From Aquilaria yunnanensis (taxonomy: Eukaryota > Streptophyta > Magnoliopsida > Malvales > Thymelaeaceae), in assembly GCA_039654915.1 (NCBI GenBank), contig CM077597.1, positions 87,236,001 to 87,300,000 of the forward strand: a stretch of DNA of 64,000 bases. Direction: 5' to 3'. Below, in pieces: positions 1 to 64,000 of this stretch. How positions within the stretch are numbered: position 1 is the stretch's first letter; each line of letters starts with the position of its first letter. Made by a program: the position numbers and the translations under genes. Under the pieces are notes generated by a model. It did no database searches. It saw only the letters and a program-made list of their open reading frames with translations, and had not been told where the DNA came from.

Positions 1-3000
1 TTTTTTATTTTAAATTAACTTAATTTAGAATTATTTATTTTTATGTTTATATTTTTTTTTCCTGAAACCAAAGTTATTTAAAAGTCAATATTATTTAGGT
101 ACAATATTAGTCAACTGATTGTAAAATTTTTATGATATCATTAAGTTTTTTATGTGTGTTTCTTTCTTATTATGCATTAATGATAATAATAATAATAATA
201 ACAACAACAACAACAATAATAAAAATAATAATAATACTAATACTAATAATGATGATGATGATGATGATGATGATACAATGTAGAATATGTTGCGGGTAAT
301 ACTAGTCGTGGAAAAAATGATAGAATATTTTTTTTATTTGTGATCACAGAATATTTATAAAAGTTACTTCTTTGTACTTTTAATATCTTATCAAATATAT
401 CAAAATCCCTTCTCAACATAAAATTTAAAATTAAAAGTATGCAATCTATTAAAAAAAGATCTTAATTTAATGGACTTAATGATATTAGGTATTCCAAATT
501 TTATTAAATGTTAAGGTAACCAAATTTATCTTAACTTCAATGCTTTCTATTCAAAAGCTAATGATTGAAATAAAGATCTTATATTAGTTGGATCAACAAT
601 TAAATCAATTTACCATTAATGTATTATCATAACTTTCAAAATAATTTATTTCTAATTCAGTTGACATAAGTTAAAATGAATAGGGTCTACGAGTTTAATA
701 AATGCTTTGAGGTTCTATTCAAAATTGAGAAAAAAACATAAGCTAAGTTTATATGTGAGCATTTAGTAAAAAAATTAGGCAAAAATAATTTTTTTTTCAA
801 TAACTATGACACAAATATTGACCATAACGTCAAAGCATAGGCTTGGTAAGTAAGCATTGATTTTTTTAAAAAAACATGTAACTATAAATAACTGCATATT
901 ACTAAAAAAACTTAACCTTACTTTTCATTTTTAATAAAAAATACACTCATCTTCAATATTTGAAAATCTATAGCTATTATCTATGTTATGGCCTAGTTAA
1001 TGTGATTGTTTTAAAGATTGAAATCAAGTCTTGTGTAGCTTTTTATCTTTTTAGAAAATTAATGTCTACTTACTTACTAAGAAATTATACTCACATTACT
1101 GAAATTTGAAAACACTCTTACCATTGTTCCTATAATATAGTTAGTTAACTAGAAGAAAAACAAACTTATAGAAAACACAAAAAATAATTACCAAAATTTT
1201 TTCTATTTTTTCCTTTTCCAACACTAATATTATTTTCTCAATATAAAGCCTAAGAGCTTGCCATCACCTTGTTTTTTTTTTCTCCTTTTCATAGTTTTAG
1301 TGTTTAAAATCTAACAAATAGGGAATGACAAATTTGAGTCTCATTAAAGGAGGGAAATGTAAAGGAGGGAAATGCAATATAACTTAGGGATAAAAAGCTT
1401 GTCCAACATTTTGACATATTCATACTTTTTATGAGTTTATCATATTTAAAATGTTAATTCAAATAGACATAATTATGAGGTTTTTGAAACTTTTAAATTC
1501 CAGTTAAAGTACTTCATTCAAGTTTAAAATTACAAAAAATTGAAAAACTTTTGTGTTCAAGGACATGTCGCACAAATATTTATAAGTTAATTAAGGACAT
1601 ATTTGCAACACAATTTTAAATTTTTATGTCAATTTAAGACTTTTCTCACCATTAAAAGTTATACTTAACATATAACTTTTACTAAATGTAATAACGCTAA
1701 AAAATATAATCACCATGCGGATTCCTCTCATTTGTTGTTTTAGAAAGTATACATTCATCCAACCTAGGAAAAATAAATTTAATTAACAAAATTTATATAT
1801 TAAACACATTTTTTACGGTAGAATAAACATAATCTATATTTGTTAAAATTAACTAGAGCCACTGATTTTAGTTTAAGTCAACTGAATCCAAAATGGCTTA
1901 TTTTTATTTTTATATCCTTTTTATGTAGAACCAATTTCACTTAAAATAAAATATCATAAAGGTCTAAAAATACATTGCAAATATAATTATTATAATCTTT
2001 TAAAATTTTTGGATTTTTTTTCTTTTTAATGTATAAAAATAGAAAAATTTAAACAAATTTAAAATTTTCATGAAAATTTTGCTTTCAAATTTATTATTTT
2101 ATCTACATAATATTGACTTTCAAATTAAATTAAATCTAGGTAAAGAGGATGTAGAAAAAAAAATCTATTTTAAATTAAATTGACTTAAATTAAAATGAAT
2201 TGGCTAAAATTTAGTGGTCAAAGTAAGTTTAGTAGCCAAAATAGTAAATTTCTAAAAGACTAAAGACTAAATGTATCTCACTTTATATTTTTCCCCTCTT
2301 ATGATATCTCTAATATTTTAATATGATTAAATATCTAATTAAATAGGTAAAAATATATTTAGATCTCTATCAATAGGTTCTTTTCTTTTCCTCTTTTTAG
2401 TGTCCACATACTAATATAACTCTAATTAGATAGACAATATAAAATTTGTACATCATTAAATGAGTAAAAGAAGTTATATTTTTAAGGTGAAGGAAAAATT
2501 TAGCTGAAAGATTATAAATTGTTCTATTTTATAAATTTTTAATATACACTTTTTATACCTAACATTATTTTCTAATATAAAATACCCATAGATTTTCATA
2601 TGAAACTTTAGTATCAGTTTTACTAAATAATGAGCTTTTAGTGTATATATACTCATCCAAGTTGCCATAAAAAATTAAATTGATGAAAAATTAATGTTAA
2701 GGTAATTTTTATAGCTTAGCATAATTTTTACCATATATTTAAATATTTTATTCAAATAAAATATTTAATTAGAAAGGTTTTTGAAACTCTAAGTTGAGCT
2801 TTTAAGTTTTACAAAATATTTAGTAATAAAAATTTTAGCATGAGTTTTACCATATTCTTAAGTCTTTTATTCAAATAAAGGATTTAACTATGAAAGGTTT
2901 TTATATGCTAAGTTGAAATTTTAACTTTTATAAAATATTTTTTATATTTAAGGTATTATTTGATAGTAATATACAACAAACGGATGCATGTTTGATGTAA

Positions 3001-3480
3001 AAAGATACTTTAGTAGCAATTTCGGAGTTTTAGCCATTAAAGGTAAGATTAATGTTGAAGAAATTGAACACAACACTTGATTCTATAATATAAAATCAAC
3101 GACGGGTAAGTTTGTAAACAAAAAAAATTAGTAGCAACTTAAGGGTTCCTTTAACATGTATTGCAAGTATAACTCTAATTAAATAGACAATGACAAAATT
3201 GGATTTTATTAAAAAAATTAAATAACTTATAGGGATAAAAAAATCATTCAACATTATGGCACATTCTTACTTTTTATAATATATCGATATAGATTTATAT
3301 ATTTTATTCGAGTGGATTTATCTCATTCGTAGATATAGGATAGTTAATAGTCAAATCACATTAAATTTGTCTGCACTTATTTAATCATGATTGTTCTTTT
3401 ACCATGTCCATGTTAAGTGATTGGGTAATTTTTTCCAATAAATTGAATGAATAATTAAAGAAAAGCTTTTTCTAGGAGAA
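1..3480. other. AT-rich intergenic spacer
   Basis: Very AT-rich sequence with many stop codons in all frames and no reading frame with recognisable motifs. The only clear structure is the microsatellite cluster near its start. I see no gene, RNA gene or recognisable transposon end here. Confidence 0.6.
181..275. repeat. compound trinucleotide microsatellite
   Basis: Runs of (TAA)n, (CAA)n, (TAA)n, (TAC/TAA)n and then about ten GAT units follow one another. This is a compound simple repeat, likely to vary in length between individuals. Confidence 0.9.
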
Positions 3481-4422
3481 AAAACTTTTTTCCTTTTTGC
3501 AAGCAGAATCAAAACACTAGGCAGGGAATAAAGACAATAAGGAGGCTGCTGCCTTCTGGGCAGGATTCACACGCTGCCGAGACACCACCACCACCATGCA
3601 ATGATCTAATGACTCTATTAGACGCAAAAGATTGACCACAGAATCTGAGTAGGAAACGTCTGTGGCATAACAAGGCCCCATTGCTCTGATTTACTAACAC
3701 TGGTAAGCTCTCTTGGAACTATGATCCCACTTAGGTTACAATTGGCTAGTTATTACTCGTTAAATATCTTAAATCATTACGTGTAACTAGTTACTTAGAC
3801 TACCCTACCCAAAAAATATGCATCCATCATATTGGCCATGCAATAACAATTAAATAAAATAACATTAAAAATAATGCCGTGGCAATTAACGAAAAAACAA
3901 TTTAAAATAAGCCAAGACGAAAACTTTAGTTGCTTTAACCTCAAGTAACAACTGTGCGCATAAATCTCAAACTTATATACCCCCAAATGTAACCTTAGTG
4001 TTATAGACACCTATGGACACTAGTAGAGGTAATCTATTTGTATGAAAATGCCATACATTTAGAAGAAGTAACTTATATCTACTAAGATTCGTCTTTAGCT
4101 CTTCACCCAAACAAGCTAGCTTCAAGTGATGAGTCACACTTTCTTTATACTCACTTAGCCTTAAACTGTAAGGCAAACACTTTTTTCAATACAAGCTTAT
4201 GTCATAAGTAACTTAGAAACACAAGGTTTCTTGCTTAAGGAGTACCTTTGAACCAATAAAACTTAGCCTTAACAGCTGCCCCTTACCAACTGTTAAGCCT
4301 GACTAGCTCGCTTAATACCTGCACAACACTCAAAAGGTGAGTACTCTAAAGTACTCAGTAAAAGATTCAGTACCTGCAGGGGAAAACAAATTCAAGCATG
4401 CAAAGCACAACAAGCATACAAG

Positions 4423-4445
4423 TATATATATACATATATACATAC

Positions 4446-4481
<36 letters not shown>

Positions 4482-4482
4482 G
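4423..4482. repeat. (TA)n/(CATA)n microsatellite
   Basis: An alternating TA/CATA simple repeat about 60 bp long. The Tyr/Ile-rich reading frames across it are artefacts of the repeat. Confidence 0.9.
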
Positions 4483-4562
4483 AACAACATATTGAGCAAA
4501 ATAAACAAGTAACAAACAACATAACCAGAACCAAGAGTAAAAATAACAAACAATGCAAATAA

Positions 4563-4583
4563 TGGATGGATGGATGGATGAGT
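4563..4583. repeat. (TGGA)n microsatellite
   Basis: Five tandem TGGA units. Confidence 0.85.
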
Positions 4584-5229
4584 GAAATATGCACATGTAA
4601 ATGCACTTAGGACTTCCTTACATCTGTAAGTGCTAGACTTACCGAGAACTCTTTACCGCTGGGGTATTTGGATACTGGCCCTCATATCCTATGCTAGCAC
4701 TTAACTAACCCCATGAAGTCCTCTTATGGGCACCTTAGAGTAAGTGATCACCTACTCAACCCTTCCTCGCCTCCACGAGCCACTTAGAGTAAGTCATCAC
4801 TTACCCCCTTCTTGCCTATCGCTTCCCCTTAACTTATTGTGCAGGGTAGCTGTCTTATGTGGTCCAACTTACCAAACTCTTAGAGCTTAGTTTAGGGATC
4901 CTTAATGGCTTACTTACCAAACCACAAGGTTTGGTTGGGATCCTTTTAGGTTTCCTTTCCATAGCCTGAAGGTCTAAACCTCCCACTTGGGTCAACAAAA
5001 AATCTGAAACCCACCTTAATCCCCTTAGTGCTCCCTTAACAACTTGAGCACCTTAACTTCCTCAGCCATCATTTCCTTACCCTACCCTAACCACACCACT
5101 TAGCTACCACTTAAATAATGCATAATTCTTGACTTAGGAATGAGTTCTAGACCTAGCCAAGGCAATGAAACATCTTGGAAATGGCCTAGGGATGATAACC
5201 GAGAGATTGAGACATTCTTATGATGCCCC

Positions 5230-5365
5230 GAGCTTGACGGATTTGTGTGATGGCGTCACATCTCCATAGGCAATAACGCTCAAGTTCCTTAGAAGATCAT
5301 TGGCGACATGTCACCAATAGTGATGTGTCACCAAATCACGTCACTAATGGCAACGTGTCACCAAT
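5230..5365. repeat. degenerate repeats of a GTGTCACCAAT motif
   Basis: The motif CATGTCACCAAT / GTGTCACCAAAT / CGTGTCACCAAT occurs three times within about 70 bp, with a related GGCGTCACATCTCC at the left edge. Function unknown; it could be a decayed minisatellite of a retroelement. Confidence 0.5.
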
Positions 5366-6379
5366 GCTCTTCCAGCACTACACGATAGCATGCGAACTTG
5401 CACGAAACTTGCCCAATCTTTCCAATCCCAAAGCCAATTCACTTGGGTCTTATTTCTACTTCATTTCCACATGTAACACTACATTTCTATGCATTATTTG
5501 AGCTTAATTAGCTTAAATTTGTTACCTCAAATCATCTTGAAAGTAAAAAACAAGCAATGAGCACATTCCAGCTCCATCAAGTTCCTTCCAGTTCCAAGCT
5601 TGAATTCAACCAAATTGGATACCAAGAGCACGAAGTTAAGGCCATTTCTAACCATTTAACAAGCTTAGAACTAACCCACAAGGATCAAATATGCTTACCT
5701 TTAGGTTTGAACCAAAAACTTGCAAGAACAACTCCAAAGGCACCAAATACACCAAAAATGAGCTACATGCTTGTTGGGATATATTTGAGACCTTCAATTT
5801 TCATGGAAACTTGAGTGATTTGGGAGGTTTAGAGGTGGAGAGCTATGGAGGAAAGGGATCCGTGAAAATGGCAAACGGAGGAGATGACGAATAGTGTCAT
5901 CCTCCTTCAATTATATAGCTAGTGACTCCTCTACTTGACACTTTGGCCTTCAAACTTAACTGTGATTCACTTAGGCCACTTAAAACTTAATTAGACCATC
6001 CTTATTAGTCCCAAGAAGGGTTTTTCTTACCCAATACTTTGCTCTTAAGTCACTTAAGCCATTATAAGACATAATAGCTCCATTTCTCACTTGATGCATT
6101 TTTATCCCTTAATTTCCACTTTTGGTTCAAATGGCTAGACACACCTATGGTCTTAAATTAATTAGCTCAGAACACCATGAACCTAATTTTAATGAAATTA
6201 TGAACATGCCACTAACTTGGGCTAAAATTACTATTTTGCCTTTTTTGCTCTTTAGGTGCCAATTACTCTTTGGAACTCAACTTAATCTTATTTAGCTTAT
6301 TTTCCTTACTTAGTAAAAATTATTTGATGGAAATAACTTAGAATTTACTTACCTCCATAGTCGAGTTAGATGAGGTTTA

Positions 6380-7038
6380 TGGAGAGCCTTTATAGCATCG
6401 ATAGTCACCATTCCTTGTAAAGCTATCAGAGCCTGGGAACAGTCAGATAAAATAGTGATATTAGTTAAATTAGCTGATATTGCTGACTTTACTATGCTGC
6501 AGATAGCCCCTAACTTTGCTTCAAGCATTGATGAGCAATCTTGCCAGATGTATCCATCCTACTTTCTTGGGTAGGGGCATTAGTCCCCATCCAAAGCCAA
6601 GTTGCAACAGTCATGCCCGCAGACCTCCTCCGTGAAACATCCACTAAAATGATTTGCAGAGTGCCAAAAGGACTTTCCCTTTTTTGCTTACCCTAAACTT
6701 GACACAAGATAGTCAAAGGGGTTGGCTTTGAACATGGAAGAGTGAGAACGTATGATCTAGGAGAATGGAGCTAGCTATTGGATAAGATAATTGTGACATG
6801 AGATTAAGGAATCTATGTTGAATAAAGAATGCTGAAACATAATCTCATTCCATCCCAGCTAGATAATCCACTGAGTTGTAGCAAAAAAAAAAAAAAGCTA
6901 GTACAAATTCTATTTCTTATGAGAGTCCAAATAGCTTAGAAACCAAACTTTAAAAGTAAGGTTACTAGAATCAAGATGGTTGATGCAAAACTAGCCCTAG
7001 ATTTCCTTTAAACCTTGGCATTCCCAGAATAAGTGCAT
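6380..7038 (-). pseudogene. LINE (L1-type) ORF2 C-terminal remnant
   Basis: Read on the minus strand, the right end resembles the zinc-binding region after a LINE reverse transcriptase (HLFWECQGLKEIW-like, about 6990-7035). The left end resembles the RNase H tail (EAKLGAI...SDCSQALIAL-like, about 6400-6540). Several frameshifts and stops and an internal A-run (about 6884-6897) show it is dead. It abuts another LINE fragment in the opposite orientation at about 7040. Assignment rests on pattern recognition only; the family is probably plant L1. Confidence 0.5.
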
Positions 7039-7039
7039 T

Positions 7040-8387
7040 GAAGTTGGAGATTGGGGTCATGAAAATATGAAAATTTTGTTGAGAATTCTTAGATGCTTTG
7101 AATCGATTTCTGGTTTAAGAATAAATTTACCTAAAAGCAGTTTGATTTGAATTGATGTTGATTTTTCTAAAGTATAGGCTACTAATATTGCTATTAATTG
7201 TAAAGCAAAAAAATTACCATTTTGATACCTTGGACTTCCGGTTTGTAGGAATATGAATTGTGTGGCTACTTGGCAGCAGGTAACAAATAAGTTTACAAAA
7301 AGGACAAATGATTAGAAATCACAAATCTTGTATGTCGATGGACATCTTATTGTGATGAAATCTGTGTTAAACAACCTACCTTTTTTTTTCTTCTCTATGT
7401 ATCGTGCCTTAGTGAAAGTTATTCGTTCCTTGGAAAGTCTTCATATTTCTTTTTTCTGGAGGGCTTTGGGGGAGGGTAGGAAAATAGTCTAGGTTCTATG
7501 GATAAAGGCAATGGTGAGCAAGGATGATGGTGAGTTAAGTGTGGCTAGTCTAGGAGTAATGAACTTATGTTTATTAGGCAAGTGGTGGTGGAGATTTAAA
7601 TTAGAGCTAGGTGTTTTAGGGAGAAAAATTGAAGTATCAATTTATGGGGTTGATGGAGGTTTGGAATGTAAGCTAAGACGGAGTAGGAAAGGGATGCTTA
7701 GGCTAATATTATAAAAATAGGAGTTGATATAGAAAATCTAGGAGTAGAGTTTAAGAGTTCTTTTAGGTGGAAAATGACAAATGGGTCTAGTATAAAATTG
7801 TGGAAAGATTTATGGGTAGGAGAGGAAAAACTAAAAGAGAGGTTTCCTAAACTATTTAAGTAAATACAAATCAAGAGTGTTTGTAAAGGAGAGGGGGGAT
7901 TTTTGTAAAACATTTTGGGAATGGAAGTAGAGCTAAAAAAGATATTTAAGGGGTAGAGAAATTTCAGAGTTTGATCAACTTGAATATTCACTTCTTCTTG
8001 TGTAGCTGAATCAAACAGGAATTGTTGCCCATACTTGGAAACTAAGAAACAATGGAGATTTCTTAGTAAAAGAGTTAAGAACACTGTTAGCCAAAGCACT
8101 TATAGATGCATAGCTGCTTGCTAGTCAAGGAAACCTTACTTGGAGATTGATGTTAAGTCTTGGGGTTCCCTTTAAAGTAAATTTTTTTATTTAGAAGGCA
8201 CTCTAAGGCAGAATTGGTACAAAAAACAATCTCATGGCAAGAGGAATCCAACCTGAGAATGACCACTATCAAATTTGCTCAATATTACGGAGTCTTTTGA
8301 TCATCTTCTTGTCACATATAGTCCTATTATGCCAGTCTGTCAGATCATATATGCTTGGTGGGGTATTTGGAATCCCCTTGGCATTAC
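7040..8387 (+). pseudogene. LINE remnant, left part (RT C-terminus to zinc region)
   Basis: Broken plus-strand frames give, in order, a SGLRINLPKS-like segment, a YLGLPV-like segment, a LASLGVMNLCLLGKWWWRF-like segment (7511-7600) and a DHLLVTYSPIMPVCQIIYAWWGIW-type zinc/RT-tail region near 8300-8385. These are hallmark blocks of plant L1-type ORF2. Many stops are present and the 5' part is missing. The copy is interrupted at 8388 by Copia-A and resumes at 13112. Confidence 0.7.
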
Positions 8388-8595
8388 TGACAATTTGCTG
8401 TGTTTCACTGGGCCCTTTATTCAATAAGGCAAAGTAGCCTTTATACACAAGTTATAGGTGTTTGTGATCAACTAGACTTGCTTTGCAATTATCACTAGCT
8501 ATATAAGGGATTAGCTTTAGCTAGAAGTCAAGTAAGGATATAAACACGTAATAAAGAGATAAAGCTAGATAAAACTAGGATATTTATCTTTAATA
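8388..8595 (-). repeat. Copia-A 3' LTR
   Basis: Direct-repeat partner of 12906-13111. Visible differences between the two copies include several substitutions and a small indel, so insertion is not recent. Confidence 0.8.
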
Positions 8596-8619
8596 CTCCT
8601 TCTCAAGTTGGAGCATGTG

Positions 8620-11600
8620 GATCAATCATGGCTAACTTGCCGACCAAGAAATCAAACTGAGCTCATTCCAATGCCTTGGTCAAAACATTTGCTAGCTAAA
8701 ATTTGCTTGGAACATGCCAAGTTATGATCTCCTTAGACAAAACCTTATCTCACACGAAGTGACAATCGATCTTTATATGTTTAGTGCGTTCATGAAAGAC
8801 AGGATTAGAAGCAATATAAATAACAGCTTGGTTATCACAATATAGCTTCATAGGTTTAAGCTAAGAAATGGTTAGATCATAAAGCAAAGTTTTGAGCCAA
8901 GTGAGTTTACTTGTTGCTGCAGCCATGGAGCGATATTCAACCTCCACAGATGATTAAAAGACTATGGTTTGCTTTTTTGATTTCTTAGAGATTGGAGCTT
9001 CCCTAAGCTTAATAAGATACCTTGTGGTTGATGGTCTCGTCCTTGGGCAAGCTGCCCAATCAGTGTCGCAATATCCACTAATTATAAGCAAACTTTGTGC
9101 TGGAAAGAACAACCATTTTCTACGAGTTTACTGCAAGTAGCACAACACCTGGATTGCAACATTGTAATGTGCAATATTTGGTGTTTTCATGAACTGACTA
9201 AGCACGTTGACCACATAAGTAACATCAGGTCAAGTAAGAGTTAAATAAATGAGCTTTCCAATAAGTCGCCTATATCGTTCGGGATCTGTCATCTTTTCTC
9301 CATCAACCAAACTAAGTTTATGTTGCTATTGAACCAAATAGTTGGTTGGCTTTGATCCTTTCATTCCTGTTTCATGCAACAAATTCAGTGTATACTTCCT
9401 TTGAGATAGAAAATTCCTTTTTGGAAATCGAGCTAACTCCAAACCAAAAAAGTAATTAAGGTTTCCCAAGTCCTTCAGGTAGAACCGATTATGCAAGTAA
9501 GTCTTTAACTCCTTGATTTGCTCCTCATCATTCCCAGTGATGAGCATGTCATCTACATATACCAAAATGGCAGTAAAAGACTCACCATTCTTCTAGGTAA
9601 ATAGGGAATATTCGGCTTTGGATTGCACAAAGCCAAAATCAATCAAAGCACTTAATAGTTTCTGAAACCATTGTTAGGGTGCTTGTTTGAGACTGCATAA
9701 GGATTTCTTGAGCCTGTATATATGGTTGTCACCTTGCTTGATTAATCCAAGTGGCGGCATTATATAGATTTCTTTGTTCAAATCGCCTTGAAGAAAGGCA
9801 TTATTGTTATCAAGTTGGTGGAGATACCATCATTTAACTGTAGCAATTGCAAGCAAACATCTCATAGAAGTAAGTTTGATTACCGGAACAAATGTCTCTG
9901 TGTAGTCAATTCCTTCTACTTGACTATAGCCTATTGCCACTAGTCATGCCTTATATCATTCAATTGAGCCATCAAACTTGGACTTGATCTTATAAACCCA
10001 CTTAGATCCAATGGGTTTTTTGTTGGGTGGTAACTCCTTTAATGTACATGTCTCATTCCTCTCTAGTGCTAAGATTTCTTGACTCATGGCTTCTCACCAT
10101 TTTGCATCCTTGTTGGCCTCCATGAAATTTTTGGGTTCAGTGGTGGATATAGCTATAAGAGAATGCTTGATGGCTAGAAGTAAAATGTGAGTACGACAAA
10201 TGAGCATCCAAAGGGTAAGGTTTACCTGAAAAAACATGACTCATAGTAAGTGGTGGTGACTCGCTTACTTCATGCAATTCATGCACATAATCTTGCAATT
10301 ATAAAGAAGGTCATCTATCATATTGGTATCACCTTGTTGGTTCTTATAAGACAACTAGAAAGTTTGGGCATTTCAAATATAGGTGGATTCTCAGAGGCAG
10401 GTACTTCTTGAGGAGCTTGAGTTGTCTTGGGAATGGGGTTATCTTTGTAGTAAATAGGTTAGGGAATAGTTGAGGTATTTCATGGTTTTCGAGTAGTGTT
10501 TGAAATGGAAAATGATTCCCGTAGAAGACCACATCTTGTAAAACAATGACTTTATGTGTTTCTTGGTCGCACATCTTGTATCCCTTCTGACCAATTGAAT
10601 AGCCAATGAACACACATGGTGTGGCTCAAGGTTGAAATTTGTCTAAAGATTTTAGGTGAACATAGCCTAGGCAGCCAAAGACACAAAGATGATCAAGTGA
10701 AGGACATTTGGAGAACAAGACTTGATAGGGGTTTTTACCTTCCAGTTTCAATAATGGTGTGTGGTTGATAAGATAAATGGCGGTAAAAGTGCATTCTCCC
10801 CAAAATTTTATAAGAAAGTTGGCCTGAAAATGAAAGGCTCATGCTACTTCAAGTAAGTGTTGATGCTTCCTTTCAACTGCACCATTTTGTTGCAGTGTAT
10901 TGGTGCATGAAGTTTGAAGTGTTATGCCATTTTGTTGCAGGAACATAAATAAGGATCCTACAACAAATTCTTGCGCATTGTCACATATTACTTGAAATAG
11001 ACTTTTTTGGAATTGATTTCTTATCATGGCATAAAATATGGCAATATATTTTGCTACCTCAAATTTGTGCTTCAACAAATAAACCCAAGTGCATTGACTA
11101 TAATCATCCACTAGGGTTAAGAAATAGTGAACACCTGATAAAAAAGTGTTCTATATGGCCCTCAAATATCCATATGAACAAGTTTAAAACTTGTTGTAGT
11201 AGTACTCACACTTTTTGGAAGGGTTTTTCTTGTTTGTTTTGCTCGATGGCAGGAATCACAATGCTTGTCCAAAATTTTGAAAGACAAATCACTAAGTTGA
11301 GGAATAAAGGAAATTTTTGCAAAAGGTACATGACCAAGTCTTTTATGCCAAGTAACAAAAGAACCTTCAAGTTTATTGGAAGAGACCATGTGAGCCTTGT
11401 ATTCCTTGAAGTAATACAAGTCACCACTTTCTTTACTTGTGCCAATCAGCCTCTTCAATATCAGGTCCTATATGGCACAATAATTTGGGAAAAATGTTAT
11501 GGAGCAATTTAAGGCTTTAGTAAATTTGCTAACTGATAACAAATTGCATGTAAAGAAAGGGCCATAGAGCACATTGTCCAACATAACATCAAATGATAAC

Positions 11601-12836
11601 TGAGCCTGGCCAACTGAGTGAATTTTTAAGGTGCTGCCATTTGGTAGTCTAATTGGTGGTGAAGATAAGGCAGGTTGGCTGTTTGAGAGCAATGGTTGTT
11701 GTGAAACCATATGCTCCGATGCACCACTATCCAAGATCCAATTTAAAGAGTGTTGAAAGACTTTACCAGTATAATTAGCCAACCTTTTGACTAGATAACA
11801 GAGCCATTAATTGATTAAATTGGTCTTGCGTGATGTTCATGTAGTTATCCACCTTGTAGGAGTCACTGGAGGAAGCATTCGTTGAGACTTGATTTACAAC
11901 GGCTTTGCTAGGGCCTAGCTTTGGTTTGTTGGACCCTCTCTTCTCTTTAATCTGCCACCAATCTAGATAACGTATGAGTTCAAAACATCCTTCAGACAAA
12001 TGCCCTTTCTTTCCACAATGCGTACATTGTAGTTTGCTTTTATCTTGGTTTTTATCCAATGTGGTTCCATGACCTCTTAATTGTTTGGCTGTAAAGGCAG
12101 TAGTTTCTCTAGTAGCACTTCATGAAATAATCACATTCTGTTGCTTCTCATCTTTAAATACAAAGGCGTATACTTTGTTCATGCTTAGTAAAGGATCGAT
12201 GTTGAGAATCTAGGACCTGATAACACTGTACTTATTGTTTAGTCTTATAAGGAATTGAAATAATTTCTCACCTTCTTTCTCATTCAAGTATTCTTTCGCT
12301 ATGTCACATTTGGAAAGAGGAACTTTCAAATATGATCGTAGCTCATCCCATAGGCTTTTAAACTTTGAGTAGTATCCAATGACAATCATGTCTTGTTGCT
12401 GCAAGAGCGAGATATCACGCTTTAGTTCATAGACCCTATGAGCGTTACCTTGTGAGAACCTTTCATGGAAATCCATCCACATTTCATGGGTTGTATCTGC
12501 ACAAGCCACGTTGTTGTGTAACTCCAGAGACAAGGCATTGAAAAGCCAGGATATCACCATGGAGTTGCATTTCTCCCTGGCTTGGAAGCTTTTGCTTTCC
12601 TCCTCAGGTTTCTCTGGAGTTCCGTCAACAAACCCCAATTTATTCTTTGCTCAAAGAGCATTCTTCACGGCTCTATGCCATGTGTGATAATTGTTACCTT
12701 GGAGAAGATAGGTAACATGTATTGTTCTTGGATTATCCAACACATTGAGGTAGAAGGGAGAAGTAGGATCAGATGGCAGTATGCTGGAACCTGACCTTCC
12801 AGTAGTGGAGTTCTTCTCTTCATCCAGCATTTTCAC
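8620..12836 (-). pseudogene. Copia-A gag-pol polyprotein, decayed
   Basis: In sense order: gag N-terminus (12651-12836) and gag core (12210-12638), in the same frame but split by one TGA where other copia gag proteins have a sense codon; a CCHC knuckle CTHCGKKGHLSEGC (about 12000-12035); protease motif WILDSGASEHMV (about 11700-11740); an HHCC pre-integrase region (11162-11458) with GHV and CDSCHRAKQ; integrase core pieces DDYSQCTWVY and NGAVERKHQHLLE (10839-11111); RT with YVDDMLITGN (9326-9565); and RNase H traces toward 8620. At least six frame breaks. No functional product is expected. Confidence 0.85.
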
Positions 12837-12905
12837 AGGAAAATGAAGTTTGTGGGCTAGGTGTTTAGGATGATGTTTTAGGGATCAAAGTTTGCTTTGA
12901 CTCCA

Positions 12906-13111
12906 TGATAATTTGCTGTGTTTTGCTGAGCTCTTTATTCAATAAGGCAAAGTAGCCTTTATACATAAGTTACAGGTGTTTGTGATCAACTAGACTTACT
13001 ACCGCAATCACTAGCTATACAAGGGATTACCTTAAACTAAAAGTCAAGTAAAGGTATAAACACGTAACAAAGAGATAAAGCTATATAAAACTAGGATATT
13101 TAACTCTAATA
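12906..13111 (-). repeat. Copia-A 5' LTR
   Basis: Direct-repeat partner of 8388-8595. The primer-site remnant (12894-12905) lies immediately internal to it. Confidence 0.8.
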
Positions 13112-13608
13112 GTTACTTTGACCTAGCTACTGCAAGAACAAAACAACCAGGTACTCAAAAAATCTCATCAATCTGTATGGTTGGCTACAAAAATGGTTGT
13201 TGCTTAGGTGATTTGGAATTGTCGGAACAAGATGATTTTTCAGGCAAAGAACTTCCCAGTGTTAGAGGTTGCAGATAATGCAAAGTTGCTATCTTTCTTA
13301 TGGATTGTGAACAAATTTAGGAAACTGAAATGAACTTGGTACGAGTGGAATCATGATCCTCTTTTTGCAGTATCAAATTGGCTAGTCTAGTTTCTGCTTT
13401 ATGTCATCCTAATCTAGGATTTTGCATTCAATTTTGTAGTGATGATTGGTGTTAGTCTCTTTGTGTTTGGTGGGTTTTGCATTACGATCAGAGGTGTAGG
13501 AACATTATGTTGTGCTTTCAGCAACTAGCTACAAGCTTTGCTTTGTACATTTCCTATCAGTTAGTCTAATAAATTATCTTGTTTGGCTATTCAAAAAAAA
13601 AAAAAAAA
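13112..13608 (+). pseudogene. LINE remnant, right part, with poly(A) tail
   Basis: Continues the plus-strand LINE interrupted at 8387: a VIWNCRNKMIFQAK-like block (about 13205-13250) follows the WWGIW block on the other side of Copia-A. The copy ends in a 16-base A run (13593-13608), the usual 3' end of an L1-type LINE. No intact reading frame remains. A target duplication beyond the tail could not be paired, because the 5' end is truncated next to another LINE fragment. Confidence 0.65.
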
Positions 13609-13860
13609 GAAAACACAGTTTCAACTTAAGTGTTACATCTGGGGCAAAAGGAATTCAAAAATCCTCCACGGAAGGCAAGCTTTGCTGTTGCTGGCAATTC
13701 ATCCATAAGACATTTCCAAATGAATATCTTAAATTTGGGACTAGGACATAAGCCTTACAATCGCTTAACAGTAATAAAGAACTGTGGATCTTAAGAAATG
13801 TCAAGACTATCTAAGCCCGCAGAGACTGAAAGAGCAGGAATGAAGAATATAAGATCTTTG
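13609..13860. other. short spacer between LINE copies
   Basis: I see no recognisable feature. Confidence 0.4.
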
Positions 13861-14541
13861 ATTTGCAGATGGAACAAGATATCCAAAAGGTCTCAACTCC
13901 AACCCAAATCCTGATCTGAAGGTAGATCCAAAACCTTGAGGTTCTTATCAGAATGAAAAACAAAGCATGTAGCTCTGAGAAAATTCAAAGATACACTAGG
14001 TATCCAGGGATCATACCATACATATATAGAAGAACCATCCCTAATACACCACTTACATGCTTGACCAAGAAGACTACGCCCATGAAGTAATTAGGCTTCT
14101 CCAAATAGGGGTTGCATTGCTCTTATTCCCAATGGACCATATAGATTGGGAATTGCTATATTTAGCTGTTAGAACCAAATAGACCAGTTTATTAGGATTC
14201 CTAGCAAATATTCTTCAGAAAGTTCTAGCCATAAAGATTTGGTTGAAAAGCCTCATATCCTTAATTCGTCAACCACAAAGCCCTTTGGGTAACATCAGGT
14301 GACTTTTTTGCTTGAGATGGAGACCATTTTTATCCAAAGAGCCAGACCACCAGAACTAGATAAATTTACTAGAAATCTTATCGAAGCGCATAACTGGTAC
14401 TTTAAAAAGGGACATGATATAAATAGGAAACAAAGTCATAGTAGAGTTGATTAGTGTGAGTCTCCCAGCATTATTAAACATCTTCTGCTTCCAGTTATTT
14501 GGATGTGATAAAAACTTATCGACTAGGAATTGGGAAGAAGA
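13861..14541 (-). pseudogene. LINE remnant (minus), downstream part
   Basis: Minus-strand frames show, in sense order, KQKMFNNAGRLTLINSTM (14356-14562 frame), PVMRFDKISSKFI, PKGLCG-RIKDMRLFNQIFMART, and a GDGSSIYVWYDPWIPS-like block near 13990-14040. This is the conserved order after the RT core of plant L1 ORF2. Stops and frame changes throughout. The upstream part of the same copy lies at 18991-19298; Copia-B is inserted between the two. Confidence 0.75.
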
Positions 14542-14796
14542 TGAAGGGAATGGAACAGACAAGAAGAAATGGAAACTGGAATTCCTCTGTGTTTTATTAC
14601 TTGAGCATCACGCCTTTAAATAGGCAAAACATGAACTTATAGATAGGACCAAATAAAAACAACTTAACGTAAACTAATAGAAAATCAGCAACTAATCTGA
14701 GAAAAAATAGGAACAAACTAACAGCTTTAGGAACAAACTAACAGCTTTGACTTATTCTTTAGCTATTCCAGCAGATTCTTTGAATCATCTCCAACA
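14542..14796 (-). repeat. Copia-B 3' LTR (255 bp)
   Basis: Same as the 5' LTR except for an extra tandem copy of a 20-bp segment (14709-14728 and 14729-14748) and two substitutions. Confidence 0.95.
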
Positions 14797-17700
14797 CTCC
14801 CCCTTGATTCAAAGGTAGAGACATGAAGCTCTTTCAGAAGTTTTTTAAACTTTACTTGAGGTAGAGCTTTTGTAAATATATCAGCAAGCTGGCAATCAGA
14901 CTTACAGAATTCCAAACTTATCTCCTTCCTCGCCACCAAATCTCGAATGAAATGATGTCTTATTTCAATATGTTTGGTTCTTCCGTGCATGACAGGATTC
15001 TTAGTCATGGCTACTGCAGACTTGCTGTCACAATGAAGCCGAGTTGCTTCTTCTTGCTTCTGATTTAGGTCCTCCAGAATTCTTCTTATCCATACTGCCT
15101 GACACGCAGCAGATCTTCTTATCCATACTGCCTGACACGCAGCAGAGGCTGCTGCAACATACTCTGCTTCAGCTGAAGAAAGCGCAACAGTTGCTTGTTT
15201 CTTTGAGCTCCAAGATATGGGGCCTGAACCAATGCTGAAACAAATTTCCGGATGTACTCTTCCTGTCTTCTTGTGCACCAGCCCAGTCGCTATCTGTGTA
15301 TCCCTCTAATTTGACTGTCTTTGTCCTGAAATACCACACGCCATAGCCTTTAGTACCAGCTACATACCGTAAGATTCTTTTCGCAGCGCCATAGTGTTGT
15401 TTCGTTGGCTTTTGCATGAACCTGGATACAAGCCCAACTGCAAAAGATAAGTCAGGCCTTGTATGTGTAAGGTAAATTAGCTTCCCAACTAGGCTCCTGA
15501 ACCTTCTTGCATCTGTCTTCTCAGTCGAATCTTCAAGTGTCAATTTCTCATTGGTGTTCATTGGAGTTGACATTGTTTCGCTCTCTTCCATGTGAAATTG
15601 TTTCAACAGATTCTCTGCATATTGTTGTTGAGACAAAAAAATGCCTTGACTCGTTTGCTGTACCTCTAGCCCAAGGAAGTGATGTAGTTCCCCCAGATCA
15701 GACATATCAAACATGTTCATCATTTGATGCTTAAACTCAAATATCAAATCAGTTGATGAACCCGTATACACCATATCATCTACGTATAGGCTAATCAAAA
15801 CAATATCATGAGTACCTTGTTTCTTGAAGTACAATGTGGGCTCGCTTGAACTCTTTTCATAGCCAGTTGTGTGAAAGAACTGATCGATTCGACTATACCA
15901 TGCACGGGGGGCTTGCTTTAACCCATACAATGCTTTTCTCAATCGGTAAACTTTGTGTTCTTCATTAGGAATCACAAAGCCTTCTGGTTGCTCCACGTAC
16001 ACTTCTTCTTCCAATTCTCCATTTAAAAATGCCGATTTCACGTCAAACTGATACAATTTCCATTGATGTTGGGCAGCTAATGCAAGTAGAATTTTAACCG
16101 TATCGAATCTTGCTACTGGAGAGAAAGTCTCCTGGTAGTCCACTCCAGATTCTTGTGTGAAGCCACGTGCAACCAGCCTTGCTTTATGTCGTTTTATGCT
16201 ACCATCTGAATGGAATTTCGTTTTGAAAATCCATTTAAGACTGATTGATTTTTTTTCCTTCAGGCAATTTGCTGAGTTGCCAGGTTTCGTTCTTTTCAAT
16301 GGCGCTCATCTCTTCTTCCATTGCTGACTTCCAGATTTCATTTTGTAAAGCCTCTTCTACGATCATTGGATCTCCTGTAAACAAGGCTAGAGTTGATGAA
16401 TAAATATCACTTAGTGACCGCTGCTTGTGCTGATGCATTTCAGGAGATGACCCTTCAGACACTGCAGCTGGTGAATGTGCAGGAGTGTTCGGTTCTGAAT
16501 CATGATCGATCACTTCTACAGTTTGATCATCAACTTCTGTATCTACTGCAGCACCTGGCCCATCTGCGATAGTACTCCAACCTTTCTGTTCATCAAATTT
16601 AACATCTCGACTAATAATAATATTATTAGTCTCTGGATTATATAACTGGTAGGCTTTAGAATTGGAACAATAGCCTACAAAGATATATTTTTTTGCCTTT
16701 TGATCGAGTTTGTGTCTGTTAACAGGAATTAAGCCGAAACACACACATCCAAAAACCCGTAAATGAGATACTGAAGGTATAAATTCATACCATGCTTCAA
16801 AGGGGGTCTTGTTCCATACTGATTTTGTAGGAGATAGGTTAAGCAAATACACAGAGGTGGCTACAGCTTCTGCCCAGAAACTGTCAGAGAGATTCTTTGA
16901 TTTCAACATGCAACGAGCCATTTCTACAATGGTTCTATTTTTCCGCTCAGCAACTCCATTCTGCTCAGGGGTATAAGGCGTTGTAAGCTCCCTTTTGATA
17001 CCCTCTTCTTCACAAAAATCGATGAATTCTTTGGAGAGAAACTCCCCTCCCCTGTCAGTCCGTAATGCCTTCAACTCTTCATTGCTTTGCTTTTCAAGAG
17101 ACATCTTGAACTTCTTAAAATGTCCAAAAGCTTCTGACTTTGCTTTCATGAAATAAATCCAACTCATTCGAGAGTAATCATCAATAAATAAAATAAAATA
17201 CTTACTTCCAGCAAGAGATGCTGTCTTCATAGGACCACATATATCAGCGTGCACAAGTTCAAGTTTCTTCGAAGCTCTCTTTGCTTGACCTTGAGGAAAT
17301 GATTTTCTGACTTGTTTTCCCAAGGCACACCCTTCACAGACGTGCTCCAAGTTACCAATTTTTGGTAACCCTTTCACCATTTGCTTGTTGGAGAGTAATT
17401 GCAGACCTTTGATGTATAGATGACCATATCGGTGATGCCAAAGATTGGTGCCGTCGTCCTTGGTTATCAACGCATGCTTCTCATTGCATGAGAAATCCAC
17501 TGGAAACATTTTGTTTTCAGTCATCTTTGCACAGAGCACTATTTCATTGCTTCCTGTTTTGACTATGCAAGTCCCACTTTCAAAGACAACAGATAATCCA
17601 CTAGCAATTAATTGCCCGACACTAATGAGATTATGGGCCAAGCCAGGTGCAAAGTTAACATTTTTTATAAGCTTTTCTTTACCTTCAACATGGACCACCA

Positions 17701-18702
17701 CTGTACCTCGCCCTTCTATTTGGATTTCTTTGTCGTCACCGAGTTTGACTTGAGACTTCTGAGTTTCATCTAAGTCTTTGAACTTATGTTTGTCACCAGT
17801 CAAGTGGTTTGAACAGGCGCTGTCGATGTACCATACTTCATTTGAGGAAGGTAAAGATTGTATGTAAGTCATGAACAAGTAGTCTTCCCTTTCTGTTTCC
17901 TCTTCAGCATATCTCGCCTGTCCTGGTTTGCTCCAACAATCTTCTTCTTTGTGCCCCATCTTCTTGCAATAGGTGCACTGTAGTGAAGTTGCACGTCCTC
18001 GTCCTCGTCCTCGGCCACGAAACGTGCCTCTTCCTCTGTAGGTTTTTTCTTTCTCCCCCTGAACCTGAAAGGCATGTTCCTCTTCTCTAGCCGAGTTCTT
18101 GTTTATCCTTGCTTCATGTACTTGTAATGAGCCCATAAGCTCATCGATGGAGAGTGTTGACAGGTCCTTTGATTCTTCGATGGCTGCTACTACGTGATCA
18201 AACTTGGGATCCAAGCTCCTTAGAATTTTAGCCACCACTGTCTCATCAGTGATAGTATCTCCATACGTCCGCATTTGGCTGATTATAGTAGATATTCTAG
18301 CAAGAAATTGCTGAATTGTCTCACCACTCTTCATGATTAAGGTTTCAAAATCTCTTCTCAAGGATTGCAGCTTGACTGTGATCACTTTCGCAGATCCTTG
18401 ATACTCAATCTTCAATATATTCCATGCTTGTTTCGATGTTGTTGCTGCAGCAATCCTGGAGAAGATAGATTCGTCCACCGCCTGTTGTATGAAAAATAGA
18501 GCTTTAGCATCTCTCTTTAGATTTTCTCTCTGTCTCGCCTCATCTCCACTTGTTTCAGCAACGCCATTGTCAACTAATTCCCATAGATCTTGAGATTTGA
18601 ACAGTGTTTTCATTTTGATGCTCCAAAACTCATAGGATTCACCTTTAAAGACAAGAATTTGAGGCTGAGAAATATTGACTGCAGAATTGTTGCAAGCCAT
18701 TT
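14797..18702 (-). pseudogene. Copia-B gag-pol polyprotein with two frameshifts
   Basis: Starts at the ATG near 18700 (sense MACNNSAVN). Domains in order: gag; CCHC knuckle CTYCKKMGHKEEDC; protease with DSACSNHLTG (Ala where Gly is usual in DSG); HHCC region (GHLYIKG...CEGCALGKQ); integrase core with D (HADICGP), D (RTDRGGEF) and E (NGVAERKN); RT with YVDDMVYTG; and RNase H with SSAEAEYVAA. The frame shifts inside an 8-base T run on the plus strand (16249-16256), between integrase and RT, and again near 15238-15248, between RT and RNase H. A 33-bp in-frame tandem duplication (15082-15147) repeats SAACQAVWIRR in RNase H. Otherwise well conserved, so the breaks are recent. Confidence 0.93.
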
Positions 18703-18734
18703 GCGAGGAATATCCAACAAACGAACCAGGTTGC

Positions 18735-18755
18735 AACCTGGCTCTGATACCAAAA
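18735..18755 (-). other. Copia-B primer binding site
   Basis: Sense TGGTATCAGAGCC a few bases inside the 5' LTR, complementary to the 3' end of initiator tRNA-Met. Confidence 0.9.
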
Positions 18756-18990
18756 TGAAGGGAATGGAACAGACAAGAAGAAATGGAAACTGGAATTCCT
18801 CTGTGTTTTATTACTTGAGCATCACGCCTTTAAATAGGCAAAACATGAACTTACAGATAGGACCAAATAAAAACAACTTAACGTAAACTAACAGAAAATC
18901 AGCAACTAATCTGAGAAAAAATAGGAACAAACTAACAGCTTTGACTTATTCTTTAGCTATTCCAGCAGATTCTTTGAATCATCTCCAACA
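18756..18990 (-). repeat. Copia-B 5' LTR (235 bp)
   Basis: TG...CA ends; adjoined by the primer site on the inside and by GAAGA on the outside. Confidence 0.95.
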
Positions 18991-19298
18991 GAAGATGACC
19001 TCGACAGATCTTGACACAATCGAGCCCCAAAGTAATTTAGAATACTTGAGTTCACATTGAATGGCACAATATTGCAAAACTCTTGAATCAGACACCTAGA
19101 CACATTGCGACTGAAAATCCGTTCAGACTTTAAAAAATTGATTTCTTGTCCGGGCGCAAGTTGATACAAATGCAAAAGAAAAAAAACTTGAAAAGGGTAT
19201 GTGCAGCGCCTCGGATTATTGGGCCACTTATCGCTCGGTGGGATCGCAACCGCCAGGTGTTTTTGTTTCACATTTTTGTCTCTTCTTAACCAATACAT
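18991..19298 (-). pseudogene. LINE remnant (minus), upstream part
   Basis: The minus-strand frame reads through LYQLAPGQEINFLKSERIF and a NYFGARL block, equivalent to the conserved ASGQ-IN-KS and YLG-P regions of LINE reverse transcriptase. It joins the 13861-14541 fragment when Copia-B is removed. Confidence 0.65.
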
Positions 19299-20220
19299 AA
19301 ATAAATTTGCCGAATTTTCATTGTTTTTGTTTTGCAGATTTTTTTTCTTTTCTTATTCAATCAAATATTCGACGACAAGATGTTTAAATGCGTAATATTT
19401 TTTTATTATTTTCTTAACTAATCAAATATTCGATAACAACATAATTAAGTTCAAAAATTTTGTGCACAATGCGTAAAATTGTCAAACTGCAAACAAAAAC
19501 TCGGTGAAGAAAAAATGTTCATACATTTCGGCGGTTACTAGCCTGTCGGCCACTCTCATTGGAATACCTACCTTACCTTTTATAGATTGATTCGATGAAT
19601 GGAAGCTTCTCAACCACTTGATTGGTCACTTTGAGTCTATGACAGGCTACCATAACCTACTTTTGCTCTATTGCAATAGGTTTGAATGCATCGAGCAACA
19701 GATATTTGTTTGAAATTAATGGGAGCCTATTAATGTTCAAGCCATGCATACGAACGAGAAACGATGAATATGCCCAAGTTCACACACTTCTTCAATAGCT
19801 TTTTTGTCTTTTCCAGAACCGGGTCGCTTGCGACCTTTGCCCGGAATTGCATAAATGAATTAATTCATGCTCATTAATTTCAAACAAACTCCTTTGTAAT
19901 TTTAACTATCTACAAGGTGAATTAAATTCATGCAAATTACTCAAAATAAATGTTAGTATTATTCTCAGTGCTTATTAATTTTAACCCAATTAATAAATCC
20001 TCCTAGCTATATGCACAACATTGGGGCTTGCTATACTATTTTGGAGAGAGCGAACATGATAAGAATCAGACCCATTTCGAATGAAGACAATTTGGTAACA
20101 TAATTTAAGTGAGAAAAATAAGAAAGTACTTCCAAAATCAATTTCCCTTGGTTTCGCAATAGAGCCAATCACCACGTCGGACCACTAAGAATTGGTAGTA
20201 AAGTGTACCGTTTTATATAG
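19299..20220. other. spacer upstream of Ogre-1
   Basis: No recognisable gene. AT-rich stretches alternate with moderately GC segments. The last five bases, TATAG (20216-20220), are the expected left target-site duplication of Ogre-1; its right partner lies beyond the window. Confidence 0.45.
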
Positions 20221-20740
20221 TGTTGACACCCAATTTCGTCCGGCCTTTTTTTAAAAAAAAAAAAAAATTTTTAAAAAAAAATAAATAATTAAAAAAATTA
20301 TTATTATTATTATTATTATTGCTAAAAAATTTTAATTATGTTAATTAGTTTAAAATATATTTTTATTTTGAGAAGATTTGATTTAAAATAATATATGTGT
20401 GAATATGTATGTGTTTGGAATAAAAATAAAATTTCAGAAAAAAATGACAAAAAAATTAAAAGTTTGAGGTAAAAATGACAAAATTGAGAAGTTTCGGATA
20501 AAATTGACAAATTCTGAAAGTTTCAGGAGCTTTGGGTAATTTTTCGCGTCAATTTTGGGCCTAAACGGACGTTTCTAGCCCAAATTGACAGAAAACGTTA
20601 AAATTGTCAAAATCAGAAGCTTCTGAGCTTATCCAGAGCTGGAGTAACGTAAAGGACTGAAACTGTCATTTTACCAATTTAAAAGATAAGTTTAATATTT
20701 TTTATTAATTTATCCGTCTACAGTTCAGCTAAGCTCCTTC

Positions 20741-20748
20741 TATAAATA
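20741..20748 (+). promoter_or_regulatory. Ogre-1 LTR TATA box
   Basis: TATAAATA followed by a C run, in the U3/R part of the LTR and upstream of a GC-rich leader. The same box is present in every LTR copy. Transcription would start about 30 bp downstream, near the AATTCAGTGCTGAACACAC segment. Confidence 0.75.
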
Positions 20749-20964
20749 CCCCCCCAAATTCAGTGCTGAACACACAGAAAATCAGAGAAAAAAGTTCAGA
20801 GCTCCGTTTTAAAAATAGAGAAAATTACAGCCTTATTCCCTAGCCTCTCCTCCTTCTGCCAGAAAGTCTCAAAATTTTATTTTTCTACGATTTGACCATC
20901 TCTTTCGTTTGATCTCCTTCGTTGTTCTCTCTCTCTCTCCTCTCGTTTTCTCTCTCTTTCTCCT

Positions 20965-21250
20965 CCTGCCGCCGTGCTGCCTCGCCCGTTGCCGTCCCGC
21001 CGCCATGCCGCCTCGCCCGTCGCCGTCCTGCCACCATACCGCCTCGCCGCGCCGCCCTCGCCGCGTCACCCTACCCTCGCCGCGTCGTCCCGCCGCCTTG
21101 CTGCCTCGCCCGTTGCCGTCCCGCCGCCGTGCCGCCTCGCCCGTAGCCGTCCTGCCGCCGTACCGCCTCGCCTGGCACGCCGCCCTCGCGTCAGCCTCCC
21201 TCCCCTCCTCCCTTGCTCCCCTGCACGCCCAGCCACGCCTGCGTTCGTCG
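20965..21250 (+). repeat. GC-rich minisatellite in LTR leader
   Basis: Degenerate tandem units of about 24-30 bp built on GCCGCCTCGCCCGTNGCCGTC. Reading frames are open in several phases (Arg/Pro/Ala-rich) simply because stops are rare in this composition. Unit number differs between LTRs: the Ogre-1 right LTR lacks about one unit near 61801-61830. Confidence 0.8.
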
Positions 21251-21761
21251 TCGTTTCCCTGTTTCCATAAAATTCAAAAAAATTGATTTTAAAAGGGTAA
21301 ACTCTCATTTAATCATTCAACTTTTCAATTTCTTTCTATTGAGTCACTAACTTTTTTATTTTGTTCTTGCAGAATTAATTACTAACCTTTTTAATTTTTA
21401 CTTGTTTGTTTATTATTTGTTTATTACTAACCCTTCTTTTATTGTTGTTATTAACAACTAACAACTAACTTACTAACTTTTTTATTGTTGTTAATTAATT
21501 AATTTAATTAACTTGGTTAATTAACTTAATTAACTTGGCTAACTCTTTTATTATTGTTGTTAATTAATTAACTTAATTAAACTTGGCTAACTTTTATTAT
21601 TGTTGTTAACAATTAATTTAATTAAACTTGGCTAATTTTTATTATTGTTGTTAATTAATTTAATCTAACTTTTACTAACCTTTTTTTATTGTTATTAACT
21701 AACTAATCCAACTAATCTAACTATATTAATTGTGCTAACTTTTATTATTATTGTGTTATTA

Positions 21762-21793
21762 AAGTGGATGGCCAAAAAGCCCCACTTTATTAA
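21762..21793 (+). other. LTR stem-loop TAAAGTGG/CCACTTTA
   Basis: TAAAGTGG, then GGC-loop-GCC, then CCACTTTA can pair as an 11-bp stem with a 2-base bulge. It is present in all four LTRs. Role unknown. Confidence 0.6.
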
Positions 21794-22023
21794 TTGAATT
21801 TTTTTATGATTAAAAGATAAAAAAAGAAATTTTATGTGAATAATTTTCTAAAGGCTAATAAAAATTACTTTTTTTTTTATTTTGAAACAAAGTTTTTATT
21901 CCTTTTAATAAACAAACATAATGAAATAATTCAAAAATAAAATAAATAAATAAATAAACATAAAATCATTATTTTAATACATCTTTAAAATTAATAATTA
22001 ATGAAATAAAAAAAATTAAAACT

Positions 22024-22060
22024 CCATGACCAAATGATCCGCCAGGATCCATGGCTCGGA
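22024..22060 (+). other. LTR hairpin motif, copy 1
   Basis: CCATG...GATCC-GCCA-GGATC-CATGG: the inner GATCC/GGATC stem and the outer CCATG/CATGG arms can pair. First of four copies of a 37-bp motif in this LTR. Confidence 0.7.
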
Positions 22061-23022
22061 AATATTTTTAAATAAAATATATAAATAAATTTTTTCTTTA
22101 TAAAAAATAAAAAAAACTTTAGACTAATATATTAATTATCTATTAATATATAATTTTTTTAGTTTTATTTATTAATAAAAAGAATAAAAAGCGTAAAATT
22201 TTTGGGTCAATATTTTTCAGTAATATTTTATTTAAAATAATAAAATATAAATTTTTTAGTAAAAAGAATAAAAAAAGTAATTTTTTGGGTTAATATTTTT
22301 CAGTAAAATTTATTTCTTTTAAAATAATAAAATATAACTTTTTTTTAGTTTTCTTTATTAATAAAAAGAATAAAAAGAGTAAATTTTGGGTTAATATTTT
22401 TCAGTAATATTTTATTTATTTCTTTTAAAATATAACTTTTTTTTAGTTTTCTTTATTAATAAAAAGAATAAAAAGAGTAAATTTTGAGTTAATATTTTTC
22501 AATAATATTTTATTTATTTCTTTTAAAATATAATTTTTTTTAGTTTTCTTTATTAATAAAAAGAATGAAAAGAATAAAAATTTTGGGTTAATATTTTATT
22601 CAGTAATATTTTACTTATTAAAAGATATAACTTTTTGTTTCCTTTATAAAAATCTTAATCAAATAGTTTCAAAATAATACAAAATAAAACAAAAATAATT
22701 GAATTTTCTCTTAAATATTTTTGACTTATTGATTAGATATATTTTCAGAAATATAAATTAAAATTAAAAAAAAATCTTTCATCAAACAAAGAAGAATATA
22801 AAAAATAAAAATATCAAGACTTTTGTTTTAAAATACATATAAGTTTTCAGTTAAATAATCTTTTATTCCAAAATAAATTAAATAAATATCAAAACTTTTC
22901 TTCTTTTGTTTAAAATATACATATAAATTTTTGATTCTCTTAATAAAACAATTACTTTTGGTTAATCTTTTATAAAAAAAAAATAATAATAAAAAATAAA
23001 AAAATAATAAAAAAATTTAGTT

Positions 23023-23116
23023 CATGGTATATTGGCTGGAAACTGTCTCGTGCCCGCTTTTGAGCTGCTTCACCTGGTGAAGAGAGTCTGGCTGAGTAAC
23101 AATGCCCCGTACCATG
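23023..23116 (+). other. structured GC island in LTR
   Basis: A 94-bp island of balanced composition within very AT-rich sequence. Outer arms CATGGTA (23023) and TACCATG (23110) can pair. Inside is the palindrome CTTCACC-T-GGTGAAG (23068-23082). The island is kept in all four LTRs with only scattered changes. Confidence 0.65.
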
Positions 23117-23430
23117 ATCAAAATTTTTATTTTTAAATTCTTTGATTCCTTTAAATTAACTTCTTATTAAATAAAAAAATTAATTTTTTTTAATTCTTTT
23201 ATAAATTGAGTAATTCTTTAAATAATAAATATCCTTCATTAAACAAGAAAAAAATCAAAAAAAGAAAAGATAAGAAAAAGAAAACAAAAGAAAGAAAAGA
23301 AAAGAAAATTAAAAAGTAAAAATAAGAAGAAAAAGAAAGAAAGAAAAAGTAAAAATATAAAGATAAATTTAGTAATTAAACTAAAAATTAATAATAAGAA
23401 TTAAATAATTACGATAAATTAAATCAATTT

Positions 23431-23645
23431 CCATATCCGGATGATCCGGCAGGATCTACGGTTTGGAAAATATCAAACTTTTAAAATAAATAAATTAAAT
23501 AAAAAGATAAAAATCCATATTTTTACGATATGGATTGATTGTTTAAAATTTCACCAAATTCCGTGTCCAAATGACTCGGCAGAGTCCATGGTTCGGAATC
23601 AAAATCTTCCGTGTCCAAATGACTCGGCAGAGTCCATGGTTCGGA
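23431..23645 (+). other. LTR hairpin motif, copies 2-4
   Basis: Copy 2 (23431-23468) has GATCC-GGCA-GGATC. Copies 3 (23561-23597) and 4 (23609-23645) have GACTC-GGCA-GAGTC. Both arms change together, so pairing is kept. Each copy is followed by a TTCGGA/TTTGGA end. Confidence 0.75.
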
Positions 23646-23882
23646 AGTATAAAATTTTATCCGAATTAATTACCAAAATCCACATTTTCGACTAATTCAG
23701 GTAAAATATCTAAATTAACTGAAAAGTTTTAAAAGCAAAGTAAAACAAAATTAAAATCAACTAAGGTGCCAATTTTTTGGGCGTTTTAACAAAGTTGTTT
23801 TAACGTAACCGTACTCCCGATCCCCGAACTCTCGCAGACCATATTTTAGGTATCCAATCGACCTAAGAAAAAAACAGATTGG

Positions 23883-23893
23883 TGGCGACTCCA
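23883..23893 (+). repeat. primer-site-like sequence inside LTR end
   Basis: TGGCGACTCCA here is identical to the first 11 bases of the real primer site 34 bp downstream. Confidence 0.8.
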
Positions 23894-23916
23894 GAAAACC
23901 CGACGTTGCCACAGCT

Positions 23917-23935
23917 TGGCGACTCCACTGGGGAC
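23917..23935 (+). other. Ogre-1 primer binding site
   Basis: TGGCGACTCCACTGGGGAC, three bases after the LTR end. It fits the 3' end of a tRNA-Arg, the primer class reported for Ogre elements. Confidence 0.85.
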
Positions 23936-24414
23936 TCGACGTTAGTGAGTCGAGCCTAAAGTTGATTTGTTTTTTTATTTACTTTGCTTTACTATTATGT
24001 GGATTTATATATTATATTTACTTAAGTAAACATGCATAATGCATTCACAAAATGAAGCTCTATACCCGAGCTTCCTTAAATCAAACACGATTCTTTCTAA
24101 GCGGAATTGGTGTTGCTGTCCTTGTGAGGCCACGGTCTCCAAGCCTTCACCGGTTTCAAAGTAGCAAAGTAGTGTATTGCCTTCTGAGACGGTTAGTCTC
24201 TGCATGGGCCCACGAAAAGCTACGACTCGAATTAATCCATTCCTTACATAAACCCTAGAGGGTAAGGAATCGGGCCATCACTATGATTCAGTGACGGGAT
24301 TCGGGAACTATCCCTTGCCTTTTTGATAAACCACCTTCTGCATGTAGAATTCCTTGTGAGAAGCAACATTTTGGAAATCGCTTTTCAAAGGACTTCATCC
24401 CAATCGAAGCCTTT
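23936..24414 (+). other. Ogre-1 untranslated leader with a short ATG frame
   Basis: Leader between the primer site and ORF1. A 68-codon ATG frame (24052-24258) is kept in Ogre-2 (54565-54765) with a few changes. I see no domain in it; conservation may only reflect the close relationship of the two copies. It could act as an upstream ORF on the genomic RNA. Confidence 0.4.
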
Positions 24415-25227
24415 TTGAAAAGTGAAACCATTCATCACGACAGCAAGGAAGCATGGGTTGATTATTTCAAGAACATCACCGAATTCCAAATTGAATGGAG
24501 AGCCCCCTGGTCTACCTCCACCCGCGTTGTCTACCGTTGCGGCAATTGCCCGTGGGTTCCTCTCTTAGGTATATGGGGAGGAACAAGTTATGCCCCAGCT
24601 CAAGTACGAAAACAATTTGGGTCCATGCAATTTATACCCATGACGCATAATCTGAGTAAGTTGGAATTTTCACACGAAGATCCAAATTCAAATAAGCTCG
24701 CAATGGGTATTTCAGTTGCGTGGAAAAGAATTTTCATATTGAAGTCGGGGCCTATTATTTCTCCCACTGCTTATTATAAATCGAGAAATAACCGGAAGGA
24801 AGGAATAGTTCTATCTGAAGAGGTCATCAGAAAATTGGCAAAAAGAGAGTTGGAGAAAGAACTAGAGGAAGAAAAGGAGAAGAACAAGAGGATGCTCCTT
24901 GACATGCAACAGCTCGGTCACAAAACACAACTCCTCGAAGAGAAAGTTGAATACCAAAAACAAGTCATCTCCCAATTGGTTGATGAAACCGATCAAAAAG
25001 AGATGAGAGTCAGATACTGGGAAGATCAATACAGATTTTCTCAAGATCAATTGCAAACATTTTTAGTAGAAGTCAGAAAAGTTACAGAACAAGCCCAACT
25101 AATGGGCGAAGAAGCCAAGGAGTTAGAAGAACTGAGCTGTCCTACTCCATCAGTAAATGTTCAAAGAATGATGGAGTTCATATCTAAGGCCAGAAAGCAG
25201 TATTGTACTTTGGGTCGTTTCTTTTAA
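24415..25227 (+). CDS. Ogre ORF1 protein, N-terminally truncated
   Basis: The frame is open from about 24277 but has no ATG before the domain; the given start is a TTG, so the true start (or an upstream exon) is uncertain. Residues about 40-105 (VPLLGIWGGTSYAPAQVRKQFGSMQFIP) match the plant DUF7745/plant-mobile-domain-like proteins encoded as ORF1 in Ogre elements. Residues about 140-240 are a Lys/Glu-rich coiled coil (REL-KEL-EEE heptads). The family's long N-terminal part is missing, so this is probably an internally deleted version. The gene is absent from Ogre-2. The molecular function of Ogre ORF1 is unknown. Confidence 0.65.
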   Translation: MKSETIHHDSKEAWVDYFKNITEFQIEWRAPWSTSTRVVYRCGNCPWVPLLGIWGGTSYAPAQVRKQFGSMQFIPMTHNLSKLEFSHEDPNSNKLAMGISVAWKRIFILKSGPIISPTAYYKSRNNRKEGIVLSEEVIRKLAKRELEKELEEEKEKNKRMLLDMQQLGHKTQLLEEKVEYQKQVISQLVDETDQKEMRVRYWEDQYRFSQDQLQTFLVEVRKVTEQAQLMGEEAKELEELSCPTPSVNVQRMMEFISKARKQYCTLGRFF

Positions 25228-25414
25228 ATAAACCTTTGCTGAATGTAATTGAGAAACTCCATTATAGTTCTTCGTTCACCAAGTATTTACAATATTCATG
25301 CATGCATCCATCACATCAATCATACACACATAGAATCTAATAAAATAAATATTCCTTTAAAAGGGTAAAATTGGACCTCAACACCGATATTCAACTCGAC
25401 TCCAAACAAGATTA
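25228..25414 (+). other. spacer between ORF1 and gag
   Basis: Contains GCATGCATCC and a purine-rich end. The same spacer is recognisable in Ogre-2 (about 54036-54170), although ORF1 itself is gone there. Confidence 0.5.
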
Positions 25415-28400
25415 ATGGCAGAACAAGCCGAAGGACGTCTCATGGAGATGGAGTCCAAGATTGAAAGTATGTCAGAACAGATGAAACAATTGATGGAATT
25501 AATCAAAGGGAAAGCAACTCAAGTCCCCATCAAAGAAGTACAAGATCCCACTTATCCCCCGGGATTCACCCCGCAACGAGTCTCAGTCCAAGAAAACCTG
25601 TTTCAAGAATCAGGACCCTCTGCTAGTGTTCACCTGAAACAAGACACTGTACAGGAAGAGAAGAAGACATTACCAAAAGATGAAGCAGAATCTCAAAAAA
25701 TCGAGACAATAGAGAAAAGACTGAGAGCCATTGAAGGAGGCACTATATTCGGATCCCTTTCAGTGGATGACCTCTGCTTAGTGCCAGACGTCGTAATCCC
25801 TTCAGATTTTAAGGTGCCAGATTTCATAAAATACGATGGAACGAGTGATCCCATCACTCACATCACTTTGTTTCTCAGAAAACTACAACCACTTACCAAA
25901 GATGAGAAGGTGTGGATCGCACTTTTTTAGGAAAGTCTCACAAAATCAGCATTACAGTGGTATCTAAGCCAAGGTCCAAGAAACATAAAAACTTGGAATG
26001 ACCTTGCTCAGGCCTTCATCGGCAACTATAAACATGTTATGGACTTAGCTCCGGATCGCCAAACTCTCCAAAACATGGAGAAGAAAAAAACAGAAACTTT
26101 TAAGGAATACGCCCAACGATGGAGGGACTTAGCTGCACAAGTACAGCCACCCATGACAGAAAGAGAAATGGTCACTTTGTTTGTCCAGACACTGAAATAC
26201 CCATATTATGACAAACTTATTGGCAATGCGGCAACTAACTTCTCCGACGTAGTCATGTCTGGAGAAAGGATCGAGCATGGTATCAGGACCGGGAAGATTA
26301 CTGAGTCCTTTAGTGATCCTATGAAAAGAGGAGGACCATCCAGAAGAAAAGATGAAGAAATACAACAAATCGGACGAGGAAGAGGGATTCCCCTCGTGGG
26401 TACCGTGGCTACCGGACCTCGCCTATCCTATTCTGCCAACAGGCCCAATTATTATCCTACCAATAGGCCCAATGATTATCCTCCAAATAGGCCCAGTGAT
26501 TATCTTCCCAATAGACCCAACAATTATCCTCTCAACAGGCCTAATCAGTTACGGCCACCTGTTCCGACTCCTCCAATGCCTGCACCAAGACCAAGAGAAA
26601 TTTTCGCACCGATTCCCATGACTTATACTGAGTTATATCCAAAACTCATCCAGAGCCAACTCATTCACCCAATTCCCACAAGGCCATTCGAACCCCCATA
26701 TCCAACATGGTATGACCCTAAACTAAATTGCCCATATCATGATGGTGCCGTGGGCCACGGACTCGAAAATTGCATAGCATTGAAGCGTATAGTCCAACAA
26801 TTAATTGAGTCAAAGTGGTTGGACTTTTCCGATGAACCAAACGTCACTCATAATCCATTGCCTCCTCATCAAGCCAAACCAGTCAATATGATGGAAGAAT
26901 ACTGGCCGATGAAGAAAACAGTCAATGATATCATAACCCCTCTTAAGCATGTATATTCATGCCTTGTGAAAGAAGGGATTATCATAGGAAAGTCTTCTGG
27001 AAATAAAGAAGTCGAGCATGAGGAATGGTGCAACTTCCATAACAGTAAGAGTCATTCTATCCAAGAATGCCCAGAATTCCGTAAAAGTCTACAAAGTCTC
27101 ATGGACTCCTCCCAAATCATCGTTTTTATGTCAGATAAAGAGGATGACGTGAATGTGATAATTAAAGAACAAGAAGTCAATATCATGCCAAGGCCACTAG
27201 TCATTCCAATCTCAAAATCTGCTCTCAAGCCTTTAAGAATTCAAGTTCCAAAGCCATTCCCGTACAAATCAGACAAAACTGTTCCATGGAACTATGGCTA
27301 TACTTCTAACATCACATCAACTCTGTTAGAAGTTGGGGGCATGACTAGAAGTGGTCGGTGTTATTCTCCCGAGCAAATGAACAAGCTCCAACAAGAGAAG
27401 AATGTTACGGATCCAGCAAATGGACCTATTAACACATCTAAAGAGCAAGAGATACCTCGAGCAGTAACAGATGAACAAGCTACTGAGTTTCTCAAACTCA
27501 TAAAGCAAAGTGAATACAGCATCGTGAAGCAGTTGAACCGTCTGCCAGCAAAGATCTCCATACTTTCATTGCTCTTAAGTTCTGATGCCCATCGAGAAGC
27601 TCTTCTCAAAGTCCTGAATAAGGCTTATGTTGAACAAGATATCTCCGTGAACAACTTTGACCACCTTGTCAACAACATCGCGGCACAAAATCTCATCACA
27701 TTCACTGACGATGAGATACCAGCAGAAGGAAGGGGTCACTCTAAGGCTCTACATATTTCGATTAAATACAAAGATCGGATTATGGCTAGAGTTCTGATCG
27801 ACAATGGATCAGCTCTAAATGTAATGCCATTAGAAACTTTACATAAGATCGGTTTAGACCCATCACACCTCAACAACAGTCATATTGTTGTTCGAGCATT
27901 TGACGGAACAAAGAGAGATGTGGTTGGAGAAATAGAGCTACCAATTGGGATTGGTCCCTGTCTTTTCCATATCACATTCCAAGTCATGGACATTTCTCCA
28001 TCTTATACTTGTCTACTGGGAAGACCATGGATCCATATGGCTGGAGCAATTCCTTCCTCATTACATCAAAAAATGAAATTCATCATTGAAGGAAAGATAA
28101 TCACAGTCTTTGCTGAAGAAGACATTCTGCTATCTAGACCTGCGGATGCTCAATATGTTGAGGTCAATGAAAATATACCTGATTGCTCCTTCAGGTCTTT
28201 TGAGATTGTCAATGCTGCTTATGTCAGTGAATATGGAGAAGAACCCATTCCTAACATCTCTAAAACAAGTCGCATGGTCGCCAAACTCATGATAAAAGGA
28301 GGATACTCACCGGGGTTAGGTTTGGGACAAGATTTACAAGGAATCCCAGAGCCATTGAAAATATCCGCAAATGAAGGGAAATACGGCCTAGGCTTCACAC

Positions 28401-28726
28401 CGACAAGACATGATAAAATGAAGGCAATAGCTGAAAAAAGAGAAAAGAGGATTGCACGATTAACAGGGCATCCTCTCCAGGAAAGAAATCTGGATATCCC
28501 TGAAATCACCGAAACGTTCGTGAGTGGTGGTCTCATTCCGAAAAATGACAATGAAGGCAAGCTGACTATCAACATCAACAAGTCTTTTGAAAGTCTTTCT
28601 ATTCAGGCAATCATCAGCGATTCACCTGAAGAGGAGGAGCTCATTCAACCTTCTGGCCCACGGGATGTGCTGAACAATTGGGAGGCGATAGAACTGCCTG
28701 TTATAATTGAAAGCTTTCCAAAGTAA
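25415..28726 (+). pseudogene. Ogre-1 gag-protease with one in-frame amber codon
   Basis: Starts MAEQAEGRLMEMESK with a short coiled coil. The capsid-like gag domain spans about 115-290 (VPDFIKYDGTSDPITH...WRDLAAQVQPPMTE). A TAG at 25928-25930 interrupts it; the frame continues unchanged on the far side, consistent with CAG to TAG. Then come five NRPN(x)YP-type repeats, a Cys/His segment CPYHDGAVGHGLENC, a second one CNFHNSKSHSIQEC, the protease active site LIDNGSALNVMP (Asn in place of Ser/Thr after Asp), and a G-patch GGYSPGLGLGQDLQG near the end. The last codons overlap a splice donor leading to pol. Confidence 0.9.
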
Positions 28727-28925
28727 TCTAATAGTAAAAACCTCCTAAAGAAAGGTTCAATCAATAGGGTGTAGTCTTTGTTTAAGTGAACCTTTTAGTT
28801 ATTGTTTTTTATTCCAATAAAGTTGTGATTTATGCACATTGTAAATAAAGTACCAGTTTGCATCCATCTCATTCGTGCCATTTTTTTTTTCTCTCTTCTC
28901 TTTCTTTTCTCTCTGGATAATGCAG
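28723..28925 (+). other. candidate intron joining gag-pro to pol (203 nt)
   Basis: Donor GTAATC overlaps the gag-pro stop codon. The acceptor follows a long T/C tract and reads AATGCAG. Removal puts the protease frame exactly in phase with the ATG at 28957 and the RT frame. The equivalent 190-nt interval in Ogre-2 behaves the same way. An intron at this position is a known Ogre trait. Confidence 0.85.
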
Positions 28926-31900
28926 ACCCAAAACTCTCTTTGATGACAATGAAAGAATGAACTTTGATAATCCTGTAAACACTACCGACTCGGATGACGA
29001 AGATCTTCAAGTATCTCCTGAGCTATTAAAAATGATTGAGCGAGATGAAAAAGAAAGAGCAACAAGTCAAGAACCAACTGAGGTATTCAACCTGGGAGAT
29101 AGTCAGGATGTAAAAGAAGTCAAGATTGGCACTTTATTCCCTCCTGAAGAAAAAGAAGAATTAGTCCATTTATTGAAAGAATATGTGGATGTATTCGCTT
29201 GGTCATACCAAGATATGCCTGGCTTAAGCTCAGACATAGTACTACACAAAATACCTTTGAAGCCTGGGGCGAAGCCTGTCAGACAGAAGTTATGAAGATT
29301 AAAGCCGGAGTTAATCTTAAGAGTAAAAGACGAGATTCGAAAGCTGTGGGATGCAGGATTTCTTGGGGTCGCTGAATATACAGAATGGGTGGTTAACATT
29401 GTCCCAGTCGAAAAGAAAGAAAGTGGGAAACTAAGAGTTTGTCAGGACTACCGGCCTTTGAACGAAGCCAGTCCTAAAGATAACTTCCCACTTCCTCATA
29501 TTGATACACTGGTGGATAATACCGCAGGAAACTCCTACTTTTCCTTCATGGATGGTTTTTCTGGATACAATCAAATCAAACTTGATCCAGATGACATGAT
29601 AAAAACTGCTTTTATTACCCTTTGGGGTACCTTCTACTATAAGGTGATGCCTTTCGGGTTAAAGAATGCTGGTGCTACATATCAAAGAGCCATGGTCACG
29701 TTGTTCCATGACATGATGCATAAAGAAATTGAAGTATATGTGGACGACATGATCACCAAAACTTTCACTGCTGGGGGGCATCTAAAAGTGCTAAGAAAAC
29801 TATTCGATAGACTTCGCAAATATCAATTGAAGTTGAATCCTGCCAAATGTACTTTTGGAGCCTCTTCAGGAAAGTTATTGGGTTTCATAGTCAGCAAGGA
29901 CGGGATTCGAGTTGACCCGAGTAAAGTCAAAGCGATACAAGAAATGCAACCCCCGAAGACTCCAAAACAAGTAAGAAGTTTTCTGGGTAGAATCAACTTC
30001 ATAGCAAGGTTCATATCACAATTGACGTCCAAGTGTGAACCGCTTTTCAAATCACTAAATAAGAACAATCCGATTGAGTGGAATAACGAATGCCAAGAAA
30101 CGTTCGAGAAAATCAAACGATATCTATCAAATCCACCAGTCTTGATACCACCTCGATCCGGAGAACCGTTGATTCTATATTTATCCATACAGGATTCTTC
30201 ATTAGGATCCGTATTGGGTCAACGTGATGAGACAAGCAAGAAGGAGCATGCAATTTACTATTTGAGCAAAAAGCTTACCACATATGAAGCTAAATACTCA
30301 ATAGTAGAAAAGTCCTGTTGTGCCCTTGCATGGGTAGCACATCGACTACGACACTACATGCTCAACAACACAACATTACTGATCTCCAAGACTGACCCCA
30401 TTAAGTACATTTTCGAGAAACCCGCTTTATCAGGCAGGATTGCAAAATGGCAAATGCTGTTATCTGAATACGACATACAGTATGTCACCCAAAAGGCCGT
30501 AAAAGGAAGTGTGATCGCTGAATATCTGGCTGATAGAGCATTGGAGGATTATGAGCCCATGAGAATGGACTTTCCTGATGGAGATATAATGACGATAGAA
30601 CAGGAAGTCGATGAAGAAAATGAAACATGGAAAATGGCATTCGATGGAGCATCTAATGCTTTGGGACAAGGGATCGGAGCTATACTCATCTCTCCAAGCG
30701 GAGAGCAGTTTCCCCTCACAGCAAAAATTACATTTCCTTGTACCAACAATATAGTAGAGTATGAAGCATGTGCTATGGGACTCCAAATGGCATTGGATTT
30801 GAAAGTGCGAGATCTCCGAGTCTATGGGGATTCCGCATTAGTCATATATCAAATCAATGGAGAATGGGAGACAAGAGATTCAAAATTAATCCCTTACCAA
30901 AAGCTTATAATAGACATGACTCGAAGATTTAACAATATAAGTTTCCATCATCTTCCAAGGGAAGATAATCAAATCCCAGACGCTTTAGCTACTTTGGCTG
31001 CTATGTACAAGATAAGCGACCCTGAGCATACTCCTGTGTTCGAGATGAAAATAATAGATTCTCCAGCTTATTGCATGAGCATCGAAGAAGAATTGGATGG
31101 AAAGCCTTGGTATCATGATATCAAGAAATACCTCCAAGAACGAACATATCCACTAGAAGCATCAGAAAATGACAAGAAATTTCTACGAAGATTGTCAATG
31201 AGTTTTCTTTTAAACCTAGACATACTCTACAAGAAAACCCCAGACTCGATGCTACTTCGCTGTGTAGATACTCATGAAGCACGAAAGATCATGGAAGAAG
31301 TTCATTCTGGAATATGTGGAGCACACACTAGTGGTCATACCATGGCAAGACAAATAATGAGGGCTGGCTACTATTGGCTCACATTGGAAAGTGATTGTAT
31401 TAATCACGTGAGAAAATGTCACAAATGTCAAATATATGCCGACAAGATCCAAGCTCCACCCACCCCTCTTAATGTAACAGCAATACCTTGGCCTTTTGCC
31501 ATGTGGGGAATTGACGTCATTGGAGCCATTACCCCTAAAGCTTCCAATGGTCACAAATTCATCCTAGTGGCAATTGACTACTTCACTAAATGGGTAGAAG
31601 CTATGTCATATGCAAGTGTGACTCAAAAGGTGGTATGCCGGTTCATTAAGAAAGAAATCATTTGTCGCTATGGGCCGCCGGAATGTATCATCTCAGACAA
31701 TGCCACGAACCTGAACAATGCAATGATGCAGACTTTGTGCCGGCAGTTCAAAATCAAACATCTCAATTCGGCACCTTATCGACCAATGATGAATGGTGCA
31801 GTAGAAGCGGCCAATAAAAATATCAAGAGAATTGTTGAAAAGATGATCGTCACTTACAAGGACTGGCATGAGATGTTACCTTTTGCACTACATGCTTATA

Positions 31901-32355
31901 GAACTTCTACCCGTACTTCTACTGGAGCAACACCTTTTTCTCTGGTATACGGTATGGAGGCTGTATTGCCCATCGAAGTTGAAATTCCTTCATTAAGGGT
32001 ACTAATGGATACTCAATTAAGAGAAGCAGAATGGGTCAAAGCTAGATACGAGCAATTAAATCTAATTGATGAAAGAAGAATGATAGCCCTCTGCCATGGG
32101 CAACTTTATCAAAGAAGGATGATTCGTTCTTACAACAAAAAGGTTCGCCCACGACAATTTCACGAGGGTGACATAGTGCTCAAGAACATTTTACCCATGC
32201 AACATGATTCAAGAGGAAAATGGACACCAAATTATGACGGGCCATATGTCGTGAAGAAAGCATTTTCAGGAGGGGCACTAATTCTGACAGAAATGGATGG
32301 ACGAGAATTACCGAAGCCAGTAAATTCGGATGCAGTAAAGAAATACTTTGCATAA
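28926..32355 (+). pseudogene. Ogre-1 RT - RNase H - archaeal RNase H - integrase, one nonsense codon
   Basis: The exon starts at 28926 after splicing; the first ATG is 28957. A TGA at 29293-29295 stands where Ogre-2 has CGA. Order: RT with YVDDM (about 29740); Ty3-type RNase H (LGSVLGQRD...AIYYLSKKL); a second, archaeal-type RNase H (MAFDGASN, EYEACA, GDSALV, NQIPDALA); integrase HHCC (CHKCQIYAD), D,D,E at GIDVIGAI, ISDNATN and NGAVEAAN; and a C-terminal GPY/F-like NYDGPYVVKK. No chromodomain. Dual RNase H and lack of chromodomain mark the Tat lineage. Confidence 0.93.
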
Positions 32356-33698
32356 TGAAGAAATTTTCAAACAGAAGGGGAGAAGTGGATACAGGGTTAC
32401 CAAAGTTTATTTGATCAAAGTTGTCAAAGAGAGCTTTCTTCTCTTTCACTTTCATTATCTATCTGTACCCAAGATTTTCATATTACCCATAAATAAAAAG
32501 CCAATTCTCTTTAGCTTGCCTTTGATTCTCACGTTCAAAATGCTAAAGTCGCTTCTATCCAGTTCTTTTCCTTCAAATCTCACATTCCTACTAGCCTTAA
32601 GTGTGCAATAAATTGTGACTTTTGAAGGAAGAATAGTAATAATTAAAACTAAAAAAAAAAAAAAACAAAGACCGTAGATTACTTTGATAAGCTTTATGAA
32701 TTAAAACAGATAAGATTGAGGTCCTGCTTTGCGAGCGGCACAGAACACAGGCTAACAAAGAAGAAGGAGTAACAAATCTTTGGGAGATAGCCTTGGTGGT
32801 GGCCTGAATGATCGCTTCAAAAGTCTTAACATGTCCATGTCAGCAAGAAAGAATCATACTCACGAATATCTCAACAGGGACAATTATCCAGAGAGGCATA
32901 AAGTACGAGGCGGACATTAAGGAAATTGAAGCCAAAATTTAAGAACAAATCAAGGAAAGAAGATTTTTGAAAAGAGTTAGGCTTTTGAGACAATGGACAA
33001 TAGCTGGAAAGCGAGAGAATGAACAACAGCTGGAAAGCGAAACAATGGACAACAGTTGGAAAGCATAAAGAGATTCAACGATAGAAGGCAATTACAAAGA
33101 GGATCTAGTAAAGCAAAGATATAAAAAAATAAATCCATCAGTTACACATGCTCTGCATTCATGCATTTCACATCATGCATGCATGGCATACAGAACAAGG
33201 ATCAAATGGGAAGCGTATCCACCGCACAGTCACAGCAGTATAAGCTGACGTCTCAGTGACATCCGTTTTTACCAATCTACCGCTGGATGCATAGCTGATA
33301 TAGTGGACCCAGCCCCATCAGCAATTCAAGGATAAAGTAGACAATATTGTCAAAATCCTGGTAATCAATTCAATAATCGAGGCTACACCGGGATGGACAG
33401 AATTGACGTTAGCTTAGCGGTATCCAAGATAAGAAATAGCTATGGTCAAAGATAAGCGCGGATATTGAGAAATATTGTCGTCGGAAGCAGACAATGGATT
33501 CAATAATCAAGGACTGGATTAATGTCATGCCTGATGAGATATCAAAGATAAGAAATATCTATGATACTAAAATAAAGTAGGATCCACTTTTCCGGTTAAA
33601 CGGCGGATACGGTACTCCGTGACTCTCAAGTCGGTTCTCTCAGTTGCCCATAATAACTGATTCCTTCACCCCTTCTTTCTTTTACTTCCTCCTAGAAA
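32356..33698 (+). other. Ogre-1 region between pol and cargo
   Basis: No gene. It holds an A-run (32653-32665), a 27-bp minisatellite (about 32988-33070), an as-1-like TGACGTCTCAGTGACA (about 33247-33262) and two GATAAGAAAT-containing repeats (33421-33446 and 33538-33566). The last 150 bp look like the 5' UTR/promoter unit that precedes each small cargo gene. This is likely the promoter region of the cargo cluster. Confidence 0.5.
32988..33070 (+). repeat. 27-bp minisatellite, 3 copies
   Basis: Units of the form GACAATGGACAAYAGCTGGAAAGCG. Ogre-2 has four copies at about 48948-49048. Confidence 0.8.
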
Positions 33699-34247
33699 AT
33701 GGATCCTACTTTTTCCGCCTTGCGAAAGTATTTCCCTTCTCTCCCAATGAACATCCTAAAAAAGATCTACCGAGTTCGCTGTGAACGATTAAGAGCTCTG
33801 ATGCACAAAGGAATACCTGAAGATGTACGGTGGTTAATCGAAGCCAAGGTTCGTCTGGCAGGTGAAATCCCAGAGACATTTGCATCTTACATGCCTGGTG
33901 TTGGCAAAAGTTCTTATGCCAGAAAAAGAAGAGCGAAAAGATTACAAGTCTGCCATAAATGTGGTAGGTGGACTTGTAAAACTAGGTGTCGTTCTTTAGG
34001 AATGATCTCCAATAATCGAGAAGATAAAATACGGTTCATCAAGAATGGCTTGAGTAAGGACTCATTGGATGATATCCAATTGACTCTTGAGACGCATTCT
34101 TGTGGATCTGTGCAACGTGAAATTCTTGATTTATGGAGTATTTTTCATGAAGAACGAGACCGTTACAGTCCCGGGAATCTGACTTTAAACGACCCTGTTT
34201 GCCGGTTTGTAAGAAAGCTGGATGGGAAGCAGATCCTCGACTCATAG
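33699..34247 (+). CDS. cargo gene A: basic Cys-cluster protein (182 aa)
   Basis: First of three tandem paralogues. Residues 1-50 form a conserved helical N-terminus (LRKYFPSLP...RCER). At about 69-82 is a Gly-Lys-Ser-rich turn running into a basic stretch (YARKRRAKRL). A Cys cluster CX2CX4CX3C lies at C85, C88, C93, C97, then FIKNGL at 113-118 and LNDPVC near the end. Basic stretch plus Cys cluster plus following FI-x-G pattern resembles the nucleic-acid-binding cysteine-rich proteins of carla-, allexi- and vitiviruses, several of which are silencing suppressors. That assignment is inference. No signal peptide or membrane segment. The frame is intact and nearly identical in Ogre-2. Confidence 0.8.
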   Translation: MDPTFSALRKYFPSLPMNILKKIYRVRCERLRALMHKGIPEDVRWLIEAKVRLAGEIPETFASYMPGVGKSSYARKRRAKRLQVCHKCGRWTCKTRCRSLGMISNNREDKIRFIKNGLSKDSLDDIQLTLETHSCGSVQREILDLWSIFHEERDRYSPGNLTLNDPVCRFVRKLDGKQILDS

Positions 34248-34409
34248 AAGCCGTTAATGCCGTTACTGGACGTAAAACCAGTGGAAGATGTGAGCCACAG
34301 TCACAATTACTGTACATACAGTTTGTTATATTTGGAAAAATTTGCATTTTCTTTTGACAGATGTACATGCTCCCCTAAGTGTAATCGACACGTTATCCCT
34401 TTTCATCAC

Positions 34410-34416
34410 TATAAAT
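34410..34416 (+). promoter_or_regulatory. TATA box of cargo gene B
   Basis: CACTATAAATGCG, 127 bp upstream of the gene B ATG. The same context precedes gene C and both Ogre-2 counterparts. Confidence 0.6.
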
Positions 34417-34536
34417 GCGTGTTCTTCCTTCTGATTAAACAACAGATAAGATACCCCGTGACTTCTAAAGTCGGTTATTCCAGTTTCCTGCAATAACTGA
34501 TTCATTTCCCTCTTCTCTCAAATTCTTCTCTCATCA

Positions 34537-35085
34537 ATGGATTCTACTCTTTCTGTACTGCGAAAATACTTTCCTTCCCTCCCACTAAAAGTCCTTAAAA
34601 AGATCTACCTTGCTAGATGTGAAAGAATCAGAGTTTTTACACGCAAAGGCATTCCCGATAATGTGCAGTGGATAATTGAAGCTAAGGTCCGTTTGGCGGG
34701 TGAAGTTCCAGATGCATTTATGCCCCGCATGCCCGGTTTAGGTAAAAGCCGTTATGCCAAAAGGCGAAGAGCAAAGAGACTAGGCGTGTGTTATAAATGT
34801 GGACGATGGAATTGTAATACTAAATGTCGCTTTTTAGGATACATCTCCAGAAATCATGAAGATAAAAGAAAATTCATCAAGAACGGCCTGCGTAAGGAAT
34901 CTTTGGATGATATCCTATTAACTTTTGAAACACATTCTTGTGAAATAGTGCAATGGGAAATTATGGATTTATGGTGGACTTTCCGTAAAGAGCAGGATCG
35001 TTACAGTCTTGGAAATCTAACTTTTAATGACCCTGTTTGCCAGTTTGTGAGAAAACTGGATGGGAAGCAAATCCCCGACTTATGA
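34537..35085 (+). CDS. cargo gene B: basic Cys-cluster protein (182 aa)
   Basis: Paralogue of gene A with the same 182-residue length. The N-terminus is LRKYFPSLP; basic stretch YAKRRRAKRL; Cys cluster CYKCGRWNCNTKC; then KFIKNGL and FNDPVC. It is preceded by its own leader (an AACTGATTC-type segment shared with gene A) and TATA box, so it is probably transcribed separately. Compared with the Ogre-2 copy, residues 1-97 differ once, residues about 98-165 differ about twenty times, and the last 17 are identical. That points to a recombined tract. Putative RNA-binding or silencing-related role by resemblance only. Confidence 0.78.
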   Translation: MDSTLSVLRKYFPSLPLKVLKKIYLARCERIRVFTRKGIPDNVQWIIEAKVRLAGEVPDAFMPRMPGLGKSRYAKRRRAKRLGVCYKCGRWNCNTKCRFLGYISRNHEDKRKFIKNGLRKESLDDILLTFETHSCEIVQWEIMDLWWTFRKEQDRYSLGNLTFNDPVCQFVRKLDGKQIPDL

Positions 35086-35187
35086 AGGCATTAAAGCCAT
35101 TACTGGACATGAATTAGTGGAAGATGAGAGCCACAGTCATGATTGCTGTACATATAAGCTGTCATTTGTCTTTTCTTTTGGCAATAA

Positions 35188-35203
35188 TGTACTTACTTCC
35201 GTA
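35188..35203 (+). promoter_or_regulatory. palindrome upstream of cargo gene C
   Basis: ACTTAC-TTCC-GTAAGT inverted repeat 30 bp before a TATA box. Possible transcription-factor site; present in Ogre-2 too. Confidence 0.4.
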
Positions 35204-35233
35204 AGTGTAATAAACGCATTATCCTTTCATCAC

Positions 35234-35240
35234 TATAAAT
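35234..35240 (+). promoter_or_regulatory. TATA box of cargo gene C
   Basis: CACTATAAATGCG context identical to that before gene B, 115 bp upstream of the ATG at 35349. Confidence 0.6.
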
Positions 35241-35348
35241 GCGTGTTCTTCCTTCTGGATACGGTACTCCATAACTCCCAAATTCAGTTATTTCCATTTC
35301 CTACAATCACTAATTTCTTTCTTTTTCTCTTAAATGCCTCATTCATCA

Positions 35349-35897
35349 ATGGAGCCTTCTCTTTCCGCTCTACGAAAATATTTCCCTTCTTTCCCAATAA
35401 ATGTTCTTAAAAAGGTTTATCAAGCTAGATGTGAACGATTCCGACTATTTATGCACAAAGGCATTCCTGATAATGTGCGATGGCTAATCGAAGCTAAAGT
35501 TCGTTCGGCTGGTGAAGTTCCAGATGCGTTCTTTCCCCGTATGCCCGGCTTTGGTAAAAGCGTTTATGCCAAAAAGAGAAGAGCAAAGAGGCTAGGCGTC
35601 TGTCACAATTGTGGATGGTGGATTTGCGGCAATAAATGTCGTTCTCCAGGAGTGATCACCAGAAATCGTAATGATAGAATAAAATTCATCAAGAATGGCT
35701 TGCGTAAGGAATCTCTGGAAGATATCCGAGAGGTTCTTGAAGCGCATTCTTGCGGAATAGTGCAATTTGAGGTTGTTGGATTATGGATAATTCTCCAAAA
35801 AGAACGAGAACGTTACAGTCTTGGGAATCTGACCCTAAACGACCCTGTTTGCCAGTTTGTGAAAAAGCTAGATGAGATGCAAATCACTGATTCATAG
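35349..35897 (+). CDS. cargo gene C: basic Cys-cluster protein (182 aa)
   Basis: I chose the second ATG (35349, MEPSLSALRK) rather than 35334, because it aligns with the starts of A and B and gives the same 182 residues. Cys cluster CHNCGWWICGNKC; basic stretch YAKKRRAKRL; FIKNGL; LNDPVC. The protein is identical in Ogre-2 over its full length. The cluster differs from A and B by having Trp-Trp after the second Cys and a Gly-Asn insert region. Same putative nucleic-acid-binding role; function unproven. Confidence 0.78.
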   Translation: MEPSLSALRKYFPSFPINVLKKVYQARCERFRLFMHKGIPDNVRWLIEAKVRSAGEVPDAFFPRMPGFGKSVYAKKRRAKRLGVCHNCGWWICGNKCRSPGVITRNRNDRIKFIKNGLRKESLEDIREVLEAHSCGIVQFEVVGLWIILQKERERYSLGNLTLNDPVCQFVKKLDEMQITDS

Positions 35898-36486
35898 AAA
35901 GCATTGAAGCCGTTACTGGACGCAAAGCCAGTAGAAGACGGAACAAGGTCACGATTACTGTACGTGCTAGCTGTCGCTTTTGAAATTTTCCTCCCCTTTT
36001 GGTAATAATGTATCCACTCCTGACATGAACCAAAGTCACGATTACTGTACGTGCTAGCTGTCGCTTTTGAAATTTTCCTCCTCTTTCAGCAATAATGTAT
36101 CCACTCTTGACATAAGCCATAGTCACGATACTGTACATGCTAGCTGACGCTTTTGAAATTTTCCTCCCATAATGTACCCACTCCTGACATGAGCTATAAT
36201 TATGACTACTGTATATACCTGCCACTTTTGAAATTTTCCTTCTCATCCGACAATCATGTACCTACTCCTGACATAAGCTACAGTCGCGACTACTGTACAT
36301 GCTAGCAGCTATTTTGAAAATTTTCCTCCTCTTTTAACGATAGTGTACCCATACCTGACCAGAGTCATACCCGTGACTACTATGAATAGCTGGCAATAAT
36401 GTATCCATTCTTGAAAAATAAAATTATTGCCTTATCTCTTCATCTCTATAAATATATCCTCTTTTCTCACAAGGGTAAGGATAGGA
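35898..36486 (+). repeat. five to six degenerate 75-85 bp repeats upstream of LOG
   Basis: Each unit has a GTCACGATTACTGTAC-like core, a GCTAGCTG segment, TTTTGAAATTTTCCTCC and a GTATCCACTCCTGACAT end. Related pieces occur before genes B and C, so they may be repeated promoter or enhancer units. A TATA box follows at 36447. Minus-strand reading frames across them are repeat artefacts. Confidence 0.65.
36447..36454 (+). promoter_or_regulatory. TATA box of LOG (Ogre-1)
   Basis: CTCTATAAATATATCC, 40 bp before the LOG ATG. Kept in Ogre-2 (45552-45559, minus). Confidence 0.6.
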
Positions 36487-36797
36487 ATGGAGAAAACCCC
36501 AACTCGTAAATCCCGAAGTATTTGTGTATTTTCTGGGGCTTTTCCTGGAAAAGATGAAGAGTATTTAAAAGCAGCCAACCATTTGGGTAGAGTATTAGCT
36601 GAGCGAAAAATACATTTAGTTTATGGAGGAGGTAGTGTCGGATTAATGGGAGGTGTAGCATCAGCAGCATCTCTAGGAGAAAGTCAAGTTCTGGGCATTA
36701 TCCCTGGACCTCTGAAATTTATTTCTGGGGGCACGATTGGAGAAGAATTAGTGGTTAAAAATTTACAAGAGCGTGTGTTACAAATGCTTTTAAATGC
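36487..36797 (+). pseudogene. LOG cytokinin-activating enzyme, 5' half (split by Ogre-2)
   Basis: Start ATG 36487 (MEKTPTRKSRSICVFSG). Contains the nucleotide-binding N-terminus, LVYGGGSVGLMGGVA and the VVKNLQERVLQMLLNA region, then is cut after AATGC by the Ogre-2 LTR. The other half is at 58633-58956. Without the insertion the frame would be continuous, as shown by the intact Ogre-2 copy. LOG proteins are phosphoribohydrolases that convert cytokinin nucleotide monophosphates to free bases in the cytosol and nucleus. Plant LOG genes normally have several introns; this one has none. Confidence 0.92.
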
Positions 36798-39700
36798 TGT
36801 GGCAACGTCGGGTTTTCTGGAGTCGCCACCAATCTGTTTTTTTCTTAGGTCGATTGGATACCTAAAATATGGTCTGTGAGAGTTCGGGGATCGGGAGTAC
36901 GGTTACGTTAAAACAACTTTGTTAAAACGCCCAAAAATTGGCACCTTAGTTGATTTTAATTTTGTTTTACTTTGCTTTTAAAACTTTTCAGTTAATTTAG
37001 ATATTTTACCTGAATTAGTCGAAAATGTGGATTTTGGTAATTAATTCGGATAAAATTTTATACTTCCGAACCATGGACTCTGCCGAGTCATTTGGACACG
37101 GAAGATTTTGATTCCGAACCATGGACTCTGCCGAGTCATTTGGACACGGAATTTGGTGAAATTTTAAACAATCAATCCATATCGTAAAAATATGGATTTT
37201 TATCTTTTTATTTAATTTATTTATTTTAAAAGTTTGATATTTTCCAAACCGTAGATCCTGCCGGATCATCCGGATATGGAAATTGATTTAATTTATCGTA
37301 ATTATTTAATTCTTATTATTAATTTTTAGTTTAATTACTAAATTTATCTTTATATTTTTACTTTTTCTTTCTTTCTTTTTCTTCTTATTTTTACTTTTTA
37401 ATTTTCTTTTCTTTTCTTTCTTTTGTTTTCTTTTTCTTATCTTTCTTTTCTTTTTCTTATCTTTTCTTTTTTTGATTTTTTTCTTGTTTAATGAAGGATA
37501 TTTATTATTTAAAGAATTACTCAATTTATAAAAGAATTAAAAAAAATTAATTTTTTTATTTAATAAGAAGTTAATTTAAAGGAATCAAAGAATTTAAAAA
37601 TAAAAATTTTGATCATGGTACAGGGCGTTGTTACTCAGCCAGACCCTCTTCACCAGGTGAAGCAGCTGAAAAGCGGGCACGAGACAGTTTCCAGCCAATA
37701 TACCATGAACTAAAATTTTTTATTTTTTTTTTATTATTTTTTTATTTTTTTTATTATTTTTTTTTTATAAAAGATTAACCAAAAGTAATTGTTTTATTAA
37801 GAGAATCAAAAATTTATATGTATATTTTAAACAAAAGAAGAAAAGTTTTGATATTTATTTAATTTATTTTGGAATAAAAGATTATTTAACTGAAAACTTA
37901 TATGTATTTTAAAACAAAAGTCTTGATATTTTTATTTTTTATATTCTTCTTTGTTTGATGAAAGATTTTTTTTTTAATTTTAATTTATATTTCTGAAAAT
38001 ATATCTAATCAATAAGTCAAAAATATTTAAGAGAAAATTCAATTATTTTTGTTTTATTTTGTATTATTTTGAAATTATTTGATTAAGATTTTTATAAAGG
38101 AAACAAAAAGTTATATCTTTTAATAAGTAAAATATTACTGAATAAAATATTAACCCAAAATTTTTATTCTTTTCATTCTTTTTATTAATAAAGAAAACTA
38201 AAAAAAATTATATTTTAAAAGAAATAAATAAAATATTATTGAAAAATATTAACTCAAAATTTACTCTTTTTATTCTTTTTATTAATAAAGAAAACTAAAA
38301 AAAAGTTATATTTTAAAAGAAATAAATAAAATATTACTGAAAAATATTAACCCAAAATTTACTCTTTTTATTCTTTTTAATAAAGAAAACTAAAAAAAAT
38401 TATATTTTATTATTTTAAAAGAAATAAATTTTACTGAAAAATATTAACCCAAAAAATTACTTTTTTTATTCTTTTTACTAAAAAATTTATATTTTATTAT
38501 TTTAAATAAAATATTACTGAAAAATATTAACCCAAAAATTTTACGCTTTTTATTCTTTTTATTAATAAATAAAACTAAAAAAATTATATATTAATAGATA
38601 ATTAATATATTAGTCTAAAGTTTTTTTTTATTTTTTATAAAGAAAAAAATTTATTTATATATTTTATTTAAAAATATTTCCGAGCCATGGATCCTGGCGG
38701 ATCATTTGTTCATGGAGTTTTAATTTTTTTTTATTTCATTAATTATTAATTTTAAAGATGTATTAAAATAATGATTTTATGTTTATTTATTTATTTATTT
38801 TATTTTTGAATTATTTCATTATGTTTGTTTATTAAAAGGAATAAAAACTTTGTTTCAAAATAAAAAAAAAAAAAAAGTAATTTTTATTAGCCTTTAGAAA
38901 ATTATTCACATAAAATTCCTTTTTTTATCTTTTAATCATAAAAAAATTCAATTAATAAAGTGGGGCTTTTTGGCCATCCACTTTAATAACACAATAATAA
39001 TAAAAGTTAGCACAATTAATATAGTTAGATTAGTTGGATTAGTTAGTTAATAACAATAAAAAAAGGTTAGTAAAAGTTAGATTAAATTAATTAACAACAA
39101 TAATAAAAATTAGCCAAGTTTAATTAAATTAATTGTTAACAACAATAATAAAAGTTAGCCAAGTTTAATTAAGTTAATTAATTAACAACAATAATAAAAG
39201 AGTTAGCCAAGTTAATTAAGTTAATTAACCAAGTTAATTAAATTAATTAATTAACAACAATAAAAAAGTTAGTAAGTTAGTTGTTAGTTGTTAGTTGTTA
39301 ATAACAACAATAAAAGAAGGGTTAGTAATAAACAAATAATAAACAAACAAGTAAAAATTAAAAAGGTTAGTAATTAATTCTGCAAGAACAAAATAAAAAA
39401 GTTAGTGACTCAATAGAAAGAAATTGAAAAGTTGAATGATTAAATGAGAGTTTACCCTTTTAAAATCAATTTTTTTGAATTTTATGGAAACAGGGAAACG
39501 ACGACGAACGCAGGCGTGGCTGGGCGTGCAGGGGAGCAAGGGAGGAGGGGAGGGAGGCTGACGCGAGGGCGGCGTGCCAGGCGAGGCGGTACGGCGGCAG
39601 GACGGCTACGGGCGAGGCGGCACGGCGGCGGGACGGCAACGGGCGAGGCAGCAAGGCGGCGGGACGACGTGGCGAGGGTAGGGTGACGCGGCGAGGGCGG

Positions 39701-40528
39701 CGCGGCGAGGCGGTATGGTGGCAGGACGGCGACGGGCGAGGCGGCATGGCGGCGGGACGGCAACGGGTGAGGCAGCACGGCGGCAGGAGGAGAAAGAGAG
39801 AGAAAACGAGAGGAGAGAGAGAGAGAACAACGAAGGAGATCAAACGAAAGAGATGGTCAAATCGTAGAAAAATAAAATTTTGAGACTTTCTGGCAGAAGG
39901 AGGAGAGGCTAGGGAATAAGGCTGTAATTTTCTCTATTTTTAAAACGGAGCTCTGAACTTTTTTCTCTGATTCTCTGTGTGTTCAGCACTGAATTTGGGG
40001 GGGTATTTATAGAAGGAGCTTAGCTGAACTGTGGACGGATAAATTAATAAAAAATATCAAACTTATCTTTTAAATTGGTAAAATGACAGTTTCAGTCCTT
40101 TACGTTACTCCAGCTCTGGATAAGCTCAGAAGCTTCTGATTTTGACAATTTTAACGTTTTCTGTCAATTTGGGCTAGAAACGTCCGTTTAGGCCCAAAAT
40201 TGACGCGAAAAATTACACAAAGCTCCTGAAACTTTCAGAATTTGTCAATTTTATCCGAAACTTCTCAATTTTGTCATTTTTACCTCAAACTTTTAATTTT
40301 TTTGTCATTTTTTTCTGAAATTTTATTTTTATTCCAAACACATACATATTCACACATATATTATTTTAAATCAAATCTTCTCAAAATAAAAATATATTTT
40401 AAACTAATTAACATAATTAAAATTTTTTAGCAATAATAATAATAATAATAATAATTTTTTTAATTAGTTTTTTTTTTAAATTTTTTTTTTTTTTTTAAAA
40501 AAAGGCCGGACGAAATTGGGTGTCAACA
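36798..40528 (-). repeat. Ogre-2 3' LTR (3731 bp)
   Basis: Ends TG...CA in sense (TGTTGACACC to TTGCCACA). Same sub-features as the Ogre-1 LTR: TATA box near 40002-40009, GC minisatellite about 39500-39785, GC island 37612-37710, hairpin motifs about 37065-37152. Confidence 0.95.
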
Positions 40529-40543
40529 GCTGCCCCCCTTTGC
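40529..40543 (-). other. Ogre-2 polypurine tract
   Basis: Sense GCAAAGGGGGGCAGC immediately before the 3' LTR; the plus-strand primer site for reverse transcription. Confidence 0.85.
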
Positions 40544-40659
40544 ATGCTTCATGGGACATGATGTATGCAAAGTAGTTACCAAATTTCGTCCGTCTTAGCT
40601 AGCCATTGAGAACATTCTCGCCGCCTAAACTATGTGGTTAAGGAAAATTTTTTTTAGAG

Positions 40660-43600
40660 CCTCTGCGATAAGAACTCTCCTATCGTTGAAGGGAAAATTT
40701 GATAATTTTGAGGTTAAGGGTCCTACCTTAGAACCTCGACGATAGGAACTCTCCTATCGTTTGAAGTAAAATTGATTGTTTTGAGGTTAAGGGTCCTACC
40801 TTAGAACTTCGACGATAGGAACTCTCCTATCGTTTGAAGGAAAATTGATGATTTTGAGGTTAAGGGTCCTACCTTAGAACCTCGACGATAGGAACTCTTC
40901 TATCGTTTGAAGTAAAATTGATTGTTTTGAGGTTAAGGGTCCTACCTTAGAACCTCGACGATAGGAACTCTCCTATCGTTTGAAGGAAAATTGATGATTT
41001 TGAGGTTAAGGGTCCTACCTTAGAACCTCGACGATAGGAACTCTCCTATCGTTTGAAGGAAAATTGATGATTTTGAGGTTAAGGGCCCTACCTTAGAACC
41101 TCGACGATAGGAACTCTCCTATCGTTTGAAGAAAAATTGATGATTTGAGGTTAAGGGCCCTTCCTTAGAACCTCGACAATAGGAACTCTCCTATCGTTTG
41201 AAGGAAAATTGATGATTTTGAGGTTAAGGGCCCTACCTTAGAACCTCGACGATAGGAACTCTCCTATCATTTGAAGGAAAATTGATTGTTTTGAGGTTAA
41301 GGGTCCTACCTTAGAACCTCGACGATAGGAACTCTCCTATCGTTTGAAGGAAAATTGATGATTTTGAGGTTAAGGGTCCTACCTTAGAACCTCGACGACA
41401 GGAACTCTCCTATCGTTTGAAGGAAAATTGTTTGAATGAGGTTAAGGGTCCTACCTTAGAACCTCGACGATAGGAACTCTCCTATCGTTTGAAGGAAAAT
41501 TGATGATTTTGAGGTTAAGGGTCCAACCTTAGAACCTCGACGATAGGAACTCTCCTATCGTTTGAAGTAAAATTGATTGAATGAGGTTAAGGGTCCTACC
41601 TTAGAACCTCGACGATAGGAACTCTCCTATCGTTTGAAGGAAAATTGATGATTTTGAGGTTAAGGGCCCTACCTTAGAACCTCGACAATAGGAACTCTCC
41701 TATCGTTTGAAGGAAAATTGATGATTTTGAGGTTAAGGGTCCTACCTTAGAACCTCGACAATAGGAACTCTCCTATCGTTTGAAGGAAAATTGATGATTT
41801 TGAGGTTAAGGGCCCTACCTTAGAACCTCGACGATAGGAACTCTCCTATCGTTTGAAGGAAAATTGATTGTTTTGAGGTTAAGGGTCCTACCTTAGAACC
41901 TCGACGATAGGAACTCTCCTATCGTTTGAAGGAAAATTGATGATTTTGAGGTTAAGGGTCCTACCTTAGAACCTCGACGATAGGAACTCTCCTATCGTTT
42001 GAAGGAAAATTGATGATTTTGAGGTTAAGGGTCCTACCTTAGAACCTCGACGACAGGAACTCTCCTATCGTTTGAAGGAAAATTGTTTGAATGAGGTTAA
42101 GGGTCCCACCTTAGAACCTCGACGATAGGAACTCTCCTATCGTTTGAAGGAAAATTGATGATTTTGAGGTTAAGGGTCCTACCTTAGAACCTCGACGACA
42201 GGAACTCTCCTATCGTTTGAAGGAAAATTGTTTGAATGAGGTTAAGGGTCCTACCTTAGAACCTCGACGATAGGAACTCTCCTATCGTTTGAAGGAAAAT
42301 TGATGATTTTGAGGTTAAGGGCCCTACCTTAGAACCTCGACGATAGGAACTCTCCTATCGTTTGAAGAAAAATTGATGATTTGAGGTTAAGGGCCCTTCC
42401 TTAGAACCTCGACAATAGGAACTCTCCTATCGTTTGAAGGAAAATTGATGATTTTGAGGTTAAGGGCCCTACCTTAGAACCTCGACGATAGGAACTCTCC
42501 TATCGTTTGAAGGAAAATTGATTGTTTTGAGGTTAAGGGTCCTACCTTAGAACCTCGACGATAGGAACTCTCCTATCGTTTGAAGGAAAATTGATGATTT
42601 TGAGGTTAAGGGTCCTACCTTAGAACCTCGACGATAGGAACTCTCCTATCGTTTGAAGGAAAATTGATGATTTTGAGGTTAAGGGTCCTACCTTAGAAGC
42701 TCGACGACAGGAACTCTCCTATCGTTTGAAGGAAAATTGTTTGAATGAGGTTAAGGGTCCCACCTTAGAACCTCGACGATAGGAACTCTCCTATCGTTTG
42801 AAGGAAAATTGATGATTTTGAGGTTAAGGGTCCTACCTTAGAACCTCGACGACAGGAACTCTCCTATCGTTTGAAGGAAAATTGTTTGAATGAGGTTAAG
42901 GGTCCTACCTTAGAACCTCGACGATAGGAACTCTCCTATCGTTTGAAGGAAAATTGATGATTTTGAGGTTAAGGGCCCTACCTTAGAACCTCGACGATAG
43001 GAACTCTCCTATCGTTTGAAGAAAAATTGATGATTTGAGGTTAAGGGCCCTTCCTTAGAACCTCGACAATAGGAACTCTCCTATCGTTTGAATGAAAATT
43101 GATGATTTTGAGGTTAAGGGCCCTACCTTAGAACCTCGACGATAGGAACTCTCCTATCGTTTGAAGGAAAATTGATTGTTTTGAGGTTAAGGGTCCTACC
43201 TTAGATCCTCGACGATAGGAACTCTCCTATCGTTTGAAGGAAAATTGATGATTTTGAGGTTAAGGGTCCTACCTTAGAACCTCGACGACAGGAACTCTCC
43301 TATCGTTTGAAGGAAAATTGTTTGAATGAGGTTAAGGGTCCTACCTTAGAACCTCGACGATAGGAACTCTCCTATCGTTTGAAGGAAAATTGATGATTTT
43401 GAGGTTAAGGGTCCTACCTTAGAACCTCGACGATAGGAACTCTCCTATCGTTTGAAGTAAAATTGATTGAATGAGGTTAAGGGTCCTACCTTAGAACCTC
43501 GACGATAGGAACTCTCCTATCGTTTGAAGGAAAATTGATGATTTTGAGGTTAAGGGCCCTACCTTAGAACCTCGACAATAGGAACTCTCCTATCGTTTGA

Positions 43601-44355
43601 AGGAAAATTGATGATTTTGAGGTTAAGGGTCCTACCTTAGAACCTCGACAATAGGAACTCTCCTATCGTTTGAAGGAAAATTGATGATTTTGAGGTTAAG
43701 GGCCCTACCTTAGAACCTCGACGATAGGAACTCTCCTATCGTTTGAAGGAAAATTGATTGTTTTGAGGTTAAGGGTCCTACCTTAGAACCTCGACGATAG
43801 GAACTCTCCTATCATTTGAAGGAAAATTGATGATTTTGAGGTTAAGGGTCCTACCTTAGAACTTCGACGATAGGAACTCTCCTATCGTTTGAAGGAAAAT
43901 TGATGATTTTGTGGTTAAGGGTCCTACCTTAGAACCTCGACGACAGGAACTCTCCTATCGTTTGAAGGAAAATTGTTTGAATGAGGTTAAGGGTCCCACC
44001 TTAGAACCTCGACGATAGGAACTCTCCTATCGTTTGAAGGAAAATTGATGATTTTGAGGTTAAGGGTCCTACCTTAGAACCTCGACGACAGGAACTCTCC
44101 TATCGTTTGAAGGAAAATTGTTTGAATGAGGTTAAGGGTCCTACCTTAGAACCTCGACGATAGGAACTCTCCTATCGTTTGAAGGAAAATTGATGATTTT
44201 GAGGTTAAGGGCCCTACCTTAGAACCTCGACGATAGGAACTCTCCTATCGTTTGAAGAAAAATTGATGATTTGAGGTTAAGGGCCCTTCCTTAGAACCTC
44301 GACGATAGGAACTCTCCTATCGTTTGAAGGAAAATTGATGGAATGAGGTTAAGGA
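40660..44355 (-). repeat. Ogre-2 tandem hairpin array (about 50 x 73 bp)
   Basis: The unit in sense contains ACGATAGGA-GAGT-TCCTATCGT (9-bp stem, 4-base loop) and GAGGTT..AAGG-loop-CCTT-AACCTC (10-bp stem with a 2-base bulge). Unit length is 71-74 bp. Variant units recur in blocks, for example GGGCCCTTCC at 41155, 42391, 43045 and 44281. The array lies between LOG and the polypurine tract, the place where Ogre elements are known to carry variable tandem repeats. Confidence 0.95.
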
Positions 44356-44889
44356 AATCTCCTTGAACCTCGAGCGAAATTTATATGAAATCAATTAGAA
44401 TTGGAATAATTTTCTTCGAAAGTGTGAATTTGCATAATAGGCGAGTGCGAAATTTTAGACTTCGATAAAATGAGTGAATCTTGATGATGACAATATCGCT
44501 AACAAATTATGTAAAGGGAACGGATGTTTGGAATCAATATCCAAGGTTCATCTAATATTTTCTTTAGTAAATATAGATTCGCTTGAGAGATATGTCATCC
44601 AAATAAGGTTGAAGCTTAACTATCCTAAAATGTTATGCCTAGTAGACCTAATAGGATGCGTCTCAAGAGCAATAAAAATTACTCTTTACTCAGCCATTCC
44701 AACCTAAAGGCATTGTCCTATGGTTTTAATATCAGCATGGACGAGACTATCTTATAAGATAAAAAAGAAATTCCCTGAAAGAAAAACTAAAACACGAAAG
44801 AAAATGCTGATAATAAAACTAAAGGACAAGCAAAACGGATCGGATCACTTCTTCTTCCACAATATTTCAACAGGGTTAGTAGAGGACTA
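44356..44889 (-). other. Ogre-2 LOG 3' flank
   Basis: Non-coding, AT-rich. No motif recognised beyond similarity to 58957-59493 of Ogre-1. Plus-strand frames here are antisense and lack domains. Confidence 0.5.
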
Positions 44890-45519
44890 TTATGGGATCG
44901 AACTGTTCGGGAAAGACTGTCGCGTCCAGTCTATCTGAATCATTGCTGGATCTGGTTCAGGAACAAAAGCTTGTATTTTATCTAGCAATTCTTCAGCAGT
45001 TGTTGCGGATATTATGATTCGCCGTGCCACTCTTGATATAAAATTCTTCTGCATAGCATAATCCATAAAAGCTATCAGACCTGTAAAGAAATTGTTAACA
45101 TTTAAAAGCCCAATGGGTTTCTTATGCAAATTAAGTTGGGCCATGGAAGCAATTTGAAAGACTTCTCCCAATGTGCCAAAACCACCTGGTAGAGCGATAA
45201 AAGCATCAGCATTTAAAAGCATTTGTAACACACGCTCTTGTAAATTTTTAACCACTAATTCTTCTCCAATCGTGCCCCCAGAAATAAATTTCAGAGGTCC
45301 AGGGATAATGCCCAGAACTTGACTTCCTCCTAGAGATGCTGCTGATGCTACACCTCCCATTAATCCGACACTACCTCCTCCATAAACTAAATGTATTTTT
45401 CGCTCAGCTAATACTCTACCCAAATGGTTGGCTGCTTTTAAATACTCTTCATCTTTTCCAGGAAAAGCCCCAGAAAATACACAAATACTTCGGGATTTAC
45501 GAGTTGGGGTTTTCTCCAT
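44890..45519 (-). CDS. LOG cytokinin riboside 5'-monophosphate phosphoribohydrolase (209 aa), intact
   Basis: Complete LOG-family protein. SICVFSGAFPGKDEEY stands where plant LOGs usually have a CGSSxG-type segment. LVYGGGSVGLMG is the Rossmann loop. IIPGPL and GEELVVKNLQERVLQML hold the catalytic Arg region. PGGFGTLGE is the family signature PGGxGTxxE with its catalytic Glu. The C-terminal region GLLNVNNFF and RIIISATTAEEL is also typical. Length fits plant LOG (about 210-230). The gene is intronless, unlike plant genomic LOG genes, which suggests capture from spliced RNA. I chose the ATG at 45519, 33 bp after the TATA box, over upstream non-ATG codons. The family generates free cytokinin; whether this diverged version is active is untested. 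Confidence 0.93.
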   Translation of the reverse strand: MEKTPTRKSRSICVFSGAFPGKDEEYLKAANHLGRVLAERKIHLVYGGGSVGLMGGVASAASLGGSQVLGIIPGPLKFISGGTIGEELVVKNLQERVLQMLLNADAFIALPGGFGTLGEVFQIASMAQLNLHKKPIGLLNVNNFFTGLIAFMDYAMQKNFISRVARRIIISATTAEELLDKIQAFVPEPDPAMIQIDWTRQSFPNSSIP

Positions 45520-46108
45520 TCCTATCCTTACCCTTGTGAGAAAAGAGGATATATTTATAGAGATGAAGAGATAAGGCAATAATTTTATTTTTCAAGAATG
45601 GATACATTATTGCCAGCTATTCATAGTAGTCACGGGTATGACTCTGGTCAGGTATGGGTACACTATCGTTAAAAGAGGAGGAAAATTTTCAAAATAGCTG
45701 CTAGCATGTACAGTAGTCGCGACTGTAGCTTATGTCAGGAGTAGGTACATGATTGTCGGATGAGAAGGAAAATTTCAAAAGTGGCAGGTATATACAGTAG
45801 TCATAATTATAGCTCATGTCAGGAGTGGGTACATTATGGGAGGAAAATTTCAAAAGCGTCAGCTAGCATGTACAGTATCGTGACTATGGCTTATGTCAAG
45901 AGTGGATACATTATTGCTGAAAGAGGAGGAAAATTTCAAAAGCGACAGCTAGCACGTACAGTAATCGTGACTTTGGTTCATGTCAGGAGTGGATACATTA
46001 TTACCAAAAGGGGAGGAAAATTTCAAAAGCGACAGCTAGCACGTACAGTAATCGTGACCTTGTTCCGTCTTCTACTGGCTTTGCGTCCAGTAACGGCTTC
46101 AATGCTTT
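45520..46108 (-). repeat. degenerate 75-85 bp repeats upstream of Ogre-2 LOG
   Basis: Counterpart of 35898-36486, same unit order, TATA box at 45552-45559. Confidence 0.65.
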
Positions 46109-46657
46109 CTATGAATCAGTGATTTGCATCTCATCTAGCTTTTTCACAAACTGGCAAACAGGGTCGTTTAGGGTCAGATTCCCAAGACTGTAACGTTCTC
46201 GTTCTTTTTGGAGAATTATCCATAATCCAACAACCTCAAATTGCACTATTCCGCAAGAATGCGCTTCAAGAACCTCTCGGATATCTTCCAGAGATTCCTT
46301 ACGCAAGCCATTCTTGATGAATTTTATTCTATCATTACGATTTCTGGTGATCACTCCTGGAGAACGACATTTATTGCCGCAAATCCACCATCCACAATTG
46401 TGACAGACGCCTAGCCTCTTTGCTCTTCTCTTTTTGGCATAAACGCTTTTACCAAAGCCGGGCATACGGGGAAAGAACGCATCTGGAACTTCACCAGCCG
46501 AACGAACTTTAGCTTCGATTAGCCATCGCACATTATCAGGAATGCCTTTGTGCATAAATAGTCGGAATCGTTCACATCTAGCTTGATAAACCTTTTTAAG
46601 AACATTTATTGGGAAAGAAGGGAAATATTTTCGTAGAGCGGAAAGAGAAGGCTCCAT
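46109..46657 (-). CDS. cargo gene C (Ogre-2), 182 aa
   Basis: Protein identical to Ogre-1 gene C. The start at 46657 was chosen to match paralogues A and B; an ATG five codons upstream (46672) is also possible. Cys cluster CX2CX4CX3C, basic YAKKRRAKRL and C-terminal LNDPVC are all kept. TATA box (46767-46773, minus) about 110 bp upstream. Full identity between two element copies that differ elsewhere suggests recent common origin, conversion, or constraint. Confidence 0.78.
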   Translation of the reverse strand: MEPSLSALRKYFPSFPINVLKKVYQARCERFRLFMHKGIPDNVRWLIEAKVRSAGEVPDAFFPRMPGFGKSVYAKKRRAKRLGVCHNCGWWICGNKCRSPGVITRNRNDRIKFIKNGLRKESLEDIREVLEAHSCGIVQFEVVGLWIILQKERERYSLGNLTLNDPVCQFVKKLDEMQITDS

Positions 46658-46921
46658 TGATGAATGAGGCATTTAAGAGAAAAAGAAAGAAATTAGTGAT
46701 TGTAGGAAATGGAAATAACTGAATTTGGGAGTTATGGAGTACCGTATCCAGAAGGAAGAACACGCATTTATAGTGATGAAAGGATAATGCGTTTATTACA
46801 CTTACGGAAGTAAGTACATTATTGCCAAAAGAAAAGACAAATGACAGCTTATATGTACAGCAATCATGACTGTGGCTCTCATCTTCCACTAATTCATGTC
46901 CAGTAATGGCTTCAATGCCTT

Positions 46922-47470
46922 CTATAAGTCGGGGATTTGCTTCCCATCTAGTTTTCTTACAAACTGACAAACGGGGTCGTTTAAAATCACATTCCCAAGA
47001 CTGTAACGGTTTCGTTCTTTATGGTAAGTCCTCCATAAACCGATAATTTCACCTTGCACTTTTCCACAAGAATGCGTTTCAAGAGTCTCTCGGATATCTT
47101 TCAGAGACTCCTTACGCAGGCCATTCTTAATGAATTTTCTTTTATCTTCACGATTTATGGAGATGTATCCTAAAGAGCGACATTTAGTATTACAATTCCA
47201 TCGCCCACATTTATAACACACGCCTAGTCTCTTTGCTCTTCGCCTTTTGGCATAACGGCTTTTACCTAAACCGGGCATGCGGGGCATAAATGCATCTGGA
47301 ACTTCACCCGCCAAACGGACCTTAGCTTCAATTATCCACTGCACATTATCGGGAATGCCTTTGCATGTAAAAACTCTGATTCTTTCACATCTAGCAAGGT
47401 AGATCTTTTTAAGGACTTTTAGTGGGAGGGAAGGAAAGTATTTTCGCAGTACAGAAAGAGTAGAATCCAT
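46922..47470 (-). CDS. cargo gene B (Ogre-2), 182 aa
   Basis: Matches Ogre-1 gene B closely over the first 97 residues and the last 17. It differs at about twenty positions in between, where it has features closer to gene C (DIRE, HSCG). Cys cluster CYKCGRWNCNTKC intact. TATA box at 47591-47597 (minus). Putative nucleic-acid-binding protein by motif; function untested. Confidence 0.78.
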   Translation of the reverse strand: MDSTLSVLRKYFPSLPLKVLKKIYLARCERIRVFTCKGIPDNVQWIIEAKVRLAGEVPDAFMPRMPGLGKSRYAKRRRAKRLGVCYKCGRWNCNTKCRSLGYISINREDKRKFIKNGLRKESLKDIRETLETHSCGKVQGEIIGLWRTYHKERNRYSLGNVILNDPVCQFVRKLDGKQIPDL

Positions 47471-47759
47471 TGATGAGAGAAGAATTTGAGAGAAGAGGGA
47501 AATGAATCAGTTATTGCAGGAAACTGGAATAATCGACTTTAGAAGTCACGGGGTATCTTATCTGTTGTTTAATCAGAAGAAAGAACACGCATTTATAGTG
47601 ATGAAAAGGGATAACGTGTCGATTACACTTAGGGGAGCATGTACATCTGTCAAAAGAAAATGCAAATTTTTCCAAATATAACAAACTGTATGTGCAGTAA
47701 TTGTAACTGTGGCTTACATCTTCCACTGGTTTTACGTCCAGTAACGGCATTAACGGCTT

Positions 47760-48308
47760 CTATGAGTCGAGGATCTGCTTCCCATCTAGCTTTCTTACAA
47801 GCCGGCAAACAGGGTCGTTTAAAGTCAGATTCCCGGGACTGTAACGGTCTCGTTCTTCATGAAAAATACTCCATAAATCAAGAATTTCACGTTGCACAGA
47901 TCCACAAGAATGCGTCTCAAGAGTCAATTGGATATCATCCAATGAGTCCTTACTCAAGCCATTCTTGATGAACCGTATTTTATCTTCTCGATTATTGGAG
48001 ATCATTCCTAAAGAACGACACCTAGTCTTACAAGTCCACCTACCACATTTATGGCAGACTTGTAATCTTTTCGCTCTTCTTTTTCTGGCATAAGAACTTT
48101 TGCCAACACCAGGCATGTAAGACACAAATGCCTCTGGGATTTCACCTGCCAGACGAACCTTAGCTTCAATTAACCACCGCATATCTTCAGGGATTCCTTT
48201 ATGCATCAGAGCTCTTAATCGTTCACAGCGAACTTGGTAGATCTTTTTTAGGATGTTCATTGGGAGAGAAGGGAAATACTTTCGCAAGGCGGAAAAAGTA
48301 GGATCCAT
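47760..48308 (-). CDS. cargo gene A (Ogre-2), 182 aa
   Basis: Differs from Ogre-1 gene A at about five residues, none in the Cys cluster CHKCGRWTCKTRC or the basic stretch. Frame fully open. It lies first in the cargo cluster downstream of pol, with the shared leader segment (ACTGATTCCTTCACC, sense) before the ATG. Same putative role as its paralogues. Confidence 0.8.
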   Translation of the reverse strand: MDPTFSALRKYFPSLPMNILKKIYQVRCERLRALMHKGIPEDMRWLIEAKVRLAGEIPEAFVSYMPGVGKSSYARKRRAKRLQVCHKCGRWTCKTRCRSLGMISNNREDKIRFIKNGLSKDSLDDIQLTLETHSCGSVQREILDLWSIFHEERDRYSPGNLTLNDPVCRLVRKLDGKQILDS

Positions 48309-49674
48309 TTTCTAGGAGGAAGTAAAAGAAAGAAGGGGTGAAGGAATCAGTTATTATGGGCAACTAAGAGAACCGACTTGAGAGTCACGGAGTACCGTAT
48401 CCGCCGTTTAACCGGAAAAGTGGATCCTACTTTATTTTAGTATCATAGATATTTCTTATCTTTGATATCTCATCAGGCATGACATTGATCCAGTCCTTGA
48501 TTATTGAATCCATTGTCTGCTTTCGACGACAATATTTCTCGATATCCACGCTTATCTTTGACCATAGCTATTTCTTATCTTGGATACTGCTAAGCTGGCG
48601 TCAATTCTGTCCATCCCGGTGTAGCCTCGATTATTGAATTGATTACCAGGATTTTGACAATATTGTCTACTTTATCCTTGAATTGCTGATGGGGCTGGGT
48701 CCACTATATCAGCTGTGCATCCAGCGGTAGATTGGTAAAAACGGATGTCACTGAGACGTCAGCTTATACTGCTGTGACTGTGCGGTGGATACGCTTCCCA
48801 TTTGATCCTTGTTCTGTATGCCATGCATGCATGATGTGAAATGCATGAATGCAGAGCATGTGTAACTGATGGATTTATTATTTTTTTATATCTTTGCTTT
48901 ACTGGATCCTCTTTGTAATTGCCTTCTATCGTTGAATCTCTTTATGCTTTCCAACTGTTGTCCATTGTTTCACTTTCCAGCTGTTGTTCATTGTCTTGCT
49001 TTCCAGCTGTTGTTCATTGTCTCGCTTTCCAGCTATTGTCCATTGTCTCAAAAGCCTAACTCTTTTCAAAAATCTTCTTTCCTTGATTTGTTCTTAAATT
49101 TTGGCTTCAATTTCCTTAATGTCCGCCTCGTACTTTATGCCTCTCTGGATAATTGTCCCTGTTGAGATATTCGTGAGTATGATTCTTTCTTGCTGACATG
49201 GACGTGTTAAGACTTCTGAAGCGATCATTCAGGCTACCACCAAGGCTATCTCCCAAAGATTTGTTACTCCTTCTTCTTTGTTAGCCTATGTTCTGTGCCG
49301 CTTGCAAAGCAGGATCTCAATCTTACCTGTTTTAATTCATAAAGCTTATCAAAGTAATCTACGGTCTTTGTTTTTTCTAAGTTTTAATTATTACTATTCT
49401 TCCTTCAAAAGTCATAATTTATTGCACACTTAAGGCTAGTAAGAATGTGAGATTTGAAGGAAAAGAACTGGATAGAAGCGACTTTAGCATTTTGAACGTG
49501 AGAATCTAAGGTAAGTTAAAGAAAATTGGCTTTTTATTTATGAGTAATATGAAAATCTTGGGTACAGATAGATAATGAAAGTGTAAGAGAAGAAAGCTCT
49601 CTTTGACAACTTTGATCAAATAAACTTTGGTAACCCTGTATCCACTTCTCCCATTCTGTTTGAAAATTTCTTCA
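48309..49674 (-). other. Ogre-2 region between pol and cargo
   Basis: Counterpart of 32356-33698: GATAAG repeats, the as-1-like site (about 48742-48757) and the 27-bp minisatellite with four copies (about 48948-49048). No gene seen. Confidence 0.5.
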
Positions 49675-52600
49675 TTATGCAAAGTATTTCTTTACTGCAT
49701 CCGAATTTACTGGCTTCGGTAATTCTCGTCCATCCATTTCTGTCAGAATTAGTGCCCCTCCTGAAAATGCTTTCTTCACGACATATGGCCCGTCATAATT
49801 TGGTGTCCATTTTCCTCTTGAATCATGTTGCATGGGTAAAATTTTCTTGAGCACTATGTCACCCTCGTGAAATTGTCGTGGGCGAACCTTTTTGTTGTAA
49901 GAACGAATCATCCTTCTTTGATAAAGTTGCCCATGGCAGAGGGCTATCATTCTTCTCTCATCAATTAGATTTAATTGCTCGTATCTAGCTTTGACCCATT
50001 CTGCTTCTCTTAATTGAGTATCCATTAGTACCCTTAATGAAGGTATTTCAACTTCGATGGGCAATACAGCCTCCATACCGTATACCAGAGAAAAAGGTGT
50101 TGCTCCAGTAGAAGTACGGGTAGAAGTTCTATAAGCATGTAGTGCAAAAGGTAACATCTCATGCCAGTCCTTGTAAGTGACGATCATCTTTTCAACAATT
50201 CTCTTGATATTTTTATTGGCCGCTTCTACTGCACCATTCATCATTGGTCGATAAGGTGCCGAATTGAGATGTTTGATTTTGAACTGCCGGCACAAAGTCT
50301 GCATCATTGCATTGTTCAGGTTCGTGGCATTGTCTGAGATGATACATTCCGGCGGCCCATAACGACAAATGATTTCTTTCTTAATGAACCGGCATACCAC
50401 CTTTTGAGTCACACTTGCATATGACATAGCTTCTACCCATTTAGTGAAGTAGTCAATTGCCACTAGGATGAATTTGTGACCATTGGAAGCTTTAGGGGTA
50501 ATGGCTCCAATGACGTCAATTCCCCACATGGCAAAAGGCCAAGGTATTGCTGTTACATTAAGAGGGGTGGGTGGAGCTTGGATCTTGTTGGCATATATTT
50601 GACATTTGTGACATTTTCTCACGTGATTAATACAATCACTTTCCAATGTGAGCCAATAGTAGCCAACCCTCATTATTTGTCTTGCCATGGTATGACCACT
50701 AGTGTGTGCTCCACATATTCCAGAATGAACTTCTTCCATGATCTTTCGTGCTTCATGAGTATCTACACAGCGAAGTAGCATCGAGTCTGGGGTTTTCTTG
50801 TAGAGTATGTCTAGGTTTAAAAGAAAACCCATTGACAATCTTCGTAGAAATTTCTTGTCATTTTCTGATGCTTCTAGTGGATATGTTCGTTCTTGGAGGT
50901 ATTTCTTGATATCATGATACCAAGGCTTTCCATCCAATTCTTCTTCGATGCTCATGCAATAAGCTGGAGAATCTATTATTTTCATCTCGAACACAGGAGT
51001 ATGCTCAGGGTCGCTTATCTTGTACATAGAAGCCAAAGTAGCTAAAGCGTCTGGGATTTGATTATCTTCCCTTGGAAGATGATGGAAACTTATACTGTTA
51101 AATCTTCGAGTCATGTCTAGTATAAGCTTTTGGTAAGGGATTAATTTTGAATCTCTTGTCTCCCATTCTCCCTTGATTTGATATATGACTAATGCGGAAT
51201 CCCCATAGACTCGGAGATCTCGCACTTTCAAATCCAATGCCATTTGGAGTCCCATAGCACATGCTTCATACTCTACTATATTGTTGGTACAAGGAAATGT
51301 AATTTTTGCTGTGAGGGGAAACTGCTCTCCGCTTGGAGAGATGAGTATAGCTCCGATCCCTTGTCCCAAAGCATTAGATGCTCCATCGAATGCCATTTTC
51401 CATGTTTCATTTTCTTCATCGACTTCCTGTTCTATCGTCATTATATCTCCATCAGGAAAGTCCATTCTCATGGGCTCATAATCCTCCAATGCTCTATCAG
51501 CCAGATATTCAGCGATCACACTTCCTTTTACGGCCTTTTGGGTGACATACTATATGTCGTATTCAGATAACAGCATTTGCCATTTTGCAATCCTGCCTGA
51601 TAAAGCGGGTTTCTCGAAAATGTACTTAATGGGGTCAGTCTTGGAGATCAGTAATGTTGTGTTGTTGAGCATGTAGTGTCGTAGTCGATGTGCTACCCAT
51701 GCAAGGGCACAACAGGACTTTTCTACTATTGAGTATTTAGCTTCATATGTGGTAAGCTTTTTGCTCAAATAGTAAATTGCATGCTCCTTCTTGCTTGTCT
51801 CATCACGTTGACCCAATACGGATCCTAATGAAGAATCCTGTATGGATAAATATAGAATCAATGGTTCTCCGGATCGAGGTGGTATCAAGACTGGTGGATT
51901 TGATAGATATCGTTTGATTTTCTCGAACGCTTCTTGGCATTCGTTATTCCACTCAATCGGATTGTTCTTCTTTAGTGATTTGAAAAGCGGTTCACACTTG
52001 GATGTCAATTGTGATATGAACCTTGCTATGAAGTTGATTCTACCCAGAAAACTTCTTACTTGTTTTGGAGTCTTCGGGGGTTGCATTTCTTGTATCGCTT
52101 TGACTTTACTCGGGTCAACTCGAATCCCGTCCTTGCTGACTATGAAACCCAATAACTTTCCTGAAGAGGCTCCAAAAGTACATTTGGCAGGATTCAACTT
52201 CAATTGATATTTGCGAAGTCTATCGAATAGTTTTCTTAGCACTTTTAGATGCCCCCCAGCAGTGAAAGTTTTGGCGATCATGTCGTCCACATATACTTCA
52301 ATTTCTTTATGCATCATGTCATGGAACAACATGACCATGGCTCTTTGATATGTAGCACCAGCATTCTTTATCCCGAAAGGCATCACCTTATAGTAGAAGG
52401 TACCCCAAAGGGTAATAAAAGCAGTTTTTATCATGTCATCTGGATCAAGTTTGATTTGATTGTATCCAGAAAAACCATCCATGAAGGAAAAGTAGGAGTT
52501 TCCTGCGGTATTATCCACCAGTGTATCAATATGAGGAAGTGGGAAGTTATCTTTAGGACTGGCTTCGTTCAAAGGCCGGTAGTCCTGACAAACTCTTAGT

Positions 52601-53104
52601 TTCCCACTTTCTTTCTTTTCGACTGGGACAATGTTAACCACCCATTCTGTATATTCAGCGACCCCAAGAAATCCTGCATCCCACAGCTTTCGAATCTTGT
52701 CTTTTACTCTTAAGATTAACTCCGGCTTTAATCTTCGTAACTTCTGTCTGACAGGCTTCGCCCCAGGCTTCAAAGGTATTTTGTGTAGTACTATGTCTGA
52801 GCTTAAGCCAGGCATATCTTGGTATGACCAAGCGAATACATCCACATATTCTTTCAATAAATGGACTAATTCTTCTTTTTCTTCAGGAGGGAATAAAGTG
52901 CCAATCTTGACTTCTTTTACATCCTGACTGTCTCCCAGGTTGAATACCTCAGTTGGTTCTTGACTTGTTGCTCTTTCTTTTTCATCTCGCTCAATCATTT
53001 TTAATAGCTCAGGAGATACTTGAAGATCTTCGTCATCCGAGTCGGTAGTGTTTACAGGATTATCAAAGTTCATTCTTTCATTGTCATCAAAGAGAGTTTT
53101 GGGT
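49675..53104 (-). pseudogene. Ogre-2 RT - RNase H - archaeal RNase H - integrase, one nonsense codon
   Basis: Same domain order as Ogre-1 pol. It is open across the position of the Ogre-1 TGA, but carries its own TAG at 51550-51552 (CAG in Ogre-1), between the Ty3-type and archaeal-type RNase H domains. RT YVDDM, aRNH DGASN and integrase motifs GIDVIGAI, ISDNATN and NGAVEAAN are intact. The exon begins at 53104 after the intron; first ATG at 53073. The two copies have different stops, so neither can make full-length pol. Confidence 0.93.
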
Positions 53105-53294
53105 CTGCATTATCCAGAGAGAAAAAAAAAAAAAAATGGCACGAATGAGATGGATGCAAACTGGTACTTTATTTACAATGTGCATAAATCACAACTTTAT
53201 TGGAATAAAAAGCAATAACTAAAAGGTTCACTTAAACAAAGACTACACCCTATTGATTGAACCTTTCTTTAGGAGGTTTTTACTATTAGATTAC
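53105..53294 (-). other. candidate pro-RT intron of Ogre-2 (190 nt)
   Basis: Same donor (GTAATC overlapping the stop) and acceptor (AATGCAG) as in Ogre-1; removal again joins the frames in phase. Confidence 0.82.
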
Positions 53295-54034
53295 TTTGGA
53301 AAGCTTTCAATTATAACAGGCAGTTCTATCGCCTCCCAATTGTTCAGCACATCCCGTGGGCCACAAGGTTGAATGAGCTCCTCCTCTTCAGGTGAATCGC
53401 TGATGATTGCCTGAATAGAAAGACTTTCAAAAGACTTGTTGATGTTGATAGTCAGCTTGCCTTCATAGTCATTTTTCAGAATGAGACCACCACTCACGAA
53501 CGTTTCGGTGATTTCAGGGATATCCAGATTTCTTTCCTGGAGAGGATGCCCTGTTAATCGTGCAATCCTCTTTTCTCTTTTTTCAGCTATTGCCTTCATT
53601 TTATCATGTCTTGTCGGTGTGAAGCCTAGGCCGTATTTCCCTTCATTTGCGGATATTTTCAATGGCTCTGGGATTCCTTGTAAATCTTGTCCCAAACCTA
53701 ACCCCGGTGAGTATCCTCCTTTTATCATGAGTTTGGCGACCATGCGACTTGTTTTAGAGATGTTAGGAATGGGTTCTTCTCCATATTCACTGACATAAGC
53801 AGCATTGACAATCTCAAAAGACCTGAAGGAGCAATCAGGTATATTTTCATTGACCTCAACATATTGAGCATCCGCAGGTCTAGATAGCAGAATGTCTTCT
53901 TCAGCAAAGACTGTGATTATCTTTCCTTCAAAAATGAATTTCATTTCTTGGTGTAATGAGGAGGGAATTGCTCCGGCCATATTTTCTATCTTGGACTCTA
54001 TATCTATGAGACGTCCTTCAGTTTGTTCTGTCAT
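53291..54034 (-). pseudogene. Ogre-2 gag-protease remnant (large internal deletion)
   Basis: The first 19 residues match the gag start (MTEQTEGRLIDIESKIENM) and are joined directly to the protein equivalent to Ogre-1 residues after the protease active site (AGAIPSSLHQEMKF), followed by the G-patch. About 2.6 kb present in Ogre-1 (about 25465-28037) is missing. TATG is shared at both deletion ends. The capsid, Cys/His segments and protease active site are lost, although the fused frame is open. It cannot supply gag or protease. Confidence 0.9.
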
Positions 54035-54879
54035 TAGTCTTGTTTGGAGCCGAGTTGGATATTGGTGTTGAGATCCAATTTTACTTTTTTTAAAGTGAGA
54101 TTCATTTTATTAGATTTTACATGTATATGATTGATGCAATGGATGCATGCAATGAGTGAGCTTGATTATCAACTATTGTGAAACTTCAAGACTTCTAGTT
54201 ATCATTATAAAGACCAAAAAGTTAGCATAATTTGATGCGTGGTTTTGATGCATGAAGAATAATTGCACAGAACGGAAGTATAACAAAAGAAAAATAAGGT
54301 TATTAACAAGTTAAATAGTAATTAACAACTCATGAAGTATTATGGATAAACAAGTTAAAACCATATGAAGAAAAGTGTAGAGTAACAACACAGTATAACA
54401 AGGATATACTTATGGCGTTGGTAAAATGGTAGAAATTCTATGGTCAGTTCTATGGTTAAGTGGAGAGTTCTATATGCATAAGGTGGTTTATCAAAAAGGC
54501 AAGGGATAGTTCCCGAATCCCGTCACTAAATCATAGTGACGGCCCGATTCCGTACCCTCTAGGGTTAATGTAAGGAATGGATTAATTCGAGTCGTAGCTT
54601 TTCGTGGGCCCATGCAGAGACTAACCGTCTCAGGAGGCAATACACTACTTTACTACTTTGAAACCGGTGAAGGCTTGGAGACCATGGCCTCACAAGGACA
54701 ACAACACCAATTCCGCTTAGAAAGAATTGTGTTCGATTTGAGGAAGCTCGGGTATAGAGCTTCATATTGTGAATGCATTATGAATGTTTAGAATAAGTAA
54801 ATATAACATATAAATCCACATAAAAATAAACAAAACAGAACAAAATAAATCAACTTTTAGGCTTGACTCACTAACCAGG
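54035..54879 (-). other. Ogre-2 leader, ORF1 lost
   Basis: The outer parts match the Ogre-1 leader (54565-54765 corresponds to the short ATG frame at 24052-24258; 54036-54170 to the ORF1-gag spacer). The middle, about 54180-54470, does not resemble ORF1 and has no domain. Confidence 0.6.
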
Positions 54880-54898
54880 GTCCCCAGTGGAGTCGCCA
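54880..54898 (-). other. Ogre-2 primer binding site
   Basis: Sense TGGCGACTCCACTGGGGAC, identical to Ogre-1. Confidence 0.85.
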
Positions 54899-54901
54899 AG
54901 C

Positions 54902-57900
54902 TGTGGCAACGTCGGGTTTTCTGGAGTCGCCACCAATCTGTTTTTTTCTTAGGTCGATTGGATACCTAAAATATGGTCTGTGAGAGTTCGGGGATCGGGA
55001 GTACGGTTACGTTAAAACAACTTTGTTAAAACGCCCAAAAATTGGCACCTTAGTTGATTTTAATTTTGTTTTACTTTGCTTTTAAAACTTTTCAGTTAAT
55101 TTAGATATTTTACCTGAATTAGTCGAAAATGTGGATTTTGGTAATTAATTCGGATAAAATTTTATACTTCCGAACCATGGACTCTGCCGAGTCATTTGGA
55201 CACGGAAGATTTTGATTCCGAACCATGGACTCTGCCGAGTCATTTGGACACGGAATTTGGTGAAATTTTAAACAATCAATCCATATCGTAAAAATATGGA
55301 TTTTTATCTTTTTATTTAATTTATTTATTTTAAAAGTTTGATATTTTCCAAACCGTAGATCCTGCCGGATCATCCGGATATGGAAATTGATTTAATTTAT
55401 CATAATTATTTAATTCTTATTATTAATTTTTAGTTTAATTACTAAATTTATCTTTATATTTTTACTTTTTCTTTCTTTCTTTTTCTTCTTATTTTTACTT
55501 TTTAATTTTCTTTTCTTTTCTTTCTTTTGTTTTCTTTTTCTTATCTTTCTTTTCTTTTTCTTATCTTTTCTTTTTTTGATTTTTTTCTTGTTTAATGAAG
55601 GATATTTATTATTTAAAGAATTACTCAATTTATAAAAGAATTAAAAAAAATTAATTTTTTTATTTAATAAGAAGTTAATTTAAAGGAATCAAAGAATTTA
55701 AAAATAAAAATTTTGATCATGGTACGGGGCGTTGTTACTCAGCCAGACCCTCTTCACCAGGTGAAGCAGCTCAAAAGCGGGCACGAGACAGTTTCCAGCC
55801 AATATACCATGAACTAAAATTTTTTATTTTTTTTTTATTATTTTTTTATTTTTTTTATTATTTTTTTTTTTTATAAAAGATTAACCAAAAGTAATTGTTT
55901 TATTAAGAGAATCAAAAATTTATATGTATATTTTAAACAAAAGAAGAAAAGTTTTGATATTTATTTAATTTATTTTGGAATAAAAGATTATTTAACTGAA
56001 AACTTATATGTATTTTAAAACAAAAGTCTTGATATTTTTATTTTTTATATTCTTCTTTGTTTGATGAAAGATTTTTTTTTTAATTTTAATTTATATTTCT
56101 GAAAATATATCTAATCAATAAGTCAAAAATATTTAAGAGAAAATTCAATTATTTTTGTTTTATTTTGTATTATTTTGAAATTATTTGATTAAGATTTTTA
56201 TAAAGGAAACAAAAAGTTATATCTTTTAATAAGTAAAATATTACTGAATAAAATATTAACCCAAAATTTTTATTCTTTTCATTCTTTTTATTAATAAAGA
56301 AAACTAAAAAAAATTATATTTTAAAAGAAATAAATAAAATATTATTGAAAAATATTAACTCAAAATTTACTCTTTTTATTCTTTTTATTAATAAAGAAAA
56401 CTAAAAAAAAGTTATATTTTAAAAGAAATAAATAAAATATTACTGAAAAATATTAACCCAAAATTTACTCTTTTTATTCTTTTTAATAAAGAAAACTAAA
56501 AAAAATTATATTTTATTATTTTAAAAGAAATAAATTTTACTGAAAAATATTAACCCAAAAAATTACTTTTTTTATTCTTTTTACTAAAAAATTTATATTT
56601 TATTATTTTAAATAAAATATTACTGAAAAATATTAACCCAAAAATTTTACGCTTTTTATTCTTTTTATTAATAAATAAAACTAAAAAAATTATATATTAA
56701 TAGATAATTAATATATTAGTCTAAAGTTTTTTTTTATTTTTTATAAAGAAAAAAATTTATTTATATATTTTATTTAAAAATATTTCCGAGCCATGGATCC
56801 TGGCGGATCATTTGGTCATGGAGTTTTAATTTTTTTTTATTTCATTAATTATTAATTTTAAAGATGTATTAAAATAATGATTTTATGTTTATTTATTTAT
56901 TTATTTTATTTTTGAATTATTTCATTATGTTTGTTTATTAAAAGGAATAAAAACTTTGTTTCAAAATAAAAAAAAAAAAAAAAGTAATTTTTATTAGCCT
57001 TTAGAAAATTATTCACATAAAATTCCTTTTTTTATCTTTTAATCATAAAAAAATTCAATTAATAAAGTGGGGCTTTTTGGCCATCCACTTTAATAACACA
57101 ATAATAATAAAAGTTAGCACAATTAATATAGTTAGATTAGTTGGATTAGTTAGTTAATAACAATAAAAAAAGGTTAGTAAAAGTTAGATTAAATTAATTA
57201 ACAACAATAATAAAAATTAGCCAAGTTTAATTAAATTAATTGTTAACAACAATAATAAAAGTTAGCCAAGTTTAATTAAGTTAATTAATTAACAACAATA
57301 ATAAAAGAGTTAGCCAAGTTAATTAAGTTAATTAACCAAGTTAATTAAATTAATTAATTAACAACAATAAAAAAGTTAGTAAGTTAGTTGTTAGTTGTTA
57401 GTTGTTAATAACAACAATAAAAGAAGGGTTAGTAATAAACAAATAATAAACAAACAAGTAAAAATTAAAAAGGTTAGTAATTAATTCTGCAAGAACAAAA
57501 TAAAAAAGTTAGTGACTCAATAGAAAGAAATTGAAAAGTTGAATGATTAAATGAGAGTTTACCCTTTTAAAATCAATTTTTTGAATTTTATGGAAACAGG
57601 GAAACGACGACGAACGCAGGCGTGGCTGGGCGTGCAGGGGAGCAAGGGAGGAGGGGAGGGAGGCTGACGCGAGGGCGGCGTGCCAGGTGAGGCGGTACGG
57701 CGGCAGGACGGCTACGGGCGAGGCGGCACGGCGGCGGGACGGCAACGGGCGAGGCAGCAAGGCGGCGGGACGACGCGGCGAGGGTAGGGTGACGCGACGA
57801 AGCCGGCGCGGCGAGGCGGTATGGTGGTAGGACGGCGACGGGCGGGGCGGCACGGCGGCGGGACGACAACGGGCGAGGCAGCACGGCGGCAGGAGGAGAA

Positions 57901-58632
57901 AGAGAGAGAAAACAAGAGGAGAGAGAGAGAGAACAACGACGGAGATCAAACGAAAGAGATGGTCAAATCGTAGAAAAATAAAATTTTGAGACTTTCTGGC
58001 AGAAGGAGGAGAGGCTAGGGAATAAGGCTGTACTTTTCTCTATTTTTAAAACGGAGCTCTGAACTTTTTTCTCTGATTTTCTGTGTGTTCAGCACTGAAT
58101 TTGGGGGGGTATTTATAGAAGGAGCTTAGCTGAACTGTGGACGGATAAATTAATAAAAAATATCAAACTTATCTTTTAAATTGGTAAAATGACAGTGTCA
58201 GTCCTTTACGTTAATCCAGCTCTGGATAAGCTCAGAAGCTTCTGATTTTGACAATTTTAACGTTTTCTGTCAATTTGGGCTAGAAATGTCCGTTTAGGCC
58301 CAAAATTGACGCGAAAAATTACCCAAAGCTCCTGAAACTTTCAGAATTTGTCAATTTTATCCGAAACTTCTCAATTTTGTCATTTTTACCTCAAACTTTT
58401 AATTTTTTTGTCTTTTTTTTCTGAAATTTTTTTTTATTCCAAACACATACATATTCACACATATATTATTTTAAATCAAATCTTCTCAAAATAAAAATAT
58501 ATTTTAAACTAATTAACATAATTAAAATTTTTTAGCAATAATAATAATAATAATAATAATTTTTTTAATTAGTTTTTTTTTTTAAATTTTTTTTTTTTTA
58601 AAAAAAAGGCCGGACGAAATTGGGTGTCAACA
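54902..58632 (-). repeat. Ogre-2 5' LTR (3731 bp)
   Basis: Same length as its partner LTR; I spotted roughly two dozen substitutions by eye, mostly in the half holding the GC minisatellite and U3. TATA box near 58110-58117. Confidence 0.95.
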
Positions 58633-58956
58633 AATGCTGATGCTTTTATCGCTCTACCAGGTGGTTTTGGCACATTGGGAGAAGTCTTTCAAATTGCTTC
58701 CATGGCCCAACTTAATTTGCATAAGAAACCCATTGGGCTTTTAAATGTTAACAATTTCTTTACAGGTCTGATAGCTTTTATGGATTATGCTATGCAGAAG
58801 AATTTTATATCAAGAGTGGCATGGCGAATCATAATATCCGCAACAACTGCTGAAGAATTGCTAGATAAAATACAAGCTTTTGTTCCTGAACCAGATCCAG
58901 CAATGATTCAGATAGACTGGACGCGACAGTCTTTCCCGAACAGTTCGATCCCATAA
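58633..58956 (+). pseudogene. LOG 3' half of Ogre-1
   Basis: Begins with the duplicated AATGC, then continues the LOG frame: ALPGGFGTLGE signature, KPIGLLNVNNFF, and RIIISATTAEELLDK to the stop. It differs from Ogre-2 LOG by one residue (Trp for Arg before RII). It lost its start to the Ogre-2 insertion. It is not expected to give an active enzyme alone because the nucleotide-binding half is 21.8 kb away. Confidence 0.92.
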
Positions 58957-59493
58957 TAGTCCTCTACTAACCCTGTTGAAATATTGTGGAAGAAGAAGTG
59001 ATCCGATCCGTTTTGCTTGTCCTTTAGTTTTATTATCAGCATTTTCTTTCGTGTTTTAGTTTTTCTTTCAGGGAATTTCTTTTTTATCTTATAAGATAGT
59101 CTCGTCCATGCTGATATTAAAACCATAGGACAATGCCTTTAGGTTGGAATGGCTGAGTAAAGAGTAATTTTTATTGCTCTTGAGACGCATCCTATTAGGT
59201 CTATTAGGCATAACATTTTAGGATAGTTAAGCTTCAACCTTATTTGGATGACATATCTCTCAAGCGAATCTATATTTACTAAAGAAAATATTAGATGAAC
59301 CTTGGATATTGATTCCAAACATCCGTTCCCTTTACATAATTTGTTAGCGATATTGTCATCATCAAGATTCACTCATTTTATCGAAGTCTAAAATTTCGCA
59401 CTCGCCTATTATGCAAATTCACACTTTCGAAGAAAATTATTCCAATTCTAATTGCTTTCATATAAATTTCGCTCGAGGTTCAAGGAGATTTCC
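58957..59493 (+). other. Ogre-1 LOG 3' flank
   Basis: AT-rich non-coding sequence between the LOG stop and the array; matches 44356-44889 in reverse. Confidence 0.5.
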
Positions 59494-60815
59494 TTAACCT
59501 CATTCCATCAATTTTCCTTCAAACGATAGGAGAGTTCCTATCGTCGAGGTTCTAAGGAAGGGCCCTTAACCTCAAATCATCAATTTTTCTTCAAACGATA
59601 GGAGAGTTCCTATCGTCGAGGTTCTAAGGTAGGGCCCTTAACCTCAAAATCATCAATTTTCCTTCAAACGATAGGAGAGTTCCTATCGTCGAGGTTCTAA
59701 GGTAGGACCCTTAACCTCATTCAAACAATTTTCCTTCAAACGATAGGAGAGTTCCTGTCGTCGAGGTTCTAAGGTAGGACCCTTAACCTCAAAATCATCA
59801 ATTTTCCTTCAAACGATAGGAGAGTTCCTATCGTCGAGGTTCTAAGGTGGGACCCTTAACCTCATTCAAACAATTTTCCTTCAAACGATAGGAGAGTTCC
59901 TGTCGTCGAGGTTCTAAGGTAGGACCCTTAACCTCAAAATCATCAATTTTCCTTCAAACAATAGGAGAGTTCCTATCGTCGAGGTTCTAAGGTAGGACCC
60001 TTAACCTCAAAATCATCAATTTTCCTTCAAACGATAGGAGAGTTCCTATCGTCGAGGTTCTAAGGTAGGACCCTTAACCTCAAAACAATCAATTTTCCTT
60101 CAAACGATAGGAGAGTTCCTATCGTCGAGGTTCTAAGGTAGGGCCCTTAACCTCAAAATCATCAATTTTCCTTCAAACGATAGGAGAGTTCCTATTGTCG
60201 AGGTTCTAAGGTAGGACCCTTAACCTCAAAATCATCAATTTTCCTTCAAACGATAGGAGAGTTCCTATCGTCGAGGTTCTAAGGTAGGGCCCTTAACCTC
60301 AAAATCATCAATTTTCCTTCAAACGATAGGAGAGTTCCTATCGTCGAGGTTCTAAGGTAGGACCCTTAACCTCATTCAAACAATTTTCCTTCAAACGATA
60401 GGAGAGTTCCTGTCGTCGAGGTTCTAAGGTAGGACCCTTAACCTCAAAATCATCAATTTTCCTTCAAACGATAGGAGAGTTCCTATCGTCGAGGTTCTAA
60501 GGTAGGACCCTTAACCTCAAAATCATCAATTTTCCTTCAAACGATAGGAGAGTTCCTATTGTCGAGGTTCTAAGGTAGGACCCTTAACCTCAAAACAATC
60601 AATTTTACTTCAAACGATAGAAGAGTTCCTATCGTCGAGGTTCTAAGGTAGGACCCTTAACCTCAAAATCATCAATTTTCCTTCAAACGATAGGAGAGTT
60701 CCTATCGTCGAGGTTCTAAGGTAGGACCCTTAACCTCAAAATTATCAAATTTTCCCTTCAACGATAGGAGAGTTCTTATCGCAGAGGCTCTAAAAAAATT
60801 TTCCTTAACCACATA
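59494..60815 (+). repeat. Ogre-1 tandem hairpin array (18 units)
   Basis: Same 73-bp unit as the Ogre-2 array, 18 loop positions counted. Variants include TCCTGTCGT, TCCTATTGT, ACAATAGGA and ACGATAGAA arms. Confidence 0.95.
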
Positions 60816-60902
60816 GTTTAGGCGGCGAGAAGGTTCTCAATGGCTAGCTAAGACGGACGAAATTTGGTAACTACTTTGCATACATCATGTCCCATGAAGC
60901 AT

Positions 60903-60917
60903 GCAAAGGGGGGCAGC
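60903..60917 (+). other. Ogre-1 polypurine tract
   Basis: GCAAAGGGGGGCAGC directly before the right LTR. Confidence 0.85.
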
Positions 60918-63900
60918 TGTTGACACCCAATTTCGTCCGGCCTTTTTTTTAAAAAAAAAAAAAATTAAAAAAAAAAAAAATAATTAAAAAAATTATTATT
61001 ATTATTATTATTATTGCTAAAAAATTTTAATTATGTTAATTAGTTTAAAATATATTTTTATTTTGAGAAGATTTGATTTAAAATAATATATGTGTGAATA
61101 TGTATGTGTTTGGAATAAAAATAAAATTTCAGAAAAAAATGACCAAAAAATTAAAAATTTGAGGTAAAAATGACAAAATTGAGAAGTTTCGGATAAAATT
61201 GACAAATTCTGAAAGTTTCAGGAGCTTTGGGTAATTTTTCGCGTCAATTTTGGGCCTAAACGGACGTTTCTAGCCCAAATTGACAGAAAACGTTCAAATT
61301 GTCAAAATCAGAAGCTTCTGAGCTTATCCAGAGCTGGAGTAACGTAAAGGACTGAAACTGTCATTTTACCAATTTAAAAGATAAGTTTGATATTTTTTAT
61401 TAATTTATCCGTCCACAGTTCAGCTAAGCTGCTTCTATAAATACCCCCCCAAATTCAGTGCTGAACACACAGAAAATCAGAGAAAAAAGTTCAGAGCTCC
61501 GTTTTAAAAATAGAGAAAATTACAGCCTTATTCCCTAGCCTCTCCTCCTTCTGCCAGAAAGTCTCAAAATTTTATTTTTCTACGATTTGACCATCTCTTT
61601 CGTTTGATCTCCTTCGTTGTTCTCTCTCTCTCTCCTCTCGTTTTCTCTCTCTTTCTCTTCCTGCCGCCGTGCTGCCTCGCCCGTTGCCGTCCCGCCGCCG
61701 TGCCGCCTCGCCCGTCGCCGTCCTGCCACCATACCGCCTCGCCGCGCCGCCCTCGCCGCGTCACCCTACCCTCGCCGCGTCGTCCCGCCGCCTTGCTGCC
61801 TCGCCCGTTGCCGTGCCGCCTCGCCCGTAGCCGTCCTGCCGCCGTACCGCCTCGCCTGGCACGCCGCCCTCGCGTCAGCCTCCCTCCCCTCCTCCCTTGC
61901 TCCCCTGCACGCCCAGCCACGCCTGCGTTCGTCGTCGTTTCCCTGTTTCCATAAAATTCAAAAAATTGATTTTAAAAGGGTAAACTCTCATTTAATCATT
62001 CAACTTTTCAATTTCTTTCTATTGAGTCACTAACTTTTTTATTTTGTTCTTGCAGAATTAATTACTAACCTTTTTAATTTTTACTTGTTTGTTTATTATT
62101 TGTTTATTACTAACCCTTCTTTTATTGTTGTTATTAACAACTAACAACTAACTTACTAACTTTTTTATTGTTGTTAATTAATTAATTTAATTAACTTGGT
62201 TAATTAACTTAATTAACTTGGCTAACTCTTTTATTATTGTTGTTAATTAATTAACTTAATTAAACTTGGCTAACTTTTATTATTGTTGTTAACAGTTAAT
62301 TTAATTAAACTTGGCTAATTTTTATTATTGTTGTTAATTAATTTAATCTAACTTTTACTAACCTTTTTTTATTGTTATTAACTAACTAATCCAACTAATC
62401 TAACTATATTAATTGTGCTAACTTTTATTATTATTGTGTTATTAAAGTGGATGGCCAAAAAGCCCCACTTTATTAATTGAATTTTTTTATGATTAAAAGA
62501 TAAAAAAAGGAATTTTATGTGAATAATTTTCTAAAGGCTAATAAAAATTACTTTTTTTTTTTATTTTGAAACAAAGTTTTTATTCCTTTTAATAAACAAA
62601 CATAATGAAATAATTCAAAAATAAAATAAATAAATAAATAAACATAAAATCATTATTTTAATACATCTTTAAAATTAATAATTAATGAAATAAAAAAAAT
62701 TAAAACTCCATGACCAAATGATCCGCTAGGATCCATGGCTCGGAAATATTTTTAAATAAAATATATAAATAAATTTTTTCTTTATAAAAAATAAAAAAAA
62801 CTTTAGACTAATATATTAATTATCTATTAATATATAATTTTTTTAGTTTTATTTATTAATAAAAAGAATAAAAAGCGTAAAATTTTTGGGTCAATATTTT
62901 TCAGTAATATTTTATTTAAAATAATAAAATATAAATTTTTTAGTAAAAAGAATAAAAAAAGTAATTTTTTGGGTTAATATTTTTCAGTAAAATTTATTTC
63001 TTTTAAAATAATAAAATATAACTTTTTTTTAGTTTTCTTTATTAATAAAAAGAATAAAAAGAGTAAATTTTGGGTTAATATTTTTCAGTAATATTTTATT
63101 TATTTCTTTTAAAATATAAATTTTTTTTAGTTTTCTTTATTAATAAAAAGAATAAAAAGAGTAAATTTTGAGTTAATATTTTTCAATAATATTTTATTTA
63201 TTTCTTTTAAAATATAATTTTTTTTAGTTTTCTTTATTAATAAAAAGAATGAAAAGAATAAAAATTTTGGGTTAATATTTTATTCAGTAATATTTTACTT
63301 ATTAAAAGATATAACTTTTTGTTTCCTTTATAAAAATCTTAATCAAATAGTTTCAAAATAATACAAAATAAAACAAAAATAATTGAATTTTCTCTTAAAT
63401 ATTTTTGACTTATTGATTAGATATATTTTCAGAAATATAAATTAAAATTAAAAAAAAATCTTTCATCAAACAAAGAAGAATATAAAAAATAAAAATATCA
63501 AGACTTTTGTTTTAAAATACATATAAGTTTTCAGTTAAATAATCTTTTATTCCAAAATAAATTAAATAAATATCAAAACTTTTCTTCTTTTGTTTAAAAT
63601 ATACATATAAATTTTTGATTCTCTTAATAAAACAATTACTTTTGGTTAATCTTTTATAAAAAAAAAATAATAAAAAAAAATAAAAAATAATAAAAAAAAA
63701 AAAAATTTAGTTCATGGTATATTGGCTGGAAACTGTCTCGTGCCCGCTTTTGAGCTGCTTCACCTGGTGAAGAGAGTCTGGCTGAGTAACAACGCCCCGT
63801 ACCATGATCAAAATTTTTATTTTTAAATTCTTTGATTCCTTTAAATTAACTTCTTATTAAATAAAAAAATTAATTTTTTTTAATTCTTTTATAAATTGAG

Positions 63901-64000
63901 TAATTCTTTAAATAATAAATATCCTTCATTAAACAAGAAAAAAATCAAAAAAAGAAAAGATAAGAAAAAGAAAAGAAAGATAAGAAAAAGAAAACAAAAG
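60918..64000 (+). repeat. Ogre-1 3' LTR, partial
   Basis: Begins TGTTGACACC and carries the TATA box (about 61435-61442), GC minisatellite (one unit shorter) and GC island (about 63713-63810). It is cut by the window end. By comparison with the 5' LTR it should end near 64600. Confidence 0.93.

What the first reader, a model, noticed from the sequence alone, without database searches (positions are those of the whole stretch)
33699..35897. Triplicated retrotransposon cargo genes resembling viral RNA-binding cysteine-rich proteins
Three adjacent 182-residue proteins share a basic YA(R/K)(K/R)RRAKRL stretch, a CX2CX4CX3C cluster and an FIKNGL segment. This pattern is close to the nucleic-acid-binding proteins of carla-, allexi- and vitiviruses, some of which suppress RNA silencing. 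Such genes inside an Ogre element would be a transfer between RNA virus and retrotransposon lineages. I know of no described Ogre with such genes.
Basis: partly seen in the sequence, partly recalled or inferred. Interest (0 to 1): 0.92.

Follow-up and report, generated by a model that had tools for sequence, protein, structure and literature searches.

The report
Viral-type RNA-binding genes in a retrotransposon
A plant jumping element carries three tandem genes that match the profile of plant-virus RNA-binding proteins, next to a gene matching a hormone-activating enzyme, and the set likely helps the element withstand the plant's RNA silencing.

Summary
Three tandem 182-codon genes (33699-34247, 34537-35085, 35349-35897) each exceed Pfam's curated cut-offs for both Viral_NABP and Carla_C4. 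They are under purifying selection (dN/dS 0.21-0.30 between paralogs) and have 119 relatives at E <= 0.001; the 12 rows that name an organism all name a plant. Shuffle controls show that the match is more than a basic patch plus cysteines. First, the window holds two nested copies of one Ogre-type (Tat) element: E1 on + and E2 on -, E2 sitting inside E1's next cargo gene with a 5-bp target duplication. Second, that cargo gene, intact in E2, is LOG-type (cytokinin-activating), and NABP and LOG relatives also occur together elsewhere. LOG cargo is in print; my searches found no paper with viral-type NABPs in retrotransposons. Likely reading: a counter-defence and host-conditioning cassette. Silencing suppression, enzyme activity, and the direction of any virus-retroelement transfer are untested.

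The parts
20221..23913 (+). E1 5' LTR (TG...CA, about 3.7 kb)
   Evidence: self-comparison; boundary letters; K2P to the visible part of the 3' LTR 0.0085
23916..23934 (+). E1 primer-binding-site-like stretch just after the 5' LTR (TTGGCGACTCCACTGGGGA)
   Evidence: letters; tRNA-Arg assignment is recalled, no tRNA was compared
24295..25227 (+). E1 open frame upstream of gag, DUF7745 (PF24924)
25931..28726 (+). E1 gag (partial frame), aspartic-protease-like region, G-patch
   Evidence: an in-frame stop separates it from the open frame 25361-25927
29296..32355 (+). E1 pol: RT, RNase H, second (archaeal-type) RNase H, integrase
33699..34247 (+). NABP1, 182 aa
   Evidence: Viral_NABP 28.2 bits, Carla_C4 27.9 bits
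34537..35085 (+). NABP2, 182 aa; TATA-like CTATAAAT at 34409
   Evidence: Viral_NABP 34.7 bits, Carla_C4 24.9 bits
35349..35897 (+). NABP3, 182 aa; TATA-like CTATAAAT at 35233
   Evidence: Viral_NABP 26.6 bits, Carla_C4 21.9 bits
35944..36359 (+). 87-bp repeat array (4.9 copies) upstream of LOG, followed by TATA-like TCTATAAATA at 36445
36487..36797 (+). E1 LOG, 5' part, cut by the insertion of E2 (rest at 58638-58956, stop included)
   Evidence: target duplication AATGC at 36793-36797 and 58633-58637
36798..58632 (-). E2: second copy of the element, inserted antisense in E1's LOG gene; 5' LTR 58632-54902, 3' LTR 40528-36798
   Evidence: LTR K2P 0.0070
44890..45519 (-). E2 LOG, intact 209 aa with PGGFGTLGE
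46109..46657 (-). E2 NABP3
46922..47470 (-). E2 NABP2
47760..48308 (-). E2 NABP1
49675..53109 (-). E2 pol, split by one in-frame stop
40654..44354 (-). E2 73-bp tandem array (about 51 copies) between LOG and 3' LTR
58638..60917 (+). E1 continuation: rest of LOG and 73-bp array (about 18 copies)
60918..64000 (+). E1 3' LTR, cut by the window end

Best explanation
An Ogre-type (Tat) LTR retrotransposon carries, between integrase and 3' LTR, three tandem genes that match the betaflexivirus nucleic-acid-binding-protein (NABP) profiles followed by a LOG-type gene, and this cassette likely works as counter-defence plus host-cell conditioning. Shown: the gene order, the profile matches, purifying selection on the NABPs, an intact LOG frame (in E2) with the PGGxGTxxE signature, and recurrence of NABP and LOG together outside this window. 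Inferred: the NABPs are homologous to (not merely like) the viral proteins; they would bind RNA through the basic stretch and the cysteine cluster and blunt RNA silencing of the element's transcripts; the LOG enzyme would release active cytokinin and push the cell toward division, which would raise the chance that new copies reach the germ line; NABP2, NABP3 and LOG would be transcribed from their own TATA promoters rather than only from the LTR.
For: Pfam cut-offs passed by 3 of 3 window NABPs for both families; 52 of 52 members of one alignment match Carla_C4 and 50 of 52 Viral_NABP at E <= 0.1. Controls: with the 25-residue basic-plus-Cys motif kept and the flanks shuffled, 0 of 4 reach either cut-off (Viral_NABP 16.1-20.8 bits against 34.7 for the real protein); with the motif shuffled, 0 of 3 match at all. 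BFVD: 28 of the 31 named matches in ranks 1-35 are described as RNA silencing suppressor (13) or nucleic-acid/RNA-binding protein (15), best E 0.0093; 19 of 21 named in ranks 1-24 with the other model. Third shared block: NREDKIRFIKNG against the Grapevine virus A block printed in PMC9104223 (passage); as good in 8, 331 and 7 of 5000 shuffles for NABP1, 2, 3. dN/dS 0.21-0.30. LOG: TIGR00730 149.6 bits, cut-off 96.35; best PDB match At2g37210, E 9.3e-52. Pairing: P0081 and P0109 are single annotated proteins joining NABP and LOG sequence; 5 contig lengths above 2000 shared by NABP and LOG rows, one of them a whole chromosome, against 0.06 expected. TATA: 10 of 11 CTATAAAT in the window lie in the four LTRs or upstream of NABP2, NABP3 and LOG in both copies. 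A carlavirus and a vitivirus NABP suppress silencing in published assays (passages).
Against: No viral protein was reached by sequence search, so homology rests on profiles and on ranks, and no tree with viruses was made. Masking the basic stretch alone removes both Pfam matches. 4 of the 13 NABP-type proteins scanned one by one stay below both cut-offs (P0217, P0082, P0081, P0109). One of three controls that kept only C, K and R of the motif in place still scored 31.7 bits for Viral_NABP. The NABP2 block is matched by 331 of 5000 shuffles. Structure models are of low to moderate confidence (pLDDT 58.7 and 66.2), TM-scores are low, and the PDB gives nothing. Cysteine spacing C-X2-C-X4-C-X3-C differs from the carlavirus spacings printed in PMC3689765 and PMC13304225 (passages). 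Chrysanthemum virus B p12 is reported unable to suppress local silencing but to act as a transcription factor (PMC3689765 passage). LOG is below the NCBI equivalog cut-off (98.7 against 300). Correlation of NABP and LOG divergence over six paired loci is weak (r 0.50, 52 of 720 permutations as high). No expression data. Neither copy in the window is fully intact.
Confidence: 0.5

Rival explanations
1. The NABPs serve the element directly rather than against silencing: as an extra nucleocapsid or RNA chaperone, or as a DNA-binding regulator of the element's own promoters.
For: Basic stretch plus cysteine cluster suits any nucleic-acid binding; the TRP28 proteins of Retand elements are predicted to bind DNA (PMC11963269 abstract and passages); a carlavirus NABP acts as a transcription factor (PMC3689765 passage); the stretches before cargo genes and the LTRs share CTATAAAT.
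Against: No zf-CCHC (nucleocapsid) match was listed for the three proteins or among the nine families; the named nearest neighbours in the viral library are annotated as silencing suppressors (13) or nucleic-acid/RNA-binding proteins (15) among 31 named, which does not by itself exclude this rival.
Confidence: 0.3
2. The resemblance to viral NABPs is convergence: a basic helix followed by a short cysteine cluster arose independently in a plant-specific retrotransposon protein.
For: Most of the profile score depends on the basic stretch and cysteines; cysteine spacing is not the carlavirus one; no viral protein found by sequence search (the list was capped at 120 of 722).
Against: Flanks add about 14-19 bits to Viral_NABP and 5-9 to Carla_C4 beyond the motif, and 0 of 4 flank-shuffled controls pass; three blocks lie in the same order as in Grapevine virus A p10; viral NABPs fill the top ranks with two models.
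Confidence: 0.15
3. The cargo is inert baggage: captured once, carried along and decaying.
For: E1's LOG is interrupted and neither copy is fully intact; window LOG lacks the C-terminal LxLxL tail seen in 100 of the 120 listed relatives.
Against: dN/dS 0.21-0.30 over three paralogs; all six NABP frames and one LOG frame open; 111 of the 120 listed LOG relatives keep PGGxGTxxE; NABP-LOG pairing outside the window.
Confidence: 0.05

Closest known systems
Betaflexivirus cysteine-rich / nucleic-acid-binding proteins (PF05515 Viral_NABP, PF01623 Carla_C4)
   Same: Profile match over up to 87 residues, arginine-rich stretch then cysteine cluster then a D-x3-F-x-K-x-G block as in Grapevine virus A
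   Different: Encoded three times in tandem in an LTR retrotransposon; 182 aa against 62-225 aa for the 35 top viral matches, 21 of them 97-139 aa and some fragments; C-X2-C-X4-C-X3-C spacing
LOG/YgdH-bearing Gypsy-type elements of Citrus and Populus (PMC9289625 section 12; Steinbauerova et al. 2011, abstract recalled, paper not held)
   Same: LOG-type extra gene in a Ty3/gypsy element
   Different: No NABP is mentioned in that section; the recalled abstract speaks of Athila-like elements, here the host element has the Tat-type second RNase H
Phalaenopsis Ty3/gypsy elements with an AlkB RNA demethylase (PMC9289625, abstract and section 12)
   Same: Giant Ty3/gypsy element carrying a gene type also found in flexiviruses (AlkB in flexiviruses: recalled), read as counter-defence
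   Different: Different protein; shown active in vitro there, nothing tested here
[quoted passage not shown]
   Same: Long pol-3' LTR region with extra genes and tandem arrays; Grande gene reported with its own promoter (reference title only)
   Different: The Retand genes with known domains are antisense and of other families (mostly TRP28); here all four cargo genes are sense

Membership tests
Betaflexivirus NABP (Viral_NABP / Carla_C4) | Score above the curated Pfam cut-off | tested here: met
   3 of 3 window proteins for both families; of 10 relatives scanned singly, 6 pass at least one and 4 pass neither
[quoted passage not shown]
   cluster in 131 and basic motif in 124 of 150 aligned proteins
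Betaflexivirus NABP (Viral_NABP / Carla_C4) | Cysteine spacing of carlaviruses (C-X2-C-X9-C-X4-C, C-X2-C-X12-C-X4-C as printed) | tested here: not met
   Window has C-X2-C-X4-C-X3-C; printed spacings; the vitivirus one (C-X-C-X4-H-X4-C as printed) is nearer
Betaflexivirus NABP (Viral_NABP / Carla_C4) | 3'-proximal gene of a positive-strand RNA virus | tested here: not met
   Lies in an LTR retrotransposon
Betaflexivirus NABP (Viral_NABP / Carla_C4) | RNA binding and silencing suppression | not testable with these tools
   bench assays needed
Ogre (Tat) retrotransposon | Second RNase H between RNase H and integrase | tested here: met
   definition in PMC6317226 passages, which it shares with Retand
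Ogre (Tat) retrotransposon | Placement in the Ogre branch rather than Retand by an RT tree | not tested
   no reference RT sequences at hand; 5' sense open frame and 3.7-kb LTR point to Ogre (recalled)
LOG cytokinin riboside 5'-monophosphate phosphoribohydrolase | TIGR00730 fold family and PGGxGTxxE motif (motif recalled) | tested here: met
   149.6 bits over cut-off 96.35; PGGFGTLGE
LOG cytokinin riboside 5'-monophosphate phosphoribohydrolase | NCBI equivalog model NF058542 above its cut-off | tested here: not met
   98.7 bits against 300
LOG cytokinin riboside 5'-monophosphate phosphoribohydrolase | Enzyme activity | not testable with these tools
   needs purified protein

The most novel reading that the evidence does not exclude
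Plant Ogre/Tat and Athila-like retrotransposons and flexiviruses share one mobile counter-defence gene, a silencing-suppressing RNA-binding protein; in eudicot retrotransposons it travels with a cytokinin-activating LOG gene (in many relatives ending in an EAR-like LxLxL tail) as a portable cassette that disarms silencing and drives host cells to divide, each gene on its own promoter.
Probability: 0.3. Interest if true: 0.92.

Novelty: new variant of a known kind. Interest (0 to 1): 0.77.

Why it matters
Extra genes of plant retrotransposons are mostly of unknown function. A cassette pairing a virus-type RNA-binding protein (a class with published silencing suppressors) with a cytokinin-activating type of enzyme gives a direct, testable hypothesis for how giant elements evade silencing and reach dividing cells. 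It would also link gene pools of positive-strand RNA viruses and LTR retrotransposons in plants, in one direction or the other, and the LOG copies complicate the counting of true host LOG genes in genome annotations.

Tried and rejected
Viral relatives by DNA scan of viral contigs with one window protein and with alignment A3: none confirmed. Viral NABPs by the large protein search: 722 proteins at E <= 10, only the best 120 listed; the 6 listed rows that name an organism name plants, and any viral hit would be hidden below the cut; hence no tree with viruses. PDB sequence search for NABP2: three gap-junction proteins at E 0.68-4.3, not meaningful. PDB fold search: two matches at E 5.9 and 9.5. 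NCBIfam on NABP2: no family. Rfam and tRNA scans of the window: nothing. Sigma-70-type promoter scan: no more than in shuffles, and the wrong promoter type for a plant. Co-divergence of NABP and LOG: weak. The LOG tree sets 62 rows (61 thinned from 116 of the 120 listed hits, plus the window) apart from two Arabidopsis LOGs (100/100), but those rows were picked by similarity to the window and only two host proteins were used, so it does not prove a single capture. Idea that the large inverted repeats mean a foldback element or a misassembly: rejected, because TSD, LTR ends and the restored reading frame of LOG fit a nested insertion. Idea that the cluster is a nucleocapsid zinc knuckle: no zf-CCHC match listed. 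Of the 10 shared contig lengths, I set aside 4 because the two ORFs do not fit in contigs of 905 or 1018 bases, and the Xanthoceras one says only same chromosome; that leaves 8723, 4511, 2425, 2128 and 1386.
Full report
WHAT IS THERE. Three tandem ORFs of 182 codons lie at 33699-34247, 34537-35085 and 35349-35897 on the + strand. Copies 2 and 3 are 69% and 66% identical to copy 1; all share a basic stretch, C-X2-C-X4-C-X3-C at residues 85-97 and FIKNGL.

THE HOST ELEMENT. Self-comparison with the boundary letters resolves the window into two copies of one LTR retrotransposon. E1 is on the + strand: 5' LTR 20221-23913, internal region to 36797 and again from 58638 to 60917, 3' LTR from 60918 to beyond the window. 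E2 is on the - strand (36798-58632) and sits inside E1: its LTRs start TG and end CA, and AATGC is duplicated on both sides (36793-36797, 58633-58637). LTR divergence (K2P) is 0.0070 for E2 (26 differences in 3728 columns) and 0.0085 for the visible part of E1 (26 in 3074), so both insertions look young. E1 encodes DUF7745, gag, an aspartic-protease-like region (IDNGSALNVMP), G-patch, RT, RNase H, a second RNase H and integrase. The second RNase H between RNase H and integrase is the mark of Ogre and Retand in PMC6317226 (passages); I call it Ogre-type because of the sense open frame upstream of gag and the long LTR (recalled criteria), not by a tree. Neither copy is whole: E1 has an in-frame stop in the gag region and its LOG gene is cut by E2; E2 lacks most of the stretch that corresponds to 24.35-28.03 kb of E1, the gag domain included, and has one in-frame stop in pol.

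THE FOURTH GENE. In E2 it is intact: 209 codons at 45519-44890 on the - strand, with PGGFGTLGE. It matches TIGR00730 at 149.6 bits (cut-off 96.35) and the cytokinin phosphoribohydrolase equivalog model at 98.7 (cut-off 300, so not reached). Its best solved relative is At2g37210 (2a33, E 9.3e-52). In E1 the same gene is interrupted by E2; with the flanks joined the frame is open over 209 codons, two amino acids different.

IS THE VIRAL MATCH REAL? All three proteins pass the curated cut-offs of Viral_NABP (28.2, 34.7, 26.6 bits; cut-off 23) and Carla_C4 (27.9, 24.9, 21.9; cut-off 20.9), and nothing else passes. In an alignment of 52 family members, 52 match Carla_C4 and 50 Viral_NABP at E <= 0.1. 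Against: of 10 relatives scanned singly, P0003, P0085, P0128, P0029, P0071 and P0097 pass at least one cut-off, while P0217, P0082, P0081 and P0109 pass neither. Masking the basic stretch removes both matches, masking the cysteines lowers both below the cut-off, and masking both leaves nothing. Shuffling everything outside the 25-residue motif also lowers both families below cut-off in 4 of 4 trials (Viral_NABP 16.1-20.8 bits, Carla_C4 16.0-20.3); shuffling the motif leaves 0 of 3 matches; shuffling only the residues of the motif that are not C, K or R gives Viral_NABP 16.2, 31.7 and 19.8 and Carla_C4 18.7, 9.0 and 18.8. So motif and flanks both contribute. A third block fits: PMC9104223 prints, after the arginine-rich motif KRRRARR and the zinc finger of Grapevine virus A p10, a conserved HKLDRLRFVKEGRV, which that paper says is not conserved in the other vitiviruses (passage). 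The window proteins have NREDKIRFIKNGLS, NHEDKRKFIKNGLR and NRNDRIKFIKNGLR starting nine positions after the last cysteine of the cluster; a score as good anywhere in the protein occurs in 8, 331 and 7 of 5000 shuffles.

FOLD. AlphaFold2 models are weak (mean pLDDT 58.7 with 52 sequences, 66.2 with 150), helices only. In the viral library no match reaches E 0.001 and TM-scores are low (TMq up to 0.33), but the ranking is one-sided: with the better model, 28 of 31 named matches in ranks 1-35 are described as RNA silencing suppressor (13) or nucleic-acid/RNA-binding protein (15), best E 0.0093; four of the 35 have no name. With the other model it is 19 of 21 named in ranks 1-24. Sources include Cherry mottle leaf virus, Potato virus H, Indian citrus ringspot virus and Garlic virus X. 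Of ranks 36-45 none of the seven named is a plant-virus protein. The PDB gives two matches at E 5.9 and 9.5. Because Foldseek scores letters as well as shape, this supports sequence kinship more than fold identity.

SELECTION. dN/dS (Nei-Gojobori) between the three paralogs is 0.21, 0.26 and 0.28 in E1 and 0.28, 0.26 and 0.30 in E2, at dS 0.57-0.90. Between E1 and E2 it is 0.20 for NABP1 and 0.35 for NABP2; NABP3 is identical. I read this as three copies each kept functional as proteins after an old triplication.

DISTRIBUTION AND PAIRING. 119 of 156 candidates pass E <= 0.001; 12 rows name an organism (Xanthoceras, Acer, Rhamnella, Orobanche, Citrus), and one unnamed row (P0015) carries the JGI name 'Viral nucleic acid binding'. 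A profile search adds Populus and Parasponia among 120 listed of 722 at E <= 10. Two annotated proteins join NABP and LOG sequence (P0081 Rhamnella, P0109 Citrus). P0071 joins an integrase-end-like stretch and NABP, P0097 a protease-like stretch and NABP (the stretches look Athila-like, which is recalled; Pfam lists no retroelement domain there). The LOG search scored the 7999 candidates sharing most words and returned 7834 at E <= 0.001 with 120 listed, many from Reevesia chromosomes, also Xanthoceras, Paulownia, Populus, Diplodiscus and Parasponia. Matching contig lengths and sources between 220 NABP rows and 87 of the 120 LOG rows gives 10 pairs (mean 1.8, maximum 8 in 2000 trials with jittered lengths), 5 of them longer than 2000 (mean 0.06, maximum 2); four short ones cannot hold both ORFs and I discard them. 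NABP and LOG therefore recur as a pair, though equality of length is not a look at the contig, and most sources are unnamed. Over six paired loci the divergences correlate weakly (r 0.50, 52 of 720). Of the 120 listed LOG relatives 111 keep PGGxGTxxE, and 100 end in LxLxL, which resembles the EAR repression motif (recalled); the window LOG has no such tail in any of the three frames read past its end.

EXPRESSION. CTATAAAT occurs 11 times on both strands of the window. Ten are in the four LTRs (sense) or upstream of NABP2, NABP3 and LOG in both copies (sense); TCTATAAATA occurs 6 times, in the four LTRs and before both LOG genes. The copies are not independent of each other. The stretches before NABP2 and NABP3 are homologous to the stretch after NABP3 and before LOG (scores 81 and 84, maxima of 300 shuffles 44); the stretch before NABP1 is not (22, maximum 39), but matches those before NABP2 and NABP3 (94 and 65). 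I infer that a unit of NABP plus its downstream promoter was duplicated, so that NABP2 and NABP3 inherited the LOG-type promoter; NABP1 has no CTATAAAT upstream. No transcript was examined.

MECHANISM. [quoted passage not shown] From this I infer a counter-defence role for the retrotransposon NABPs and, with LOG, a push of the host cell toward division. Every functional step is untested. The rival that NABP serves the element as chaperone or promoter regulator stays open.

WHAT IS KNOWN. LOG/YgdH in Citrus and Populus LTR retrotransposons is in print (PMC9289625 section 12, which also lists G-patch and PMD). That section, the part of PMC7264820 that I read (part 1 of 3) and the passages of PMC6317226, PMC11963269 and PMC11728184 that I saw do not mention NABP. 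Searches for Ogre with carlavirus NABP, LTR retrotransposon with Carla_C4 (no paper with both among the best), Viral_NABP with retrotransposon and flexivirus CRPs with retrotransposons in plant genomes (two listings, neither on this) found no such report. Chiba et al. 2011 (PMC3136472, passages) report an endogenous betaflexivirus replicase in cucumber and have no occurrence of 'nucleic acid-binding' or 'NABP'. Subscription papers are mostly outside this library. Extra ORFs in giant Ty3/gypsy elements are a known kind; a virus-type NABP array with LOG is a new variant of it.

CHANGES ON CHECKING. Rereading the calls moved three boundaries by one or two bases (E1 5' LTR and primer-site stretch, E2 3' LTR start), mended the end of E1's LOG, the bits that flanks add, and the wording on named sources and on viral annotations.

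Noticed in passing
34835-36797 against about 47172-45207: E1 and E2 are mosaic: bins of 400 bases over the shared internal region mostly differ by 0.3-1.5% (up to 4% near 32435), then 39 mismatches in the bin from 34835 and none in 35235-36434, as after recombination or template switching near the end of NABP2.
   Followed up: partly
44890-45519 and proteins P0221-P0340: 100 of 120 listed LOG relatives end in an LxLxL tail (EAR-like, recalled); window LOG lacks it. Whether host LOGs have it was not tested beyond the aligned parts of two Arabidopsis proteins.
   Followed up: partly
40654-44354 and 59492-60793: 73-bp tandem array between LOG and 3' LTR, about 51 copies in E2 and 18 in E1: length polymorphism between young copies.
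   Followed up: no
53982-54465: E2 lacks the gag domain and most of the DUF7745 frame but keeps pol, NABPs and LOG, and yet has young LTRs; either mobilised in trans or deleted after insertion.
   Followed up: no
15169-18829: Ty1/copia element on the - strand with gag, integrase and RT domains left of E1.
   Followed up: no
P0227-P0339 (Reevesia pubescens rows): LOG-type 'hypothetical proteins' on many Reevesia chromosomes are probably retrotransposon copies annotated as host genes.
   Followed up: no
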